Assembly: GCF_900215535.1 (NCBI RefSeq)
Contig: NZ_OCND01000009.1
Span: 62,001-126,000 of the forward strand
DNA: 64,000 nt
DNA from: Pseudoxanthomonas wuyuanensis
GTDB taxonomy: Bacteria; Pseudomonadota; Gammaproteobacteria; Xanthomonadales; Xanthomonadaceae
Direction of reading: 5' to 3'
In this document: positions 1 through 64,000 of the stretch, piece after piece
Layout of the letters: each line of letters begins with the position of its first letter
Numbering within the stretch: the stretch's first letter is position 1
Made by a program: the position numbers and the translations under genes
Notes under the pieces: model-generated
What the model saw: only the letters and a program-made list of their open reading frames with translations
The model's database searches: none
Told to the model about the DNA's origin: nothing

Positions 1-2
1 TG

Positions 3-50
3 CTGGGGCCGTTGTCGGTTGCCGTGATGGCCATCGAGCCGGCGCGCTGA
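3..50 (+). CDS. Possible C-terminal tail of a gene cut by the window edge
   Basis: A frame that enters from outside the window is open until a TGA at 48-50 and encodes about 15 residues ending MAIEPAR. It lies upstream of ribD on the same strand and could be the end of the preceding operon gene. Too little is present to name a family, and a second frame is also open here, so even the coding status is uncertain. Confidence 0.25.
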   Translation: MGPLSVAVMAIEPAR

Positions 51-185
51 CCGGATGGGACGCGGCGCGCCTCTGCCTTGCTCCGGTTCGGAACCGCGCC
101 AGCCGGTTCCGTTACCCTTGCGGACCCGGCGCTGTACGCAGATGGTGGCGGGCCGACGCATTCGGCGACAACAGGCTGCAAGAAC

Positions 186-1298
186 ATGACGACCGTGACT
201 GAAGCGACATTCACCGCCTTCGACCATCAGTGCATGGCGCGCGCGTTGCGCCTGGCCGAACGCGGCGCCTACACCACCCGGCCCAACCCGATGGTGGGCT
301 GCGTGATCGCCAGCGATGGCGAGGTGATTGGCGAGGGCTGGCACCAGAGGGCCGGCGAGGCGCATGCGGAAGTGCTGGCGTTGCAGGCCGCTGGCGATCG
401 CGCCCGCGGTGCCACCGCCTACGTGACCCTGGAGCCCTGCGCGCACACCGGCCGCACCGGGCCCTGTGCCGATGCGCTGGTCGCAGCCGGGGTGGCGCGG
501 GTGGTCGCCGCCATGCGCGATCCGTTCCCGCAGGTGGACGGCGCCGGCTTCGACCGGCTCCGCGCCGCCGGCATCGAAGCCTCGTCGGGGTTGATGGAAA
601 CGCAGGCGCGCCACCTCAATCGCGGCTACCTGTCGCGGCAGGAACGCGGCCGTCCCTGGTTGCGGGTCAAGCTGGCCACCAGCCTGGACGGCCGTACCGC
701 CATGGCCAATGGCGATTCCAAATGGATCAGCGGCGAGGCCTCGCGGCTGGATGTGCAGCACTGGCGCGCGCGCGCCGGCGCCATCCTGACCGGCGCCGGC
801 ACCGTGCTGGCCGACGACCCTTCGCTGACGGTGCGGTTGGGCGACGGCACGCCGTTCGAGCCGCCGCTGCGGGTGGTGCTGGACCCGGGCCTGGCCACGG
901 TGGCGCGGGGGCGGGTGCGCGAGGGGGACGCCCCAACGCTGTATGTGCACACCGCCGACGCCAAACCGCCGCGCCAGATCGACGCGCAACGGGTGGTGGC
1001 GCCGGCCCAGGGCAGCAACTTCGACCTGCTGGCGGTGTTGCAGCTGCTGGCCGCGCGCGGCATCAACGAAGTGCAGGTGGAAGCCGGCGCCACCCTGGCC
1101 GGGGCATTCATCGCCGCCGGGCTGGCCGACGAAATCCTGCTGTATGTGGCGCCGGTGCTGCTGGGCGACCGCGCCCGGCCGCTGTTCGGCGGGCTGGGCA
1201 TCGACACGATGGCCCAGCGCACGCAACTGGAGATTGTCGACGCGCGCACGATTGGCGAGGATCAGCGTCTTCTGCTGCGGCCGCTTGCCGGCCGCTGA
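186..1298 (+). CDS. ribD: Bifunctional diaminohydroxyphosphoribosylaminopyrimidine deaminase / 5-amino-6-(5-phosphoribosylamino)uracil reductase
   Basis: RibD carries out the second and third steps of the pyrimidine branch of riboflavin synthesis: zinc-dependent deamination, then NADPH-dependent reduction of the ribosyl side chain. The N-terminal deaminase domain shows HAE (residues 60-62) and the PC-x8-PC zinc signature with C85 and C94. The reductase domain starts near residue 150, with VKLATSLDGRTA and GAGTVLADDPSLTVR. The product is 370 aa, normal for the family. The ATG at 186 was chosen because an upstream in-frame start at 78 would add 36 residues unlike the family. It heads the riboflavin genes, followed at 18 nt by a methyltransferase gene. 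Confidence 0.95.
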   Translation: MTTVTEATFTAFDHQCMARALRLAERGAYTTRPNPMVGCVIASDGEVIGEGWHQRAGEAHAEVLALQAAGDRARGATAYVTLEPCAHTGRTGPCADALVAAGVARVVAAMRDPFPQVDGAGFDRLRAAGIEASSGLMETQARHLNRGYLSRQERGRPWLRVKLATSLDGRTAMANGDSKWISGEASRLDVQHWRARAGAILTGAGTVLADDPSLTVRLGDGTPFEPPLRVVLDPGLATVARGRVREGDAPTLYVHTADAKPPRQIDAQRVVAPAQGSNFDLLAVLQLLAARGINEVQVEAGATLAGAFIAAGLADEILLYVAPVLLGDRARPLFGGLGIDTMAQRTQLEIVDARTIGEDQRLLLRPLAGR

Positions 1299-1316
1299 AC
1301 CTCTGCGATAGCGACC

Positions 1317-2117
1317 ATGGCCACCTTCAAAGACCATTTTTCCGGCATCGCCAAGACCTACGCCGCATCGCGGCCGGGTTATCCGGCCGCGCTGTACGAC
1401 GCCATCTCCGCGGTCGTGCCCGCCAGCGCGCGGGTCTGGGAACCGGGCTGCGGCAGCGGCCAGGCCACGCGTGCGCTGAGCGAGCGTTTCGCGCATGTGT
1501 TCGCCACCGACCCCAGCGCCCAGCAGATCGAGCATCACTGGGCCAATCGCGAGCATCCGGCCAATGTGACGCTGGCGGTGGAAACCGCCGAAACCACCTC
1601 GCTGCCGGACAGCAGCGTCGGCCTGATCGTGGTCGCGCAGGCGCTGCACTGGTTCGACCGTACCCGCTTTTTCGCCAGCTGCGAACGGGTGATGCAGCCC
1701 GGCGGGGTGCTGGCGGCGTGGACCTACCAGGACATCGTGTTCACCGACGATCTGGCGCCGGCCGCCGAGGCCCTGCGCGACGATATCGACCGCTACTGGC
1801 CGCCGGAACGCGACGACGTCGATATCGGCTATACCGACTATGCCTGGCCGTTCGCCGCACTGCCGGCGCCGTCGATGTGGCTGACCGCCGAATGGAATCT
1901 GGCGCAGCTGCTGGGTTATTTCGGCAGCCTGTCGGCGACGGTGTGCTTTCGCGCCGATACCGGCCAGGACCCGGTCCAGCTCCATGCCCCGGCACTGGCC
2001 GAGGCCTGGGGCGATCCGGCACAGGTGCGCACGATGCGCTGGCCGCTGGTCCTGCATCTGCGCCGCAAACCGACCCTGGAAGAGCAGGCTGCGAAAGAGC
2101 AGGCAGCCGGGCCTTGA
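1317..2117 (+). CDS. Class I SAM-dependent methyltransferase
   Basis: A 266-aa soluble protein with the SAM-binding motif I WEPGCGSGQA at residues 41-50, an acidic motif-II region (ATDPSAQQIE) and the downstream PGGVLAAWTYQD strand seen in the Methyltransf_11 group. The substrate cannot be read from the sequence. It starts 18 nt after ribD on the same strand and ends about 130 nt before the FMN riboswitch, so it is probably co-transcribed with ribD rather than with ribE. No riboflavin-pathway methyltransferase is known, so the position does not establish a function in that pathway. Confidence 0.8.
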   Translation: MATFKDHFSGIAKTYAASRPGYPAALYDAISAVVPASARVWEPGCGSGQATRALSERFAHVFATDPSAQQIEHHWANREHPANVTLAVETAETTSLPDSSVGLIVVAQALHWFDRTRFFASCERVMQPGGVLAAWTYQDIVFTDDLAPAAEALRDDIDRYWPPERDDVDIGYTDYAWPFAALPAPSMWLTAEWNLAQLLGYFGSLSATVCFRADTGQDPVQLHAPALAEAWGDPAQVRTMRWPLVLHLRRKPTLEEQAAKEQAAGP

Positions 2118-2247
2118 CCGCTTTCGGTTTTCGGGCGCCGAATCCCGCCTCCGGTCGGAAACGGAACGGTTTGTTCAGCCTGCGCCGGCGGGCCGCTCTG
2201 GCGGGCAGTGCTAGAATGCCGGCGCCGGTTGTCCGGCATACCAGTAA

Positions 2248-2428
2248 CGTCTTCAGGGCGGGGTGAGATTCCCCACCGGCGGTAGGCAACGCATTCCCCG
2301 GAATGCCTGCAAGCCCGCGAGCGCCTTCCCTGCGGGAAGGGTCAGCAGATCCGGTCCGATGCCGGAGCCGACGGTTGCAAGCGGCGGTTCGCGCCAGTCG
2401 CTCGCTAGAGTCCGGATGAAAGAAGACG
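2248..2428 (+). promoter_or_regulatory. FMN riboswitch (RFN element) upstream of ribE
   Basis: The conserved RFN blocks are present: AGGGCGGGGTGAGATTCCCC from about 2255, the ACCGGCGGTA block, a variable arm, TCAGCAGATCCGGT, the GCCGGAGCCGACGGTT block, and the closing AGTCCGGATGAAAGAAGA. The P1 helix is perfect: CGTCTTC (2248-2254) pairs with GAAGACG (2422-2428). The RNA senses FMN and would control ribE and probably ribB. A hairpin with a U-run lies 47 nt downstream, which points to transcription control. Confidence 0.95.
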
Positions 2429-2474
2429 GCAACGCCGCAACTGCGCGCTGGCGCGGCTGCGCGCGCCTGCCTCG

Positions 2475-2493
2475 CGCCTGTGGAGGCGTTTTT
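2475..2493 (+). terminator. Intrinsic terminator in the FMN riboswitch leader
   Basis: CGCCT (2475-2479), loop GTGG, AGGCG (2484-2488), then TTTTT (2489-2493). The stem could be lengthened by flanking GC-rich sequence. Its position between the aptamer and ribE fits the expression platform of an OFF switch. The antiterminator pairing was not worked out. Confidence 0.6.
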
Positions 2494-2620
2494 CGCTTTC
2501 TTCTGCGGGAAACGTCGATATGCAGCTCCTTCTGCCAAAACCCGGACACTCATGTGCGGGGAATCGTGAAAGAACACCGCTTCGCACCGGCATTCGCCGT
2601 GCCATGACGGGGGTGCGCTG

Positions 2621-3223
2621 ATGTTCACTGGCATCATCGAAGGCGTCGGCGCGCTGGCCAAAGCCGAACCGCTGGGTGGCGACGTGCGGCTGACCGTGAC
2701 CACCGGCACCCTGCCGTTTACCGGCGTGCGGCTGGGCGAGAGCATCGCCGTCAACGGCGTCTGCCTGACCGTTGTCGCTTTCGGCGAAGACTGGTTCCAG
2801 GCCGATGCCTCCAACGAAACGCTGGCCCTGACCACGCTGGGCGCGTTGAAGTCCGATGCGCAGGTCAATCTGGAGCGCGCCATGCAACCGACCGACCGGC
2901 TGGGCGGCCATCTGGTCAGCGGCCACGTCGACGGCGTCGGCCATGTGCTGTCCATCCACGAGGATGCGCGCGCGCAACGCTGGCGTTTTGCCGCACCGGC
3001 GCCGCTGCTGCGCTACATCGCCAGGAAGGGCTCGATCTGCGTGGACGGCGTCAGCCTGACCGTCAACCAGGTCGATGCCGAAGGTTTCGAAGTGGCGCTG
3101 ATCCCGCACACCGTCGCGCATACCGCGTTTTCGCAAACCGGCGTTGGCGATGCGGTGAACCTGGAAATCGATCTGGTCGCCCGCTATGTCGAGCGATTGC
3201 TGCAGGGTTCCCCGGCGCCCTGA
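2621..3223 (+). CDS. ribE: Riboflavin synthase, alpha subunit
   Basis: RibE dismutates two molecules of 6,7-dimethyl-8-ribityllumazine to riboflavin and the pyrimidine substrate of RibH. The protein is 200 aa with the two homologous lumazine-binding barrels of the family. It begins with the invariant MFTGIIEGVG, and the second barrel opens near residue 97 with GGHLVSGHVDGVG. The ATG follows a GGGGGTG purine-rich site. It is the first gene after the FMN riboswitch and is followed at 65 nt by ribB, so both are likely FMN-repressed. Confidence 0.96.
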   Translation: MFTGIIEGVGALAKAEPLGGDVRLTVTTGTLPFTGVRLGESIAVNGVCLTVVAFGEDWFQADASNETLALTTLGALKSDAQVNLERAMQPTDRLGGHLVSGHVDGVGHVLSIHEDARAQRWRFAAPAPLLRYIARKGSICVDGVSLTVNQVDAEGFEVALIPHTVAHTAFSQTGVGDAVNLEIDLVARYVERLLQGSPAP

Positions 3224-3288
3224 CAGGACACGTACCGTCATCCCAGCGTGCCGGGATGATGGGCAGACAATCCCTTCCTGGAATTCCC

Positions 3289-4398
3289 ATGCCTTTCGCC
3301 CCGATTCCCGAACTGCTCGAAGAAATCCGCAACGGTCGCATGGTCGTCATCGTCGATGACGAAGATCGCGAGAACGAAGGCGATCTGATCATGGCCGCCG
3401 AGCTGGTAAAGCCGTCGGACATCAACTTCATGGTCACCCATGCGCGCGGCCTGGTCTGCCTGTCGCTGACCCGCGAGCGTTGCGCGCAACTCGGTCTGGC
3501 GCCGATGGTGCAGAACAACACCGCGCAGTTCCATACCAATTTCACCGTCAGCATCGAGGCCGCCGAAGGCGTCACCACCGGCATTTCCGCCTACGACCGC
3601 GCGCACACCGTGCGCACCGCCGTGCGCCCCGATGCCAAACCCAGCGACCTCAGCCAGCCGGGCCACATCTTCCCGCTGATCTCCCAGCCCGGCGGCGTGC
3701 TGACCCGCGCCGGCCATACCGAGGCCGCCAGCGATCTGCCGATGCTGGCGGGATTGGAACCGGCCGGCGTGCTGGTGGAGGTGCTGAACCCCGATGGCAG
3801 CATGGCGCGGCGCCCGCAGCTGGAAGCGTTCGCGCGCGAGCACGGCTTGAAGATGGGTTCCATCGCCGACCTGATCGCCTACCGCCTGGCGACCGAGCAC
3901 ACGGTGGAACGCCTGGATGAGCGCGACATCGAAACCGAGTTCGGTCCGTTCCGGCTGGTCACCTACCGTGACCGCATTGCCCATGATCTGCACTTTGCGC
4001 TGGTGCGCGGCGCACCCGACAGCGCCACGCCCACCCTGGTGCGCGTGCAGGTGGAGAACCCGCTGGCCGACCTGCTGCACTGGCAGCGGGAGGATTTCGG
4101 CGTGGCCGGCACCGACGCGCTGCGCGCGATCGCGGCCGAAGGGCAGGGCGTGATGGTGGTGTTGTCGGCGCCGCGCAACACCGAGGCACTGTTGGCGCGG
4201 CTGCGCGCCGAACCCTCCGCCAACCGGCCGGAAACCGGTGCGCATGCCAAGGACGTGGGCCACTGGCGGCGCAACGGCGCCGGTGCGCAGATCCTGGCCG
4301 ACCTGGGCCTGGGCAAGCTGCGCGTGCTGGGCACGCCGCGTCGGCAGGTCGGCCTGGCCGGGTTTGGCCTGGAAGTGGTGGAGTATGTGGTGGCTTGA
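3289..4398 (+). CDS. ribB: 3,4-dihydroxy-2-butanone-4-phosphate synthase fused to a degenerate GTP cyclohydrolase II-like domain (RibBX type)
   Basis: The N-terminal half (about residues 1-200) is a complete DHBP synthase. It makes the four-carbon precursor of riboflavin from ribulose 5-phosphate. It contains DDEDRENEGDLIMAAE (residues 23-38), TGISAYDRAHT and the catalytic-histidine segment TRAGHTEAASDL. The C-terminal half aligns in position with GTP cyclohydrolase II, but it has no cysteine at all and lacks the three zinc-binding cysteines and surrounding motif. It therefore cannot be an active RibA of the usual kind. This matches the RibBX arrangement described in Proteobacteria, and a separate ribA is expected elsewhere. 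The ATG at 3289 matches family starts; an ATG at 3256 would add 11 residues. Confidence 0.92.
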   Translation: MPFAPIPELLEEIRNGRMVVIVDDEDRENEGDLIMAAELVKPSDINFMVTHARGLVCLSLTRERCAQLGLAPMVQNNTAQFHTNFTVSIEAAEGVTTGISAYDRAHTVRTAVRPDAKPSDLSQPGHIFPLISQPGGVLTRAGHTEAASDLPMLAGLEPAGVLVEVLNPDGSMARRPQLEAFAREHGLKMGSIADLIAYRLATEHTVERLDERDIETEFGPFRLVTYRDRIAHDLHFALVRGAPDSATPTLVRVQVENPLADLLHWQREDFGVAGTDALRAIAAEGQGVMVVLSAPRNTEALLARLRAEPSANRPETGAHAKDVGHWRRNGAGAQILADLGLGKLRVLGTPRRQVGLAGFGLEVVEYVVA

Positions 4399-4414
4399 GC
4401 GGGGCCAGGGACCA

Positions 4415-4705
4415 GAAGTGAGGAGCGAGAAACGAGGAACGAGAAACGAGAAACGAGAAACGAGAAGTGAGAAGTGAGAAGTGAGAAGTGAGGAACGAGA
4501 AACGCTCACGCCCTAGCCCTCCCTTGACCAGCCATTTGACTGTTGAAGTGCCTCGCAAGGAGGCTGTTTACCTGCTGGCTCAGCAAGGGGCCTGTTCCTA
4601 GGGCTGCCTCCCGCCTCCCGCCTCCCGCCTCCCGAGTCCCGAGTCCCGAGTCCCGAGTCCTGTTCCTCGTTTCTCACTCCTCGCCCCTCACTCCTCAATC
4701 CTCAC
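4415..4705. repeat. Heptamer-repeat island between ribB and ribH
   Basis: Thirteen consecutive purine-rich heptamers (GAAGTGA, GGAGCGA, GAAACGA and variants) fill 4415-4505. After about 100 nt of ordinary sequence, pyrimidine-rich heptamers follow from about 4607: CCTCCCG about four times, AGTCCCG about four times, then TCGTTTC, TCACTCC and TCGCCCC. The segment 4419-4441 is nearly the reverse complement of 4662-4683, so the ends can pair. This covers most of the 370-nt gap between ribB and ribH. No gene is supported here. Confidence 0.85.
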
Positions 4706-4768
4706 CCGTCCCCCGGCTCCCCTTCCCCCGCCTGCTAAACTGCACAACCCCAAGGAACCCCAAGCCCC

Positions 4769-5236
4769 ATGTCCCACTACGAAGGCGATCTGCGCGCCCC
4801 TGAAGGCGCCCGCTTCGCGATCATCGCCAGCCGCTGGAATCCGCGCATCGCCGATGTGCTGGTGGCCGGCGCGCGGCAGAGCCTGGCCGGCAACGGCGTG
4901 GGCGAGGACGCCATCGATGTGATCCGCGTGCCCGGCGCCTGGGAGATTCCGGCCGCCGCCGCGCGCATCGGCGCCGCTGGCGGCCATGCGGCGATCATCG
5001 CGCTGGGCTGCGTGATCCGCGGCGACACCCGCCATTACGAGCATGTCGCCGACGGTTGCGCCGAAGGACTGATGCGGGTACAGCTGGATTACGGGATTCC
5101 CGTACTCAACGGTGTGCTGGCGGTCGAACGCATCGAGGATGCCGAAGCGCGGGCCGGCGGCAGCCACGGCAACAAGGGCGAGGAAGCCGCATTGGCGGCC
5201 ATCGAAATGGCGCAACTGCTCGAGCAGTTGTCTTGA
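4769..5236 (+). CDS. ribH: 6,7-dimethyl-8-ribityllumazine synthase
   Basis: RibH condenses the RibB and RibD-pathway products into the lumazine that RibE uses. The product is 155 aa, the usual length for one subunit of the capsid-like complex. The substrate-binding segment [14 protein letters not shown] lies at residues 80-93, with the catalytic His at 89, and FAIIASRWN sits near the N-terminus as in the family. It is separated from ribB by the heptamer island and followed at 22 nt by nusB, the widespread ribH-nusB arrangement. Confidence 0.96.
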
Positions 5237-5258
5237 ACCGCGCTGCACAGGAGCGACC

Positions 5259-5729
5259 GTGAGCCGACATCATCATTCCCACCGCAAGGACGGCGTCGAC
5301 CCGGTCACCCGCGCGCGTGCGCGCCGCCGTGCGCTGCAGGCGCTGTACGCCTGGCAGGTGTCCGGCGGCGAAATCGGGCAGGTGATCGCCCAGTTCGCCC
5401 ATGAACAGGCGCACGAAATCGCCGACCTGGAGTACTTCGAGGACCTGGTGCGCGGGGTGGTCAGGCACCGGGCCGAACTGGATGAGGCCCTGCTGCCGCA
5501 CCTGGACCGCGGCGTCGAGGAAGTGGACCCGATCGAACGTGCGGTGCTGCGCATCGCCGCCTACGAACTGCGCCACCGTATCGATGTGCCGTACCGGGTG
5601 GTGCTGAACGAGGCCATCGAGACCTCCAAGCGCTTCGGCGCCGAGCACGGCCATACCTACGTCAACGGCGTGCTGGATCGCGCCGCGCTGGAGTGGCGGC
5701 CGGTCGAGGCCGGCAACAAAGGCCGCTGA
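5259..5729 (+). CDS. nusB: Transcription antitermination factor NusB
   Basis: NusB binds boxA RNA together with NusE and promotes antitermination on rRNA operons. The 156-aa product has the basic N-terminus RARARRRALQALYAW and the conserved C-terminal motifs VDPIERAVLRIAAYEL and VVLNEAIETSKRFGAEHGHTYVNGVLD (read in two parts). The start is the GTG at 5259, which gives the family-typical length and has CAGGAGCGA just upstream. It sits between ribH (22 nt) and thiL (72 nt), a common gene order in Proteobacteria. Confidence 0.95.
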   Translation: MSRHHHSHRKDGVDPVTRARARRRALQALYAWQVSGGEIGQVIAQFAHEQAHEIADLEYFEDLVRGVVRHRAELDEALLPHLDRGVEEVDPIERAVLRIAAYELRHRIDVPYRVVLNEAIETSKRFGAEHGHTYVNGVLDRAALEWRPVEAGNKGR

Positions 5730-5801
5730 ACCCTCAATGGGTGCGGTGCGAGCGCTGTCCCTGGCGCTCCTACCAACAGGCGGCTCCGTTATTCTCTGGC
5801 G

Positions 5802-6752
5802 ATGAATCCTGGCGAGTTCGACCTGATAGCCCGCATCCGTTCGCGTATCGCTGCGCGCGCGGACGTGGTGCTGGGTATCGGCGACGACGCGGCGCTGCTG
5901 CAGCCGCCGGCGGGCATGCAACTGGCGGTTACCGCCGATACGCTCAATGCAGGCGTGCACTTCCCCGAATCGGCCGCGGCGGCCGATATCGGCTGGAAGG
6001 CGCTGGCGGTCAACCTGTCGGATCTGGCGGCGATGGGCGCGCGCCCGGCCTGGTGCACGCTGTCATTGTCGTTGCCAGTTTCCGATCCGGCCTGGGTCGA
6101 TGCCTTCCTGGACGGGTTTCTGCCGCTGGCGCAGGCGCACGGTATCGGCCTGGTCGGCGGCGATACCACCCGCGGCCCGTTGTCGATTTCGGTGACCGCC
6201 ATCGGCCTGGTCGAAAGCGGCTGCGCGCTGCGCCGCGACGCAGCGCAAGTCGGCGATGATGTCTGGGTCACCGGCACGCTGGGCGACGCCGGTGCCGCGC
6301 TGGCGCAACTGGATGCGTCCGAACCCGAGCCGTTCCTGCGTTCGCGGCTGGATCGCCCGACGCCGCGGCTGGCGGCCGGGCAGGCGTTGATCGGCCTCGC
6401 CCATGCCTGCGTCGATGTCTCCGACGGCCTGCTGGCCGACCTGGGCCATATCTGCGCGCGCAGCGGTGTCGCGGCGCAGGTGCAAGTGGCGGCGCTGCCG
6501 GCCTCCGCGGCACTGTTGCAAACCTTCGCCGTCGCACAACGCGCCGAATTCCAGGCCGGCGGTGGCGACGATTACGAACTGTGTTTCACCGCGCCCGCCG
6601 ATGCGCGCGAACGCATCGAAGCGCTGGCGCAGATCCTTGACCTTCGCTTCACCCGCATCGGCATCATCCGGACAGGACAGGGTGTCCTGGCTGTCGATGC
6701 GCAAGGCAACCGCTGGCAGCCGTCGCGGCAAGGCTACGATCACTTCGCCTGA
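5802..6752 (+). CDS. thiL: Thiamine-monophosphate kinase
   Basis: ThiL phosphorylates thiamine monophosphate to the coenzyme thiamine diphosphate with ATP. The product is 316 aa, usual for the AIR synthase-related kinase fold. Motifs seen are GIGDDAALL near residue 26, the metal-binding AVTADTL segment, LVGGDTTRGP near the middle, CVDVSDGLLADLGH, and GGGDDYELCFT toward the end. It follows nusB on the same strand. The pgpA gene that often follows thiL in other Proteobacteria is not present. Confidence 0.95.
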   Translation: MNPGEFDLIARIRSRIAARADVVLGIGDDAALLQPPAGMQLAVTADTLNAGVHFPESAAAADIGWKALAVNLSDLAAMGARPAWCTLSLSLPVSDPAWVDAFLDGFLPLAQAHGIGLVGGDTTRGPLSISVTAIGLVESGCALRRDAAQVGDDVWVTGTLGDAGAALAQLDASEPEPFLRSRLDRPTPRLAAGQALIGLAHACVDVSDGLLADLGHICARSGVAAQVQVAALPASAALLQTFAVAQRAEFQAGGGDDYELCFTAPADARERIEALAQILDLRFTRIGIIRTGQGVLAVDAQGNRWQPSRQGYDHFA

Positions 6753-7133
6753 CGGGGCCGTGATACCTGGAGCAAATGCAGCTAGGTGTTTCCCGCGCCC
6801 TTGATGGTTTACTCCCGCACAGGCGCCAGCCCAGCGCCGTCAGAATTCCTGCAAAAGTCGCCCGGCACCTGATGCGGAGACGCGCCTGCAAATGCGCGGA
6901 TGTGGTGCTCGACCGCATGGTCGACGCCAGCGGAGCTAGCTTTGCCCATGTCGATGCCCGCGTCACGGTTCGATGCATTGATATTACGTTGTGGGAGCGA
7001 CGCGAGTCGCGACGTTGATGCATCCGTCGCGACTCGCGTCGCTCCCACAAGCTTCCCATCGCCTCGGGTTCCCAACGGATGTGAACAAGCTGGGTTCGAC
7101 GTGTGGGGACGGTCGTCGGCTTGCGAATACCCT
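6753..7133. other. Intergenic stretch after thiL, with a REP-type palindrome and a possible decayed coding fragment
   Basis: No intact gene is supported in these 381 bases. On the minus strand, around 6809-6965, a short frame reads AGIDMGKAS followed by VEHHIRAFA. This faintly recalls the N-terminus of IS110-family transposases (GIDVxK), but the frame is lost at once, so at most it is a decayed fragment. The perfect palindrome at 6989-7050 is listed separately. Confidence 0.4.
6989..7050. repeat. REP-type inverted pair (GTGGGAGCGACG family)
   Basis: A perfect 26-bp inverted repeat: TTGTGGGAGCGACGCGAGTC... at 6989-7014 mirrors 7025-7050 around a 10-nt loop. Single related copies occur at about 17946 and 37054. 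It lies between convergent genes (thiL and the minus-strand cluster), where it could end transcription from both sides, although it has no U-run. Confidence 0.8.
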
Positions 7134-7400
7134 CTACTGATTCGCCACCGGCGACCGTGCGGCCAACGCCGATCTGCCTCGCTCGGTCAGTCGCGCGGTG
7201 GTGCGGGCGCCATCGGTTTCCAGTTGCACCCAGCCGGGCCCGGGCGTGCCGCCGATGGCGTCTTCGCCCAGCCATGCCAGCGCGCGCAGCAGCGCGCTCA
7301 TGCGCACATCCAGGCGCTTGCACAGCCGCGACAGCGAAACGCCTTCGGCATGCCGCGCAAGTTCGGCCAGCACGGCCTGCGCCAGCGGATCAGCGGACAA
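7134..7400 (-). CDS. Small winged-helix-like protein downstream of the FdhF-type gene
   Basis: An 88-aa protein whose N-terminal 50 residues (EGVSLSRLCKRLDVRMSALLRAL) read as a winged helix-turn-helix, followed by a short beta-wing region (PGWVQLETDGARTTARLTERG). It starts with TTG and overlaps the 3' end of the molybdoenzyme gene by 11 nt, so it is translationally linked to that enzyme and probably serves the same system. Whether it binds DNA or acts as a protein partner cannot be told. No named family was recognised beyond the fold. Confidence 0.65.
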   Translation of the reverse strand: MSADPLAQAVLAELARHAEGVSLSRLCKRLDVRMSALLRALAWLGEDAIGGTPGPGWVQLETDGARTTARLTERGRSALAARSPVANQ

Positions 7401-9744
7401 GGGCGGCCGGGATGTCGCGCGGCGCCGGCGCGCTGGCGTCGGGCCGGGGTTGGTGCGGCGTCGCGATCACCGGGATCGACTTGGAGGTCGGCGTGCGCGC
7501 TTCATCGGCAAAGCTGGACAGCGGTACCAGCGCATTGGTCTCCGGGTAGTACGCCGCCAGGCAGCCGCGCGGAATGTCGTAGGCCACCAGCATGAAACGC
7601 CGGGCGGTACGGCGCACGCCGTCGTCGGCCAGGCTCTCCAGATCGACCCAGTCGCCGGCGCCCAGGCCGAGCGCGGCGATGTCGTCGCTATGCGCGAACA
7701 CGACCCGGCGTTCGCCGAACACGCCGCGGTAGCGATCGTCCAGGCCGTAGACCGTGGTGTTGTACTGATCATGCGAGCGCAGCGTGCTGAGGTTGAATAC
7801 CGGCATGTCGGCGCGGCGCACGCGGGCGCGATGGATCGGGTTGTCGGTAGGCACCGGATGCGGGTTGAACACCGCGCGCCCGGCGGGATTTACCCAGATG
7901 CGGTCGCGCGCGGTATTGGGCAGGCGGAAGCCGCCCGGCACGCGCACGCGCGTGTTGAAGTCGTGGAATTCGTCGAACGTGCGGGCAATCAGGTCGCGGA
8001 TGCGGTCGTAGTCCTCGGTCAGCCAGCGCCAGCGGATGGCGTTGCGCGTACCCAGCACCGCTTCGGCCAGCCGCGCGACGATGGCCGGCTCCGACAACAG
8101 CCCGTCCGCAGCCGGCGGATTGATGCCTGCGGACAGGTGCACCATGCTCATCGAGTCCTCGACGGTCACCGCCTGCGGGCCGCCGGCCTGCACGTCGATC
8201 TCGGTCCGTCCCAGGCACGGCAGGATCAGCGCTTCCCTGCCATGCACCAGATGGCTGCGGTTGAGCTTGGTGGTCACATGCACGGTCAGATCGCAGTTGC
8301 GCAACGCGCGGTGGGTGGCGGCGGTGTCCGGCGTGGCGGTGGCGAAGTTGCCGCCCATGCCGAAAAAGACCTTGGCGCGGCCGTCGCCCATCGCCTCGAT
8401 CGCGCCGATGGTGTCGTAGCCTTCGGCGCGCGGTGGCTCGAAGCCGAACACGTCGCGCAGCCGGTCCAGGAATTCCTGCGGCGGCTTTTCGTAGATCATC
8501 ATCGTGCGATCGCCCTGCACGTTGCTGTGCCCGCGCACCGGGCAGGCGCCGGCGCCAGGGCGGCCAAGGTTGCCGCGCAGCAGCAACAGATTGACGATCA
8601 TGTGGATGGTGGCCACCGAATGCTTGTGCTGGGTGATGCCCATGCCCCAGCAGGCGATGACGCGTTCGGACTGCAGATAGATGTCGCCGGCGCGGCGCAG
8701 TTGCGCTTCCGCCAGCCCCGATTCCTCGACGATGGTCGGCCACGGTTCGGCTGCGACATCGGCGGCGAAGGCGTCGAAGCCGGTGGTGTGCGCGGCGATG
8801 AAGTCGCGGTCGAGCAGGGAGGCATCGCCGCGCGCCAGCGCCTCGGCATCGCGCTCGAGCACATGCTTGATCATGCCCTTGATCGCGGCCAGGTCGCCGC
8901 CGATCTTCAACTGGAAGTAGTCCGACGAGATCCGTGTCGAACCGCTGTGCAGCATCTCCAGTTTGTCCTTGGGATCGGCGAAACGCTCCAACCCGCGTTC
9001 GCGCAGCGGATTGAACGACACGATCGCCGCCCCGCGCTTGGCCGCGTCGCGCAGTTCGCCGAGCATGCGCGGATGATTGGTGCCCGGATTCTGGCCGAAG
9101 ATCAGGATCGCGTCGGCCTGCTCGAAGTCCTGCAGCGACACGGTGCCCTTGCCGACCCCGATCTGCTGTTTCAGCGCCACGCCGGACGGCTCGTGGCACA
9201 TGTTGGAGCAGTCCGGGAAGTTGTTGGTGCCGAAGGCGCGCACGAACAACTGGTACAGGAACGCCGCCTCGTTGCTGGTGCGGCCGGAGGTGTAGAAGAT
9301 CGCCTGGTCGGGCGAATCCAGGCCGTTGAGATGCCGCGCGATCAGCGCGAAGGCCTGGTCCCATTGCACCGGCAGGTAGCGGTCGCTGGCGGCGTCGTAG
9401 CGCATCGGCGTGGTCAGCCGGCCCTGATCCTCGAGCCAGTGGTCGCTGTAGCCGGCCAGCTGCGCGACCGTGTAACGGGCGAACAGTTGCGGACCGGCGC
9501 GGTGCCGGGTCGATTCGGCAGCCACCGCCTTGGCGCCGTTTTCGCAGAATTCGAAGGTGGAGGCATGGTCGCGGTCGGGCCAGGCGCAGCCGGGGCAGTC
9601 GAAGCCGTCGGGCTGGTTCATCGACAGCAGCGTCCTGGCACCGCGCACCGCCACGTCCTGCGCCATCAGGTGCTTGGCCACGCTGCGCAGCGAATCCCAG
9701 CCGCCTGCCGGGCCGTCGTATTCGCGGATGGTCTTCTTGGTCAT
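7390..9744 (-). CDS. FdhF/YdeP-family molybdopterin oxidoreductase, alpha subunit
   Basis: A 784-aa cytoplasmic member of the bis-MGD molybdenum enzyme superfamily, closest by motif to the YdeP group. It has FDCPGCAWPDRDH near residue 55, the YdeP-type cysteine motif instead of the full CxxCxxxC [4Fe-4S] motif of classical formate dehydrogenases. Further on come YTSGRTSNEAAFLYQ, CSNMCHEPSGVALKQ at the usual active-site position, and the C-terminal molydopterin-binding domain (NTTVYGLDDRYRG, LGAGDWVDL). E. coli YdeP is linked to acid resistance; the substrate here is unknown. It is transcribed after fdhD (54-nt gap), as expected because FdhD sulfurates such enzymes. Confidence 0.88.
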   Translation of the reverse strand: MTKKTIREYDGPAGGWDSLRSVAKHLMAQDVAVRGARTLLSMNQPDGFDCPGCAWPDRDHASTFEFCENGAKAVAAESTRHRAGPQLFARYTVAQLAGYSDHWLEDQGRLTTPMRYDAASDRYLPVQWDQAFALIARHLNGLDSPDQAIFYTSGRTSNEAAFLYQLFVRAFGTNNFPDCSNMCHEPSGVALKQQIGVGKGTVSLQDFEQADAILIFGQNPGTNHPRMLGELRDAAKRGAAIVSFNPLRERGLERFADPKDKLEMLHSGSTRISSDYFQLKIGGDLAAIKGMIKHVLERDAEALARGDASLLDRDFIAAHTTGFDAFAADVAAEPWPTIVEESGLAEAQLRRAGDIYLQSERVIACWGMGITQHKHSVATIHMIVNLLLLRGNLGRPGAGACPVRGHSNVQGDRTMMIYEKPPQEFLDRLRDVFGFEPPRAEGYDTIGAIEAMGDGRAKVFFGMGGNFATATPDTAATHRALRNCDLTVHVTTKLNRSHLVHGREALILPCLGRTEIDVQAGGPQAVTVEDSMSMVHLSAGINPPAADGLLSEPAIVARLAEAVLGTRNAIRWRWLTEDYDRIRDLIARTFDEFHDFNTRVRVPGGFRLPNTARDRIWVNPAGRAVFNPHPVPTDNPIHRARVRRADMPVFNLSTLRSHDQYNTTVYGLDDRYRGVFGERRVVFAHSDDIAALGLGAGDWVDLESLADDGVRRTARRFMLVAYDIPRGCLAAYYPETNALVPLSSFADEARTPTSKSIPVIATPHQPRPDASAPAPRDIPAALVR

Positions 9745-9798
9745 GGCGTTCTCGAACCGCAGGGGCTGTCGCTCATCGTTGCCGCGCCGGTGCGGTTT

Positions 9799-10674
9799 TC
9801 AATGGCCGGATGGATGCGCGCCGTCCGGCCGTTCCGGCAGCAGGCGTTGCGGGTGGGTATAGACGGCGTGGCCGTCCTGGCGCGCGAAACCGATCAAGGT
9901 GAGGTTGGCGCGTTCGGCCAGCGAGATCGCCAGCGCGGTCGGCGCCGATACCGCCGCCATCAGCGCGATGCCGGCGCTGGCGGTCTTCATCGCCATCTCG
10001 TAGCTGGCGCGGCTGGTGACCACCAGGAAACCGTTGCCCGCATCTTCGCCCGTGCGCAGCATCGCGCCGATCAGCTTGTCGAGCGCATTGTGGCGGCCGA
10101 TGTCCTCGCGCAGCAGGCGCAGGCTGCCGTCCGGCGCCGCCCAGCCGGCGGCGTGGGTGGCGCCGGTGCGTGCGTTGAGCGCCTGCGCAGGCTGCAGTTC
10201 GCGCAACGCGCGCCGCAGCGCGGCGACCTGGATGCGGACATCGGCGCGGACCGGCGCCGGCTGGCGCAATGCGGTTTCCAGCAGTTCGCTGCCGCAGATG
10301 CCGCAGCCGCTGCGCCCGCCCAGGCCGCGCCGGCGTCGCTCCAGCGCGTCGGCGCGGGCTTGTGGAATCGTCAGCCGGATTTCCACGCCCTCCAGCGATG
10401 GCTCGATCCGCTCGATTGCGATCTCGGCGACAGCTTCGACGATGCCCTCGCTCAGCGCGAAGCCAAGTGCAAAATCCTCCAGGTCCGCCGGCGTGGCCAT
10501 CATCACCGCGAACGGCTGGCCGTTGCAGACAAACGCCACCGGCACTTCCTCGGCAATGTGATCGGCAAGCCGACAGCGTTCGCCCTGGCGCCAGCGTTCG
10601 ACCGGGCGCAGAGCGCTGCCGGGAGAGGGCGGCGTGGGCGCTGGTGGGGAAGGTGTAGTGGCGTGGGTCTTCAT
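9799..10674 (-). CDS. fdhD: Formate dehydrogenase accessory sulfurtransferase FdhD
   Basis: FdhD transfers sulfur from IscS to the molybdenum cofactor of formate dehydrogenase-like enzymes. The 291-aa product has the functional CxxC motif in SGCGICGSE, with cysteines at about 124 and 127, and the family segments AEEVPVAFVCNG, ALGFALSEGIV, DIGRHNALDKLIG and TSRASYEMAMK. The ATG at 10674 is preferred; a start at 10740 would add 22 arginine-rich residues unlike the family. It lies just upstream of the FdhF/YdeP-type gene on the same strand and is its presumed maturation factor. Confidence 0.93.
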   Translation of the reverse strand: MKTHATTPSPPAPTPPSPGSALRPVERWRQGERCRLADHIAEEVPVAFVCNGQPFAVMMATPADLEDFALGFALSEGIVEAVAEIAIERIEPSLEGVEIRLTIPQARADALERRRRGLGGRSGCGICGSELLETALRQPAPVRADVRIQVAALRRALRELQPAQALNARTGATHAAGWAAPDGSLRLLREDIGRHNALDKLIGAMLRTGEDAGNGFLVVTSRASYEMAMKTASAGIALMAAVSAPTALAISLAERANLTLIGFARQDGHAVYTHPQRLLPERPDGAHPSGH

Positions 10675-11005
10675 CGGCCTCGACTCAACGGACAGAAGCC
10701 GCGCCAGCCGCAACCGCAGGCAGCCGCCACGGCGATCCATGGCGGCTTGCGGCAGCAGCGAAGCGCCATCGATCGCGCCGCTCTTGCTGTCGCTCCGCCA
10801 GGGGCCCGGGTCCGGCGCTTTCTTCGCGTCCCGAATTCCGGGTCCCGTGCTTCAGCCGAGGGCTGATCTGTCCCGGCAGCATGCGCTCAACCATATCCAT
10901 GGCGCTGTTGTACACCTGCGCAGGCGGCAGGCACAGACCCCTGTTGGTCTTCACGCCCGCCGCGCGTTGCCGGATGGCAGGCGCAGCAAGACTTTGCACA
11001 GGTTC
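10675..11005. other. Gap between the FAD-linked oxidase gene and fdhD; nothing supported
   Basis: These 331 bases separate two minus-strand genes. An unsupported 104-codon open frame exists at 10685-10999 on the minus strand, with no recognisable domain. Around 10825-10850, GTCCCG-type repeats facing each other look like a much shortened relative of the heptamer elements found in the dcw cluster. Confidence 0.4.
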
Positions 11006-12382
11006 TCAGGGCAGCACCTTGCCCGGATTGAGGATACCGTCGGGATCCAGTGCGGCCTTGACCGCGCGCATCGTCGCCAGTGTGGCCGGCTCGAAGGCAT
11101 CGCGCATGAATTCGCGCTTGGCCACGCCGATGCCGTGCTCGCCGGACAGCGTGCCGCCCAGCGACAGCGTCAAGGCGAACAGCCGCGGCAACGCCGTCTG
11201 CGCGCGCAGGCTCTGCGCTTCATCGTCGGGGTCGAACAGGATGTTGACGTGCAGGTTGCCGTTGCCGGCATGGCCGAAGGCGACGATGGGTAGCGCGTAC
11301 TCGGCGGCCATCGCTTCGACCCCCGCCACCAGTTCCGGAATCCGCGACACCGGCACCACCACGTCCTCGTTGATCTTGCCGCTGGCGATCGTGCGCAGGG
11401 CCGGCGACAGCGACCGGCGCGCGGCCCACAGCTTCTCCCGGGAGGCGTCATCGGGCGCATCGTCCAGCGCGATCAAACCTTCGCCGTTGGCGGCGCCGGC
11501 GATCGTTTCCAGCGCGTACGGCAGGGTTGCCGCATCGCCATCGGTTTCGATCATCAGCAACGCGCCGGCATCGGGGATATCCGCGCCGCCGACCTCGCGC
11601 GCCAGCCGGATGCAGGCGCGATCCATGAATTCCAGCATCGATGGCGTCTGCGGCTGGGCCATGATGCGTGCGACCGCCGCCGCCGCGCTGGACACGTCCG
11701 TGTACAGGGCACGCAGGCTGCCGTGCTGCGCCGGCAGCGGCAGCAGCTTCAGTGTGGCCTGGACGATCAACGCCAGCGTGCCTTCGCTGCCGATCAGCAG
11801 ATGGGTCAGGTCGTAGCCGGTGGCATCCTTGCTGGTCAGGCTGCCGCAGGTAATCGGTTCGCCGCTGCCGGTGACCGCGCTCAGTCCCAGCACATTGTCG
11901 CGGGTGGCGCCGTACTTGACCGCATGCGGGCCGCCGGCGTTGCAGGCCAGATTGCCGCCGACGGTGGAGATGTCGGCGCTGGCCGGATCCGGCGGCCAGA
12001 ACAGGCGGTGCGGCGCCAGCGCACGCTGCAGATCGCCATTGAGCACGCCCGGTTCGACGATGGCGTAGCGGTCGTGCGGATTCACCTCGAGGATCCGGTT
12101 CATCCGCTCGAACGACACCACCACACCGCCCTGGTACGGAATGACGGCGCCGGTGCTGCTGGTGCCGGCGCCGCGGGCGACCAGGGGAACCCGGTGCGCG
12201 CGGCAGGCGCGCACCAGCGCGATGACCTGTTGGCGAGTGCCCGGCAACGCCACGCCGGCGGGAAGCGCATAACGCTTGGAATTGTCTTCGCCATAGGCGC
12301 GCCGGGAAACGTCGTCGGTGCGCCAGTATTCGCCCAGCAAGGCGGACAATTCGGCATCGAGCGCAGAGGAAGGCGTGTTCAC
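11006..12382 (-). CDS. FAD-binding oxidase, GlcD / D-lactate dehydrogenase type
   Basis: A 458-aa vanillyl-alcohol-oxidase-superfamily flavoprotein that oxidises a 2-hydroxy acid, probably D-lactate, glycolate or D-2-hydroxyglutarate. The FAD-binding PCMH domain shows VARGAGTSSTGAVIP, the segment STVGGNLACNAGGPHAVKYG and LLIGSEGTLALI. The C-terminal FAD-oxidase domain ends with GHAGNGNLHVNILFD and GTLSGEHGIGVAKREF, then the typical LDPDGILNPGKV tail. The GTG at 12382 gives the family length; open frame further upstream has no family match. No iron-sulfur partner gene is adjacent, so it is likely a single-subunit enzyme. Confidence 0.87.
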   Translation of the reverse strand: MNTPSSALDAELSALLGEYWRTDDVSRRAYGEDNSKRYALPAGVALPGTRQQVIALVRACRAHRVPLVARGAGTSSTGAVIPYQGGVVVSFERMNRILEVNPHDRYAIVEPGVLNGDLQRALAPHRLFWPPDPASADISTVGGNLACNAGGPHAVKYGATRDNVLGLSAVTGSGEPITCGSLTSKDATGYDLTHLLIGSEGTLALIVQATLKLLPLPAQHGSLRALYTDVSSAAAAVARIMAQPQTPSMLEFMDRACIRLAREVGGADIPDAGALLMIETDGDAATLPYALETIAGAANGEGLIALDDAPDDASREKLWAARRSLSPALRTIASGKINEDVVVPVSRIPELVAGVEAMAAEYALPIVAFGHAGNGNLHVNILFDPDDEAQSLRAQTALPRLFALTLSLGGTLSGEHGIGVAKREFMRDAFEPATLATMRAVKAALDPDGILNPGKVLP

Positions 12383-12456
12383 CTGGGCATTGTAGGGGCA
12401 GGAACGCCGTCCCCGGCGCAGCTGCCGTCGGAGGCCGCTGCTGCAATGGCGCTTCG

Positions 12457-12846
12457 CTAGATATCGTCGGCGCGGAAGGCGTCTTTGATCCAATGCAGTT
12501 GCGGCGCATCGGGAGCGCCGTCGGCTTCGACCACATCGAAACGGCAGGGAGCCTGCCGGTATTGCGGATGCCCGGCCAGGAACAGCTGCGCCGCGCGGAC
12601 CAGCTTGCGCCGCTTGGCCAGGTTCACCGACGCGGCGCCGCCGCCGAATGCGGACGAGCGGCGGTAGCGCACTTCGACGAACACCACCGTGTCGCCCTCG
12701 CGCCCGCTACCGTCCAGCATGACCAGATCCAGCTCGCCGGCGCGGAAGCCGGCGTTGGCGGCGATGGGCCGCAGTCCGGCGCGGATCAGGTAGCGCTGGG
12801 CTGCGGTTTCGGCGGTATTGCCGCGGGTCTTGCGGTCAACCGCCAT
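12457..12846 (-). CDS. yraN: YraN family protein (UPF0102), predicted nuclease fold
   Basis: A 129-aa protein with the UPF0102 pattern: [16 protein letters not shown] at the N-terminus, then [10 protein letters not shown] and [10 protein letters not shown]. These match the GEIDLI...FVEVK core of endonuclease-like folds. The biochemical role is not established. Its start overlaps the 3' end of the LpoA-like gene by 11 nt; the rsmI-LpoA-YraN neighbourhood is conserved in gammaproteobacteria. Confidence 0.92.
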
Positions 12847-14221
12847 CGGCGACCGGCACCGTGCGCCCGCCGCTGAACGTCGACCAGGCCGGTGCCCGCA
12901 TCACATTGCCGAAACCGTCGATCTGCAGGGTGCCGGTGGCGCCGCGCAGGTCGGCATTGGCGTTGACCGCCAGTTGCTCCAGATAGGCGGTCAGCAGCCA
13001 GGCGTCGTAACCGAACGCGAACAGGCGCGCAGCCGGCCCGCGCGCGGTCGGCAACTGCTCGCCGACTACGCTGGCGGCAGGCAGCCCGGCCACGCCGCGC
13101 GAGGTCCAGAGCTCGGTCGGGAAAATGATCCCGTCCAGCGCCATGTCCTCTTCCGCCTTGCCGGTGCCCGACAGCAGTTGCGAGGTGCCGACGCGGCTCT
13201 TGCCGCCCAGCCCGGCGAATGCCAGCTGCGGGGTAATCGCGCGCGCGGTGGCGCCCTTCACCGCCAGGAACACCGCATCCACGCCAGCTTGCGCGGCCGC
13301 CGTCAGCGCCGTGGACAGATCGCCCGGGGCATCGCCCACGCTGAGCGCCTGCACGATGTTGCCGCCGCGCTCGCGGAAGCGTTCGCCGAACGCCTGCGCG
13401 GCGCGGCGGCCGCTATCGTCGCTGCCGCCAATCACCAGCGCATTGCGGCGTTCGCGGTTGAGCAGGTATTCGGCAGCGGCCACGCCGTCGTCTTCCGGCG
13501 CCAGCGAAAAGCCCGCGTTGCCCGGCGGCGGCGGGGTGGCGCCGCGATTGAGCACCAGCGCCGGCACCGCCAGTTCGGGCCTGGCGAACAGTGCGCTGAC
13601 CTCGTCGCGGCCCAGCGGGCCGAGCACGAAATCGGCGCCGGCGGCCACCGCACGGTCGTAGGCGGCCACCGCGCCGCCGGCCGAGCCGGCGGTGTCGAAG
13701 AAATCGATCTGTGGCCGGCGGCGGCGTTCGCCGTAGTAGCCGGCCAGCAGGCCGTCGCGCACCGGCGCGGCGGCGGTGGCCATCTCACCGGACAGCGGCA
13801 GCAGCACCGCCAGCTTGAGCGGCGGCCGATAGCCGTCGCGTTCGGCCGGCGGGCGGTTGCCGGCATTGAAACGCCATTGCTCGCCGCGGTCGAACGGACG
13901 CGGCAGCGGCAGCCCGCGGCGCAGCAGCGCGCGGCCGGCGAAGTTGTACATCGGGTCGCCGACCGGCAGCGCGGCGGCATCGCGCGCCAGTGTGGCGTCG
14001 TCCAGGCCCGACAACAGGCGTTCGATCTCGCGCGCGTTGTCGATCCGCGCCTGGCCGGTCAGCTGGGTATCGCCTGCGGCCAGCGCCGCGGCGGCGGCAA
14101 AGGCCGGATCCAGGTTGAGCGCCGGCTTGGCCGGGCCGCTGACCTGGGTGGTGGCGCAGGCGGCCAGCAGTACCGTCAGCAACAGGGGAAAAATCCTTCC
14201 GAATCGCTTGTCCATGGGCAT
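12836..14221 (-). CDS. Penicillin-binding protein activator LpoA-like lipoprotein (LppC family)
   Basis: A 461-aa outer-membrane lipoprotein candidate. The signal peptide ends in a lipobox LLAAC around residue 22, followed by a small-residue linker. The body (from about residue 140) is a periplasmic-binding-protein-like domain ([56 protein letters not shown]). E. coli LpoA, which activates PBP1A, is much longer; the N-terminal TPR-like domain here is short. It is divergent from rsmI and overlaps yraN, as in other gammaproteobacteria. An internal ATG two codons in is an equally good start. Confidence 0.85.
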
Positions 14222-14284
14222 AACTCAGCGGCCGTAGGTGGGAACCGGCTACGATTCTACCCTTGCGGAAGGATCGTCACTTAA

Positions 14285-15115
14285 ATGACTGCTGGAACTC
14301 TGTTCATCGTCGCCACGCCCATCGGCAACCTGGCCGATCTGTCGCCGCGCGCATTGGAGACCCTGCGCGGGGTGGCCGCCATCTGCGCCGAGGACACCCG
14401 CCGCAGCGGCCAGTTGCTGTCGCACTTCGGCGTCAACAAGCCGTTGCTGGCCCTGCATGAGCACAACGAGGATGCGCTGGCGCAGCGCCTGGTCGCGCGG
14501 CTGGCGGCGGGCGAGTCGCTGGCGTTGATCAGCGATGCCGGCACGCCGCTGGTCAGCGACCCGGGCTATCGCCTGGTCCGCGCCGCGCGCGCGGCCGGCG
14601 TGCCGGTGAGCCCGGTTCCCGGCGCCTGCGCGGCGATTGCCGCGTTGAGCGTGGCCGGATTGCCCAGCGACCGGTTCGTCTTCGAAGGCTTCCTGCCGGC
14701 CAAGGCGTCGGCGCGGCGCGAACACCTGGCGCGGCTGGCCGGTGAAACCGGCACGCTGGTGTTCTACGAGTCCTCGCACCGCATCGCCGAATCGCTGGCG
14801 GACATGCGCGCGGCTTTCGGCGACGACCGCCCGGCGGTCATCGCCCGTGAGCTGACCAAGCTGTTCGAGACCGTGCTCGATGGCACGCTGGCCGAACTGC
14901 AGGCCAAGGTCGAAGTCGACGACAACCAGCGCAAGGGCGAGTTTGTGGTCGTCGTGCAGGGCGCCGGCGATGATGCCGAAGCGCAGTTGGCCGAAGGCCG
15001 GCGCGTCTACGCGATGCTCAGCCAGCATCTGCCGCCGTCGACCGCGGCCAAATTGGCGGCCGACATTACCGGTGCGCCGAGGAAAGCCTTGTACGGGATG
15101 AAGGACCCGCCGTGA
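14285..15115 (+). CDS. rsmI: 16S rRNA (cytidine-1402-2'-O)-methyltransferase
   Basis: RsmI methylates the 2'-O of C1402 in the decoding centre of 16S rRNA. The 276-aa product is a tetrapyrrole-methylase-fold enzyme: LFIVATPIGNLADLSPRAL at the N-terminus, ICAEDTRRSGQLL, ALISDAGTPLVSDPGYRLV, and the SHRIAESLADM and ARELTKLFET segments. It is transcribed divergently from the LpoA-like gene with only 63 nt between starts. The chromate-transport gene begins 30 nt after its stop. Confidence 0.95.
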   Translation: MTAGTLFIVATPIGNLADLSPRALETLRGVAAICAEDTRRSGQLLSHFGVNKPLLALHEHNEDALAQRLVARLAAGESLALISDAGTPLVSDPGYRLVRAARAAGVPVSPVPGACAAIAALSVAGLPSDRFVFEGFLPAKASARREHLARLAGETGTLVFYESSHRIAESLADMRAAFGDDRPAVIARELTKLFETVLDGTLAELQAKVEVDDNQRKGEFVVVVQGAGDDAEAQLAEGRRVYAMLSQHLPPSTAAKLAADITGAPRKALYGMKDPP

Positions 15116-15145
15116 AATCTGCGGGCCCGCATTGAGTTTCCGCCG

Positions 15146-16330
15146 TTGAACGCCGGCACCGTCTTTGTCGCCTTTCTGCGCCTGGGCCTGACATCCTTCG
15201 GTGGCCCCATCGCGCATCTTGGGTATTTCCGCGACGAGTTCGTCGTGCGCCGGCGCTGGCTGCCGGACTCCGAATACGCCGAGTTGGTGGCGCTATGCCA
15301 GTTCCTGCCCGGACCGGCCAGCAGCCAGGTCGGTATGGCCATCGGCCTTCGCCAGGCCGGCTTGCGGGGCGCGCTGGCGGCCTGGTGCGGGTTCACCTTG
15401 CCATCGGCCTTGCTGATGATGGCGTTCGCGTTCGGAATCCTGCGCTGGGGCCAGGGTTTGCCGGCCGGCGTGTTGCATGGCCTGAAGCTGGTGGCGGTGG
15501 CGGTGGTGGCGCAGGCGGTGTGGGGAATGACGCGGATGTTCTGCCGCGATGCTGCTTCCTGGCTGCTGATGCTGGCCGCTGCGGTGGCGATGTTGCTGTG
15601 GCCGCAGGCGACGACGCAGCTGTGGGTGATTGCCGTTGGCGCGCTCGTCGGCCAGTTCTGGTACCGGCGGATGCTGCCGGCAGCGGGGCCGGGATTTGCG
15701 GTGGCTGTGTCGCGCCGCTGGGGAGGCGTGGCGCTGGCGTTGTTCGCCGCATTGTTGCTGTTGCTGCCGGTAATGGCGGAGCGCAGCCCAAACGCGACGC
15801 TGTCGGTGTTCGATGCGTTCTACCGGGTCGGTTCGCTGGTGTTTGGTGGCGGTCATGTGGTGCTGCCGCTGCTGCAGGCCGAAGTGGTGGCGCCCGGCTG
15901 GGTCGCGGCGGATGAATTCCTCGCCGGTTACGGCGCGGCGCAGGCGCTGCCGGGGCCGTTGTTCGCCTTTTCCGCATTCCTGGGCACGGCGATGTCGGCC
16001 GGACCGGGCGGCTGGGCCGGGGGATGGTTGTGTCTGGTGGCGATATTCCTGCCGTCGCTGCTGCTGGTGATAGGCGTACTGCCGTTCTGGTCGCGCATCC
16101 GCCAATACCGTTGGATGCAGGCGGCGCTGGCCGGCGTCAACGCCGCGGTGGTGGGGCTGCTGCTGGCCGCGCTCTACGACCCGCTATGGACCACGGCAGT
16201 GCGCGACTGGCACGACGTGGCGCTGGTGATGCTGGCGGCTGCCGCCTTGATGTGGGCCAGGTTGCCGCCCTGGTGCGTGGTGCTGGCAATGGCGGCGGTG
16301 GCGTTAGCCGTGGGACTGGCCTTCCCCTGA
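15146..16330 (+). CDS. chrA: Chromate transporter, ChrA family
   Basis: A 394-aa inner-membrane protein made of two homologous chromate-transporter (CHR) halves. The first opens with FLRLGLTSFGGPIAHLGYFRDEFV and has CQFLPGPASSQVGMAIG; the second has VGSLVFGGGHVVLPLLQAEVV and AQALPGPLFAFSAFLG. About ten hydrophobic segments are visible. Members efflux chromate, often in exchange with sulfate, but many chromosomal homologues lack a proven resistance role. A TTG start at 15146 is the best fit, since no ATG or GTG precedes the conserved N-terminus. The gene ends just before rnpB. Confidence 0.88.
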   Translation: MNAGTVFVAFLRLGLTSFGGPIAHLGYFRDEFVVRRRWLPDSEYAELVALCQFLPGPASSQVGMAIGLRQAGLRGALAAWCGFTLPSALLMMAFAFGILRWGQGLPAGVLHGLKLVAVAVVAQAVWGMTRMFCRDAASWLLMLAAAVAMLLWPQATTQLWVIAVGALVGQFWYRRMLPAAGPGFAVAVSRRWGGVALALFAALLLLLPVMAERSPNATLSVFDAFYRVGSLVFGGGHVVLPLLQAEVVAPGWVAADEFLAGYGAAQALPGPLFAFSAFLGTAMSAGPGGWAGGWLCLVAIFLPSLLLVIGVLPFWSRIRQYRWMQAALAGVNAAVVGLLLAALYDPLWTTAVRDWHDVALVMLAAAALMWARLPPWCVVLAMAAVALAVGLAFP

Positions 16331-16384
16331 ACCTGTCCGCGCGCAACGCCGCGCTGGCGGTGTCCAGCGTGCGACAATGCGCAT

Positions 16385-17092
16385 GGCGGAGTCGGCCAGA
16401 CAGTCGCGTCATTGGAAACAATGCCGAGGAAAGTCCGGGCTCCACAGGGCACGGTGCCAGGTAACGCCTGGGCGGCGCAAGCCGACGGAAAGTGCAACAG
16501 AAAGATACCGCCGATGGCCCTGTCACCCCTGTATCGCCCAGTCATGTCCGGACTTGGCGGCGCGCGTAGCGCGGCGACCAAGTCCTCCCTCGGGGTTTGA
16601 GGGAGAGCTCGGGTACTTGGCGACGCGCGTAGCGCGGCGACCAAGTCCTTCCCTCGGGGTTTGGGGGAAAGCTCGGGTACTTGGCGACGCGCGTAGCGCG
16701 GCGACCAAGTCCTCCCTCAGGGTTTGAGGGAGAGCTCGGGTACTTGGCGGCGCGCGTAGCGCGGCGACCAAGTCCTCCCTCAGGGTTTGAGGGAGAGCTC
16801 GGGTACTTGGCGACGCGCGTAGCGCGGCGACCAAACCCATCCCTCAGGGTTGGAGGATGGTTTGGCGATACAGGGGTGGCAGGGCACAGGTAAGGGTGAA
16901 ATGGTGCGGTAAGAGCGCACCGCGAGTCCGGTAACGGACCGGCACGGCAAACCCCACCGGGAGCAAGACCAAATAGGGAGGCTATGCTGCGGCCCGCAGT
17001 GCCTCCGGGTAGGTTGCTTGAGCGTAGCGGCGACGCTGCGCCTAGAGGAATGACTGTCCACGACAGAACCCGGCTTACCGGCCGGCTCCGCC
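16385..17092 (+). ncRNA. rnpB: RNase P RNA, bacterial type A, with a greatly enlarged P12 arm
   Basis: The catalytic RNA of RNase P, which matures tRNA 5' ends. Conserved regions are in order: GAGGAAAGTCCGGGCTCC (about 16426), GTGCCAGGTAACGCCTGGG, GACGGAAAGTGCAACAGAAA, GGGTGAAATGGTGCGGTAAG with AGAGCGCACCGC, GGAGCAAGACCAAATAGG, and GAATGACTGTCCACGACAGA near the 3' end. The P1 helix pairs GGCGGAGTCGGCC with GGCCGGCTCCGCC and sets the ends. The gene is about 708 nt instead of the usual 350-400. The excess lies inside P12, whose basal helix (16518-16538 with 16864-16884) is 21 bp with a single G-U. Confidence 0.95.
16556..16863 (+). repeat. Tandem 63-nt repeats inside the P12 arm of rnpB
   Basis: Four full units start at 16556 (63 nt), 16619 (64 nt), 16683 (63 nt) and 16746 (63 nt). 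A shortened, diverged fifth starts at 16809 and leads into the 3' strand of P12. Each unit holds a CGCGC-GTA-GCGCG hairpin and a second hairpin with CCAAGT pairing ACTTGG outside and CTCCCTCA pairing TGAGGGAG inside. The fifth unit replaces the outer pair with CCAAACC/GGTTTGG and the inner one with CATCC/GGATG. The repeats are open on both strands, but no protein is supported. Confidence 0.93.
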
Positions 17093-17122
17093 GCTTTCAT
17101 TGACGCTTGCGTCAATGAAAGC
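17093..17122 (+). terminator. Perfect hairpin at the 3' edge of rnpB
   Basis: GCTTTCATTGACG (17093-17105) pairs with CGTCAATGAAAGC (17110-17122) around a 4-nt loop, directly after the P1 helix. It has no U-run, so termination or 3'-end protection is inferred from position. Its right arm is also the first copy of the 138-nt repeat that follows. Confidence 0.5.
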
Positions 17123-17905
17123 CCCACGATGCGTTCGCATCGCGGGCCCCAGGCTGGTGCTTCCACACCCCACTCGCGGCGTTGCCGCGAGTCGCCCCTG
17201 ACTCAGGGGCTAAAAAACGTTTGCGGTAGTTCTTTTTTCGCCCAGGAAAAGCCCAAACTTTGCTTTGCAAAGTTCGGGCCCCGCGATGTCCTTCCACACC
17301 CCCGCTCGCTGCGCGAGCGCGCCCCTGACTCAGGGGCTGAGCAGCAGAACGTGGCGAAACATGCCCGATGCTCTGCGTCAATGAAAGCCCCACGATGCGT
17401 TCGCATCGCGGGCCCCGGCTGGTGCATCCAGACCCCACTCGCGGCGTTGCCGCGAGTCGCCCCTGACTCAGGGGCTGAACAGCGGAACGTGGCGAAACAT
17501 GCCCGATGCTCTGCGTCAATGAATGCCCCACGATGCATTCGCATCGCGGGCCCCGGCTGGTGCATCCAGACCCCACTCGCGGCGTTGCCGCGAGTCGCCC
17601 CTGACTCAGGGGCTGAACAGTAGAACGTGGCGAAACATGCCCGATGCTCTGCGTCAATGAAAGCCCCACGATGCATTCGCATCGCGGGCCCCAGGCTTGT
17701 GCTTCCACACCCCACTCGCGGCGTTGCCGCGAGTCGCCCCTGACTCAGGGGCTGAGCAGCAGAACGTGGCGAAACATGCCCGATGCTCTGCGTCAATGAA
17801 AGCCCCACGATGCGTTCGCATCGCGGGCCCCAGGCTTGTGCTTCCACACCCCACTCGCGGCGTTGCCGCGAGTCGCCCCTGACTCAGGGGCTGAACAGCG
17901 GGCAT
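17111..17905. repeat. Array of 138-nt structured tandem repeats downstream of rnpB
   Basis: The unit begins GTCAATGAAAGCCCCACGAT at 17111, 17377, 17515, 17653 and 17792; the last four are spaced 138, 138 and 139 nt. Each unit carries three palindromes: CGATGCG-TT-CGCATCG, ACTCGCGG-(5)-CCGCGAGT and GCCCCTGACTCAGGGGC. The first unit has about 128 extra nt, including a T-run and the hairpin AACTTTGC-TTT-GCAAAGTT. Open frames on the minus strand repeat the same peptide in different phases and are by-products of the repeat. Confidence 0.92.
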
Positions 17906-18232
17906 GTCGAAGCCTTGCCCGACCATCTTCATTCATCTCTTTCCAACTGTGGGAGCGACGTGAGTCGCGATGGGGCTTTACCGGTAAAGCTCCATCGCAA
18001 CACACCAATGCCGGCATGCCGGCACCACTCCCGCAGGATTTCAACAATCACATGGCCGCGTAGGGCGGGTCTGGAGCCGCGCCATGCAAAAAAGCCCGGT
18101 GCATCGAAGCGCTTTCGACACAGATGGAACGGGTATGGCGGGGAAGACATCCCGCTATTTATCTGCACTTGCCTGTGTCCAACCACCTTTGGGCGACACG
18201 GTCGCAACTGCCGTCGCTCTACCGGATTCCCT
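17906..18232. repeat. Repeat-rich gap with a REP-type element
   Basis: From about 17946 there is a copy of the GTGGGAGCGACGTGAGTCGC element. It is followed by a palindrome GGGGCTTTACCGGTAAAGCTCC-like segment (about 17972) and GCCGGCATGCCGGC, ending near CACTCCCGCAGGATTT at about 18044. The same combination, diverged, recurs at 37054-37135. No gene is supported. The remainder up to the NRDE gene shows nothing recognisable. Confidence 0.6.
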
Positions 18233-19000
18233 TCAATAATCGCCGGTGCGCAGCGTGGTTTCGCCTTCGAACATGCCGTCGAGACCGAAACGGCGTTCGC
18301 TGATCCAGCCGCGGCCGTCGTGACCGATGGCGATCAGCGTGCTGGCGCGGGTGCCGTAGACGGCGTTGTCGATGAATGCGGGGGAGAGCAGGCGCTCGCG
18401 TTCCAGGCCGATGCCGGTATCGGGCAGGTCTTCATCAGCGGCCGGGGTCCGGTCGGCCAATGCCTGCCACAGCGGTGACACTTCGTCCGAATCGCTGGCG
18501 ACCCAGGCCGCCAGCCTGCGGCTCAGCCCCTGGGTCTTGGGCCACGGCTCGTCCAGATCCCCGTTCGACAGGCCATGGATGCCGGCAGCCACCGTCCGCT
18601 GGCGCGGGAATGGATGATTGCTGATGAAGCGGCAGCCGTCGGCATCGGCCAGCAGCAGATTGAAAGGCGCGTAGGCCGGGGCATGCGCCAGCAGATCGTT
18701 GGCGAATTCGTCGACGCTGCGCGCCTGCTGCAGGAACCCGCTGACCAGGCCGCCGCGCGATGGCGCCTGCGCCAGCGCCACCCGCGGGTCGCGGACGTTG
18801 GTGACCACCGCCAGCCGGCCGCGGTCGTCGATGCCGGCCCAGGTACCGCCTGACACCAGATCCCTGCCGGCCAGTAACGATGGCTCATCCGGCCAGCGGG
18901 ACAGCGCCGCGGTCGGCCGCTGATGGAATTCGTCGCGGTTGCCGGCCAGCAGCAATCGCCAGCGCGGATGGAAGTTCCAGGCCAGGGCTAGGACGCACAT
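18233..19000 (-). CDS. NRDE family protein (TANGO2-like)
   Basis: A 255-aa protein named for the motif LAGNRDEFHQRP, found here at residues 18-29 after the conserved N-terminal MCVLALAWNFHP. Other family features are SGGTWAGIDDRGRLAVVTNVRDP, GGLVSGFL, NLLLADADG and the C-terminal YGTRASTLIAI. Family members resemble N-terminal-nucleophile-fold proteins; human TANGO2 is implicated in haem or lipid handling, but the bacterial function is undefined. It is transcribed away from the dcw cluster, so its 5' side shares the 321-nt gap with the mraZ promoter. Confidence 0.9.
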   Translation of the reverse strand: MCVLALAWNFHPRWRLLLAGNRDEFHQRPTAALSRWPDEPSLLAGRDLVSGGTWAGIDDRGRLAVVTNVRDPRVALAQAPSRGGLVSGFLQQARSVDEFANDLLAHAPAYAPFNLLLADADGCRFISNHPFPRQRTVAAGIHGLSNGDLDEPWPKTQGLSRRLAAWVASDSDEVSPLWQALADRTPAADEDLPDTGIGLERERLLSPAFIDNAVYGTRASTLIAIGHDGRGWISERRFGLDGMFEGETTLRTGDY

Positions 19001-19209
19001 GGCCGGATTCTGGACCCGCAGGACGGCTACGGCCAGTGGTGCGTCGCAACATCGCTTGAGACGCGCGTGAAGCTCTGCTCACGTCGGTGAATCATCGTCG
19101 AATCTCAAAATTTGAGACTAAACAGTGACTTGTGGATAAGCCTTGAACAATTCTATGAAGTTGCCTGCAAGCCATTGATACACAAGACGATTTCTTTGCT
19201 ATCCGGCTG

Positions 19210-19237
19210 TTGACAACCCTGTGTGCGGTGCTAATGT
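19210..19237 (+). promoter_or_regulatory. Predicted sigma-70 promoter of the dcw cluster
   Basis: TTGACA at 19210-19215, then a 16-nt spacer and TAATGT at 19232-19237 preceded by TGC, an extended -10. It lies about 85 nt upstream of the mraZ GTG in an A/T-rich part of the 19001-19321 gap. The rest of that gap (19082-19200) is A/T-rich but holds nothing I can name. Confidence 0.6.
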
Positions 19238-19259
19238 GGGTATATGTGGGAAAACCGGG
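19237..19259 (+). promoter_or_regulatory. MraZ-type operator boxes
   Basis: TGGGT (19237-19241), 5 nt, TGGGA (19247-19251), about 5 nt, then an imperfect CGGGT (19256-19260). Direct TGGGN repeats at 10-nt period are the known MraZ binding pattern. The boxes overlap the -10 and start region of the promoter, consistent with autorepression of the dcw cluster. Confidence 0.65.
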
Positions 19260-19321
19260 TTTTAAGTGGTTTTTCGTGTTTCAATTAACGCCTACAAGCG
19301 AACGGGCAGGGTGCAACGGCA

Positions 19322-19768
19322 GTGTTTCAAGGCGAGACCGCCATCACAGTTGACGACAAGGGCCGGATGGCGGTGCCCACCGCCTACCGCGAACTGGTCG
19401 CGCGCGAGTGCGGCAACCGCCTGGTCATCGCCTACAACCCGTTCGAGTCCGGTTCGCTGTACCTGTACCCGGAAAAGGAATGGCAGCGGGTCCGCGACTC
19501 GGTCAATGCCCTGCCCAGCACCCGCGCCGCCCACCGTGCGCTGCAGCTGAAGCTGGTCGGTGCCGCCACGCCGGTCGAACTGGACGGCAACGGCCGCATC
19601 AGCATTCCCGCCAGCCATCGCAGCGCGGTGGGTATCGAAAAGAAAGCCGTGCTGCTGGGCATGGGCGACAAGTTCGAACTTTGGAGCGAGCAGGCGCACC
19701 ACGCGCAGATCCGCCAGACCATCGGCGACGACGATCTGAGCGACCACATGCTTGAGTTGAGATTGTGA
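19322..19768 (+). CDS. mraZ: Transcriptional regulator MraZ
   Basis: MraZ is the first gene of the dcw cluster and a DNA-binding repressor of it. The 148-aa protein has the two AbrB-like half-repeats of the family. The first begins [23 protein letters not shown] and the second [20 protein letters not shown]; both carry the DxxGRxxxP core. The start is the GTG at 19322, since the conserved MFxGxxxxxxDxKGR begins there. TGGG operator boxes lie 60-85 nt upstream. Its stop overlaps the rsmH start (GTGA). Confidence 0.95.
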
Positions 19769-20895
19769 GCAAGGGTGACGGCACGCGGCAGTCCGCGCAG
19801 GCCGCTCACCTTCCAGTGCAGCATTTGCCGGTGATGTACGCGCAGGTCATGGAAGGGCTGCAGGTGAAGGAAGACGGGACGTATCTGGACGGCACGTTCG
19901 GGCGTGGAGGGCACGCGCGCGGCGTGTTGCAACAACTGGGCCCGGGAGGCCGTCTGCTGCTGATGGACAAGGATCCTGAAGCGATCGCGCATGCCGAACT
20001 GACGTTCGCGGGCGATGACCGCGTCGTCATCCGGCGCGGCAGTTTTGCCGCCATCGCCGACTGGGACGCCGCCGCGCAGGGCCTGGACGGCGTGCTGCTG
20101 GATCTGGGCGTGTCGTCGCCGCAGTTGGACGTGGCCGAGCGCGGTTTCAGTTTCGGCAAGGACGGTCCGCTGGACATGCGCATGGATCCGGAAGCCGGCG
20201 AAAGCGCCGCCGACTGGCTGGCGCGCGCCGACGAGCGCGACATCGCCGATGTGCTGTGGACCTATGGCGAAGAGCGGATGAGCCGGCGCATTGCCCGCGC
20301 CATCGTTGCCCGCCGCGCGGAAACGCCGTTGACGCGTACGGCAGAGCTGGCCGATCTGATCGCCGCGGTGATGCCGCGCGGCAAGAAGCAGGACATCCAT
20401 CCGGCCACCCGCAGCTTCCAGGCCATCCGCATCCATATCAACCGCGAACTGGCGGATCTGGAAACCGGCCTGGACGGTGCGCTGGCGCGGCTCAAGCCGG
20501 GCGGGCGCCTGGCGGTGATCAGCTTCCACTCGCTGGAAGACCGCATCGTCAAGCGTTTCATCGCCCAGCACGCCAAGGCGCCGCCGGGCAATCGCCGGTT
20601 GCCGGCGCCGGATGCCTTCGTGCCGACCCTGCGCGCCATCGGCGATGCGCAGCGCGCGCTGCCCGAAGAAACCGCCGCCAACCCGCGCGCGCGCAGTGCG
20701 GTGCTGCGGGTGGCCGAAAAGCTGGGAATCGGGAGTCGGGAATCGGGAATCGAAGAAAGCAAGAGCGCAAGCAAAGGCTCGAGGCGGGCTGCCGGACGCG
20801 GCGCGGCGCGGCTTTCCCGATTCCCGACTCCCCGCTTTCAACAGCCGAATGGCTGGTCTTCCCGTTTCCCGGCGCTCCAGAGGAGCGCGCCATGA
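19765..20895 (+). CDS. rsmH: 16S rRNA (cytosine-1402-N4)-methyltransferase with a repeat-derived C-terminal tail
   Basis: RsmH methylates N4 of C1402 in 16S rRNA; rsmI, which adds the 2'-O-methyl of the same base, is also in this window. The SAM-binding motif [28 protein letters not shown] (as [13 protein letters not shown]), [14 protein letters not shown] and [16 protein letters not shown] are all present. The usual C-terminus ([15 protein letters not shown]) ends near residue 319. The last 57 or so residues of the 376 are encoded by a heptamer repeat element and by sequence up to ftsL, and resemble no family member. The GTG start overlaps the mraZ stop, and the TGA overlaps the ftsL ATG. 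Confidence 0.95.
20724..20839 (+). repeat. Inverted heptamer element in the 3' end of rsmH
   Basis: The left arm is four heptamers (GGGAATC, GGGAGTC, GGGAATC, GGGAATC) at 20724-20751. The right arm (20812-20839) reads CTTTCCC, GATTCCC, GACTCCC, then a decayed unit. The variant GGGAGTC in the second left unit is matched by GACTCCC in the pairing position on the right. The spacer is 60 nt. Confidence 0.85.
20872..20888 (+). promoter_or_regulatory. Triloop hairpin holding the ftsL ribosome binding site
   Basis: GCGCTCC (20872-20878), loop AGA, GGAGCGC (20882-20888), ending 3 nt before the ftsL ATG at 20892. The Shine-Dalgarno GGAG lies in the right arm and would be masked when the hairpin is closed. 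Ribosomes finishing rsmH would open it. Confidence 0.55.
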
Positions 20896-21155
20896 CCCGC
20901 GTGCTGCTGGCGGTGCTGATCGTCGCCACGGTCGCTTCGGCGATCGGGGTGATCTATGCGCGCCACCGCCACCGTTTGCTGTTCGTCGAGCTGTCGCGGC
21001 TGGAGCGCGATCGCGATGAGCTGAACATCGAGTTCGGCCGGTTGCAGTTGGAACAGGCGACCGTGGCCGAAAGCAACCGCATCGACCAGATTGCGCGTAC
21101 GCGCCTGGGCATGAAGTTCCCCGAAGCCGCGGATGTGGTGGTGGTGCGCCCATGA
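20892..21155 (+). CDS. ftsL: Cell division protein FtsL
   Basis: FtsL is a small bitopic divisome protein that forms a coiled coil with FtsB and activates FtsWI. The 87-aa product has a short cytoplasmic tip, one membrane segment (about residues 3-22, [20 protein letters not shown]) and a periplasmic heptad-rich stretch ([20 protein letters not shown]). The C-terminal [19 protein letters not shown] is typical of FtsL. Its ATG overlaps the rsmH stop and its TGA overlaps the ftsI ATG, so translation is coupled on both sides. Confidence 0.93.
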
Positions 21156-23032
21156 ACGCGTCCAGGAACATGCCGCCGCGCAATATGCCGCCGATCAAGA
21201 ACCGCAACCGCGCGCGCTTCAACCTGCGCGGACGGCTGGCACTGGTTGTCGGCGCACTGGGCCTGTGCTCGTTCAGCCTGGTCGGACGCGCCGCCTATGT
21301 GCAGCTGATCAACAACGATTTCTACCAGCGCCAGGGTGATGCGCGGTTCCTGCGCGAAATCCCGATTCCGACCTCGCGCGGCATGATCACCGACCGCAAC
21401 GGCGAGCCGGTGGCGGTGTCTTCGCCGGTCGAATCGGTGTGGGGCAATCCGCAGGAACTGCTCAAATTTCCCGAACGCCTGCCGGAACTGGCCCAGGCGC
21501 TGGATGTGCCGGCCGATCATCTGGTCAACCGGCTGTCGCAGCGCGCCGACAAGGAATTCATCTATCTCAAGCGCCGCATCAATCCGGACGAAGCGCGCCG
21601 CATTCTCGACCACCGCATCCCCGGGGTGTTCTCGCAGCGCGAATTCCGCCGCTTCTACCCGCAGGGCGAGGCGATGGCGCATGTGCTGGGCTTCACCAAC
21701 ATCGACGACCAGGGCCAGGAAGGGCTGGAACTGGCATTCGACGAATGGCTGCGCGGCACGCCCGGGGCCAAGAAGGTGATCCGCGACAACCGCGGGCGCA
21801 TCGTCGAGAACGTCGATCTGCTGCGCGCCGCGCAGCCGGGCAAGGATCTGACTCTCAGCATCGATCGCCGCATCCAGTACCTGGCCTACCGCGAACTCAA
21901 GCGCCAGCTGCTGGAACTTGGCGCCAGCAGCGGTTCTGCGGTGGTGCTGGACGTCGCCACCGGCGAAGTGCTGGCAATGGTCAACCTGCCGACCTACAAC
22001 CCCAACGCGGTCAACGCCGGCAAGCCCGATGCCCGCCGCAACCGCGCGGTCACCGATGTGGTGGAGCCGGGCTCGACGATGAAGCCGATCACCGTGGCCG
22101 CGGCGCTCAAGGCCGGGCTGGTGACGCCGGAAACCCGCATCGACGTCTCCCCCGGGCACATGGCGCTGGGCCGCTACACCATTCGCGATTTCCGCAACTA
22201 CGGCGTGCAGACCGTCACCGGCCTGATCACCAAGAGTTCCAACATCGGCGCGGCGAAGCTGGCGGCCAGGCTGCCCAACGACTACTTCTACGAAACCCTG
22301 CAGAGCTTCGGCTACGGGCAGAAGCCCGGCAGCGGCTTCCCCGGGGAGTCGGCCGGCGTGCTGATGCCGCCGGCGCGCTGGAACGGTCTGCAGAAGGCGA
22401 CCATGGCCTACGGCTACGGGCTGAGCGCGACGCCGCTGCAGATTGCGCAGGCGTACGCGGCGCTGGCCAATGGCGGCAAACTGATAGCGCCTACCTTCGT
22501 CAAGGGCCAGCGCAACGAGGCCCGGCAGGTGCTGGACCCGGCGCACGCGCAGCAAGTGCTGAAGATGATGCAGACGGTGACCGAACCCGGCGGCACCGCA
22601 ACGCAGGCGGCGATCCTGGGTTATCACGTTGCCGGCAAGAGCGGCACCGCGCGCAAGGCCAGCGGCGGCGGCTATTCGCGCCGTTACGTGTCGTTCTTCG
22701 CCGGCGTGGTGCCGGTGGAGAACCCGCGCTTCTCGATGGTGGTGGTGGTCAACGATCCCGAACCGGACCGTGGCTACTACGGCGGCGCGGTGTCGGCGCC
22801 AGTCTTCCACAACGTAATGGAAGGCGCGCTGCGGCTGATGGACGTGCCGCCGGACGATATCGAAACCTGGCTGGCCGCGCAGGCCGCAGGCGAGGCGAAA
22901 CTGGCCGCGCGCAGGCCGGCGGAAGCGCCGGCGCCGATCAGCATCGAGCAAGCCAACGATGCCGCCGCCTATGACGACACCATCCCCGCCGCAATGGCGG
23001 ACCCGGCGGCGGACTCCGGGGTGCTGCGATGA
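21152..23032 (+). CDS. ftsI: Peptidoglycan D,D-transpeptidase FtsI (PBP3)
   Basis: FtsI cross-links septal peptidoglycan with FtsW. The 626-aa protein has a cytoplasmic N-terminus, one membrane anchor (about residues 29-50), a PBP dimerisation domain starting with the [19 protein letters not shown] motif, and a transpeptidase domain. The catalytic motifs are STMK with the nucleophile Ser at 308, SSN at 362-364 and KSGT at 496-499. The C-terminal tail after about residue 570 is low-complexity and alanine-rich. ATGA overlaps join it to ftsL and murE. Confidence 0.96.
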
Positions 23033-24567
23033 GGCGGATGATGGCGCTGACCGAACTGCTGCCGGATGTCGACGCGCCGCGCGATATCGTCGTGCGCGGC
23101 CTGGTCCAGGACAGCCGCGCGATCGAGCCCGGCGACGCGTTCGTGGCGATCGCCGGTTTCGGCGCGCACGGGCTGGGCTTCGTCGACCAGGCCCGGCAGC
23201 GCGGCGCCAGCGCGATCCTGTTCGAACCGCCCGCGCCGGCCGGAATGGACGTTCCCAAGGACGCCATCGCGGTGCCGGATCTGCGCAAGCGCATGGGCGG
23301 GCTGGCGGACCGTTTCCACGCCTATCCGTCGCGCGAGATGAACATGGTTGCGGTCACCGGCACCAACGGCAAGACCTCCACCGTGCAGTTGCTGGCGCAG
23401 GCCTGGCATATCCGCGGCACCCGCTGCGGCAGCATCGGCACGCTGGGCGCGGGCATGTACGGCGAAGTGGTGCCGACCGGATTCACCACGCCGCTGGTGT
23501 TGCAGATGCATGCGCTGCTGGCGCAACTGCGCGATACCGGCGCCAAGGCGGTGGCGATGGAAGTCAGTTCGCACGCGCTGGACCAGGGCCGCGTGGATGG
23601 CGTGCATTTCGATGTCGCCGTATTCACCAATCTGACCCGCGACCATCTCGACTACCACGGCGACATGAGCAGCTACGGTGCGACCAAGGCCAGGCTGTTC
23701 GCCTGGCCCGGTCTGAAGTCGGCGGTGGTCAACCTGGACGACGACTACGGCCGCGAACTGTTCGCGTCGCTGCCGGCCACCGTGCAGGCGATCGGGGTCA
23801 GCTCGCGCGGCCAGGCCGAGGCGGCGTTGCGCGCCGATTCGCTGCGTCTGGACGCCAGCGGCATTTCCTTCGAACTGGACAGCGGCGGCGAATCCCACCC
23901 GGTGCAGTCGCGGCTGCTCGGCCGCTTCAACGTCGACAACCTGCTGGCGGTGGCCGGCGCGCTGAACGCATTGGGCGAAGCGCCGGCGGAAATCGCCCGC
24001 ACGCTGTCGCGCCTGCAGCCGATCCACGGGCGCATGAACCGCTTGGGCGGCGAGAGCGGCGACGGCGACCGCAATGGGCGGCCGCTGGTTGTCGTCGACT
24101 ATGCGCACACCCCGGATGCGCTGGATCAGGCGCTGTCCAGCCTGCGCGAACATGCGCACGGCCGCTTGATCTGCGTGTTCGGCTGCGGCGGCGAACGCGA
24201 TGCCGGCAAGCGGCCGCAGATGGCCGCCAGCGCCGAACGCTGGGCCGACCGGGTGATCGTCACCGACGACAATCCGCGCAGCGAAGACGGCGACCGCATC
24301 GTCGCCGACATCATGGCCGGCTTCGCCGAGCCGCAAAAGGCGGTGGTGCTGCGCGACCGCGCGCGCGCCATCGCCGACGCGATTGCCGAGGCGGGCAACG
24401 ACGACATCGTGCTGATTGCCGGCAAAGGCCATGAGCCCTATCAGGAAATCAATGGCGTGAAGCATCCGTTCGACGACACCGCAGTCGCGCGGCAGGCGCT
24501 GGATGCGCGCTTGCCGCGCAGCGATACGCAAGCGGTGCGGCCGCAGGATGCGGGGGAGCGGCCATGA
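23029..24567 (+). CDS. murE: UDP-N-acetylmuramoyl-L-alanyl-D-glutamate--2,6-diaminopimelate ligase
   Basis: MurE adds meso-diaminopimelate to the UDP-MurNAc dipeptide in the cytoplasm. The 512-aa protein has the Mur-ligase N-terminal domain, the ATP-binding GTNGKTS near residue 110, [13 protein letters not shown], the ARGxxGR-type Rossmann parts, and DNPR in [14 protein letters not shown]. The DNPR motif marks meso-DAP rather than L-lysine specificity. Start and stop lie in ATGA overlaps with ftsI and murF. Confidence 0.95.
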
Positions 24568-25964
24568 AGCGGCTGCCCCTTTCCCTGTTGGCGCACTGGG
24601 CCGGCGGCGACCTGCGCGGCGATGATGCGTTGATCGGCGCGATCGCCAACGATACCCGCGCGCTGCACCCCGGCAGCCTGTATGTGGCGCTGCGCGGCGA
24701 GCGTTTCGACGGCCATGATTTCGCCTACGACGCGGCCATGCGCGGTGCGGCGGCGGTGCTGGTGGAGCATGCGGTCAAGGTGGACCTGCCGCAGGTGATC
24801 GTGGCCGACAGCCAGCTGGCGCTGGCGCGCATCGCCGCGGGAATCCAGCAGGATCACGTCGAGAAGGTGGTCGCCATCACCGGCAGCAACGGCAAGACCA
24901 GCGTCAAGGCGATGGCGTTGTCGATCCTGCAGCGCGCCGGCGTCGCCTATTCCAATCCCGGCAATCGCAACAACGAGATCGGGCTGCCGTTGGCGGTAAT
25001 CGACGCGCCGGACGATGCCGACTTTTCGGTTTACGAAATGGGCGCGGGCAAACCCGGCGATATCGCCTATCTGACCGACATCGTCGCGCCCGAAGTGGCG
25101 CTGGTGAACAATGTCGCGCCGGCGCACCTGGAACGGATGGGCTCGCTGCTGGGCGTGGCCGAAACCAAGGGCGCCATCTATGAAGCGCTGCCGGCCGACG
25201 GCGTGGCGGTCATCAATGCCGACGACGCGTTCGCCGAATACTTCGCGCAGCGCGCTTCCGGCCGGCGGATCATCCGCTTCGGACTGGAATCCACGGCCGA
25301 TGTGAGCGCGCGCGATATCCGGACGAGCGGGCAGGGCTCGCGCTTTGTCCTGACCGCGCCGCCGGGCGAGGCCGACATAGACCTGCACCTGCCGGGGCGG
25401 CACAACGTGATGAACGCGCTGGCCGCGGCGGCGCTGGCGTTGGGCTGCGGCGTGTCCCTGCCGGTGATTGCGGCGGGATTGACCGCCGCGCAGCCGGTGG
25501 CCGGACGCCAGATCGCACGCAGGCTGGTCAATGGCGCTGTGCTTATCGACGACAGCTACAACGCCAATCCCGGTTCGCTGGCGGCGGCCATCGATACGCT
25601 GGCGGCAGAGCCGGGGCCGGCATGGCTGGTGCTGGGCGACATGCGCGAACTCGGTGCCGATGGCCAGGCGCTGCATGCGCAAGCCGGGCAGCGCGCCAAG
25701 GCCGCCGGCATCGCGCGCCTGTATGCGCTGGGACCGTTGAGCCAGGCCGCCTGCGCCGCATTCGGCGAAGGCGCGCGCCATTTCGACAACCACAAGGCGC
25801 TGGCCGAGGTCCTGCTTGCCGATCTTGCGATTGCCGGCGGCGGCGGCGGCGATGCCGCGCCGGCCAATCTGCGTGTGCTGGTCAAGGGATCGCGCGGCAG
25901 CGCGATGGACCGCATCGTGACCGCACTGCTGTCCGCTGGGGAGGACAAGACACATGCTGCTTGA
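24564..25964 (+). CDS. murF: UDP-N-acetylmuramoyl-tripeptide--D-alanyl-D-alanine ligase
   Basis: MurF adds the D-Ala-D-Ala dipeptide made by Ddl (also in this cluster) to UDP-MurNAc-tripeptide. The 466-aa protein shows the ATP-binding [13 protein letters not shown] near residue 108, [40 protein letters not shown] and [12 protein letters not shown]. These are diagnostic of MurF among Mur ligases. It overlaps murE by ATGA and mraY by 11 nt. Confidence 0.95.
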
Positions 25965-27039
25965 ACTGACGCGCTGGCTGCAGAGCCTGGAGAACTTCTT
26001 CGCCCTGTTCGGCTACCTGACCTTCCGCGGCATTCTGGCGGCGCTGACGGCGCTGTTCCTGTCGCTGTGGCTGGGGCCGGCGGTGATCCGCAAGCTGGCC
26101 CAGTTCAAGGGCGGCCAGCCGATTCGCCAGGACGGCCCGCAGACGCATTTCTCCAAGGCCGGCACCCCGACCATGGGCGGGGCGCTGATCCTGATCACGG
26201 TGCTACTGTCGGTGCTGCTGTGGGGCGACCTGCGCAACCGCTACGTGTGGCTGGTGCTGGCGGTGATGATCGCCTTCGGCGTGATCGGCTGGTACGACGA
26301 CTGGATCAAGATCGTCAGGCGCGACCCGAACGGGCTGAAATCGCGCTGGAAATACCTGCTGCAGTCGATCTTCGGCCTGGCGGCCGGCATCTTCCTGTGG
26401 CAGACCGCCGATGTGGCCGCGGCGACCACCTTCTATATCCCGCTGTTCAAGACCATCGCCCTGCCGCTGGCCGGGCTGGGCTTCATCGCCATCGCCTACT
26501 TCTGGATCGTCGGCTTTTCCAATGCGGTCAACCTGACCGACGGCCTGGATGGCCTGGCGATCATGCCGACGGTGCTGGTGGCCTGCGCGCTGGGCGTGTT
26601 CGCCTACGCGTCGGGCAATGCGGTGTTCTCCAGCTACCTGCAGATTCCGCAGGTGCCGGGCGCGGGCGAACTGGTGATCATCTGTGCGGCCATCGCCGGC
26701 GCCGGGCTGGGCTTTCTCTGGTTCAACACCTACCCGGCGATGGTGTTCATGGGCGATATCGGCGCGCTGGCGCTGGGCGCGGTGCTGGGCACCATTGCGG
26801 TGATCGTGCGGCAGGAACTGGTGCTGGTGATCATGGGCGGCGTGTTCGTCATCGAAACGCTGTCGGTGATGATCCAGGTCGCCTCATTCAAGCTCACCGG
26901 CAAGCGCGTGTTCCGGATGGCGCCGATCCATCACCACTTCGAGTTGAAGGGTTGGCCCGAGCCGCGGGTCATCGTCCGCTTCTGGATCATCTCGGTGATC
27001 CTGGTCCTGGTCGGCCTGGCGACGCTGAAGGTGCGCTGA
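25954..27039 (+). CDS. mraY: Phospho-N-acetylmuramoyl-pentapeptide transferase
   Basis: MraY transfers phospho-MurNAc-pentapeptide to undecaprenyl phosphate, giving lipid I. The 361-aa protein has about ten membrane segments and the family's conserved cytoplasmic loops: [27 protein letters not shown] (metal-binding Asp pair), [22 protein letters not shown] and the C-terminal [13 protein letters not shown]. ftsW starts in an ATGA overlap with its stop. In E. coli murD lies between these two genes; here it is absent. Confidence 0.97.
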
Positions 27040-28322
27040 TGAACGACTCCCTGCGCCAGGCGACGCGACTGGAGGCCATCGGTGGCCGCTACGACCCGTG
27101 GCTGCTGGGCGCGGCGCTGGCGCTGGCGTGCCTGGGCGTGGTGATGGTGGCGTCCAGCGCCATCATGATGGGCAGCACGCCGTTCCATTACCTCAGCCGG
27201 CATGTGGTGTTCCTCACCGTGGGCATCGGCCTGGCGGTATGGGCCATGCGCACCGAGCTGAAACTGGTCGAGCAGTACAACCGCCTGTTGCTGCTGGCCT
27301 GCTTCATATTGCTGTTGATGGTGTTCGTGCCCGGGCTGGGCGTCAGCGTCAAGGGCGCGCACCGCTGGATCAACCTGGGCGTGTCCAACTTCCAGGTCGT
27401 GGAAGTGGTGAAGGTGCTGTTCATCGTCTGGCTGGCCAGCTACCTGGTGCGCTTCCGCGACGAGGTCAATGCCACCTGGCCGGCGATGCTCAAGCCGCTG
27501 GGCGTGGCCGCCGGGCTGGTGGTGCTGCTGCTGCTGCAGCCGGATTTCGGCTCGGCGTCGCTGCTGCTGGCGATCACCGCCGGCATGCTGGTGCTGGGCG
27601 GGGTCAACATGCCGCGCATGTTCGGCCCGGTGCTGGTGGGGCTGCCGCTGCTGGCGGTGGTGGCCATCGCCGAACCCTACCGCGTCCGCCGGCTGACCTC
27701 GTTCTCGGACCCGTGGGCCGATCCGTTCGGCAGCGGCTACCAGCTGACCAATGCGCTGATGGCCATCGGCCGCGGCGAGTGGTTCGGCGTTGGCCTGGGC
27801 GGCTCGGTGCAGAAGCTCAACTATCTGCCCGAGGCGCATACCGATTTCATCCTGGCCGTGATCGGCGAGGAGCTGGGCTTTGCCGGCATCTGCCTGGTCA
27901 TCGGCCTGTATGCGCTGCTGGTAGGCCGCGCGCTGTGGGTGGGCCTGCGCTGCGTGGAGATGCGCCGCCACTTCGCCGGCTATTGCGCGTTCGGCATCGC
28001 CTTGTGGATCGGCCTGCAGAGCTTCGTCTCGATCGGCGTCAACCTGGGCCTGCTGCCGACCAAGGGCCTGACCCTGCCGCTGGTTTCCTCCGGCGGTTCC
28101 AGCGTGCTGATGACCTGCGCGGCGATGGGCCTGCTGCTGCGGGTGTCCTACGAACTGGAGCGCACCCAGCGCCAGGTGGCGTTGCGTGGCGACCTGATGC
28201 AAGCGGCGGCGGCACCGGAAACGGCGCCGGCGGAAGCGGCGGCGCCTGCGCCCGCACCGGCGGTGCGCGGCACCAGCCGCCTGCGTCCGCGCATCGAGCC
28301 CACGTTCGAGAGGATCGCATGA
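27039..28322 (+). CDS. ftsW: Septal peptidoglycan glycosyltransferase FtsW
   Basis: FtsW is the SEDS-family polymerase that works with FtsI. The 427-aa protein has about ten membrane segments, GAHRWINLG, the loop segment [40 protein letters not shown] and [10 protein letters not shown]. The C-terminal 45 residues are an alanine/proline-rich cytoplasmic tail. The ATG overlaps the mraY stop, and its own TGA overlaps the murG ATG. Confidence 0.96.
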
Positions 28323-29569
28323 CCGCGCGCACGCTCCAGCGGCCGATCATGATCCTTGCCGGCGGCACCGGCGGGCACATCTTCCCCGCGTTGGCGGTGG
28401 CCAGGGTGCTGCGCGCGCGCGATGTGCCGGTGGTCTGGCTGGGCGCCGACGGCGCAATGGAAACCCGGCTGGTGCCGCAGCACGGCATCGAACTGGACAC
28501 GCTGGCGATCTCCGGCCTGCGCGGCAAGGGCGCACTGGCATTGCTGGCCGCGCCGATCCGCGTGCTGCGCGCGATTCGCGCCGCCGGCTTCGTGCTGCGC
28601 CGGCGCCAGCCGCGCGCGGTGGTCAGCTTCGGCGGCTTTGCGGCCGGTCCAGGCGGCGTGGCTGCGCGGTTGATGCGCACGCCGCTGCTGGTCCATGAGC
28701 AGAACCGCGCACCCGGTTTCACCAACCGCATCCTGGCCAGGGTTGCGCGACGCGTCCTGACCGGCTTTCCCGGCGCGTTTCCGCAGCGCGAGGAATACGT
28801 GGGCAACCCGGTGCGCAACGAAATTGCGGCGCTGCCGGCTCCGCGGGAGCGGCTGACCGGACGCCAGGGCCCGCTGCGCCTGCTGGTGCTGGGGGGCAGC
28901 CAGGGCGCGCGCGCGCTGAACAATGCGCTGCCGCGGGCGATCGCGGCGTTGACCGGGAGCGCCGCATCCGTCGACATGCAGGTGCGCCACCAGTGCGGCG
29001 AAAAACTGCGCGAGGAAGCGATGCAGGCCTATGCCGATGCCGGCGTGGAGGCCAGTGTCGAAGCCTTCATCGCCGACATGGCGGCGGCCTATGCATGGGC
29101 GGATCTGGTGGTGTGCCGCGCCGGCGCATCGACGCTGGCGGAGCTGTGCGCGGCCGGCGTCGGCAGCGTGCTGGTGCCGTTTGCGCAGGCGGTCGATGAC
29201 CACCAGACCCGCAACGCCGAATTCCTGGTCGAACGCGGCGCCGCCGTGCTGCTGAAGCAGGACGAGCAACTGCCCGAACGCCTGCAGGCGGTACTGCGGG
29301 ATCTGGCCGGCGACAGCGGCCGGCGCCTGGCGATGGCCACCGCCGCGCGCGATCTGGCCAAGGTCGATGCGGCCGAACGCATCGCCGACATCATTCTTGA
29401 GGAAGCCGGGACCGGGGACCGGGGACCGGGGACCCGTACCGACCCTCACTTTTCGTCATCTTCCACATCGACTGTAGATCACCACCATTCCATGTCGCCT
29501 TGCCTTTCGCTTTTCCCCAGTCCCCGGTCCCCGGTCCCCGGTCCCGGCTCCGTAGGAGCCAAGCCATGA
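28319..29569 (+). CDS. murG: UDP-GlcNAc:lipid I N-acetylglucosaminyltransferase with a repeat-derived C-terminal tail
   Basis: MurG converts lipid I to lipid II on the inner face of the membrane. It shows [16 protein letters not shown] near the N-terminus, [40 protein letters not shown] and the UDP-GlcNAc-binding [13 protein letters not shown]. The family core ends near residue 363 ([12 protein letters not shown]). The remaining 53 residues of 416 are encoded by a heptamer element and its spacer (Gly/Arg-rich, then Ser/His-rich, then Pro-rich) and have no family counterpart. The extended frame still ends on the ATGA overlap with murC. Confidence 0.95.
29407..29546 (+). repeat. Inverted heptamer element in the 3' end of murG
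   Basis: The left arm is CGGGACC plus three GGGGACC (29407-29434). The right arm is AGTCCCC, two GGTCCCC and GGTCCCG (29519-29546). Of 28 arm positions 27 are complementary, including the variant outermost pair CGGGACC/GGTCCCG. The spacer is 84 nt of unrelated sequence. Confidence 0.92.
29546..29560 (+). promoter_or_regulatory. Triloop hairpin holding the murC ribosome binding site
   Basis: GGCTCC (29546-29551), loop GTA, GGAGCC (29555-29560), 5 nt before the murC ATG. GGAG lies in the right arm, as at ftsL. Confidence 0.55.
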
Positions 29570-31017
29570 TGGCCGCCGCGCGCGAACGCCGCCTGCAACA
29601 TACCGGCAATCTCGCCAGCGAGTTCCGCCGCGTCCATTTTGTCGGCATCGGCGGCTCGGGCATGAGCGGCATTGCCGAGGTGCTGTGCACGCTGGGCTAT
29701 GAGGTGTCCGGTTCGGACAATGCCGACAATGCCGCCACCCGCAGGCTCGCCGCGCTGGGCGCGCGGGTCATGCGCGGGCACAACGCCTCCAATGTGCTGG
29801 GCACCGATTGCGTGGTGGTGTCCAGCGCAATCAAGCCCGACAACCCGGAACTGATGGAAGCGCGCTCGCAGCGCATTCCTATCGTGCCGCGGGCGATGAT
29901 GCTGGCCGAACTGATGCGCTTCCGCCGCGGCATCGCCGTGGCCGGCACCCATGGCAAGACCACCACCACCAGCCTGACCGCGGCGGTGCTGAGCGAAGGC
30001 GGGCTGGATCCGACCTTCGTCATCGGCGGCCAGCTGCTGGCCGCTGGCGCCAACGCCAAACTCGGCGATGGCCAGTGGCTGGTCGCCGAAGCCGACGAAA
30101 GCGATGGCAGCTTCCTGCGCCTGAATCCGCTGATCTCCATCGTCACCAATATCGATGCCGATCATCTGGAGAACTACGGCAACGATTTCGAACGGGTCAA
30201 GGCCGCCTTCGCCGAATTCCTGCAGCGGTTGCCGTTCTACGGGCTGGCGGTGCTGTGCATCGACGATGCGGAAGTGGCCGCGCTGGCCGCGGAAACGCCG
30301 CGCCATGTGATGAGCTACGGCTTTGCCGAAAATGCCGACATCCGTGCCGAAGACGTGAACCAGGAAGGTTCCCGCATGCGCTTCACCCTGCGCCTGCCCG
30401 AGGACGTCAGCATCGCGGTCAGCCTGGCGCTGCCGGGGCGCCACAACGTGCAGAACGCGCTGGCGGCGGCGGCGGTGGGCTGGCAACTGGGCGTGTCGCC
30501 GGAAAACATCGCCGCGGCGCTGGAGAAGTTTGCCGGCATCGGCCGCCGCTTCAACGACCTTGGCGAAATTGTTACTGCCAGCGGTGCGCGCGTGCGGCTG
30601 GTGGACGACTACGGCCATCACCCCAACGAACTGGCCGCGGTCTTTGCCGCCGCCCGCGGCGGCTGGCCGGACAAGCGGTTGGTGGTGGCGTTCCAGCCGC
30701 ATCGCTACAGCCGCACCCGCGACCAGTTCGATGCATTCGCGGCGGTGCTGTCGGAAGTGGATGTGCTGGTGCTCAGCGAAGTCTATCCGGCCGGCGAAAC
30801 GCCGATTGCCGGCGCCGACGCCAAGTCGCTGGCGCGCGCCATCCGTGCACGCGGCCGCAACGAACCGGTCGTGGTCGGGCAGGTCGCGGATCTGGCGAGC
30901 GTGTTGCCGGATGTGCTGCGCGATGGCGATCTGCTGCTGTTGATGGGCGCCGGCGACATCGGCCATGTCGCCCAGCAGATCGCGGCGCACGGATTTGCAG
31001 GGAGCCGGACCGAATGA
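29566..31017 (+). CDS. murC: UDP-N-acetylmuramate--L-alanine ligase
   Basis: MurC attaches the first amino acid, L-alanine, to UDP-MurNAc. The 483-aa protein begins with the family motif [20 protein letters not shown], followed by the ATP-binding [10 protein letters not shown] near residue 125, [37 protein letters not shown] and [14 protein letters not shown]. The ATG at 29566 overlaps the murG stop. An open frame extends upstream to 29500, but that part is the repeat element. It overlaps ddl by ATGA. Confidence 0.96.
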
Positions 31018-31964
31018 GCCAGTACGCATTCCCGCCGCTGCGTGCGACCGACCCGGCTGCCTTCGGCCGCGTCGCGGTGTTGCTGGGCGGCACGTCCAGC
31101 GAAGCCGAGGTCTCGCGCGATTCCGGCCGCAACGTCCTGGAAGCGCTGCGCGCGCGCGGCGTCGATGCGACCGCGGTCGACGGCATTTCCGCGCTGGCCC
31201 AAGCGCTGGTGCAGCGCCGCTTCGACCGCGTGTTCAACATCCTGCACGGCCATAAGGGCGGCGGCGAAGACGGCATCGTGCAAGGGCTGATGGAAGCCTT
31301 CGGCATGCCCTATACCGGCTCGGACGTGCTGGGGTCGGCGCTGAGCATGGACAAGGTGCGCACCAAGCAGGTGTGGCTGTCGCTGGGCCTGCCGACGCCG
31401 CGCTACGTGCGCCTGCTGAGCGGGGAGGATGTGCATCAGGCCGCCGCCACGCTGGGCTTGCCGGTGATCGTCAAACCGGCCAACGAAGGCTCCAGCGTCG
31501 GCGTGACCCGCGTGTTCTCCGATGCCGACCTGGAAGCTGCGGTCGAACTGGCCGCACGCTACGACGGCGAACTGCTGATGGAGCAGCTGATCGAGGGCGA
31601 TGAACTCACCGTGGCCATCCTGGGCGATGTCGCGCTGCCGTCGATCCGCATCGTGCCCAAGGGACAGTGGTACGACTACCACGCCAAATACGTGGCCGAG
31701 GACACCCAGTACCTGTGTCCCGGCCTGCAGGGCCAGGACGAAGCCGAGATCGGCCGCATCGCGCTGGCCGCATTCCAGGCTGCCGGCTGCAAGGGCTGGG
31801 GCCGGGTGGACGTGATGCGCGACCGCGCCAGCGGAAACTTCTACCTGCTCGAAGTCAACACCGCGCCCGGCATGACCAGCCACTCGCTGGTGCCCAAATC
31901 CGCGCAGCAGGCCGGCATCGGTTTCGAGGAACTGTGCTGGCGGATTCTGGAGCAGACGCTATGA
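31014..31964 (+). CDS. ddl: D-alanine--D-alanine ligase
   Basis: Ddl makes the D-Ala-D-Ala dipeptide that MurF uses. The 316-aa ATP-grasp enzyme shows [19 protein letters not shown] at the N-terminus, [37 protein letters not shown] and the C-terminal metal-binding [23 protein letters not shown] (read in two parts). It corresponds in position to ddlB of E. coli. Its start overlaps murC by ATGA. Unlike most junctions in this cluster, it is separated from the next gene (ftsQ) by 154 nt, which are filled by a heptamer element. Confidence 0.96.
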
Positions 31965-31967
31965 GGC

Positions 31968-32099
31968 CGGGACCGGGGACCGGGGACCGGGGACCGGGGA
32001 GGCAGCCGCGCGGCGCCTCCTTGTTCGGGACATGCGGACGGTGTAGCCGTGCGCATGGCTTCGCTGTTCCCGGTCCCTGGTCCCCGGTCCCCGGTCCCG
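31968..32099 (+). repeat. Inverted heptamer element between ddl and ftsQ
   Basis: The left arm is CGGGACC plus three GGGGACC (31968-31995). The right arm is GGTCCCT, two GGTCCCC and GGTCCCG (32072-32099). All 28 positions can pair, one as a G-U. The 76-nt spacer shares no obvious sequence with the murG element, although the arms are almost identical. Confidence 0.92.
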
Positions 32100-32118
32100 T
32101 CGCTTGCGGAGCAAGCGA
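32100..32118 (+). promoter_or_regulatory. Triloop hairpin at the ftsQ start
   Basis: TCGCTTGC (32100-32107), loop GGA, GCAAGCGA (32111-32118), ending exactly at the ftsQ ATG (32119). The Shine-Dalgarno GGAG spans the loop and the first base of the right arm, so it is presented in the loop rather than fully masked. Confidence 0.55.
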
Positions 32119-32967
32119 ATGAACGCCGCCCTGCGCATCCTTGCCTGGCTGCTGGCGCTGGCGCTGGTCGCGCTGCCGGTGGTGGCCGTGGTCAACGGCT
32201 GGATTGGCGCCGAGCGCTGGCCGCTGACCAAGCTGCGCGTGCATGGCGAGTTCCAGCGCGTGGACCCGGTGCAGTTGCGCGCGGTGGTGCTGCCGTATGC
32301 GCAGCGCGGCTTTTTCGCGGTCAGCCTGCAGCAGGCGCAGGACGCCATCGAAAAGCTGCCATGGGTCGAGCGCGCGGACGTGCGCAAGCGCTGGCCGGAC
32401 GTGATGGAGATCAGCATCGTCGAGCACAAGCCGTTCGCGCGCTGGGGCGAAGACCGGCTGCTGTCCGAGCACGGCCGGCTGTTCCCGATTCCCAAGCAAC
32501 TGGACGGCCTGGCGCTGCCGCAGCTGGGCGGGCCGGATTCGCAGGTGCAGGAAGTGGTCGCGCTTTACAACGAATCGCGCCAGCTGTTCGCGCCGCTGGG
32601 CATCGAAGTGCGGAGCCTGCTGATGGATCGCCGCGGCAGCTGGTCGCTGTTGCTGGGCAACGGTACCGAAGTGGTGATCGGCCGCGCCGATGCGCGCCCG
32701 CGCCTGGCCCGTTTCGTACGCATGCTGCCGCATCTGCTGTCGCGCCAGCCGTCGCCGCTGGTGCGCGCCGATCTTCGCTACACCAACGGCTTTGCCCTGG
32801 TATGGGGCGAAAAGCCGGGAATGGGGAATCGGGAATCGGGAATGGGAGGAGCGACGGCCAACGCCGCGACCGCCGCCTCCCTTCCGGCCCACCCAACGGT
32901 CCCGGACTGGTCTCCCGCATTTTCCATTCCCGATTCCCGATTCCCTATTCCCGGCCTTAAAACATGA
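32119..32967 (+). CDS. ftsQ: Cell division protein FtsQ with a repeat-derived C-terminal tail
   Basis: FtsQ is the bitopic hub of the divisome that recruits FtsB/FtsL. The 282-aa protein has one membrane segment (about residues 5-28), a POTRA domain starting LTKLRVHGEFQRVDPVQLR, and the FtsQ beta domain ending DLRYTNGFALVWGE near residue 232. The remaining 50 residues (starting KPGMGNRESGMG and ending FPIPGLKT) are encoded by a heptamer element and do not resemble FtsQ. The ATG at 32119 was chosen; an in-frame TTG at 32104 lies inside the RBS hairpin. The TGA overlaps the ftsA ATG. Confidence 0.93.
   Translation: MNAALRILAWLLALALVALPVVAVVNGWIGAERWPLTKLRVHGEFQRVDPVQLRAVVLPYAQRGFFAVSLQQAQDAIEKLPWVERADVRKRWPDVMEISIVEHKPFARWGEDRLLSEHGRLFPIPKQLDGLALPQLGGPDSQVQEVVALYNESRQLFAPLGIEVRSLLMDRRGSWSLLLGNGTEVVIGRADARPRLARFVRMLPHLLSRQPSPLVRADLRYTNGFALVWGEKPGMGNRESGMGGATANAATAASLPAHPTVPDWSPAFSIPDSRFPIPGLKT
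32817..32952 (+). repeat. Inverted heptamer element in the 3' end of ftsQ
   Basis: The left arm is GGGAATG, GGGAATC, GGGAATC, GGGAATG (32817-32844). The right arm is CATTCCC, GATTCCC, GATTCCC, TATTCCC (32925-32952). Every position pairs, one as a G-U, and the GGGAATG variant on the left is matched by CATTCCC on the right. The spacer is 80 nt. Confidence 0.92.
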
Positions 32968-34199
32968 ATCGCAAAGGCGACAAATCGCTGATCGTCGGTC
33001 TCGACATCGGCACCTCCAAAGTCACCGCATTGGTGGGCGAGTATTCGCCCGGCAATCCCATCGAGGTGATCGGCATCGGCTCGCACGAATCGCGCGGGCT
33101 CAAGCGCGGCGTGGTGGTGGATATCGAATCCACCGTGCAGTCGATCCAGCGCGCGGTCGAGGAGGCCGAGCTGATGGCCGGCTGCGAGATCCGCTCGGTC
33201 TACGCATCGATTTCCGGCGCGCACGTGCAGTGCAAGAATTCTCCCGGCATCGTGCCCATCCGCGACGGCGAAGTGACCTGGGGCGATCTGGATCGGGTGC
33301 TGGAAGCGGCCAAGGCGGTGGCCATCCCGGCCGACCAGAAGATCCTGCACGCCATTCCGCGCGAGTACGTGCTGGACGATTCGCAGGAAGGCATCCGCAA
33401 TCCGGTCGGCATGACCGGCGTGCGCCTGGAAGTGCACGCGCACCTGGTGGTCTGCGCGCAGTCGGCCGCGGCCAACATCAGCAAGTGCGTGCAGCGCTGC
33501 GGCCTGCAGATCGACGATCTGATCCTGTCCTCGCTGGCCTCCAGCGTGGCGGTGCTGACCAGCGACGAGCGCGAACTGGGCGTGGTGCTGGTCGACATGG
33601 GCGCCGGCACCACCGATCTGGCGGTGTTCGTGCAGGGCGCGATCTGCCACACGGCTTCGTTGCCGATCGCCGGCGATCACGTCACCAACGACATCGCCCA
33701 CATGCTGCGCACGCCAACGCCGGAAGCCGAGCAGATCAAGGTCCGCTACGCCTGCGCGCTGGCGCAGCTGGCCACCGCCGAGGAAAGCATCCAGGTGCCC
33801 AGCGTGGGCGATCGTCCGCCGCGGCGCATGCCGCGCCATTCGCTGGCGCAGGCGGTGCAGGGGCGCTACGAGGAAATCTTCGAGATGGTGCAGGCCGAAC
33901 TGCGCCGCTCGGGCTTCGAAGAACTGGTCCGCGCCGGCATGGTGCTGACCGGCGGCGCTTCGAAGATGGAGGGCGTGGTCGAACTGGCCGAGGAAATGCT
34001 GCAGATGCCGGTGCGCGTGGGCATCCCGCAGCACGTACAGGGCCTGGGCGAGGTGGTGGGCAATCCGGTGCACGCCACCGGCGTGGGCCTGCTGCTGATG
34101 GGCAGCCAGATCGAACACCCGCGACGGCCGTCATTGCCCACCGGCAAGGCCGGCAGTTTCTTCAACAAGTTGAAGAACTGGTACCGCGGGGAGTTCTGA
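32964..34199 (+). CDS. ftsA: Cell division protein FtsA
   Basis: FtsA is the actin-like protein that tethers FtsZ to the membrane. The 411-aa protein has the phosphate-1 segment SLIVGLDIGTSKVTALVGE, the 1C domain (about residues 85-165), phosphate-2 VLVDMGAGTTDLAVF, the adenosine motif VLTGGASKMEGV, and a C-terminal amphipathic helix (SFFNKLKNWYRGEF) that serves as membrane target. No Shine-Dalgarno precedes the ATG; it overlaps the ftsQ stop and is probably translated by coupling. The 3' end is followed by a purine-rich heptamer island. Confidence 0.96.
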   Translation: MNRKGDKSLIVGLDIGTSKVTALVGEYSPGNPIEVIGIGSHESRGLKRGVVVDIESTVQSIQRAVEEAELMAGCEIRSVYASISGAHVQCKNSPGIVPIRDGEVTWGDLDRVLEAAKAVAIPADQKILHAIPREYVLDDSQEGIRNPVGMTGVRLEVHAHLVVCAQSAAANISKCVQRCGLQIDDLILSSLASSVAVLTSDERELGVVLVDMGAGTTDLAVFVQGAICHTASLPIAGDHVTNDIAHMLRTPTPEAEQIKVRYACALAQLATAEESIQVPSVGDRPPRRMPRHSLAQAVQGRYEEIFEMVQAELRRSGFEELVRAGMVLTGGASKMEGVVELAEEMLQMPVRVGIPQHVQGLGEVVGNPVHATGVGLLLMGSQIEHPRRPSLPTGKAGSFFNKLKNWYRGEF

Positions 34200-34200
34200 A

Positions 34201-34280
34201 GGAGCGAGAAGTGAGTGGAGAGGAGCGAGAAGTGAGGAGAAGCGTGCTTGCGAGAAGTTTTCCCACTTCTCACTCCTGGC
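34201..34280 (+). repeat. Short heptamer island between ftsA and ftsZ
   Basis: GGAGCGA-GAAGTGA occurs at 34201-34214 and again at 34222-34235. A complementary CACTTCTCACTCC follows at about 34264-34276, and the inner GAAGCGTGCTTGCGAG can also fold. The units are those of the island between ribB and ribH. It lies within the 160-nt ftsA-ftsZ gap. The ftsZ RBS (AGAGGA) is separate, near 34345. Confidence 0.75.
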
Positions 34281-34359
34281 AGGAAGAGGCGAAGGCGAAG
34301 GCGACAAGGCAACACCCGATTCACCCAGCAACACATAACTAAATAAGAGGACAACGGAC

Positions 34360-35595
34360 ATGGCACATTTCGAACTGGTTGAAAAAATGGCTCCGAATGC
34401 GGTGATCAAGGTCATCGGCGTCGGCGGCGGCGGCGGCAATGCGGTCGCGCACATGGTCAGCGGCAGCGTCGACGGGGTGGAATTCATCACCGCCAACACC
34501 GATGCGCAGGCGATCAAGAACTGCGGCGCCAAGTTGCAGCTGCAGCTGGGCGGCAACGTCACCAAGGGCCTGGGCGCGGGCGCCAACCCGGAAGTCGGCC
34601 GGCAGGCGGCGCTGGAAGATCGCGAGCGCATCATCGAGGCGCTGGAAGGCGCCGACATGGTGTTCATCACCGCCGGCATGGGCGGCGGCACCGGCACCGG
34701 CGCCGCGCCGGTGGTCGCGCAGCTGGCCAAGGAAATGGGCATCCTGACCGTGGCCGTGGTCACCAAGCCGTTCCCGTTCGAGGGCCGCCGGCGCATGCAG
34801 GTGGCGCTGAAGGGCATCGAGGAGCTGTCGCACCACTGCGATTCGCTGATCACCATTCCCAACGAGAAGCTGATCACGGTGCTGGGCCGCAACGCGACGA
34901 TGATCCAGGCGTTCCGCGCCGCCAACGACGTGCTGCTGGGAGCGGTGCAGGGCATTGCCGATCTGATCGTGCGCCCGGGCCTGATCAACGTCGACTTTGC
35001 CGACGTGCGCACGGTGATGAGCGAAATGGGTCTGGCGATGATGGGCACCGGTTCGGCACGCGGCGACGACCGCGCGCAGGCCGCGGCCGAGAGCGCCATC
35101 CAGAATCCGCTGCTGGACGACGTCAACCTGTCCGGCGCCAACGGCATCCTGGTCAACATCACCGCCGGCCCCGACTTCACGATGGCCGAGTTCGACGAAG
35201 TGGGCCGCACCATCGAAGGCTTCGCTTCCGAGGACGCCACCGTGGTGCTGGGCACCGTGCTGGATCCGGACATGCAGGACGAGGTGCGCGTGACCGTGGT
35301 CGCGACCGGCCTGAACCGTGCCGCCGTGCGCCAGCCGGTGCGCGGCGATCTGGGCGGCAGCCAGCGCGAGCCGATGCGTGCGCCGATCAAGCTGGTCCGC
35401 GACGGCACCACCGGCATGCCCATCCACGACGCCGTCGCCGGCATGGACCCGGTGGCCGATGCGGTCGGTTCGCTGGGATTGCGCCGCGGCGGCGGTTCCG
35501 TGGCGGCCAGCGCACCGGCCTCGGCGCCGGCTGCGGCGGAACTGCCCAGCGACTACCTGGACATCCCGGCGTTCCTGCGTCGCCAGGCCGACTGA
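34360..35595 (+). CDS. ftsZ: Cell division protein FtsZ
   Basis: FtsZ is the tubulin-like GTPase that forms the division ring. The 411-aa protein has [17 protein letters not shown] at the N-terminus, the tubulin signature [13 protein letters not shown] at about residues 108-120, [11 protein letters not shown] with the synergy-loop region, a proline/alanine-rich linker from about 320, and the conserved C-terminal peptide [12 protein letters not shown] that binds FtsA and ZipA. It ends the core dcw genes and is followed by a strong terminator before lpxC. Confidence 0.97.
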
Positions 35596-35642
35596 CCGAG
35601 TCCCTGATTCGCCAGCCGGATTGATTGGAGTTACCTGAAGCA

Positions 35643-35756
35643 GTCCCCTCCCTTGCGCAAGCAGGGAGGGCTGGGGAGGGTAAGTCAGGGATGACTGCTC
35701 GAGTTCCTGATGCAGCCCCCTCCCTTGCGCAAGCAGGGGAGGGCTGGGGAGGGGTA
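35643..35756. repeat. Two copies of a CCCTCCCTTGCGCAAGC repeat
   Basis: Copies at about 35643-35680 and 35713-35756 share CCCTCCCTTGCGCAAGCAGG and GGGAGGGCTGGGGAGGG-type 3' parts, 71 nt apart. Each can fold through CCCTCCC with GGGAGGG. They lie in the 478-nt ftsZ-lpxC gap, which has no gene; the rest of the gap holds only the terminator and promoter listed separately. Confidence 0.75.
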
Positions 35757-35910
35757 AGCCGGGGCCGTTGACGGTTCGGCATCGTGATCTGTCGAGTGCG
35801 GACTTCGCACCGCTCGGTAGTCAACGAGAGCCGGACTGCCAAGGCGCCGCGGGCCCTTCTCCGCCCCTCGCCTGCCTACCGCAGGGGAGGAAGCAAAGCC
35901 ATGTCCCTTC

Positions 35911-35945
35911 GCTGCCGGGTCGTCCGGCCCGGCAGCATTTTGTTT
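35911..35945 (+). terminator. Intrinsic terminator after ftsZ
   Basis: GCTGCCGGG (35911-35919), 8-nt loop, CCCGGCAGC (35928-35936), then ATTTTGTTT. The 9-bp G/C-rich stem with a T-rich tail is a good rho-independent terminator and separates ftsZ from lpxC. Confidence 0.8.
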
Positions 35946-36010
35946 CCGGCAAGGCTGAAAAGAGCCCTACCAGCGGATTGTTTCGGTAGTGGGACACACC
36001 GGATCTTCCG

Positions 36011-36039
36011 TTAAGATTCAGCTAATTGCGTGCTATTCT
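36011..36039 (+). promoter_or_regulatory. Predicted lpxC promoter
   Basis: TTAAGA (36011-36016), a 17-nt spacer, and TATTCT (36034-36039) preceded by TGC. It sits between the ftsZ terminator and the lpxC start in an A/T-rich stretch. Confidence 0.55.
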
Positions 36040-36073
36040 CACCGCTCTCGCAGCACCTCCCACGTCCGAGCCA

Positions 36074-36988
36074 ATGGCCCAGCAACGCACCCTCAAGAAT
36101 GTGATCCGCGCCACCGGCGTGGGCCTGCACAGCGGCGAAAAGGTCTACATGACGCTGCGGCCGGCTCCGATCGATGCCGGCATCATGTTCCGGCGCGTGG
36201 ATCTGGACCCGGTGATCGAAATTCCCGCCAGCGCCGAGCTGGTGACCGAAACCACGCTATGCACCGGCTTGAGCCGCGAAGGCGCCAAGGTGCAGACGGT
36301 CGAGCACCTGATGTCGGCGCTGGCCGGCCTGGGCGTGGACAATGTCTATGTGGAACTGTCCTCGGCCGAGCTGCCGATCATGGACGGTTCCGCCGGTCCG
36401 TTCGTGTTCCTGCTGCAGTCCGCCGGCATCGTCGAACAGAACGCGCCCAAGCGCTTCATCCGCATCCTGCGCCCGGTCGAAGTGACCGACGGCGACAAGG
36501 TCGCCCGCTTCGAGCCCTACGACGGTTTCCGTATCGGTTTCACGGTCAAGTTCGATCACCCGATGATTCCGGCTTCGCAGTCGCGGGCCGAGGTGGACTT
36601 TTCCACCGGCGCCTACATCAAGGAAGTGGCGCGTGCGCGCACCTTCGGCTTCATGCGCGATCTGGAATACATGCGCGAGCGCAACCTGGGCCTGGGCGGT
36701 TCGATGGACAATGCCATCGTGCTGGACGAGTTCCGCGTGCTCAACGACGACGGCCTGCGCTACGCCGACGAGTTCGTGCGCCACAAGATCCTCGACGCCA
36801 TCGGCGATCTCTATCTCGCCGGCCGCCCCATCCTGGGGGCCTATGAGGGCTACAAATCCGGCCATGCGCTCAACAACAAGCTGGTGCGCGCACTGATGGC
36901 GGAAACCTCGGCCTGGGAAGAGGTGAGCTTCGACCCGGCCCAGCGCCCGGCACCGGTCGCCTACGGCAATCCGGCGCTGGCCGGCTGA
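36074..36988 (+). CDS. lpxC: UDP-3-O-acyl-N-acetylglucosamine deacetylase
   Basis: LpxC is the zinc enzyme that commits UDP-GlcNAc derivatives to lipid A synthesis. The product is 304 aa, against 305 in E. coli. It starts [21 protein letters not shown], like the family. Zinc-binding His occurs in TVEHLMSAL (residue 78) and in [15 protein letters not shown] near residue 238. The ATG at 36074 is preferred over an in-frame ATG at 36026, which would add 16 unconserved residues upstream of the aligned start. It has its own predicted promoter after the ftsZ terminator. Confidence 0.96.
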
Positions 36989-37053
36989 CCGCTGGGCCAG
37001 CGCCCAGAACCTGTTCGCGATCTCCGGCGGCACGTCAGGGGCTGCCTTGCGGG

Positions 37054-37135
37054 GCGACGTGACTCGCGATGAAGCCTCCGTCATGACCGACCGGGGCGGG
37101 CATGCCCGCGCCACTCCCGCAAGGATTTTGGTCTT
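37054..37135. repeat. Diverged REP-type composite element downstream of lpxC
   Basis: GGGGCGACGTGACTCGCGAT at about 37054, then GGGCATGCCCGC and CACTCCCGCAAGGATTTT near 37120. This is the same order of parts as at 17946-18050. It occupies part of the 393-nt gap between convergent lpxC and the DciA-like gene. Confidence 0.55.
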
Positions 37136-37263
37136 GCAGAGCCGGGTTGGCTGGCCGCTGCTTCGCCCTGGACCTGCGGGCGGTTACGGGATCGCGCACA
37201 GATCTTCCGGCTATTCCTGAACAGGTAACCCGGTTTCCGAGGCCCGCGGTGTTGCGATTACGC

Positions 37264-37297
37264 AATGCCGGAAATGTGACTCGTCACATCGGGCATT
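37264..37297. terminator. Possible lpxC terminator
   Basis: AATGCC (37264-37269) pairs with GGCATT (37292-37297) and, inside it, ATGTGA with TCACAT around a CTCG loop. The hairpin is followed by TCTGAATTT. It is imperfect and only moderately U-rich. Nothing else is recognisable in 37300-37381. Confidence 0.4.
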
Positions 37298-37381
37298 TCT
37301 GAATTTAACACAAAAATAACGAATGACTAACGACCGGATCGCCTTCCGCCGGTAGTATGCGTTGGCCTGTGCGCCCGGGAC

Positions 37382-37861
37382 TTAACGTTTCCGGCCGCCG
37401 CGCCGGTGGTCGGGAGTGGTATCCGGTTCCGCGGAGACGGAATCGTTCAGGGATGCCAGGACAGCTGACAGCGCTTTGCGCGCAGTTTCCGAAAGTGGGT
37501 TGACCGCACGTTGGGCCGGTTGTGCTGGGCTGAGCGGCGTGGTCGAGGTTTTGATGGTCACTTCGGTGGCCTTCAGTCCGATGGATTGGGCCGCGTTGAT
37601 AAGTTCGGGTGCGGCAAGGCGCAGTTTGGCCCGCCACACAGGGGAGTCGACGATAAAAACGAGCCGCCGTCCATCCGCGACATTCGCCAACCGGCAATGC
37701 TGCGACAGGGCCGGGGGTAAACAGGGGCGAAGTTGCTGTTCCAGAGCGTCGAGCCAGAGGGCCCGCCGCACCGGGTCGGTGGCGGCATCCGACATCGCTG
37801 CCTGCAGGGCAGGTTGCGGGGTGCTGGCGGGGCGACGCGTTCTGGACTTCGGATCAGACAT
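37382..37861 (-). CDS. DUF721 / DciA-like protein
   Basis: A 159-aa protein of the DUF721 group, whose best known members (DciA) load the replicative helicase in bacteria that lack DnaC. The core runs from about residue 28 to 110: RRALWLDALEQQLRPCLPPALSQHC, RRLVFIVDSPVWRAKLRLAAPELIN. Both termini are basic or proline-rich and probably disordered. It is convergent with lpxC and divergent from the M23 peptidase gene, with only 8 nt between their start codons. Identification as DciA rests on fold pattern and genome position. Confidence 0.75.
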   Translation of the reverse strand: MSDPKSRTRRPASTPQPALQAAMSDAATDPVRRALWLDALEQQLRPCLPPALSQHCRLANVADGRRLVFIVDSPVWRAKLRLAAPELINAAQSIGLKATEVTIKTSTTPLSPAQPAQRAVNPLSETARKALSAVLASLNDSVSAEPDTTPDHRRGGRKR

Positions 37862-37869
37862 CGGTATCT

Positions 37870-38820
37870 ATGACTTTTCAAAACATCGCTAACAATACAC
37901 GCGCCTGGTTGGCCGAATCGCTGACAAGAAAATCAAACCAGGTACGTGGCGTCTTCATCGCGCGGCCGTTGGCCAGCGCAGGTTTTCTTCTCATGGCAGG
38001 GTTGGTGGCCGGTGTCGGCGGCCGCAGCGCGCTGGGGATGGCCCAGGTGTCGATGCTGCAGGCCAGCGCCGAGCAGCGCGACAGCGAGCTTGCCCAGGTC
38101 CGCCGCGGCGCCCAGCAGGAAATCAACGCCATGGCCGCGCGTCTTGGCGAGCTGCAGGCCCAGGCCAACCGTCTCAACGCATTGGGCGACCGCCTGACCC
38201 GGGTCGGCCAGCTGCAGGACGGCGAATTCGATTTCAACGAACCGGTCGGCCTGGGCGGCAACGACGTCAGCTACGACATGAAGCCGGCCGAACTGCAATC
38301 CGGCGTGGAGCGGCTGGAGCGCCAGTTCGCCGCTTCCGGCCAGCAGCTGTCGGTGCTGGAAGCGCTGCTGTTCAACCGCGAGCTGGACAAGAACGCCACC
38401 CCGTCGCGGATGCCGATCGCCAACAGCTACATCACCTCCGGCTTCGGCGGCCGCGCCGACCCGTTCGGCGGCGGCGGCCAGTACCACAAGGGCATCGACT
38501 TCAAGGCCAGGGTCGGCGACCCGGTGCTGGCGGTGGCCGATGGCGTGGTCAGCTTCGCCGGCGTCAAGGGCGGCTACGGCAACGTCATCGACGTGGACCA
38601 TGGCAATGGCTACATCACCCGTTATGCGCACAACTCGCGGCTGACGGTGAAGGCCGGCGACCTGGTCCGGGTGGGTCAGGAGGTGGCCAAGGCCGGCTCC
38701 AGCGGCCGTTCCACCGGCGCGCACGTGCATTTCGAAGTCTGGGAGAACGGGCGCGTGGTCAATCCGCGCAAGTTCCTCGGCGACGGCCCGACGCCGGTGG
38801 GTGCAGTGAAGCGAGGGTAG
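37870..38820 (+). CDS. M23 family peptidoglycan endopeptidase (LytM-domain), membrane anchored
   Basis: A 316-aa envelope protein with an N-terminal membrane segment (about residues 33-50), a coiled-coil region (about 60-105) and a C-terminal zinc-dependent LytM domain. The domain has the metal ligands in YHKGIDF and the HVHFE motif, so it is probably catalytically active, unlike degenerate EnvC/NlpD types. It occupies the place between lpxC and secA taken by secM in E. coli. The ATG at 37870 is only 8 nt from the divergent DciA-like start, and no clear RBS was seen. Confidence 0.88.
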   Translation: MTFQNIANNTRAWLAESLTRKSNQVRGVFIARPLASAGFLLMAGLVAGVGGRSALGMAQVSMLQASAEQRDSELAQVRRGAQQEINAMAARLGELQAQANRLNALGDRLTRVGQLQDGEFDFNEPVGLGGNDVSYDMKPAELQSGVERLERQFAASGQQLSVLEALLFNRELDKNATPSRMPIANSYITSGFGGRADPFGGGGQYHKGIDFKARVGDPVLAVADGVVSFAGVKGGYGNVIDVDHGNGYITRYAHNSRLTVKAGDLVRVGQEVAKAGSSGRSTGAHVHFEVWENGRVVNPRKFLGDGPTPVGAVKRG

Positions 38821-39019
38821 AGCGGGCCTTTGGCCCGCCGTTGCCGTCCAACCGGCCTTCGCAGCCGCCGCTGGATCGCTAGTGTTTGGCGCGTGAATCT
38901 CTCTCCCAGGGGCGATTCTGATGATGGTTCCTGTGCCGCCGCGATGGCAGTGGCAGGCCACGGCCTACCCTACTTGATTCCCCCGGAGCCGCCCCAAGCT
39001 ACAATAGGCCGTTGCCAGA

Positions 39020-39047
39020 CAGGGCGCATTGCGCCCTGTTTCGTTTT
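39020..39047 (+). terminator. Terminator-like hairpin in the secA leader
   Basis: CAGGGCGC (39020-39027), loop ATT, GCGCCCTG (39031-39038), then TTTCGTTTT. It is 60-70 nt before the secA ATG. It could end M23 peptidase transcripts, or act as an attenuator of secA if transcription starts upstream. The rest of the 286-nt gap shows nothing recognisable. Confidence 0.7.
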
Positions 39048-39106
39048 GGGCGCCAGGGGTGATTGCTGGTGCGCCCCCGACGCTCCTTTCCAATCCGGTT
39101 CCCTAC

Positions 39107-41863
<2,757 letters not shown>

Positions 41864-41919
41864 TACCGGGCGCAGCCCGTGCTTTCCATCGCCGCCGCCA
41901 TCGCGCAGCTGGTGTTGCG

Positions 41920-42064
41920 CCCCCCTCACCCCAACCCTCTCCCCCGCGAGCGGGGGAGAGGGGGCTAAAAGCAAATCGGGATGCTTCCGCCGCACGCGTA
42001 CGCCCTTGCCCTTTTCCTCTCCCCCATACATGGGGGAGAGGATGCCGAAGGCAGGTGAGGGGGG
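41920..42064. repeat. 145-nt palindromic element between secA and the Nudix gene
   Basis: The ends CCCCCCTCACC (41920-41930) and GGTGAGGGGGG (42054-42064) are perfect inverted repeats. Inside are two more hairpins: CCCTCTCCCCCG-CGAG-CGGGGGAGAGGG (41935-41962) and CCTCTCCCCCA-(4)-TGGGGGAGAGG (42016-42041). The layout suggests a small non-autonomous mobile element. A related half-copy lies near 45023. The flanking parts of 41864-42223 show no gene. Confidence 0.75.
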
Positions 42065-42223
42065 AGCGGAGTCGGTAGCGTTGCGGAAGAGGCGCATGCC
42101 GCGTTCGCAGTGCGGCCACGTGGTGCCCCGGCAGCCGCACACGGTCACGGAAACCCGCAGCGAGCGCGGGTATTCCGCACAAACCAATTGCGTTTCGCCG
42201 CCGAATACCGGCAAGCTTCGGTC

Positions 42224-43195
42224 ATGTCCGACGAAAAACCGCTCAGGTCCATCCATGTCGTGGCCGGTGTCATCACCGACGCCCGCGGCCGCATCCTGCT
42301 GGCCCGGCGTACCGAGGGCCGGGATCTGGCCGGACGCTGGGAATTTCCGGGCGGCAAGCGCGAACCGGGCGAGACGCCAGAAGATGCGCTGATCCGGGAA
42401 CTGCAGGAAGAACTGGGCATCACCCCCAAGGTTGGCCCGGCGCTGATCAACGTGCCGCAGCATTACCCCGACAAACGCCTGCGCCTGGACGTACGCTACG
42501 TAACGGCCTGGGAAGGCCATCCGCGCGGCCACGAAGGACAAGCGCTGGCCTGGGTGGCGCCGGACAAGTTGCCGCGCTACGACATGCCGCCGGCGGATCG
42601 TCCGGTGGTGGCGGCGCTGCTGCACCCGGATCGCTATCTGGTCACACCGGAACCGGGCGACGATGATGCCGGCTGGCTGGCCAGCCTGCAGCAGGCCATC
42701 GACAGCGGCATCCGCCGGGTCCAACTGCGCGCGCGCGGCATCGATGGCGCGCGTTGGCGCAACCTGGCCAAGGCGGCGGTGCGGCATTGCCGCAAGGCCA
42801 AGGTGGAGGTGCTGATAAACGCCGATATCGAACTGGCCCGCGAGCTGGGCACCGGCGTCCACCTGCGCGCGGCCCAGCTTGCGGAGCTGTCGGCGCGGCC
42901 CCTGCCGGACACGGCAGTGGTCGCGGTGTCCTGCCACAACGCCAAGGAGCTGCAACGGGCCGAAGCCATCGGCTGCGACTTCGCGGTACTCGGCACCCTG
43001 AAATCCTCCGCCAGCCACCTTGGCGTCGCACCGTTGGGTTGGGATGGATTCGCGAAACTGCGAGAAGCGGTATCGCTGCCTATTTACGCCATCGGCGGCA
43101 TGAGCGCAGACGACATAGGACAAGCGCGCCAGCACGGCGCCCAAGGCGTCGCCGCCATTCGCGCACTGTGGCCGGTGGCGTTGGCGACGGTCTGA
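42224..43195 (+). CDS. Nudix hydrolase (MutT-like) fused to a thiamine-phosphate-synthase-like domain
   Basis: A 323-aa two-domain protein. The N-terminal 130 residues are a MutT-type Nudix domain (VAGVITDARGRILLARR, WEFPGGKREPGETPED, RELQEELGI with the full Nudix box), which would hydrolyse 8-oxo-dGTP or similar nucleotides. The C-terminal 185 residues are a ThiE/TenI-like TIM barrel (IDSGIRRVQLRARG, LGTGVHLRA, VAVSCHNAKELQRAEAIGCDFAVLG). Such fusions are widespread in gammaproteobacteria, often downstream of secA as here. The barrel's own activity is not established. Confidence 0.9.
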   Translation: MSDEKPLRSIHVVAGVITDARGRILLARRTEGRDLAGRWEFPGGKREPGETPEDALIRELQEELGITPKVGPALINVPQHYPDKRLRLDVRYVTAWEGHPRGHEGQALAWVAPDKLPRYDMPPADRPVVAALLHPDRYLVTPEPGDDDAGWLASLQQAIDSGIRRVQLRARGIDGARWRNLAKAAVRHCRKAKVEVLINADIELARELGTGVHLRAAQLAELSARPLPDTAVVAVSCHNAKELQRAEAIGCDFAVLGTLKSSASHLGVAPLGWDGFAKLREAVSLPIYAIGGMSADDIGQARQHGAQGVAAIRALWPVALATV

Positions 43196-43254
43196 TCGGG
43201 GGCGCAAGCGTTCCGCCATCTGCAGTGGAGCGGGAAGTGCGCAGCCCGTGCTTT

Positions 43255-43556
43255 TCACTCCAACGCGCGCAGGACATCTTCGGCAACCGTATCAGGCTGC
43301 TTCAGCATGTCGTGGTTCCAATAGCGTTTGTCCCGGTAACCCTGCGACGCCAGCCAGGCGGTACGGGCCGCGTCCGATTCCGCATTGTCCAGATGCTGGC
43401 CGCCGTCGATTTCGACAATCAAGCGCTTTTCGAAACAGACAAAATCGACGCGGTAATCGCCAAGTGGCTGCTGGCGCCTGAACTTGGGCGCCTGCAAGCG
43501 GCCTGTGCGCAGCAACTGCCAATCTTCCGCTCCGCATCGGTGGCGCCGGTGCGCAT
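43255..43556 (-). pseudogene. DUF559 (endonuclease-like) gene with a one-base frameshift
   Basis: From an ATG at 43556 the minus strand reads MRTGATDAERKI, the usual DUF559 N-terminus. After one missing base at about 43521 it continues in another frame as WQLLRTGRLQAPKFRRQQPL, then GDYRVDFVCFEKRLIVEIDGGQHLD and the C-terminal WLASQGY. Restoring a single T before TGG would give an intact protein of about 100 residues. The family resembles very-short-patch-repair-type nucleases; its function is unknown. The lesion may be real or a sequencing error. Confidence 0.7.
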
Positions 43557-43592
43557 GCGCCTGGCCAGGGGAGCCGACCGTGGGGGACGGAT

Positions 43593-44213
43593 TTATCCTG
43601 CCATCGCGCTGGCCAGCACCCGGTAGCGCGCGTCCAGCTCGGCCACTGCGGTTTGCAGGTGAGCGATGTCGCCGTCGTTGATCACCACATCATCAGCCAG
43701 CGCTAATCGCTGGGCGCGGCTGGCCTGGGCGTCGATCATCCGGTCGGCTAGCTCGGCGTCGATGCCGTCACGCTGCATCAGCCGCGCTTTCTGGGTGGCG
43801 ACCGGTGCGTCCACCACCAGAATCCGGTCCAGCCATGGGTAGCGGGCGCGGCCGCCGCCTTCGGTCAACAACGGCGCCATGGCCACCGCGTACCGGCCTG
43901 GCGCGTTTTCGCAAAGGACCCGCATGCGTTCGCGGATGATCGGATGCAACAGGCCCTCCAGCACGCGCCGCTGCGCATCGTCGCCGAATACCCGCGCGCG
44001 CAGCGCGGCGCGGTCCAGCCGGCCATCGGCCTGCAGCACGTCATTGCCGAAATGCGCCACCACGGCGGCCAATGCCGGTTGCCCGGGTTCGACCGCTTCC
44101 CGCGCAATCAGATCGGCATCCACCACGACCACATCGTGCGCGATGAAGGCTTTTTCGATGGCGCTCTTGCCGGACGCAATGCCGCCGGTCAGCCCGATGA
44201 TGTAATCGCTCAT
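43593..44213 (-). CDS. coaE: Dephospho-CoA kinase
   Basis: CoaE carries out the last step of coenzyme A synthesis, phosphorylating dephospho-CoA. The 206-aa P-loop kinase has Walker A IIGLTGGIASGKSAI at residues 5-19, VVDADLIAREAVEPGQPAL, the lid and CoA-binding segment LLHPIIRERM, and VVDAPVATQKARLMQRDG. coaE next to pilD is conserved in this bacterial group. Here a toxin-antitoxin pair on the other strand separates the two genes. Confidence 0.95.
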   Translation of the reverse strand: MSDYIIGLTGGIASGKSAIEKAFIAHDVVVVDADLIAREAVEPGQPALAAVVAHFGNDVLQADGRLDRAALRARVFGDDAQRRVLEGLLHPIIRERMRVLCENAPGRYAVAMAPLLTEGGGRARYPWLDRILVVDAPVATQKARLMQRDGIDAELADRMIDAQASRAQRLALADDVVINDGDIAHLQTAVAELDARYRVLASAMAG

Positions 44214-44360
44214 GCCGGGATTATCGCTGAGTCACAATAGTCGTGCGGACCTTGGAAAGCGCGGAGTCGACGCTGCGTCCCCTCTCCGGCAACGAGAGGG
44301 AGCTTCGCCAAACTGAACGGATGGAGCTATTCGTCCTAACTTGACAGCCGACCTCAAGTA

Positions 44361-44381
44361 ATGAAAACGTATATATTTCAT
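44361..44381. promoter_or_regulatory. Possible operator of the toxin-antitoxin pair
   Basis: ATGAAA and TTTCAT form an inverted repeat around the A/T-rich ACGTATATA centre, 30 nt upstream of the antitoxin ATG. A TTGACA lies at 44341-44346. RHH antitoxins usually repress their own operon at such palindromes. The -10 element was not clear. Confidence 0.4.
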
Positions 44382-44410
44382 CAACACCAAAGGCCGTCGA
44401 GGTCGTCGTC

Positions 44411-44689
44411 ATGTCGAAAGAAGCCGTGTTCACGATGAAGCTGGAACCCGAATTGCGGGATCAGTTCATGGCCGAGGCCGAGGCGGCGCATCGCCCTGCC
44501 TCGCAGGTGGTGAGGGAACTGATGCGCGAGTTTGTTCAACGTCAGCGCCAAGCGCGGGAGTACGACGAATTCCTGCAACGCAAGGTGGAAGTGGCCCGGA
44601 GTTCGGTGCGGTCGGGGAAAGGCCAATCCAACGATGAGATCGAAGCCAAGTTCGCCGCGCGGCGTTCCAAGGTGTCGAATCAGGAGTGA
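44411..44689 (+). CDS. Ribbon-helix-helix antitoxin
   Basis: A 92-aa protein whose N-terminal 45 residues (EAVFTMKLEPELRDQFMAEAEAAHRPASQVVRELMREFVQRQ, read in parts) fit a ribbon-helix-helix DNA-binding domain. The charged C-terminal half would bind the toxin. Its stop overlaps the start of the following toxin gene (GTGA), the normal arrangement of a type II module. The antitoxin would repress its own promoter and neutralise the toxin. Confidence 0.85.
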   Translation: MSKEAVFTMKLEPELRDQFMAEAEAAHRPASQVVRELMREFVQRQRQAREYDEFLQRKVEVARSSVRSGKGQSNDEIEAKFAARRSKVSNQE

Positions 44690-44976
44690 GGGTGCTCTGG
44701 ACGCCAGAGGCTGAGCAGGACCGCGACACCATCTGGGATGCGATTGCGGCCGACAACCCGCCCGCCGCGGTTCGGATGGATCAACTTTTTAGCCAGGCCG
44801 CCGCAAAGCTGGCGAAATTCCCGATGCTCGGGCATGCCGGAAAGATCCCCGGCACTCGCGAATGGATTCCTCACGAGAGCTACCGACTGGTGTATGAGAT
44901 CGCGAACGACGAAAGCGCCCTATGGGTGCTGGCCCTGGTCCATACAGCGCGCCAATGGCCCGCGGTGAGGGACTGA
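44686..44976 (+). CDS. RelE/ParE-family toxin
   Basis: A 96-aa protein of the RelE/ParE fold: LWTPEAEQDRDTIWDAIAADNP at the N-terminus, then LFSQAAAKLAKFPMLGHAGKIPGTREW, YRLVYEI and ALVHTARQWP at the end. The family contains both ribosome-dependent mRNA endonucleases and gyrase inhibitors. The REWIPHESYRLVYEI pattern is ParE-like, but the target cannot be read with certainty. The start is a GTG overlapping the antitoxin stop, with CAGGAG just inside the antitoxin gene. Confidence 0.87.
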   Translation: MRVLWTPEAEQDRDTIWDAIAADNPPAAVRMDQLFSQAAAKLAKFPMLGHAGKIPGTREWIPHESYRLVYEIANDESALWVLALVHTARQWPAVRD

Positions 44977-45022
44977 GCAATCAACCGCTTGACCGTTCCT
45001 GTCACTTCTAGGAATCCGAGAG

Positions 45023-45100
45023 GAGCGGCCATTTCGCGGGAGAGGGTGCCCGCGAAGCGGGGGAGAGGGGACGGGCGCAGCCCGTGCTCTTCATCCCGGC
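45023..45100. repeat. Partial palindromic element near the pilD 3' end
   Basis: GGGAGAGGGTGCCCGCGAAG followed by CGGGGGAGAGGGG, then GGGCGCAGCCCGTGCT. The last motif also occurs next to the 145-nt element (about 41868) and near 43237, so these are copies of one dispersed family. Confidence 0.5.
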
Positions 45101-45128
45101 CGCAAGAATGTGCAGCTGGCGCTACGAC

Positions 45129-45992
45129 CTAACGCAATCCGGCATATCGCAGGTAAGCGCCTACTATCTGCTCGCCCCAGAAGAAGACTATCCAGCCGGC
45201 GATGGCCAGGTAGGGGCCAAAGGGGATGGGGGTGGCGCGGTCGCGGCCTTTGGCGGCCAGCCAGATGGAGCCGATGATGGCGCCCACCAGCGAGGAAATC
45301 AGGATGGTCGGCAGGATGCCGTTCAAGCCTACCCAGGCGCCTATGGCGGCCAGTAGCTTGAAATCGCCGTGGCCCATGCCTTCCTTGCCGGTGATCTGCT
45401 TGAACAGCCACCACACCGACCATAGCGATACATAGCCGGCCACCGCACCCAGCACGGCGGGCTTGGAAATCATGTACAGGTTGTCGGTGCTGGCTATCAA
45501 CCCCAGCCACAGCAGCGGCAACGTCAGCTGGTCCGGCAGCAGGCGGGTGCGCAGGTCAATGCCGGACAGCGCAACCAGAAAGCAGCTCAGCAACGCGGCG
45601 CCAAAACCCTGCCAGCCAAAGCCGAAATGCCAGACCGAGGCCAGCGCCAGCGCCGCGGTCAGCAGCTCCACCAGCGGGTACTGCGGGGAAATAGGCGCCT
45701 TGCAGTGGCGGCACTTGCCGCGCAGTACCAGCCAGCTGAACAGCGGGATGTTCTCGAACCACGACAGCTGGTGCTTGCAGTGCGGGCAATGCGAGCGCTC
45801 CACCACGATGCCCGGTGGCGGCGGGTCATAGATCTCCGGTTGCTCCAGGATCTCGCGTGCATCGCGCTTCCACTGCCACTCCAGCCGGGGCGGCAACCGC
45901 AGGATCACCACATTGAGAAAGCTGCCGACCAGCAGGCCAAGGGTGGCAACGACCGGATAGCCGATGCCGGGGTTCTGATCCAGGAATGCCAT
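45129..45992 (-). CDS. pilD: Type IV prepilin leader peptidase / N-methyltransferase
   Basis: PilD cleaves the leader from prepilins such as PilA and methylates the new N-terminal Phe. The 287-aa membrane protein has the cytoplasmic zinc domain with CPHC and CRHC (cysteines 69, 72, 94, 97). The catalytic aspartates lie in SGIDLRTRLLPD and GMGHGDFKLLAA. About seven further membrane segments follow. It lies 9 nt after pilC on the same strand and is the last gene of the pilus group before coaE. Confidence 0.96.
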   Translation of the reverse strand: MAFLDQNPGIGYPVVATLGLLVGSFLNVVILRLPPRLEWQWKRDAREILEQPEIYDPPPPGIVVERSHCPHCKHQLSWFENIPLFSWLVLRGKCRHCKAPISPQYPLVELLTAALALASVWHFGFGWQGFGAALLSCFLVALSGIDLRTRLLPDQLTLPLLWLGLIASTDNLYMISKPAVLGAVAGYVSLWSVWWLFKQITGKEGMGHGDFKLLAAIGAWVGLNGILPTILISSLVGAIIGSIWLAAKGRDRATPIPFGPYLAIAGWIVFFWGEQIVGAYLRYAGLR

Positions 45993-46001
45993 CGGGTGAG
46001 T

Positions 46002-47273
46002 TTAAATGGTCGAGGCCAATTTGAAGATGGGCAGGTACATGCCTATCACCATGCCACCGACCAGGATACCGATGATGACCATGATCATCGGTTCGATCAG
46101 GCTGGCCAGCGCATCGACCGCATTGTTGACTTCCTGTTCGTAGTACTCGGCCACTTTGAACAACATCGCGTCCAGCGCGCCGGCTTCCTCGCCGATGGCG
46201 GTCATCTGCACTACCATATGCGGGAACAGATTGGTTTGTTTCATTGCCATATTGACGGGATAGCCGACCGCCACGTCGTCGCGGATACGGAACACCGCTT
46301 TTTCGTAGACGGTATTGCCGGTGGCACCGGCAATGGTGTCCAGCGCTTCCACCAATGGTACGCCGGCCTTGAAGGTTACCGCCAGCGTACGGGAGAAGCG
46401 GGCAATGGCTGAGTTATGCATGATCTCGCCGATTACCGGTACTTTCAGAATTATCCGATCCAGGAAATGCTGGAACGCAGGTGAGCGCTTCTTGAAAAAA
46501 ATAAAGGCAAAGATGGCACCAATAGTTATGGCCAAAACTAGCCACCACCATTTCACCATCACGCGAGAAGCACCCACAATCAACTGAGTAAATGCAGGTA
46601 GTTCCGCACCGAAGTTCTTGAACACTTCCTCAAACTGCGGTACTACGAATACCAGCAGGATGGCACTGACGATAATAGCCACCGCGATGGTCATTGCTGG
46701 GTAGAACAGGGCCTTCTTGATCTTGCCCTTCAGCGCTTCGATATTCTCTTTGTAGTTGGCAATGGTTTCCAGTACCACTTCCAATACACCAGCGCCCTCG
46801 CCAGCCACCACCAGCCCACGGTACAGCTCATCGAACTGCACCGGATGCTTGCTGATGGCTTCTGACAGCGATGAACCGCCCTCGATATCGGTGCGGATGG
46901 TCTCGACCATCTTCTTCATCCGCACGTTCTTCTGGCCACCGGCGATGATTTCCAGCGCCGAAATCATTGGCACGCCGGACTTCATCATCGTCGCCATCTG
47001 GCGGCTGAAGAAGGCGATTTCCTTTGCGGAGACGGGCTTGCCGGCCGAGCCGAACAGCGGCTTGGGCTTGGGCTTGACTGTGCCTGGGGTGATGCCCTGG
47101 CGGCGCAGTTCGGCGCGCAGCAGGTTCGCATTACGCGCCTCGGTTTCACCCTTCATCTTGACGCCGCGTTTGTCGGTACCTTCCCAGACAAACGGGACCA
47201 GAAGCTTGGTATCGCGGGTAGTCGGCGCGGTGGTCCGCGCGGATTTCTTGGCGACGCTACGTGTGACGGCCAT
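46002..47273 (-). CDS. pilC: Type IV pilus inner-membrane platform protein
   Basis: PilC is the platform on which the PilB motor acts during pilus extension. The 423-aa protein has an N-terminal segment LVPFVWEGTDKRGVKMKGETEA, two GspF-type domains (about residues 95-215 and 300-415) with FFSRQMATMMKSGVPMISALEI and FSRTLAVTFKAGVPLVEALDTI, and three membrane segments. It is separated from pilB by two REP copies, which may give differential RNA stability, and followed closely by pilD. Confidence 0.96.
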   Translation of the reverse strand: MAVTRSVAKKSARTTAPTTRDTKLLVPFVWEGTDKRGVKMKGETEARNANLLRAELRRQGITPGTVKPKPKPLFGSAGKPVSAKEIAFFSRQMATMMKSGVPMISALEIIAGGQKNVRMKKMVETIRTDIEGGSSLSEAISKHPVQFDELYRGLVVAGEGAGVLEVVLETIANYKENIEALKGKIKKALFYPAMTIAVAIIVSAILLVFVVPQFEEVFKNFGAELPAFTQLIVGASRVMVKWWWLVLAITIGAIFAFIFFKKRSPAFQHFLDRIILKVPVIGEIMHNSAIARFSRTLAVTFKAGVPLVEALDTIAGATGNTVYEKAVFRIRDDVAVGYPVNMAMKQTNLFPHMVVQMTAIGEEAGALDAMLFKVAEYYEQEVNNAVDALASLIEPMIMVIIGILVGGMVIGMYLPIFKLASTI

Positions 47274-47372
47274 CGGATTCCCCTACCGGCATCCCCCGCC
47301 GGACGTTATTACCGCATGGTAACGGTTTATTGACGGAAGGGAACCACCCCGATGTGACGCCCAGCAGGGTTT

Positions 47373-47505
47373 GCGTAGGTCGGCCTCACGTGGCCGACGG
47401 TATGGTATGCGTCGGGGCATAACCCGACCTACGAGGATGACGCCGTAGGTCGGCCCCACGTGGCCGACGGTGTGGTATGAGTCGGGGGCGTGGCCCCGAC
47501 CTACG
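47373..47505. repeat. Two REP pairs between pilB and pilC
   Basis: CGTAGGTCGGCCTCACGTGG... (47373-47400) with GTCGGGG...CCGACCTACG (47410-47433), repeated as 47444-47470 and 47481-47505. The GTCGGCC-(6)-GGCCGAC hairpin is the same family, in the opposite orientation, as the array beside the REP-associated transposase at 57526-57992. They fill most of the 249-nt pilB-pilC gap. Confidence 0.85.
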
Positions 47506-47522
47506 TGCGCGTTCGCGCCCCC

Positions 47523-49262
47523 TCAATCCTTGGTAACCCGATTGATCTCAGCCAGGCTAACGATGCCGTTCCTGGCCTTCATCAACGCCGACTGGCGCAG
47601 GTCGCGGATGCCGGCCTTCCTGGCCACTTCGGCAATCTGGATGGCACTGCCGCCTTCCAGCACGATTTCGGCGATCTCATCGGTCATCGGCATCACCTGG
47701 TAGATGCCGGTGCGGCCCTTGTAGCCTTCGGTGCATTCGTCGCAGCCCACCGCCTCGTACAGCTTGAAACCGGTCTGGATTTCCTCATCGGTAAAGCCTT
47801 CAGCCAGCAACGCATGCGGCGGCAGGTCCACCGGCCGCTTGCAGCGATTGCACAGGCGCCGGGCCAGGCGCTGGGCAATGACCAGGGTCACCGAACTGGT
47901 GATGTTGTACGGGGCAATGCCCATATTCATCAGGCGCGCTACGGTCTGCGGGGCGTCGTTGGTATGCAGGGTGGACAGCACCATATGGCCAGTCTGCGCG
48001 GCCTTGATGGCGATCTCGGCGGTTTCCAGATCGCGGATTTCGCCGACCATGATGATGTCCGGGTCCTGGCGCAGAAAGCTGCGCAGCGCCGCGGCAAAGG
48101 TCATGCCGCGCTTGACGTTCTGCTGCACCTGGTTGACCCCGGGCAGGCGGATTTCAACCGGGTCTTCGACGGTGGAGATATTGCGCACCTCGTCGTTGAG
48201 GATGCCTAGCGCGGTGTAGAGCGACACCGTCTTGCCGGAGCCGGTGGGGCCGGTGACCAGCACCATGCCGTACGGCTTCTGGATGGCGTCTTCAAACAGC
48301 TTCTGCTGGTCCGGTTCGTACCCTAGCTTGTCGATGCCCAGCTTGGCCGCGCTGCCGTCCAGGATACGCAGTACGATCTTCTCGCCAAACAAGGTGGGCA
48401 AGGTGCTTACGCGGAAGTCGATCTGCTTGGTCTTGGACAGGTTCAGCTTGATGCGGCCGTCCTGCGGCACGCGCTTTTCCGCAATATCCAATTGCGACAT
48501 CACCTTCAGGCGTGCGGCGATGCGCTGGTTCAGCTTGACCGGCGCCTTGGCCACCTGCTTCAGGATGCCGTCTATGCGCAGGCGCACGCGATAATCGGTC
48601 TCATAGGGTTCAAAGTGGATATCCGAGGCGCCGCGCTTGATCGCATCGACCAGCACCTTGTTGACGAACTTGACCACCGGCGTGTCGTCGCCTTTGCCGT
48701 CTACCGCGGCATCCGCGGTATTGCCCAGGTCTTCGTCGGTGCCGACTTCCAGGTTTTCCAGCCCATCGTCATCATCGCCGAACGCGCTGGTCAGGTTGCT
48801 GGCGGCACTGAGCCACTGGTCCAACATACGCCGTAGCGTGTCCTCACTGACCAGAATCGGTTCCACCACCAGGTTGGTATGAAATTTTATCTCGTCCAGC
48901 GCGTGAGTATTGGTGGGGTCGGACACGCCAATGAACAGCTTGTTGCCGCGCTTGAAAAGCGGTAGTACATGGTGCTTCTGCAACAGGTCTTCGCTAACCA
49001 ACCGAATGGCGCTATGCGCAGCGTCAAACGCGGTGACATCCAGCAGCGGCATGCCGAACTCGATGGCATTGGCGGCAGCCAGTTGCGAGGCGGTAACCAG
49101 CTTCTTCTCTGCTACCCACTGAGCTAGCGGTGTTTTGGCCTCGGTAGCGTTGGCCATAGCGCTTCGCGCAGCAACTTCGTCCATGGCGCCGTCGAGGACC
49201 AAGCGGCGGGCGATACCGGTAATACCTACAAGATTGGCACTGTTGCTCGTGATGGTGTTCAT
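47523..49262 (-). CDS. pilB: Type IV pilus assembly ATPase
   Basis: PilB is the hexameric motor of pilus extension. The 579-aa protein has an N-terminal MshEN/N1 domain (residues 10-150), an acidic linker (SAFGDDDDGLENLEVGTDED), the secretion-ATPase core with Walker A LVTGPTGSGKTVSLY near residue 340, the Asp box IMVGEIRDLETAEIA, the His box STLHTNDA, and the tetracysteine zinc site CNRC...CDEC near the C-terminus. No pilT is adjacent. It is transcribed in the same direction as pilA, unlike P. aeruginosa, where pilBCD is divergent from pilA. Confidence 0.96.
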   Translation of the reverse strand: MNTITSNSANLVGITGIARRLVLDGAMDEVAARSAMANATEAKTPLAQWVAEKKLVTASQLAAANAIEFGMPLLDVTAFDAAHSAIRLVSEDLLQKHHVLPLFKRGNKLFIGVSDPTNTHALDEIKFHTNLVVEPILVSEDTLRRMLDQWLSAASNLTSAFGDDDDGLENLEVGTDEDLGNTADAAVDGKGDDTPVVKFVNKVLVDAIKRGASDIHFEPYETDYRVRLRIDGILKQVAKAPVKLNQRIAARLKVMSQLDIAEKRVPQDGRIKLNLSKTKQIDFRVSTLPTLFGEKIVLRILDGSAAKLGIDKLGYEPDQQKLFEDAIQKPYGMVLVTGPTGSGKTVSLYTALGILNDEVRNISTVEDPVEIRLPGVNQVQQNVKRGMTFAAALRSFLRQDPDIIMVGEIRDLETAEIAIKAAQTGHMVLSTLHTNDAPQTVARLMNMGIAPYNITSSVTLVIAQRLARRLCNRCKRPVDLPPHALLAEGFTDEEIQTGFKLYEAVGCDECTEGYKGRTGIYQVMPMTDEIAEIVLEGGSAIQIAEVARKAGIRDLRQSALMKARNGIVSLAEINRVTKD

Positions 49263-49547
49263 ATACGTGAGCTCCCGCAGAGTGCGGCGATAGTTTGCGT
49301 CCCTTTTGCGACCATACCTCGCCTTTCGGGAGTAACTTTACCGCATCGGGAAGCAATATGACGGTTGTTAAAATCGATATGGATAGTATCTTCGGCGGCC
49401 CCAAGTTGCTGGTAGTAAAAGAACTGTGGTGTGCCTGAGCCGACGCTGGCATGGTCAATGCTCGGCTTGCGCCTCAAGAAGTCCTTGCTTCGTTGATACG
49501 CACACCTTCACTTCCATGCATGTCGGTACTAAGACCTATCTGCGGCC
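49263..49547. other. Gap upstream of pilB; nothing recognised
   Basis: These 285 A/T-richer bases lie between the membrane TPR protein gene and pilB, both on the minus strand. They should contain the pilB promoter. A search by eye for a sigma-54 pattern (GG-N10-GC) on the minus strand found no convincing match. No repeat or small gene was seen. Confidence 0.4.
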
Positions 49548-51536
49548 TCAATAAAATGAGAGTGGCCTTTGTTCAATGCCGGCTAGACCATTCGAGGCTG
49601 CATATGTGTCTATTTCCTTGCGAATGGCACGTAAGGCATTGGTGCGAGGGATGGGACGAAGGTCCTCTAGCCGTTTATAACCAGCACGGTCCATAACCTG
49701 CCAGAAAACCAGCTTGGCCTCACTGACTTCCTTCGCGTGCAGAAGTAGTTTGACGTGAAAGAGGGCAATGGTCGGGTCTGGACTCTGCTTCCAAGCCAGT
49801 CGTGACTGTTCAAGGGCGCGATCCCAATCACCACCCTGATGGTATGCCAATGCAGCATTGAAGCGCATCGACCATTTGGCTTGAGAGGCCTCTGGCTGTG
49901 CGGTGGCTTGGTTCACCATCTGGGTGATGGCATCCGCCAACAGAATGGCCGTGATGCGCCCACATCCATTGTTGTTACGAACCTCGACCAGGTTACTGAT
50001 CGCATACTGCATGACCGAATTGAGGAAAGCAGGGGACTCACTCGCTGCCTCTTGCAATAGGGCGGGAGCACTATCCTTTTGGAGATAGCAGTTCAGCACG
50101 GTCAACTCCACTTTGCCTATGCTCGCCAACGCAGGGTCAGGATTGGAGGCAAGTCGTTGGAATGCCAAGTAGGTATCCCCTATCAGCCCTGCTTGCATTG
50201 CGGAATAGCCGAAGGCGATATGCGCACGAGCAGAGTTTGGATGCGATTCGATGGCGGCCAGGCTGATACCTAGCGATGACCTCCAGAGTTGGGCGCGCAT
50301 CAGTGTTTGCACACCAAATGCCATTAAAACACACACTGCCAGAGTGCCGGCAATTCGTTGGCCCCGTATTCCTTTGCCTGCAAGCCATCGCAAAGCAGCT
50401 GCCACCAGATCAACCGCCATCAGCAGCAGGCCGAAGGCTGGCAGGTAATTGCGGTGCTCGTAGTAAAGTTCAATCGGGACGATGCTGGCTTCGATAGAGT
50501 GCGCTACCAGGAACCAGAACCAGCCGACGAAGGTGGCAGGAAGCCGCTTTTTCAGGAACCAAACGGCGACGCTAATGGCAATCAGTCCGAACAACGCCGG
50601 CAGGGTGGTGAGCGGTTGCAACAAGCCACGAGATACCGGGAAATCGTCGGTGTAAAGTCCCATGGACTGCGAGTGCGGGACCAGCAACATTCGAATGTAG
50701 CCCCATATCGCCCTGGGCTCGCTAATCAGCCGTTCAAGTGGGGTCATTCCCCAATCGAGCATGGAAGCCTGCAGCGGTTGCCATTTCCAGATGACGACTG
50801 CGACCACGACAAAGGCTGGTAGCACGATTGACAAGAGGTAGAACCAACGTAAGGCGGCCGGCCACTCACGAGGGCGCTGGAACCAACCCAATTCCACCAC
50901 CAAGCAAAGCCCAGGCAATATGATGGCGCTTTGCTTGCCCTGCACACCCAGGAAAGTCAATAAGGGAATTGTGACGAACAACACAGCCAATGCGCGGGAG
51001 GTTGACCAGAGCCCAGCTTGCATTCTGTTGCGCGTGGCAGCGTACAGCCAGATCCCGAGTAGCGGGAAGAGCGTGGCGATCTGACTCATGCGCTGAACTA
51101 CGTACAGTACCGTGCTTACATTGAGCGGATGTAGTAGCCAAACTGCACAGATCAGAGCGGCGACAGGCTTCGCGTGTGCCCCAAGGTGTTTATCGTGTTG
51201 TAGCAGTCGACTCAACGTAGCGTAGGCCACCCATCCGCACAGAAGGTGCAGCGTTAGATTGCCGAGTTTGAATGAGAACGAACTCTCGCCGCCTATAACC
51301 GCGTTTAGGCCCAGGCTGGCCATGGCCAGCGCGCGGTGGAATATCAGGTTCCCATTGCCGGCGGCCATGGCCCAGAAGCCAATCTCACCTTGCAACCACG
51401 ATTCGACCTGGCGAAGGTGCTGGGTATCGTCGAACAGGAACGGACCATTCAACCCGGACCAGTACACCAGAACACAAGCAATACTGGCGCCGGTGAGCCA
51501 TAGAACAGGGCGTAGCAGGAGCGCGAATTTCTGCAT
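49548..51536 (-). CDS. Polytopic membrane protein with C-terminal TPR-like helices, candidate pilin glycosyltransferase
   Basis: A 662-aa protein with about eleven membrane segments in the first 430 residues and a soluble, helical TPR-like C-terminal part (about 450-662: AHIAFGYSAMQAGLIGDTYLAF, NAALAYHQGGDWDRALEQS). The loop segment NGPFLFDDTQHL and the motif ELYYEHRNYLPAFGLL resemble GT-C-fold glycosyltransferases and the TMTC/Wzy-like group. Its position directly after pilA suggests modification of pilin, like the pilin glycosyltransferases next to pilA in Pseudomonas. That role is inference. The ATG at 51536 was chosen; open frame upstream runs through the pilA terminator. It is lower in GC than its surroundings. 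Confidence 0.75.
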   Translation of the reverse strand: MQKFALLLRPVLWLTGASIACVLVYWSGLNGPFLFDDTQHLRQVESWLQGEIGFWAMAAGNGNLIFHRALAMASLGLNAVIGGESSFSFKLGNLTLHLLCGWVAYATLSRLLQHDKHLGAHAKPVAALICAVWLLHPLNVSTVLYVVQRMSQIATLFPLLGIWLYAATRNRMQAGLWSTSRALAVLFVTIPLLTFLGVQGKQSAIILPGLCLVVELGWFQRPREWPAALRWFYLLSIVLPAFVVVAVVIWKWQPLQASMLDWGMTPLERLISEPRAIWGYIRMLLVPHSQSMGLYTDDFPVSRGLLQPLTTLPALFGLIAISVAVWFLKKRLPATFVGWFWFLVAHSIEASIVPIELYYEHRNYLPAFGLLLMAVDLVAAALRWLAGKGIRGQRIAGTLAVCVLMAFGVQTLMRAQLWRSSLGISLAAIESHPNSARAHIAFGYSAMQAGLIGDTYLAFQRLASNPDPALASIGKVELTVLNCYLQKDSAPALLQEAASESPAFLNSVMQYAISNLVEVRNNNGCGRITAILLADAITQMVNQATAQPEASQAKWSMRFNAALAYHQGGDWDRALEQSRLAWKQSPDPTIALFHVKLLLHAKEVSEAKLVFWQVMDRAGYKRLEDLRPIPRTNALRAIRKEIDTYAASNGLAGIEQRPLSFY

Positions 51537-51561
51537 AGTGTGCTGTGAGGTAGGGGAGCCT

Positions 51562-51593
51562 AAAAAAGAAGGCCCCGGTGAACCGGGGCCTTC
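51562..51593 (-). terminator. Intrinsic terminator of pilA
   Basis: On the minus strand GAAGGCCCCGG-TTCA-CCGGGGCCTTC (plus coordinates 51568-51593) is followed by TTTTTT. The 11-bp stem lies 20 nt after the pilA stop and before the membrane TPR protein gene, so most transcripts should be monocistronic pilA. Confidence 0.92.
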
Positions 51594-51612
51594 TTCGAAA
51601 CTCAACAATAAC

Positions 51613-52026
51613 TCAGTTCTTGACGCCCTGGCAGGAGCCCGGACGATACTTCGAATCAACAGTGCCGCCGCAGACCCAGTCTACCTGGAAGGTGCTGGCA
51701 TTCACATTGCCGGTCAGGACGATGTTGCCTGTGGCGCCCGGAACGCGGCTCACCGCGGTAACTACGCAACCGGCATTGCTCACGCCACTCACATGCGTGG
51801 TCGACTGCGATTCAATAATGCTGGCGGTGGGGCAACTGCCGTTGTTGGAAGCCACATACTCGGAGATCGTGGTACGACCGGAAGAGGCAGCGGTGATCAC
51901 TTCCGAGACTTTTGCTTTCTTAGTGTAATCGGAATAAGCCGGCAGTGCGATGGCAGCCAGGATGGCGATGATGGCGACCACGATCATCAGTTCGATCAGG
52001 GTGAAGCCCTGCATGTTCTTCTTCAT
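51613..52026 (-). CDS. pilA: Type IV major pilin
   Basis: PilA is the pilus subunit. The 137-aa prepilin has a 7-residue leader MKKNMQG, the PilD cleavage site [11 protein letters not shown], Glu at mature position 5, and the hydrophobic helix [19 protein letters not shown]. The globular part has four cysteines (65, 87, 119, 132), suggesting two disulfides, with C119-C132 forming the C-terminal D-loop. A sigma-54 promoter lies about 110 nt upstream and a strong terminator follows. It is Ser/Thr-rich in the variable region, compatible with O-glycosylation. Confidence 0.97.
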
Positions 52027-52135
52027 AACAATTCCCCTTTCAGGATTTGGCTTGGATGGTTAAGGGACACACAAACCCCGTGTCCCTCGATATCGGACCG
52101 TGGGCGCCGTGCTTGTACACGTGCTAGGTAGGTCT

Positions 52136-52151
52136 TGCAGATTGCGTGCCA
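52136..52151 (-). promoter_or_regulatory. Sigma-54 promoter of pilA
   Basis: The minus strand reads TGGCACGCAATCTGCA: the -24 GG and -12 GC are exactly 10 nt apart, and it matches the TGGCACG-N4-TTGCA consensus with one mismatch. Transcription would start near 52124, giving a leader of about 100 nt. Type IV pilin genes are commonly sigma-54/PilSR controlled. Confidence 0.85.
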
Positions 52152-52327
52152 ACTTTCGACGGCCCTTTCCCGAACGACACCCCTGTGCAGGAAAGACCCC
52201 GGACGCCGAAGTCGGGGCGGACTATGGCATCAAATTTATGGCCTGGGTATCGGGGAATTGGCGTTCAAGTTGGCGATGCATCACAGTCTGGAAAATTGCT
52301 TCCGGCAGCTACATGCGCTTACCTACC

Positions 52328-52387
52328 ATTGTGACCTTTAACGTCACAATGTGACGCAAATAGTCACTGTGACGTCAACGGTTTGAC
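52328..52387. promoter_or_regulatory. Cluster of GTGAC/GTCAC palindromes between pilA and the SMR gene
   Basis: ATTGTGAC-(7)-GTCACAAT at 52328-52350 is a perfect 8-bp inverted repeat. It is followed immediately by GTGAC-(7)-GTCAC at 52351-52367 and GTCA-(6)-TGAC at about 52374-52387. The cluster is about 180-240 nt upstream of the pilA promoter and 140-200 nt upstream of the SMR gene, suitable for an activator or repressor of either. The rest of 52027-52527 holds no recognised gene. Confidence 0.55.
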
Positions 52388-52527
52388 AGTGACGCCCAGT
52401 AGGGGGCCGTGAGGTTGATCAATGGCGGTGTCGGCCGTGTCGGAGCGCGCCATCGAGTACTTCAACCATAGCTGGCCTAGAATGACGGGGCCGTCAGCTA
52501 TGCGCTGGCCGCTGTCCTGAGGAAGGC

Positions 52528-52908
52528 ATGACCCGTGACATTCTGATGATTCTTTTCGTTACCTGCTCCACGCTGGGTAGCCAACTTCTGATCAAGCATG
52601 CGCTGGTCCGACTGGCGGCACGTAGCCCGACGTTGAGCGGCATGGAATGGCTATTCGCTGCTTTGTTCTCCCCAACGGTGATTGCTGCCGTGTTGGTGCA
52701 AGGCGTCGGATTCATCGTCTGGATGGTCGTGGTCAGTAGGGTAAAGCTGGGTATCGCTTTCGCCATTTCGGGAGCTTTTTTCTACGTGCTGATGGCGGTG
52801 CTGAGTTGGGTGCTTTACGGCGAACGTTTGGCTGTTTGGCAATGGATTGGCATTGCGCTGATCTCCGCAGGCGTACTTATGGTTTCGACGTTGGGCGCCA
52901 GTAATTGA
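52528..52908 (+). CDS. Small multidrug resistance / EamA-like membrane protein
   Basis: A 126-aa inner-membrane protein with four hydrophobic segments, the size and layout of SMR-family subunits and of the ArnE/ArnF undecaprenyl-phosphate-sugar flippase pair. The third segment region SRVKLGIAFAISGAFFYVLMAV and the final WQWIGIALISAGVLMV are typical. It starts after a GAGGAAGGC site and is followed at 7 nt by two glycosyltransferase genes, so a role in moving lipid-linked sugar is more likely than drug efflux. This is inferred from context. Confidence 0.8.
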   Translation: MTRDILMILFVTCSTLGSQLLIKHALVRLAARSPTLSGMEWLFAALFSPTVIAAVLVQGVGFIVWMVVVSRVKLGIAFAISGAFFYVLMAVLSWVLYGERLAVWQWIGIALISAGVLMVSTLGASN

Positions 52909-52915
52909 ATCGGCG

Positions 52916-53713
52916 ATGACATTACGCAATCAGCATACCTTCGTAGTCCCTGCTTACAGGCAGTCACCTCATCTGCGCGATTGTCTGGCTTCGCTGCGGG
53001 GACAGACGTTTCCATCGCCCATTGTAATCAGTACATCTACACCGTTTCCCGGACTGGAAGCGCTGGCGATGGAGTATGGTGCCGGCCTGGCCATTCATTC
53101 GCCAAATGTCGGCATTGGCCATGATTGGAATCATGCCCTGTCGCAGGCTCAAACGGATTGGGCGACGATCGCCCATCAAGACGACATCTATCTTCCTACT
53201 TTTGCAGAGAAGACCTTGGCTGCCGTATCAAAACATCCCGATGCGCGGTTGGTGATGACCGGTTACGGAGAACTTGTCGGGGGGCAGGTACGTAGTCTGA
53301 CGCCCATGCTCTTTATTAAGCATTTATTGCTTGAATTGGGTTTCCTGGGTCGTAGTTCCATTGCAGCTACCAAGGCCAAGCGCCGTTTGCTGCGCTTCGG
53401 TTGTGCGATTCCATGCCCATCCGTGACGCTGAGACTGTCATCGGAGCCACTGCGGTTCCGTGAGGATCTGAAGCTCAATCTGGATTGGGACGCATGGCTA
53501 CGCTTGGCAGGGCGCGAAGGCGAGTTTGTCTGGATACGTGAGACTTTGATGTTGCATCGGATCCACACAGGAAGCGAGACTAGCAACGGTATTCGTGCAG
53601 GAGTACGTAGCCGAGAGGACCTGATGATGTTTCGTGCACTTTGGGCGCGTCCCATCGCTCACTTGTTGGCGCGAATCTATGCGTTGTCTTACGAGCGGGA
53701 ATCAAAACAATGA
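52916..53713 (+). CDS. Glycosyltransferase family 2 protein
   Basis: A 265-aa GT-A-fold enzyme: FVVPAYRQSPHLRDCLASLRGQ at the N-terminus, the nucleotide-sugar region SPNVGIGHDWNHAL, and IAHQDDIYLPTF holding the metal-binding DD in the DXD position. Later come LDWDAWLRLAGREG and the conserved LHRIHTGSET. It has no membrane segment. The sugar and acceptor are unknown. It lies in a four-gene cassette with overlapping or 7-nt junctions (SMR, GT2, GT2, methyltransferase). Codon use is A/T-richer than in the dcw and secA genes, suggesting transfer. Confidence 0.88.
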   Translation: MTLRNQHTFVVPAYRQSPHLRDCLASLRGQTFPSPIVISTSTPFPGLEALAMEYGAGLAIHSPNVGIGHDWNHALSQAQTDWATIAHQDDIYLPTFAEKTLAAVSKHPDARLVMTGYGELVGGQVRSLTPMLFIKHLLLELGFLGRSSIAATKAKRRLLRFGCAIPCPSVTLRLSSEPLRFREDLKLNLDWDAWLRLAGREGEFVWIRETLMLHRIHTGSETSNGIRAGVRSREDLMMFRALWARPIAHLLARIYALSYERESKQ

Positions 53714-54810
53714 GCAGCCCACAGGACATTCCCGTTTCCACGACTGCCGTGTCGGGTCGTATCTCTCAGTCAATGACGCATTGTGAAGCGCCCCCCCGTC
53801 AGGCCGACAAGGTCGCCGCGAAAATCGCTGTGGTTGTGCCGAGCTACCGAGTGAAGGCTCATATCCTTGATGTGATTGCCGATATACCTGTGCAGGTAGA
53901 GCGCATCTATGTGATCGACGACGCCTGTCCTGAGGGAACAGGGCAATGGGTGCTTGAGCAGTGCCACGATCAACGGGTTCGCGTGCATCGCCTTGATAGG
54001 AACAGGGGAGTGGGCGGGGCAGTAATGGCAGGTTATGCCTTGGCTGCCGCTGATGGCATGGATGTGATCGTCAAGATGGACGGCGACGGGCAGATGGACG
54101 CTTCGGCATTGCCGGAGCTAGTGGGGCCTATCTTGCGCGGAGAGGCGGATTACACCAAGGGTAATCGGTTTTACGATTTGGCGCAGATAAGTCAGATGCC
54201 GCGCACGCGTATCGTCGGCAATGCAGTACTGTCGTTCATGACCAAGATCTCATCCGGTTACTGGGATGTCTTTGACCCCACCAACGGCTATACCGCTTTG
54301 CATGTCCGAATCATAGATAAGCTGCCGATGCGCAAAATTAGCCGGCGCTTCTTCTTTGAAACTGATATGTTGTTTAGGTTAAACATCATCCGCGCGGTAG
54401 TTGTAGATGTTCCGATGGATGCCAAGTATGGCGCCGAGACGAGCAATTTGAAGATATCAAAGGTCTTATTTGATTTCTCTATCAAGCACCTGCGTAATAC
54501 CGCCAAGCGAGTTTTCTATAACTATTTCCTCCGGGATCTGTCGCTCGCTTCTATTGAGCTGCTTCTAGGCGTTCTGTTCCTTTTGTCGGGCGCGGCGTTG
54601 GGCATATGGTTCTGGACGCAATCGGCGCAAACAGGAATTACCGCCTCCGCAGGTAGCGTGATGTTGGTGGCATTGCAGGTTATCGTCGGCATCCAGTTGG
54701 TGCTTGGTTTCTTGGCATACGACATAGCGTCGGTGCCACGCCGCGCCCTGCATCGCCTGCTATCGCCTACTCAACGTGAGCCTCGGCCAACGAATGGATC
54801 GCCAAACTAA
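53710..54810 (+). CDS. Polyprenyl-phosphate-type glycosyltransferase (GT2) with C-terminal membrane segments
   Basis: A 366-aa protein resembling dolichol-phosphate mannose synthase and bacterial polyprenyl-phosphate sugar transferases: IAVVVPSYRVKAHILDVI, YVIDDACPEGTG, DRNRGVGGAVMAGYALAA, and VKMDGDGQMD with the DXD motif. Two or three membrane segments follow at about 285-345 (LASIELLLGVLFLLSGAAL, VMLVALQVIVGIQLVLGFL). It would load a sugar onto undecaprenyl phosphate. With the upstream SMR protein this forms a plausible make-and-flip unit. The ATG at 53710 overlaps the preceding stop. Low GC as in its neighbours. Confidence 0.87.
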   Translation: MSSPQDIPVSTTAVSGRISQSMTHCEAPPRQADKVAAKIAVVVPSYRVKAHILDVIADIPVQVERIYVIDDACPEGTGQWVLEQCHDQRVRVHRLDRNRGVGGAVMAGYALAAADGMDVIVKMDGDGQMDASALPELVGPILRGEADYTKGNRFYDLAQISQMPRTRIVGNAVLSFMTKISSGYWDVFDPTNGYTALHVRIIDKLPMRKISRRFFFETDMLFRLNIIRAVVVDVPMDAKYGAETSNLKISKVLFDFSIKHLRNTAKRVFYNYFLRDLSLASIELLLGVLFLLSGAALGIWFWTQSAQTGITASAGSVMLVALQVIVGIQLVLGFLAYDIASVPRRALHRLLSPTQREPRPTNGSPN

Positions 54811-55409
54811 TGGCTATTGATTTCGATGCCCGTTACACCGAGTACCAGGCCAATCGTAGTTGGCTGCGAAGATGGGTGCGAAAGATCTATCTGAATAGTG
54901 CGGCCTCGCAGCTGACTGGTCCCACGTTGGATTTCGGCTGCGGGATAGGTGAACTCTTGGAGCGATTGCCGGCTGGTTCGCGTGGTTTGGAGTACAACTT
55001 CACAACCGTCGAGTTGTGCCGAAGTAGAGGTTTGGCCGTGGACCGCTACGATGGGTTCGCTGATGACTGGCGATTGACAGTAGTACCGTATGAAGTGCGT
55101 TTTGATTCGATGGTCATCAGCCACGTGTTGGAACACTTGGAGAGGCCGACGGCTGTTCTGCATAGCTTGCTGCATACGGCAGCTTCCCGGAATATTGGTT
55201 GCGTCCTGGTCATTGTGCCTGGCAAGGCAGGTTATCGGATTGATGCTACCCATCGCACTTTTGTCGATCATGAAATGCTGAGTAGGCCTGATGTTGTAGC
55301 TGAAACAGGATTTCGGCTGGAACGGCTACGCTATTTCCCCGGCAACTGGCGTCGGTTGGGAGAATGGTTTCCGCATCATGAATTGCAGGCGTTATACCGT
55401 CGTTGCTGA
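54810..55409 (+). CDS. Class I SAM-dependent methyltransferase
   Basis: A 199-aa protein with motif I TLDFGCGIGELLERLPAG at about residues 39-56 and MVISHVLEHLERP at the post-II position, followed by a short C-terminal part. It resembles methyltransferases of polysaccharide clusters (Methyltransf_11 type). It overlaps the preceding glycosyltransferase gene by one base (TAATG) and ends the cassette. Sugar or glycolipid methylation is the simplest guess from context; the substrate is not identifiable. Confidence 0.85.
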   Translation: MAIDFDARYTEYQANRSWLRRWVRKIYLNSAASQLTGPTLDFGCGIGELLERLPAGSRGLEYNFTTVELCRSRGLAVDRYDGFADDWRLTVVPYEVRFDSMVISHVLEHLERPTAVLHSLLHTAASRNIGCVLVIVPGKAGYRIDATHRTFVDHEMLSRPDVVAETGFRLERLRYFPGNWRRLGEWFPHHELQALYRRC

Positions 55410-55496
55410 GCTTTCCCGCGGTGCTTTATGGGCAGGATAGGAACCCGTTGTGTGAGCGTGGCAGTAATGCAGTGTCTTTCGGAAAGCTCATTGCAT

Positions 55497-55667
55497 TTAA
55501 CTGATAACTCCGGAGAGGCAAGAGGTTGCGCGAATGGTCACCTGCTGCGTCAATGAATTGGCATTGATGGCTACGGAAATAGGCGTGATGCGTTTGCCCT
55601 GATTGACGGCATTCTGAGCATCAACCACTTGGGGCCGACCGGCTGGGAGATACTTCGTTGCAGTGGG
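55497..55667 (-). pseudogene. Remnant 3' end of an unidentified gene
   Basis: After an in-frame stop at 55668-55670 the minus strand is open for 56 codons to a TAA at 55497. It reads ATKYLPAGRPQVVDAQNAV, then GKRITPISVAINANSLTQQV and TIRATSC. The composition is that of a real protein, with no start codon, so it looks like the C-terminal end of a decayed gene. I do not recognise the family. It lies at the border where the A/T-richer cassette ends. The rest of the 283-nt gap shows nothing. Confidence 0.35.
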
Positions 55668-55692
55668 CTATGCGTCAGCATGGCGTGGTGAC

Positions 55693-56703
55693 CTACTCCA
55701 GCGCTTCCAGCAACGCAGCATTGAAGCGTTGCGGGTCTTCGACCTGCGGGGAGTGGCCCAACTCGGCGAACTCGATCAGGGTGGCGCCGGGAATGGTGGC
55801 GGCAGCGCGCTTGCCGAGAGCGGGGTAGTTGCCCAGTCGCTTGGCCAGCTCTGGTGGGGCCAGGTCCTTGCCGATGGCGGTGCGGTCCTTCTGGCCGATG
55901 AACAGCGTGGTTGGTACGGCCAGCTTGGGGAATTCGTAGAACACCGGCTGGTTGAACACCATGTCAGAGGTCAGCGCCTGGTTCCAGGCCACCGCCTGCT
56001 TGCCGTCGCCGGCATACATGCCGGCCAGCATGGCCACCCAGCGTTCGTAGTCCGGCCGCCATTGGCCGCTGTAGTACACGTTCAACTGGTATTGCTTGAT
56101 GCTGTCGAAGCTGGTCTTCAGTTCGCGCTCATACCACTGGTCCACGCTGCGCCACGGCACGCCTTCGGCCTTCCAGTCTTCCAGCCCGATCGGGTTGACC
56201 AGCGCCAGCCGCTCGGTGGCCTGCGGGTATTGCAGCGCATAGCGCGTGCCGAGCATGCCGCCCATCGAATGGCCGACGATGGTGGCCTTGTAGATTCCCA
56301 ACTGCGTCAGCAGTGTGTGGGTATTGGCGGCCAGTTGCCCGAACGAAAACTGATAGCGCTGCGGTTTGCTGGATTTGCAGAAGCCAATCTGATCCGGCGC
56401 GATGACCCGGTAGCCGGCTTCGTTCAATGCCGTGATGGCCGATTCCCAGGTGGCGGCGCAGAAATTCTTGCCGTGCAACAGGACCACGGTGCGGCCATTG
56501 GGATCTTTGGGGGCGACATCCAGGTAAGCCATCGACAGCGGCTGGCCTTGCGATTCGAATGCGAAGCGCTGCACGGGGTGCGGGTAGTCGAAGCCTTCCA
56601 ACTGTGGACCGTATGTCGGCTGGGCGGCTGTTGCGGGCTGGACGCCGGCGGCGAGGAACAGCGAAAAGCATGCGGTAATGCTTGCGATGGGGAACGTGCG
56701 CAT
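55693..56703 (-). CDS. Secreted alpha/beta hydrolase
   Basis: A 336-aa protein with an N-terminal signal peptide (cleavage likely after ATA near residue 26) and an alpha/beta-hydrolase fold: VVLLHGKNFCAATWE (oxyanion region), APDQIGFCKSSKP, the nucleophile elbow VGHSMGGMLGTRYA with Ser at about 144, LVNPIGLEDW, and the catalytic His region EFAELGHSPQVEDPQRF. It therefore has a complete triad and should act in the periplasm. The substrate (ester, lactone or other) cannot be told. It is a single-gene unit next to the REP-associated transposase. Confidence 0.87.
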   Translation of the reverse strand: MRTFPIASITACFSLFLAAGVQPATAAQPTYGPQLEGFDYPHPVQRFAFESQGQPLSMAYLDVAPKDPNGRTVVLLHGKNFCAATWESAITALNEAGYRVIAPDQIGFCKSSKPQRYQFSFGQLAANTHTLLTQLGIYKATIVGHSMGGMLGTRYALQYPQATERLALVNPIGLEDWKAEGVPWRSVDQWYERELKTSFDSIKQYQLNVYYSGQWRPDYERWVAMLAGMYAGDGKQAVAWNQALTSDMVFNQPVFYEFPKLAVPTTLFIGQKDRTAIGKDLAPPELAKRLGNYPALGKRAAATIPGATLIEFAELGHSPQVEDPQRFNAALLEALE

Positions 56704-56817
56704 TGGTAATCGATGGCGATGTGGGGTGGGTCGATCCTAACGCGGTGCGCGTGCAGGGTTCTTCGCATTGGTGGTGCGTGGAATGGAGCGCACCATCAGA
56801 GCGGACATTTGCCCGGC

Positions 56818-56866
56818 GCCGTAGGCCGGGGTTACATCCCCGGCGCGGGTGGTGTGTGGAGGCGGC
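56818..56866. repeat. Single REP half downstream of the REP-associated transposase
   Basis: GTAGGCCGGGGTTACATCCC followed by CGGCGCGGG and the GTGTGGAGGCGG tail, identical in pattern to the units of the array at 57526-57992. The transposase gene is thus flanked on both sides by its repeat family. Confidence 0.85.
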
Positions 56867-56885
56867 GGGTTGTTATGACGCCGGT

Positions 56886-57389
56886 CTACTCACGCATGTT
56901 GCGAATGCGTTCGGGCATCTGGGCGCCCCAATCTGAGGGATACACGCCTCGCGCTTGCCAGGCGGACAAGCTCGACCAGCGCCAATCCGATGCGTTTTCA
57001 ACCAATCCGTGCTTCACCGGGTTGAAATGCAGATAGTCCAGATGTCGTGCGAAGTCGTCATCATCCCGCACGATGTGATCATGATAACGGGGTTGCCAGA
57101 GTCGTCCGTCCGCGCCCTGGATTCTCATTCGCGCCAGCACGTTGAGCTTGAAACTGCTGATGAGTTGGGGCGTTCCCGTGGCATCAGCGGGCCGGATCAA
57201 CAAGTGCAGGTGATCGTTCAGTAGTACGTGGCCGAGATGAACAAAGGGATGACGTTCGCGAATTTCGCGCAAAGCGTCCAACACGATGGTTTTGGCGGTG
57301 TCATCGGAAAGCCATGGCTTCCGTAAGTGGGCGGCCAAAGTCAGAAAAACCGTCTGATGTTGCGAAAAATAGCGTCGATAGCGCGGCAT
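56886..57389 (-). CDS. REP-associated tyrosine transposase (RAYT, Y1 HUH type)
   Basis: RAYTs are single-copy Y1 transposases that bind and cleave REP palindromes and are thought to spread them. The 167-aa product starts MPRYRRYFSQHQTVFLTLA and has the HUH-type metal motif in NDHLHLLIRP. The basic region is LWQPRYHDHIVRDDDDFARH, and the catalytic-tyrosine segment is LDYLHFNPVKHGLV. The ATG at 57389 matches family starts; open frame continues 31 codons upstream but without family resemblance. REP copies lie on both sides, with a seven-fold array upstream. Confidence 0.9.
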   Translation of the reverse strand: MPRYRRYFSQHQTVFLTLAAHLRKPWLSDDTAKTIVLDALREIRERHPFVHLGHVLLNDHLHLLIRPADATGTPQLISSFKLNVLARMRIQGADGRLWQPRYHDHIVRDDDDFARHLDYLHFNPVKHGLVENASDWRWSSLSAWQARGVYPSDWGAQMPERIRNMRE

Positions 57390-57525
57390 GCAATCACGAT
57401 GGCAGGCAAACAGGGCGGGGAACATCGGATTAGATCCGCGCCGCGTATCGGAAAATTCTGGTGTTGAGCGGGAAAGCGGCAACCGGGAGAAAAGCGGGAG
57501 CGTTGCGGGCGACGCGCCAGAGCGG

Positions 57526-57992
57526 GCGTCGGCCGCGTAGGGCCGACCTACGGGTAGGCCGGGGTTACATCCCCGGCGCGTGGGTGTGCGAAGGGAGGCG
57601 TCGGCCGCGTAGGGCCAACCTACGGGGTAGGCCGGGGTTACATCCCCGGCGCGTGGGTGCGTGGAGGCGGGCGTCGGCCGCGTAGGGCTGACCTACGGGT
57701 AGGCCGGGGTTACATCCCCGGCGCGTGGGTGCGTGGAGGCGGGCGTCGGCCGCGTTGGGCCGACCTACGTAGGCCGGGTTGCATCCCCGGCGCGGGTGGT
57801 GTGTGGAGGCGGGCGTCGGCCGCGTGGGCTGACCTACGGGGTAGGCCGGGGTTACATCCCCGGCGCGTGGGTGCGTGGAGGCGGGCGTCGGCCGCGTGGG
57901 GCCGACCTACGGGTAGGCCGGGGTTACATCCCCGGCGCGTGGGTGTGCGGAGGGAGGCGTCGGCCGTCGGCCGCGTGGGGCCGACCTACGGG
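57526..57992. repeat. REP array beside the RAYT gene
   Basis: About seven head-to-tail copies, 70-75 nt apart, of a unit with two hairpins: GTCGGCC-(6)-GGCCGAC and GCCGGGG-TTACAT-CCCCGGC, joined by GTAG and followed by GCGTGGGTGCGTGGAGGCGG. The last copy is partial and runs to the sdaA stop. Plus-strand open frames through the array are repeat by-products. Bases 57390-57525 hold nothing else recognisable. Confidence 0.93.
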
Positions 57993-59375
<1,383 letters not shown>

Positions 59376-59494
59376 GGTGGGTGCTGCCTGCAGGAAAGGG
59401 AAAGGGTGAACCCGCTATTCTATTCCGCTACCCGGCTCCGGCGCTGCCGGCAGTTGTCCGTTGGTTACCGCAATGCAACACGAGGCCAAAGCCA

Positions 59495-59749
59495 TTGTCC
59501 GCCAATCTGACCCTGTACCAGCGTGACGACTGCCATCTGTGCGATCTGGCGCTGGATGTACTGGCCGCTGTGCGCGTGCCGGAATTCGACAGCGTTTTCA
59601 TCGATGGCGATGACGCACTGGAGCAACGCTACGGCATCCGCGTACCGGTGCTGCGCGATGAACGCCGCGACATCGAGCTGGATTGGCCATTCGATGCCGG
59701 GCGCGTGCAGGCCTTTCTCGGCCCGGCAAACTGTCCGCCGGCAAAATAG
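59495..59749 (+). CDS. Glutaredoxin-like protein (DUF836)
   Basis: An 84-aa thioredoxin-fold protein: LTLYQRDDCHLCDLALDVL with a CHLC redox motif at about residues 11-14, then YGIRVPVLRD with the cis-proline. It probably acts as a small thiol-disulfide protein in the cytoplasm. The start is a TTG at 59495 with CGAGG upstream; no ATG or GTG gives the family N-terminus, and earlier in-frame starts lie inside the sdaA promoter region. Confidence 0.8.
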   Translation: MSANLTLYQRDDCHLCDLALDVLAAVRVPEFDSVFIDGDDALEQRYGIRVPVLRDERRDIELDWPFDAGRVQAFLGPANCPPAK

Positions 59750-59821
59750 ATCGCCGGGCAGGTCATGCGAAATGGCGCAACCCGGATAGGCTGGCGCTAC
59801 TGCAAGCCAAGGGAGAACCGC

Positions 59822-60403
59822 ATGTTTCGTACCTTCGTACTGGGGCTGGCCCTGGCGGGAATCGGCCTGGGACCATCGGCGGCGTTTGCGGAGACGGATC
59901 GGGATCTTCCGGCCTTGCAGGCGATGCATGCCGATTTCGTCAAGGCCTTCGTCGATAGCGAGGGCTTCGGCAAGCGGCGGATCTCACCGATGATGGCGCA
60001 AATGCACCGTTACAGGTTCGATACCGTCGGCGACAGCGGCCAGTGCGTGTACGACGTACAGCTAATCGGCATCGCCAGGCATGATCCGCCTGTGGCGTAT
60101 GCCAGTCGGTTCATGGGTTTCCAGCACAGCGATGGGGATTCGGCGCTTCCGATGGCGCCTCCCGGCCGCGGTCTTTCCCGTTCGGAGCGTCAGGCGCTTG
60201 AAGCATTGACGAAAGGCCAGACGCTGGTGGTCCAGAAAGAGGCACAAGGCAAGCGCGTGATCGGGCCGATCCGCGCGCAGCCGGAATGCCTGGCTTGCCA
60301 CAAGGACAAGCAGGAAGGCGATCTCCTCGGTGCCCTCAGCTACGGCATGGGTCTGCTGGAAATGCCGCAGGGCAATCCGGAGCGGCGTTTCTGTCGTCGC
60401 TGA
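59822..60403 (+). CDS. Periplasmic haem-binding-motif protein (DUF3365 / Tll0287-like)
   Basis: A 193-aa exported protein: the signal peptide (MFRTFVLGLALAGIGLGPSA, cleavage near AFA) is followed by a domain with HADFVKAFVDSEGFG, PPVAYASRFMGFQHS and, near the C-terminus, CLACHK at residues 156-160, a c-type haem attachment CxxCH. The pattern matches the DUF3365 single-haem sensor-like domain. It may bind haem and sense redox state or a ligand; the function is not known. The ATG at 59822 has GGGAG upstream. It is convergent with the YceI operon. Confidence 0.78.
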   Translation: MFRTFVLGLALAGIGLGPSAAFAETDRDLPALQAMHADFVKAFVDSEGFGKRRISPMMAQMHRYRFDTVGDSGQCVYDVQLIGIARHDPPVAYASRFMGFQHSDGDSALPMAPPGRGLSRSERQALEALTKGQTLVVQKEAQGKRVIGPIRAQPECLACHKDKQEGDLLGALSYGMGLLEMPQGNPERRFCRR

Positions 60404-60419
60404 GCAGCTTGTCGCCGAA

Positions 60420-61004
60420 TTACTTCGGCTTGAAAACGACCTTGGTGCTGATGGCCACTTCGTCGGGGATGGTCTTGGTATCGGCCCAGTCGCCGCCGCC
60501 GACGCCGAACTCCAACCGCTTGACGGTGGCCTTGCCGGTCAGCACCGGTTGCGCGCCGGGGGCCCAGGTGAAGGTCAGCGTGACCGGCTTGCTGACCCCG
60601 CGCAGGCTCAGGGTGCCGTCGGCCGCGTACTGGTCGCCGCCGAGCGCGCGGAACTTGCTGGCGGTATAGCGCGCCTGCGCAAACTTGGCCACATTGAAGA
60701 AATCGCTGCCGGCCAGGGTGGAATCGCGGTCGTCGTTGCCGGTCTTGGCGCTGGTCAGCGGAATGACCACGTCGAGCTTGGCGTTGGCCAGCTGCGCCGG
60801 GTCGAAGCTCAGCGTGGTGGTGAAGCCGGCGAAGCGGCCGGTAAACACTTCGCCGTCGTACTTGCTGGCGAATACCAGCGTCGAGCCCGGCGCCTGCACA
60901 TAGTCGGCGGCAATCGCGGCCGGCGCGGCGGCCATCATGGCGACCAGGGCGGCTGCGGTCAGGGCGGGGGAGGCGAAGCCGCGGGGTTTTGAATCAGACG
61001 ACAT
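60420..61004 (-). CDS. YceI family periplasmic protein
   Basis: A 194-aa exported protein with an N-terminal signal peptide (TAAALVAMMAAAPAAIAA) and a single YceI lipocalin-like beta barrel: PGSTLVFASKYDGEVFTGRF, TTTLSFDPAQLANAKLDVVIPL, DSTLAGSDFFNVAKFAQARY, GTLSLRGVSKPVTLTFTW. YceI proteins bind isoprenoid-type lipids such as polyprenyl chains in the periplasm. It is the last gene of a three-gene unit with a cytochrome b561 and a second YceI protein, overlapping the cytochrome gene by 11 nt. Confidence 0.93.
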   Translation of the reverse strand: MSSDSKPRGFASPALTAAALVAMMAAAPAAIAADYVQAPGSTLVFASKYDGEVFTGRFAGFTTTLSFDPAQLANAKLDVVIPLTSAKTGNDDRDSTLAGSDFFNVAKFAQARYTASKFRALGGDQYAADGTLSLRGVSKPVTLTFTWAPGAQPVLTGKATVKRLEFGVGGGDWADTKTIPDEVAISTKVVFKPK

Positions 61005-61608
61005 GCGGGGGATCCTTGGGGGTGTTTTCGGGAGTGCTTTCGGTGGGGGCCGGCTTCAGCCAACCCTGGGGGAGCATGCGCGCCAGCGTGGCGTCACGCT
61101 GGAACAGGTGGTGGTACAGCGCCGCGCCGGCATGCAGCAGCACCAGCGCCACCAGCAGCCAGAACAGCCAGCCGTGCGCACCGCGGGCGAAGCTGCTGAC
61201 GGCTTCATCCGGCGCGGTCAGCTTGGGCACGTTGAACAGGCCGAACCAGCGGAACGGCCGCAGCCCGCTGGCCGAGTCGTACAGCCAGCCCGACAGCGGC
61301 ATCGCCAGTATCAATGCGTACAGCAGCGCGTGGGTGAACGAAGCGATACGGTGCTGCCAGGTGGGCGTGCCGGGCACCGGGTCGGGGCTGCCGGCGTACA
61401 AGCGCCAGCCCAGCCGCAGCAGCACCAGCGCCAATACGGTCAGGCCCAACGATTTATGCGCGGTATAGACCCAGAAATACTTCGGGGTCTTGGGCAATTC
61501 GCCCATGGTCAGGCCCACCACGGCCAGGCCCAGGATCAGCAGCACGATCAGCCAGTGCAGCGACTGGCTGACGGGGCCCCAGCGGTCGGCGGTGTTTTTC
61601 AGGGTCAT
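60994..61608 (-). CDS. Cytochrome b561
   Basis: A 204-aa inner-membrane dihaem cytochrome b with four membrane segments. Histidines that can ligate haem are in QSLHWLIVLL, YTAHKSLGLTV, FTHALLYALIL, GAHGWLFWLL and LLHAGAALYHHLFQRD. E. coli CybB oxidises ubiquinol and reduces superoxide. Linkage with yceI genes is common and suggests quinol or isoprenoid handling. It overlaps its upstream neighbour by 4 nt and its downstream one by 11 nt, so the three proteins are made together. Confidence 0.93.
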   Translation of the reverse strand: MTLKNTADRWGPVSQSLHWLIVLLILGLAVVGLTMGELPKTPKYFWVYTAHKSLGLTVLALVLLRLGWRLYAGSPDPVPGTPTWQHRIASFTHALLYALILAMPLSGWLYDSASGLRPFRWFGLFNVPKLTAPDEAVSSFARGAHGWLFWLLVALVLLHAGAALYHHLFQRDATLARMLPQGWLKPAPTESTPENTPKDPPHVV

Positions 61609-62342
61609 GGGGTCGGCTCCGGTGCCGGATCGGGAAGGGGAGGCAGGCTGTCGTCGTCGGCCGTGCCGGCGTCGTCGATGTTTGGCGCGTCGCCCTGGCT
61701 ATCGTCGTCGGGGGCGGAACCGTTGGCGCCGGCACGGCCGCGTACGGCTTCCACTTCCATCCGCAGTTCCACGCGGTCGCCGATCACCGACTTCCAGGCG
61801 GTGATGCCAAAGTCGGCGCGGCTGATGACCGTACTGGCGGAAAAACCGGCGGTGCGGCGGAACGGCGGCAGCGGATGGCGTTTGATGGCGTTCAATGTCA
61901 CGTCCAGTTTCACTTCGCGGGAAACCCCGCGCAGGGTCAGGGTGCCGTAGACAGAGGCGCGTTGTGCGTCGATCGGTTCGATGCAGGTGGAAACGAAGGT
62001 CGCGGCCGGGTGCCGCGCGGCGTCCAGCAGGTTGCGCGCCAGGGTGGCTTCGTTCCACCGCTCATCGCCCAGATCCAGCTTGTCCAGCGGTACCGAAACC
62101 TCGAGCCGCGCGCTGCGCCAGTCGTCCGGGTCGAACTCCAGCGTGCCGGTGCTGCCCGACACGGTGCCGATGGCCTGGGAAAAGCCGGCGTGTTCCACCG
62201 CAAACATCACCCGCGTATGCACCGGGTCCAGCTGATAGGTGCCTGATGCCGCCATTGCCGTGCCTGCCCACAGCGCTGCCAGCAGGCCCAGCGCCAGTCC
62301 TGGCATGAGACGTATACGGTGGGCGGCACGGGCAGTTGGCAT
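61605..62342 (-). CDS. YceI family protein with an acidic C-terminal extension
   Basis: A 245-aa exported protein with a signal peptide (residues about 12-32, ending AMAA) and a YceI barrel: GTYQLDPVHTRVMFAVEHAG, GTVSGSTGTLEFDPDDW, NLLDAARHPAATFVS, GTLTLRGVSREVKLDVTLN and RADFGITAWKSVIGDRVEL. About 40 residues at the C-terminus (rich in Asp, then Pro) extend past the family. It is the first gene of the YceI/cytochrome/YceI unit. Its sequence differs clearly from the other YceI here, so the two are not a recent duplication. Confidence 0.92.
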   Translation of the reverse strand: MPTARAAHRIRLMPGLALGLLAALWAGTAMAASGTYQLDPVHTRVMFAVEHAGFSQAIGTVSGSTGTLEFDPDDWRSARLEVSVPLDKLDLGDERWNEATLARNLLDAARHPAATFVSTCIEPIDAQRASVYGTLTLRGVSREVKLDVTLNAIKRHPLPPFRRTAGFSASTVISRADFGITAWKSVIGDRVELRMEVEAVRGRAGANGSAPDDDSQGDAPNIDDAGTADDDSLPPLPDPAPEPTP

Positions 62343-62441
62343 GGTCGGGGGATTCTAGGGGCTGGCCGGCAAGATACCGCGCTTGCACATGCAACGGTCC
62401 GTTGCGAGGATGCCCGGCGGAGCGAAGTCAACGGAGATGGC

Positions 62442-64000
62442 GTGGGGAAGCGATTGCGAGTCTGGTTGCTGGGATTGCTCTGGGTATGCGCGCAGGCGCC
62501 GGCTGCGGTACCGGAGATTCCGCGTTTCCGCATGCTCGGCGTCGCCGACGGGTTGCCTTCGACCACCATTACCGCGTTGGCGCGCGACCGCCAGGGCTAT
62601 CTGTGGATGGCGACCTGGGACGGCGTGGCACGTTACGACGGCGTCAGTTTCCGGGTCTGGCGGCACGACCCGTCGGATCCGGCCTCGCTGCGCGGCAACG
62701 TCGTGCAGGCGTTGCATGTCGACCAACGCGACCGGGTCTGGGTGGCCAGCGAAGGCGGTGGCCTGAGCGTCATGGATGCCGGGCGCAACGGCTTTCGCCA
62801 TTACCGCATGGCCGACCATCCGGACATCGGCAGCGACGATGTCTTCGCCATCGCCAGCCGCGGCGATGAAATCTGGTTCGGTACCTTCGGCGGCGGTCTG
62901 CACCGGCTGGACGACGCTGGCAAGGTGACCCGGTTCGCCGCCGCGCCCGATGGCCTGCCTTCGGACACGGTGCTGTCGCTGGCGTTCGACAGCAAGGGCG
63001 GATTATGGATTGGCACGCTGGCCGGACTGGCCCGTTACGACGGCCAGCGGATACGGCGCCAGGCTTTGCCGGTAGGCGGCAGTCCCATCGTCTATTCGAT
63101 CACGCCCGAGGCCGATGCCATGTGGGTCGGCAGCGCCGAAGGCGTATTCCGCTGGCAGGACGCGGCCTGGATCACGCCGGCGTGGTCGCCGATGTTCGCC
63201 CGTCCCAATGCCGTCATTGCGGTCGCCAGCGATGGCGCGGGCGAATACTGGCTGGGCAGCCAGCGCGGCCTGTGGCGGACTTCCGGCGACAGCGCGCCGA
63301 CGCCAGTGACCCACGACCAGGACAGCAACGGTGTCGGACGTGTGCTGCAGGCGTTGCTGGTGCAGCCCGATGGCGCGCTGTGGGTGGCCATTCCCACCAA
63401 GGGATTGGCCTACCTGCGCTCGGACTGGCGGCGCATTGCGGCTTTTTCCGCCGAAAACGGCCTGGGTGGCGGACTCTATCGCGCGCTGGCGCAATCGCGC
63501 GACGGTGGATTGTGGCTGGGCAGTTCCATCGGCCAGATCGAGCGGCTGGACGCGCGGACCGGTGAAGTGGCCGCATTGGAACTGCACGCGGAACGACTGA
63601 AATCGCACCGTTTCACCTCCGCGCTGGAAGACGATGAAGGGCGCTTGTGGATAGGAGCCCGCAACGCCCTGCTGAGCTACGAACCGGCAACCGGCGCGTT
63701 GCGAGAATGGAAGACGACTGCGGCCCGGGACCCGGTACCGGATGCCGGATCGATCGATTGGTTGCTGGCCACGTCCGATGGCGGGCTTTGGCTGGCCACG
63801 CAGATGGGCGGCATCCAGCGCCGCGACCGGGCGACCGGGCGCGTGACCGATCAGATGACCGCGCTTGGCGGCGACGAGTTTGTCGAGATCGAAGCGATGG
63901 CGCTGGGACCCGACGGCCAGCCTTGGCTGGCTGCCGGCGACGGCTTGATGCGTTGGCAGCCGCAGGCGCGGCGATTCGTGCCGGTAGATGCGTTTGGCGG
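62442..64000 (+). CDS. Periplasmic beta-propeller sensor protein, N-terminal part (cut by the window end)
   Basis: From a GTG at 62442, with GGAG 5 nt upstream, the frame is open to the end of the window (over 515 codons). After a signal peptide (RVWLLGLLWVCAQAPAA), repeated blades of the two-component-regulator propeller type follow: GYLWMATWDGVARYDG, RVWVASEGGGLSV, IWFGTFGGGLHRLD, GLWIGTLAGLARYDG, LWLGSSIGQIERLD. Such proteins usually continue with a Y_Y_Y domain, a membrane segment and a histidine kinase or GGDEF output, here outside the window. It is divergent from the YceI unit. The ligand is unknown; many members sense carbohydrates. Confidence 0.88.
   Translation, partial: MGKRLRVWLLGLLWVCAQAPAAVPEIPRFRMLGVADGLPSTTITALARDRQGYLWMATWDGVARYDGVSFRVWRHDPSDPASLRGNVVQALHVDQRDRVWVASEGGGLSVMDAGRNGFRHYRMADHPDIGSDDVFAIASRGDEIWFGTFGGGLHRLDDAGKVTRFAAAPDGLPSDTVLSLAFDSKGGLWIGTLAGLARYDGQRIRRQALPVGGSPIVYSITPEADAMWVGSAEGVFRWQDAAWITPAWSPMFARPNAVIAVASDGAGEYWLGSQRGLWRTSGDSAPTPVTHDQDSNGVGRVLQALLVQPDGALWVAIPTKGLAYLRSDWRRIAAFSAENGLGGGLYRALAQSRDGGLWLGSSIGQIERLDARTGEVAALELHAERLKSHRFTSALEDDEGRLWIGARNALLSYEPATGALREWKTTAARDPVPDAGSIDWLLATSDGGLWLATQMGGIQRRDRATGRVTDQMTALGGDEFVEIEAMALGPDGQPWLAAGDGLMRWQPQARRFVPVDAFG

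Follow-up and report, generated by a model that had tools for sequence, protein, structure and literature searches.

Open frames across inverted heptamer-repeat elements suggest that long repeats survive at division-gene junctions only where the chain of translation is unbroken

The window analyzed here, a stretch of 64,000 nt from a contig of Pseudoxanthomonas wuyuanensis, contains a set of dcw genes at whose junctions four inverted heptamer-repeat elements are found, each consisting of a G-arm, a spacer and a C-arm:

20724..20839, + strand: element 1, rsmH>ftsL junction; G-arm 20724-20751 (4 units), C-arm 20812-20832 (3 scored units)
29407..29546, + strand: element 2, murG>murC junction; G-arm 29408-29435, C-arm 29511-29545; GGGGACC class
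31968..32099, + strand: element 3, ddl>ftsQ junction; G-arm 31969-32003, C-arm 32071-32098; GGGGACC class
32817..32952, + strand: element 4, ftsQ>ftsA junction; G-arm 32817-32844, C-arm 32925-32952; GGGAATC class

The end of element 1 at 20839 is the boundary given by a first-pass annotation of this DNA, and the scored C-arm stops at 20832. That annotation had placed four inverted elements here, two built of GGGGACC (= GGGACCG) and two of GGGAATC units, and these were recovered at the stated places by an inverted-repeat search; counts of such arrays outside the window, given below, show that they are far from chance. The arms found by the search are 19 nt long with 100% complementarity at rsmH>ftsL, 30 nt with 100% at murG>murC and 31 nt with 97% at ddl>ftsQ; at ftsQ>ftsA, two pairings were found, of 28 nt at 86% and of 23 nt at 91%. 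RNA folding of elements 2 and 3 yielded z = -6.7 and -10.7, and an Rfam scan of positions 18000-36000 gave no match at the gathering score, hence no known structured RNA in this range.

The elements had been described as lying just before a start codon. Their placement is less simple than that: elements 1, 2 and 4 fall within the C-terminal part of the preceding ORF, which reads through the whole element, and element 3 is located inside a small ORF of its own:

19765..20895, + strand: rsmH ORF; residues 19-319 match TIGR00006, the remainder being a read-through tail across element 1; the stop (20893-20895) overlaps the ftsL ATG (20892)
28319..29569, + strand: murG ORF, with a read-through tail across element 2; the stop overlaps the murC ATG (29566)
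31961..32122, + strand: bridging mini-ORF of 53 codons that spans element 3; its ATG overlaps the ddl stop (31962-31964) as ATGA, and its stop overlaps the ftsQ ATG (32119-32121)
32119..32967, + strand: ftsQ ORF, with a read-through tail across element 4; the stop overlaps the ftsA ATG (32964)

The first-pass annotation missed these open frames of constrained phase, as well as the prior publication of the repeat class.

Across 95 loci, 108 of the 109 occupied sites at coupled dcw junctions are spanned by an open frame with a strict -1 stop/start overlap, counting any in-frame ATG, GTG or TTG as a start codon and with species that are not independent of one another. The spanning frame is the upstream ORF in 73 cases, a bridging ORF in 30, and in 5 the downstream ORF, whose start then lies in the stop of the gene before it; the sole exception is the ddl>ftsQ junction of a single locus (L052). 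Both arms are present at 74 of the 109 sites, and one arm, of at least 3 scored units, at 35. By contrast, only 1 of the 30 occupied sites at the uncoupled ftsA>ftsZ junction is spanned under the same strict rule, an imperfect control because the gaps at this junction are longer (up to 367 nt). Loci empty at the respective junction are coupled in 61/61 (rsmH), 55/66 (murG), 82/83 (murC), 59/62 (ddl) and 67/69 (ftsQ) cases, and in 1/60 at ftsA>ftsZ. The murF>mraY junction was omitted from the frame counts, one listed locus excepted, because protein alignments run across it.

Openness alone is weak evidence, because a second frame is often open across the element as well (23 of 25 cases at rsmH, 18 of 23 at ddl and 15 of 19 at ftsQ); it is the phase that carries the argument. 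At the rsmH, murG, murC, ddl and ftsQ junctions, 15, 10, 4, 13 and 8 distinct lengths, respectively, are in the main phase, and off-phase lengths occur only at ddl (1) and murG (5, with mini-ORFs as bridges); the distinct lengths at ftsA>ftsZ are distributed over the three phases as 10/9/5. Among 14 nonduplicate loci examined after the pattern had been seen, 9 of 9 occupied sites (rsmH, ddl, ftsQ, and murG with read-through) are in phase, and one further murG case has a mini-ORF. The murG tail is without codon-position constraint: variable sites by codon position number 44/41/47 of 59 in 13 tails, compared with 28/18/88 of 120 for the body of the gene, and a conserved tail peptide is accordingly rejected, for murG specifically. 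With translation read from the open frames, the coupling overlap would be preserved despite an insert of about 60-240 nt.

The same repeats are widespread in related loci, where period-7 GGGA arrays of at least 3 units number 233 in 85 loci outside the window (five of them overlapping copies of one place in the P. wuyuanensis genome), compared with counts between 0 and 28 when any of ten control cores or periods is used. That all elements point the same way, as was previously put forward, is void as evidence because an inverted repeat reads identically on both strands. The order of neighboring arrays was counted instead: in 81 loci, arrays at most 300 bp apart form 88 G..C, 13 C..C, 3 G..G and 0 C..G pairs. 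Each half-site is composite, with an outer edge for which GCC is the commonest sequence (an exact match in 95 of the 204 paired half-sites and in 59 of the 138 unpaired ones), about four GGGANNN units, and then an A-rich box near GNRARAGC, all mirrored on the other arm. The inner box is detectable in 39% of the 204 paired half-sites, compared with 2.7% in shuffles; it occupies a fixed position inside both arms, and part of it (its G and second A) could derive from a decayed extra heptamer. The core between the halves is variable. The spacer, initially taken for unrelated sequence, thus carries a shared box at its edges.

The unit class is common to both arms in 101 of 107 elements, despite at least 41 left-arm class switches needed on the tree, summed over junctions, and the class at one and the same junction differs between species. 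Element 1 is one of the six cases that are discordant by majority class (AT left, GT right). The proposal that the arms are homogenized therefore holds at the level of unit class, but individual variants are not matched beyond it. Matching of single variants from arm to arm, visible by eye in the window, is rejected as a property of the family: complementarity is 0.895 as observed and 0.895 with the arm of another element of the same class, and same-class swaps reach the observed value in 94 of 200 trials.

Arms that match in class and not in unit order could also result from turnover of simple repeats with no mobile element involved. Slippage would make the heptamers, fold-back strand switching would template the second arm, so that the arms match in class, and the frame would filter length in coding or coupled places. 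The P. wuyuanensis genome has arrays that reach 17 scored units, consistent with such turnover, and long inverted repeats may be permitted in these bacteria, SbcC being absent above the model cut-off from all 119 family genomes (under a strict model, passed by 1 of 14 controls). Turnover leaves the fixed-place box inside both arms unexplained, along with the lengths of the purL sites discussed below, and we regard it as possible but rather doubtful. In 3 of the 4 stretches examined, and also in the window, arrays of four units are more frequent than those of any other size. Together with the four-unit preference and the in vitro quadruplexes of GGGAATC oligonucleotides reported in the consulted sections of Rehm 2015 (PMC4692102), this number would suit a G-quadruplex element that functions through four GGG tracts on a single strand, for instance as a polymerase roadblock of the kind discussed by Rehm et al. 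A quadruplex does not predict the inverted pairing, the arm-class agreement, the inner box or the frame, and in those sections the authors report having been unable to assign a gene-regulatory role; such a function appears highly improbable.

Downstream of three of the elements, the next ribosome-binding site can be folded into a hairpin:

20872..20888, + strand: predicted hairpin at the ftsL ribosome-binding site, GCGCTCC-AGA-GGAGCGC
29546..29560, + strand: predicted hairpin at the murC ribosome-binding site, GGCTCC-GTA-GGAGCC; when element 2 is folded as a whole, the minimum-energy structure pairs the left half of this hairpin with the G-arm
32100..32118, + strand: predicted hairpin at the ftsQ ribosome-binding site, TCGCTTGC-GGA-GCAAGCGA

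The mean stem at occupied rsmH, murG and ddl junctions is 7.1, 6.3 and 6.1 pairs, compared with 3.2, 3.1 and 3.5 at empty ones. For murG, the start was placed a single base ahead of the murG stop; in loci without read-through, the stretch measured is therefore not the murC leader. A hairpin with a score of at least 4 is present in 66 of 70 loci, and in 62 of these 66 it contains GGAG, GAGG or AGGA; at ftsQ>ftsA, no hairpin was found at the ribosome-binding site (mean stem, 2.4). The predicted hairpins at the three junctions fit tight coupling. Their association with occupied junctions also counts in favor of a selected regulatory hairpin, that is, a stem maintained for the mRNA structure it forms, which would act as an RNase III site, a stabilizer or a ribosome-gated switch and tune the output of neighboring division genes relative to one another, as do the strong predicted folds of elements 2 and 3 and the arm-class agreement that persists through the class switches. 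Selection on an mRNA stem was sought as an excess of G·U among the arm mismatches and was not found (21 G·U, 36 A·C and 196 other on the mRNA strand), so neither of the roles suggested by the first-pass annotation, in RNA stability or in relative protein output, is supported. Furthermore, pairing beyond the unit class is no better than with another arm of the same class, an open frame would let translating ribosomes melt the stem, purL harbors the same element in frame, and many relatives lack it at the dcw junctions. A regulatory hairpin is therefore considered unlikely.

Conserved sites outside the dcw genes bear on dispersal. The purL search matched 38 genomes, and among the 30 loci examined, that of P. 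wuyuanensis included, in-frame elements of several unit classes fill one and the same site (purL site 2) in 11 loci, the site being empty in 19. All 30 site lengths are multiples of three, and filled sites of 96 to 432 nt stand against uniform empty sites of 24-36 nt, a difference that simple-repeat turnover does not explain. Likewise, the same short sites at dcw junctions are filled in some species and empty in others, many relatives having no element there (repeated gain, loss and exchange could each contribute to this pattern). The composite half-site and these filled and empty sites support a single, dispersed element type, as originally proposed. Placement at gene junctions, another part of that proposal, stands insofar as 20 of the 22 two-arm groups examined in the P. 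wuyuanensis genome lie between codirectional genes: 3/3 in a 400-kb stretch, 4/4 in the window, and 13/15 in regions that were picked because arrays are present. Because the element also occurs in frame inside purL, however, junctions are apparently where it survives rather than a required target. Outside dcw, with a gene-calling model trained on dcw genes, the upstream gene call stops before the element in 13 of 13 codirectional pairs of this genome, and the frame rule is therefore limited to coupled or coding places.

As to mobilization, a REP/RAYT origin is rejected because the presence and number of Y1 transposases do not follow array copy number: by manual count, Y1_Tnp is present in 27 of the 33 genomes with at least 100 array matches and in 56 of the 86 others, one genome with 1019 array matches (G025) has none, and another with 6 (G068) has 11. 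No mobilizing enzyme was identified in this search, which covered Y1_Tnp, and no target-site duplication was recognized on reading the purL sites by eye. Loss of SbcCD is rejected as the cause of copy-number differences and could only be permissive, because high- and low-copy genomes alike fail the strict SbcC cut-off. Flank identities give no clear sign that the whole ddl>ftsQ junction was swapped in from a distant species: combined identity is highest with an empty locus of the same genus (L178), and a filled locus of that genus (L180) is third, with the highest ddl 3' identity.

Taken together, these observations suggest that long repeats at division-gene junctions survive only if the chain of translation is unbroken. 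The explanation that we consider probable is a dispersed inverted-repeat element of the Lysobacteraceae (Xanthomonadaceae) that resembles the Rickettsia palindromic elements in its working and is filtered by the need for unbroken translation. The element would arrive by some mobilization or copying process, and purifying selection would then remove those copies that break the translational link between neighboring essential genes. Where the next ribosome-binding site may fold into a hairpin, at rsmH>ftsL, murG>murC and ddl>ftsQ, a ribosome traversing the element would as a result open the hairpin and reinitiate at the overlap, such that translational coupling would be retained even with about 60 to 240 nt inserted. 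More tentatively, the frame-gated element might have become a coupling device: each dcw copy would bring its own open frame and a stem openable only by a translating ribosome, and at these three junctions a locked ribosome-binding site at the end of the copy would render synthesis of FtsL, MurC and FtsQ strictly dependent on translation of the preceding gene, with selection acting on the frame and the hairpin while the peptide and the heptamer words drift.

If confirmed, the frame rule shows what decides where a repeat can live, in that an insert in a coupled essential operon has to be translatable in the right phase. It would further provide a natural experiment on translational coupling, in which one rule spans many species and many insert lengths and the operon itself supplies an uncoupled junction as control, and would show how repeats give essential proteins (MurG, FtsQ and RsmH) long unconstrained tails. 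Arm-class agreement poses a separate question, on the copying or homogenization of inverted repeats.

A class that includes these elements is already in the literature: the GGGAATC G-quadruplex heptamer repeats of Xanthomonas, to which no function was assigned when they were described (Rehm 2015, PMC4692102). According to the consulted sections of that paper, the arrays are tandem heptamers of at least 2 units with at least 1 GGGAATC, many form inverted pairs, and 7-11% are intragenic or overlapping. Elements 1 and 4 fit this array definition; elements 2 and 3, which lack GGGAATC, fit only a wider GGGANNN definition, and no word in the text of Rehm 2015 begins with GGGACC. The close convergent pairs of that class are also seen here, as the excess of G..C over C..G neighbors indicates. 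Beyond the known Xanthomonas repeats, as far as those sections describe them, are the composite half-site, the arm-class agreement, the inner box, the read-through tails and bridging ORFs that make up the frame rule at coupled junctions, and the in-frame copies in a conserved gene, purL; for the frame rule, the arm-class agreement and the inner box, no published description was found in the open-access literature.

Among other dispersed repeats, Rickettsia palindromic elements, as outlined in the sections consulted of PMC10969869, are about 150 bp long, lie in frame inside protein-coding genes, and are each said to encode a conserved peptide. In-frame insertion into a protein gene with empty orthologues is common to both, whereas the heptamer elements differ in the tandem-heptamer arms, the copies that bridge overlapping genes, and the unconstrained murG tail; because no conserved peptide is present, the element works like a Rickettsia palindromic element without being filed as one. 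With REP/BIME elements mobilized by RAYT transposases it shares dispersed inverted repeats that are largely outside genes, but REPs are described in the cited part of PMC3733652 as palindromes of 20-40 bp, one superfamily being GTAG tagged, and the position profile here has a mostly GCC outer edge and no GTAG. The composite half-site, present on both arms, is MITE-like in providing terminal inverted repeats common to copies, the unit class varying between copies. Finally, ATGA-type overlaps and structured ribosome-binding sites opened by the upstream ribosome are known from translational coupling (PMC12548453 and PMC10666635, in the parts cited), and 108 of the 109 occupied junctions show the stop/start overlap of a coupled pair, under the strict -1 rule. 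According to the cited part of PMC10666635, reinitiation in E. coli and Haloferax is nearly lost when stop and start are about 20 nt apart. Compared with ordinary stop/start coupling, the conserved genes are separated here by an insert of about 60-240 nt, and the open frame runs through it.

The four inverted heptamer elements that the first-pass annotation placed at dcw junctions (rsmH>ftsL, murG>murC, ddl>ftsQ and ftsQ>ftsA) were confirmed in the window as it had described them. Among the window proteins, rsmH, ftsL, murE, murF, murG, murC, ddl and ftsA exceed NCBIfam cut-offs; for ftsI and ftsQ the family matches fall below the curated cut-offs. At 4418-4705 of the window, heptamer arrays of CGAGAAA on one side and of TCCCGAG and CTCACTC on the other face each other across some 100-200 nt, a longer, more degenerate relative of the elements. 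The Rfam sRNA family Xoo8 gives a weak match 3' of ftsZ (35830-36000), which lies far below the gathering score and is cut where it reaches the end of the searched stretch. The window also carries the following large tandem arrays:

16552-16856, tandem array, 63 bp x 4.8
17312-17899, tandem array, 138 bp x 4.2, 96% matches
57522-57993, tandem array, 72 bp x 6.5

Period-7 GGGA arrays of at least three units numbered 233 in 85 loci outside the window, compared with 0 to 28 for each of ten control cores or periods in the same loci. The window's own genome holds 162 + 120 overlapping three-unit matches versus 5 + 3 with the reversed pattern. At least one array match was found in 95 of 119 genomes of the Lysobacteraceae (Xanthomonadaceae), the family to which the window belongs (totals from 0 to 1019; 282, 487, 6, 240 and 60 in five genomes of the same genus), and the reversed control was near zero in most of the 119, with exceptions (62 + 123 in G038). 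By hand count, 34 of 81 dcw loci (80 relatives and the window) carry at least one array, in two cases only beyond ftsZ; the array-bearing junctions are rsmH>ftsL, murF>mraY, murG>murC, murC>ddl, ddl>ftsQ, ftsQ>ftsA and ftsA>ftsZ. Neighboring arrays up to 300 bp apart in these 81 loci follow the G-then-C order 88 times and the C-then-G order 0 times.

The proposed placement at gene junctions held for 20 of the 22 own-genome two-arm groups examined, which lie between co-directional genes; one lies between divergent genes and one, a complete element, in frame inside purL, so junctions are not the only places that hold the element. Outside dcw, several own-genome pairs (e.g., L198:7083-7230 and L202:2485-2637) fill almost the whole gap between two genes, with only a few bases left next to the stop and next to the following start, and look as if measured to the junction. 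Across 30 purL loci (29 relatives and the own genome), 11 carry a fill at the element site and 19 do not, and every length is divisible by three; the fills represent at least four unit classes by eye (GGGACT, GGGAAT, GGGACC and GTGATT), the arms of one fill being mostly of one class. A second site holds heptamer arrays in 5 loci and, in 5 others, a different repeat, CCCTTCTCCC...GGGAGAGGG, unrelated to the heptamer elements; 1 locus has yet another insert there and the remaining 19 have none. PurL (G000:C9:24475-28671 in the own genome; L197:2476-6675) has two sites that tolerate in-frame repeat inserts.

A comparable constraint on frame is seen at coupled junctions, where stop and start codons overlap. 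Three of the window ORFs, those of RsmH, MurG and FtsQ, traverse their elements and end in a stop overlapping the next start; between ddl and ftsQ lies a 53-codon ORF whose start shares an ATGA with the ddl stop and whose stop shares one with the ftsQ start. Scoring of 95 loci (the 81 plus 14 non-duplicate same-genus loci) covered 109 coupled junctions counted as occupied, each carrying one or more arrays of at least three units; both arms are present at 74 of them and a single arm at 35. Under a strict rule requiring a -1 stop/start overlap (NTGA), the upstream ORF spans 73. A bridging ORF spans another 30, its start lying one base ahead of the upstream stop in 27 and eight ahead in 3, and 5 are spanned by a downstream ORF that begins within the upstream stop. 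This leaves one unspanned, ddl>ftsQ in locus L052; a looser rule gave identical counts. At the uncoupled ftsA>ftsZ junction, where gaps are longer, 1 of 30 occupied sites is spanned. Distinct main-phase lengths number 15, 10, 4, 13 and 8 at the rsmH, murG, murC, ddl and ftsQ junctions, with 6 off phase in total, five of them murG cases bridged by a mini-ORF; the three phases hold 10, 9 and 5 at ftsA>ftsZ. The 14 added loci, inspected only after the phase pattern was known, agree (9 of 9 in phase, plus one further murG case with a mini-ORF).

Openness of the frame alone is weak evidence, because another frame is also open at most rsmH (23/25), ddl (18/23) and ftsQ (15/19) junctions; the figures are 6/22 at murG and 2, 0 and 1 of 27 for the frames at ftsA>ftsZ. 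Variable sites are spread evenly over codon positions in 13 same-length murG tails (44/41/47 of 59), unlike in the murG body (28/18/88 of 120). Empty junctions are coupled in 61/61 cases at rsmH, 55/66 at murG, 82/83 at murC, 59/62 at ddl, 67/69 at ftsQ and 1/60 at ftsA>ftsZ. Outside dcw, all 13 co-directional own-genome groups compared by gene call have an upstream gene that stops short of the element; the frame rule therefore belongs to coupled and coding places and not to the element everywhere.

The two arms share a common half-site. In 107 distinct pairs, a G directly follows the final heptamer in 91% of left arms and in 94% of right arms read inward; after it, in the same register in both, comes an A-rich box that closes with GC. 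With a match required at five or more of the six bases R-A-R-A-G-C (positions 3-8), this box occurs in 39% of 204 paired half-sites versus 2.7% when those flanks are shuffled, in 20% of 138 half-sites from unpaired arrays, and in 0.9% of all 342 at a 30-nt offset. Because array ends were set by the last exact GGGA, the leading G and position-4 A may be remnants of a decayed heptamer; such a heptamer does not account for the inner-flank hexamers AACAGC, AAAAGC and AAGAGC (32, 35 and 30 of 214 versus 1.8, 2.4 and 2.9 in shuffles). GCC stands at the outer edge of 95 of 204 paired arms.

With unit classes (AT, TT, CC, CT and GT) set by heptamer positions 5-6, the two arms belong to one class in 101 of 107 elements; when right arms were exchanged at random between species at a given junction, agreement averaged 45.7 and never exceeded 62 (5,000 permutations). 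Summed over junctions, the protein tree requires at least 41 class switches for left arms and 42 for right arms, counts in which species are not independent and between-species exchange is possible. In genome stretches, agreement was 3/3 (own), 5/6 (X. hortorum) and 1/2 (X. phaseoli). The first-pass claim that arms match thus stands for class; its variant-to-variant matching does not hold across the family of elements, as pairing was 0.895 both with the own partner and with a same-class arm of another element (94 of 200 swaps reach the observed value). Mismatched positions in the arms are G·U in 21 cases, A·C in 36 and of other kinds in 196, 129 of the latter G-G or C-C, with no sign that conservation acts on the sense-strand RNA stem. 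The arms therefore agree at the level of class. In the own genome (L215:2482-2798, contig C23), a 16-unit G array shifts part-way from GGGACTC to GGGGACC opposite a 5-unit C array mainly of the GGGACTC type, possibly a class switch in progress.

Three of the junctions also have a potential hairpin at the ribosome-binding site. The longest perfect stem directly 5' of the start codon averages 7.1, 6.3 and 6.1 pairs at occupied rsmH>ftsL, murG>murC and ddl>ftsQ junctions, compared with 3.2, 3.1 and 3.5 at empty loci and 3.1 to 3.5 in shuffles. The hairpin score is at least 4 in 66 of these 70 occupied loci, with GGAG, GAGG or AGGA inside in 62; no such hairpin was found before the start codon at ftsQ>ftsA. 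Three stem pairs covary at ddl>ftsQ (16, 15 and 16 of 20 rows paired versus 9.9, 8.6 and 10.2 expected) and two at the rsmH junction (14 and 12 of 23 versus 8.4 and 8.7), the remainder pairing near expectation. Within the hairpins, 7 mismatches are G·U, 1 is A·C and 13 are of other kinds; on fixed axes including outer positions, G·U/A·C counts are 8/15 (ddl), 5/3 (murG) and 11/2 (rsmH). In the whole-element fold at murG>murC, G-arm pairing takes the place of the murC hairpin. We infer that the ribosome opens these hairpins.

As to origin, Y1 transposase genes did not track element copy number in the family genomes, and no target duplication was recognised in the purL sites read; generation by slippage and fold-back copying is a serious rival to a dispersed element. 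No SbcC scored above the TIGR00618 cut-off in the 119 family genomes (best match, 36.7 bits), by a strict model that 1 of 14 controls passes, and SbcC absence may let long inverted repeats be tolerated. The sequence comparisons are best read as indicating a dispersed inverted-repeat element of the heptamer class published for Xanthomonas by Rehm et al. (PMC4692102), filtered by a need for unbroken translation. Such a need would arise because, according to PMC10666635, about 20 nt between stop and start nearly abolishes reinitiation. In this, the dcw and purL heptamer element would work similarly to the Rickettsia palindromic element (PMC10969869).
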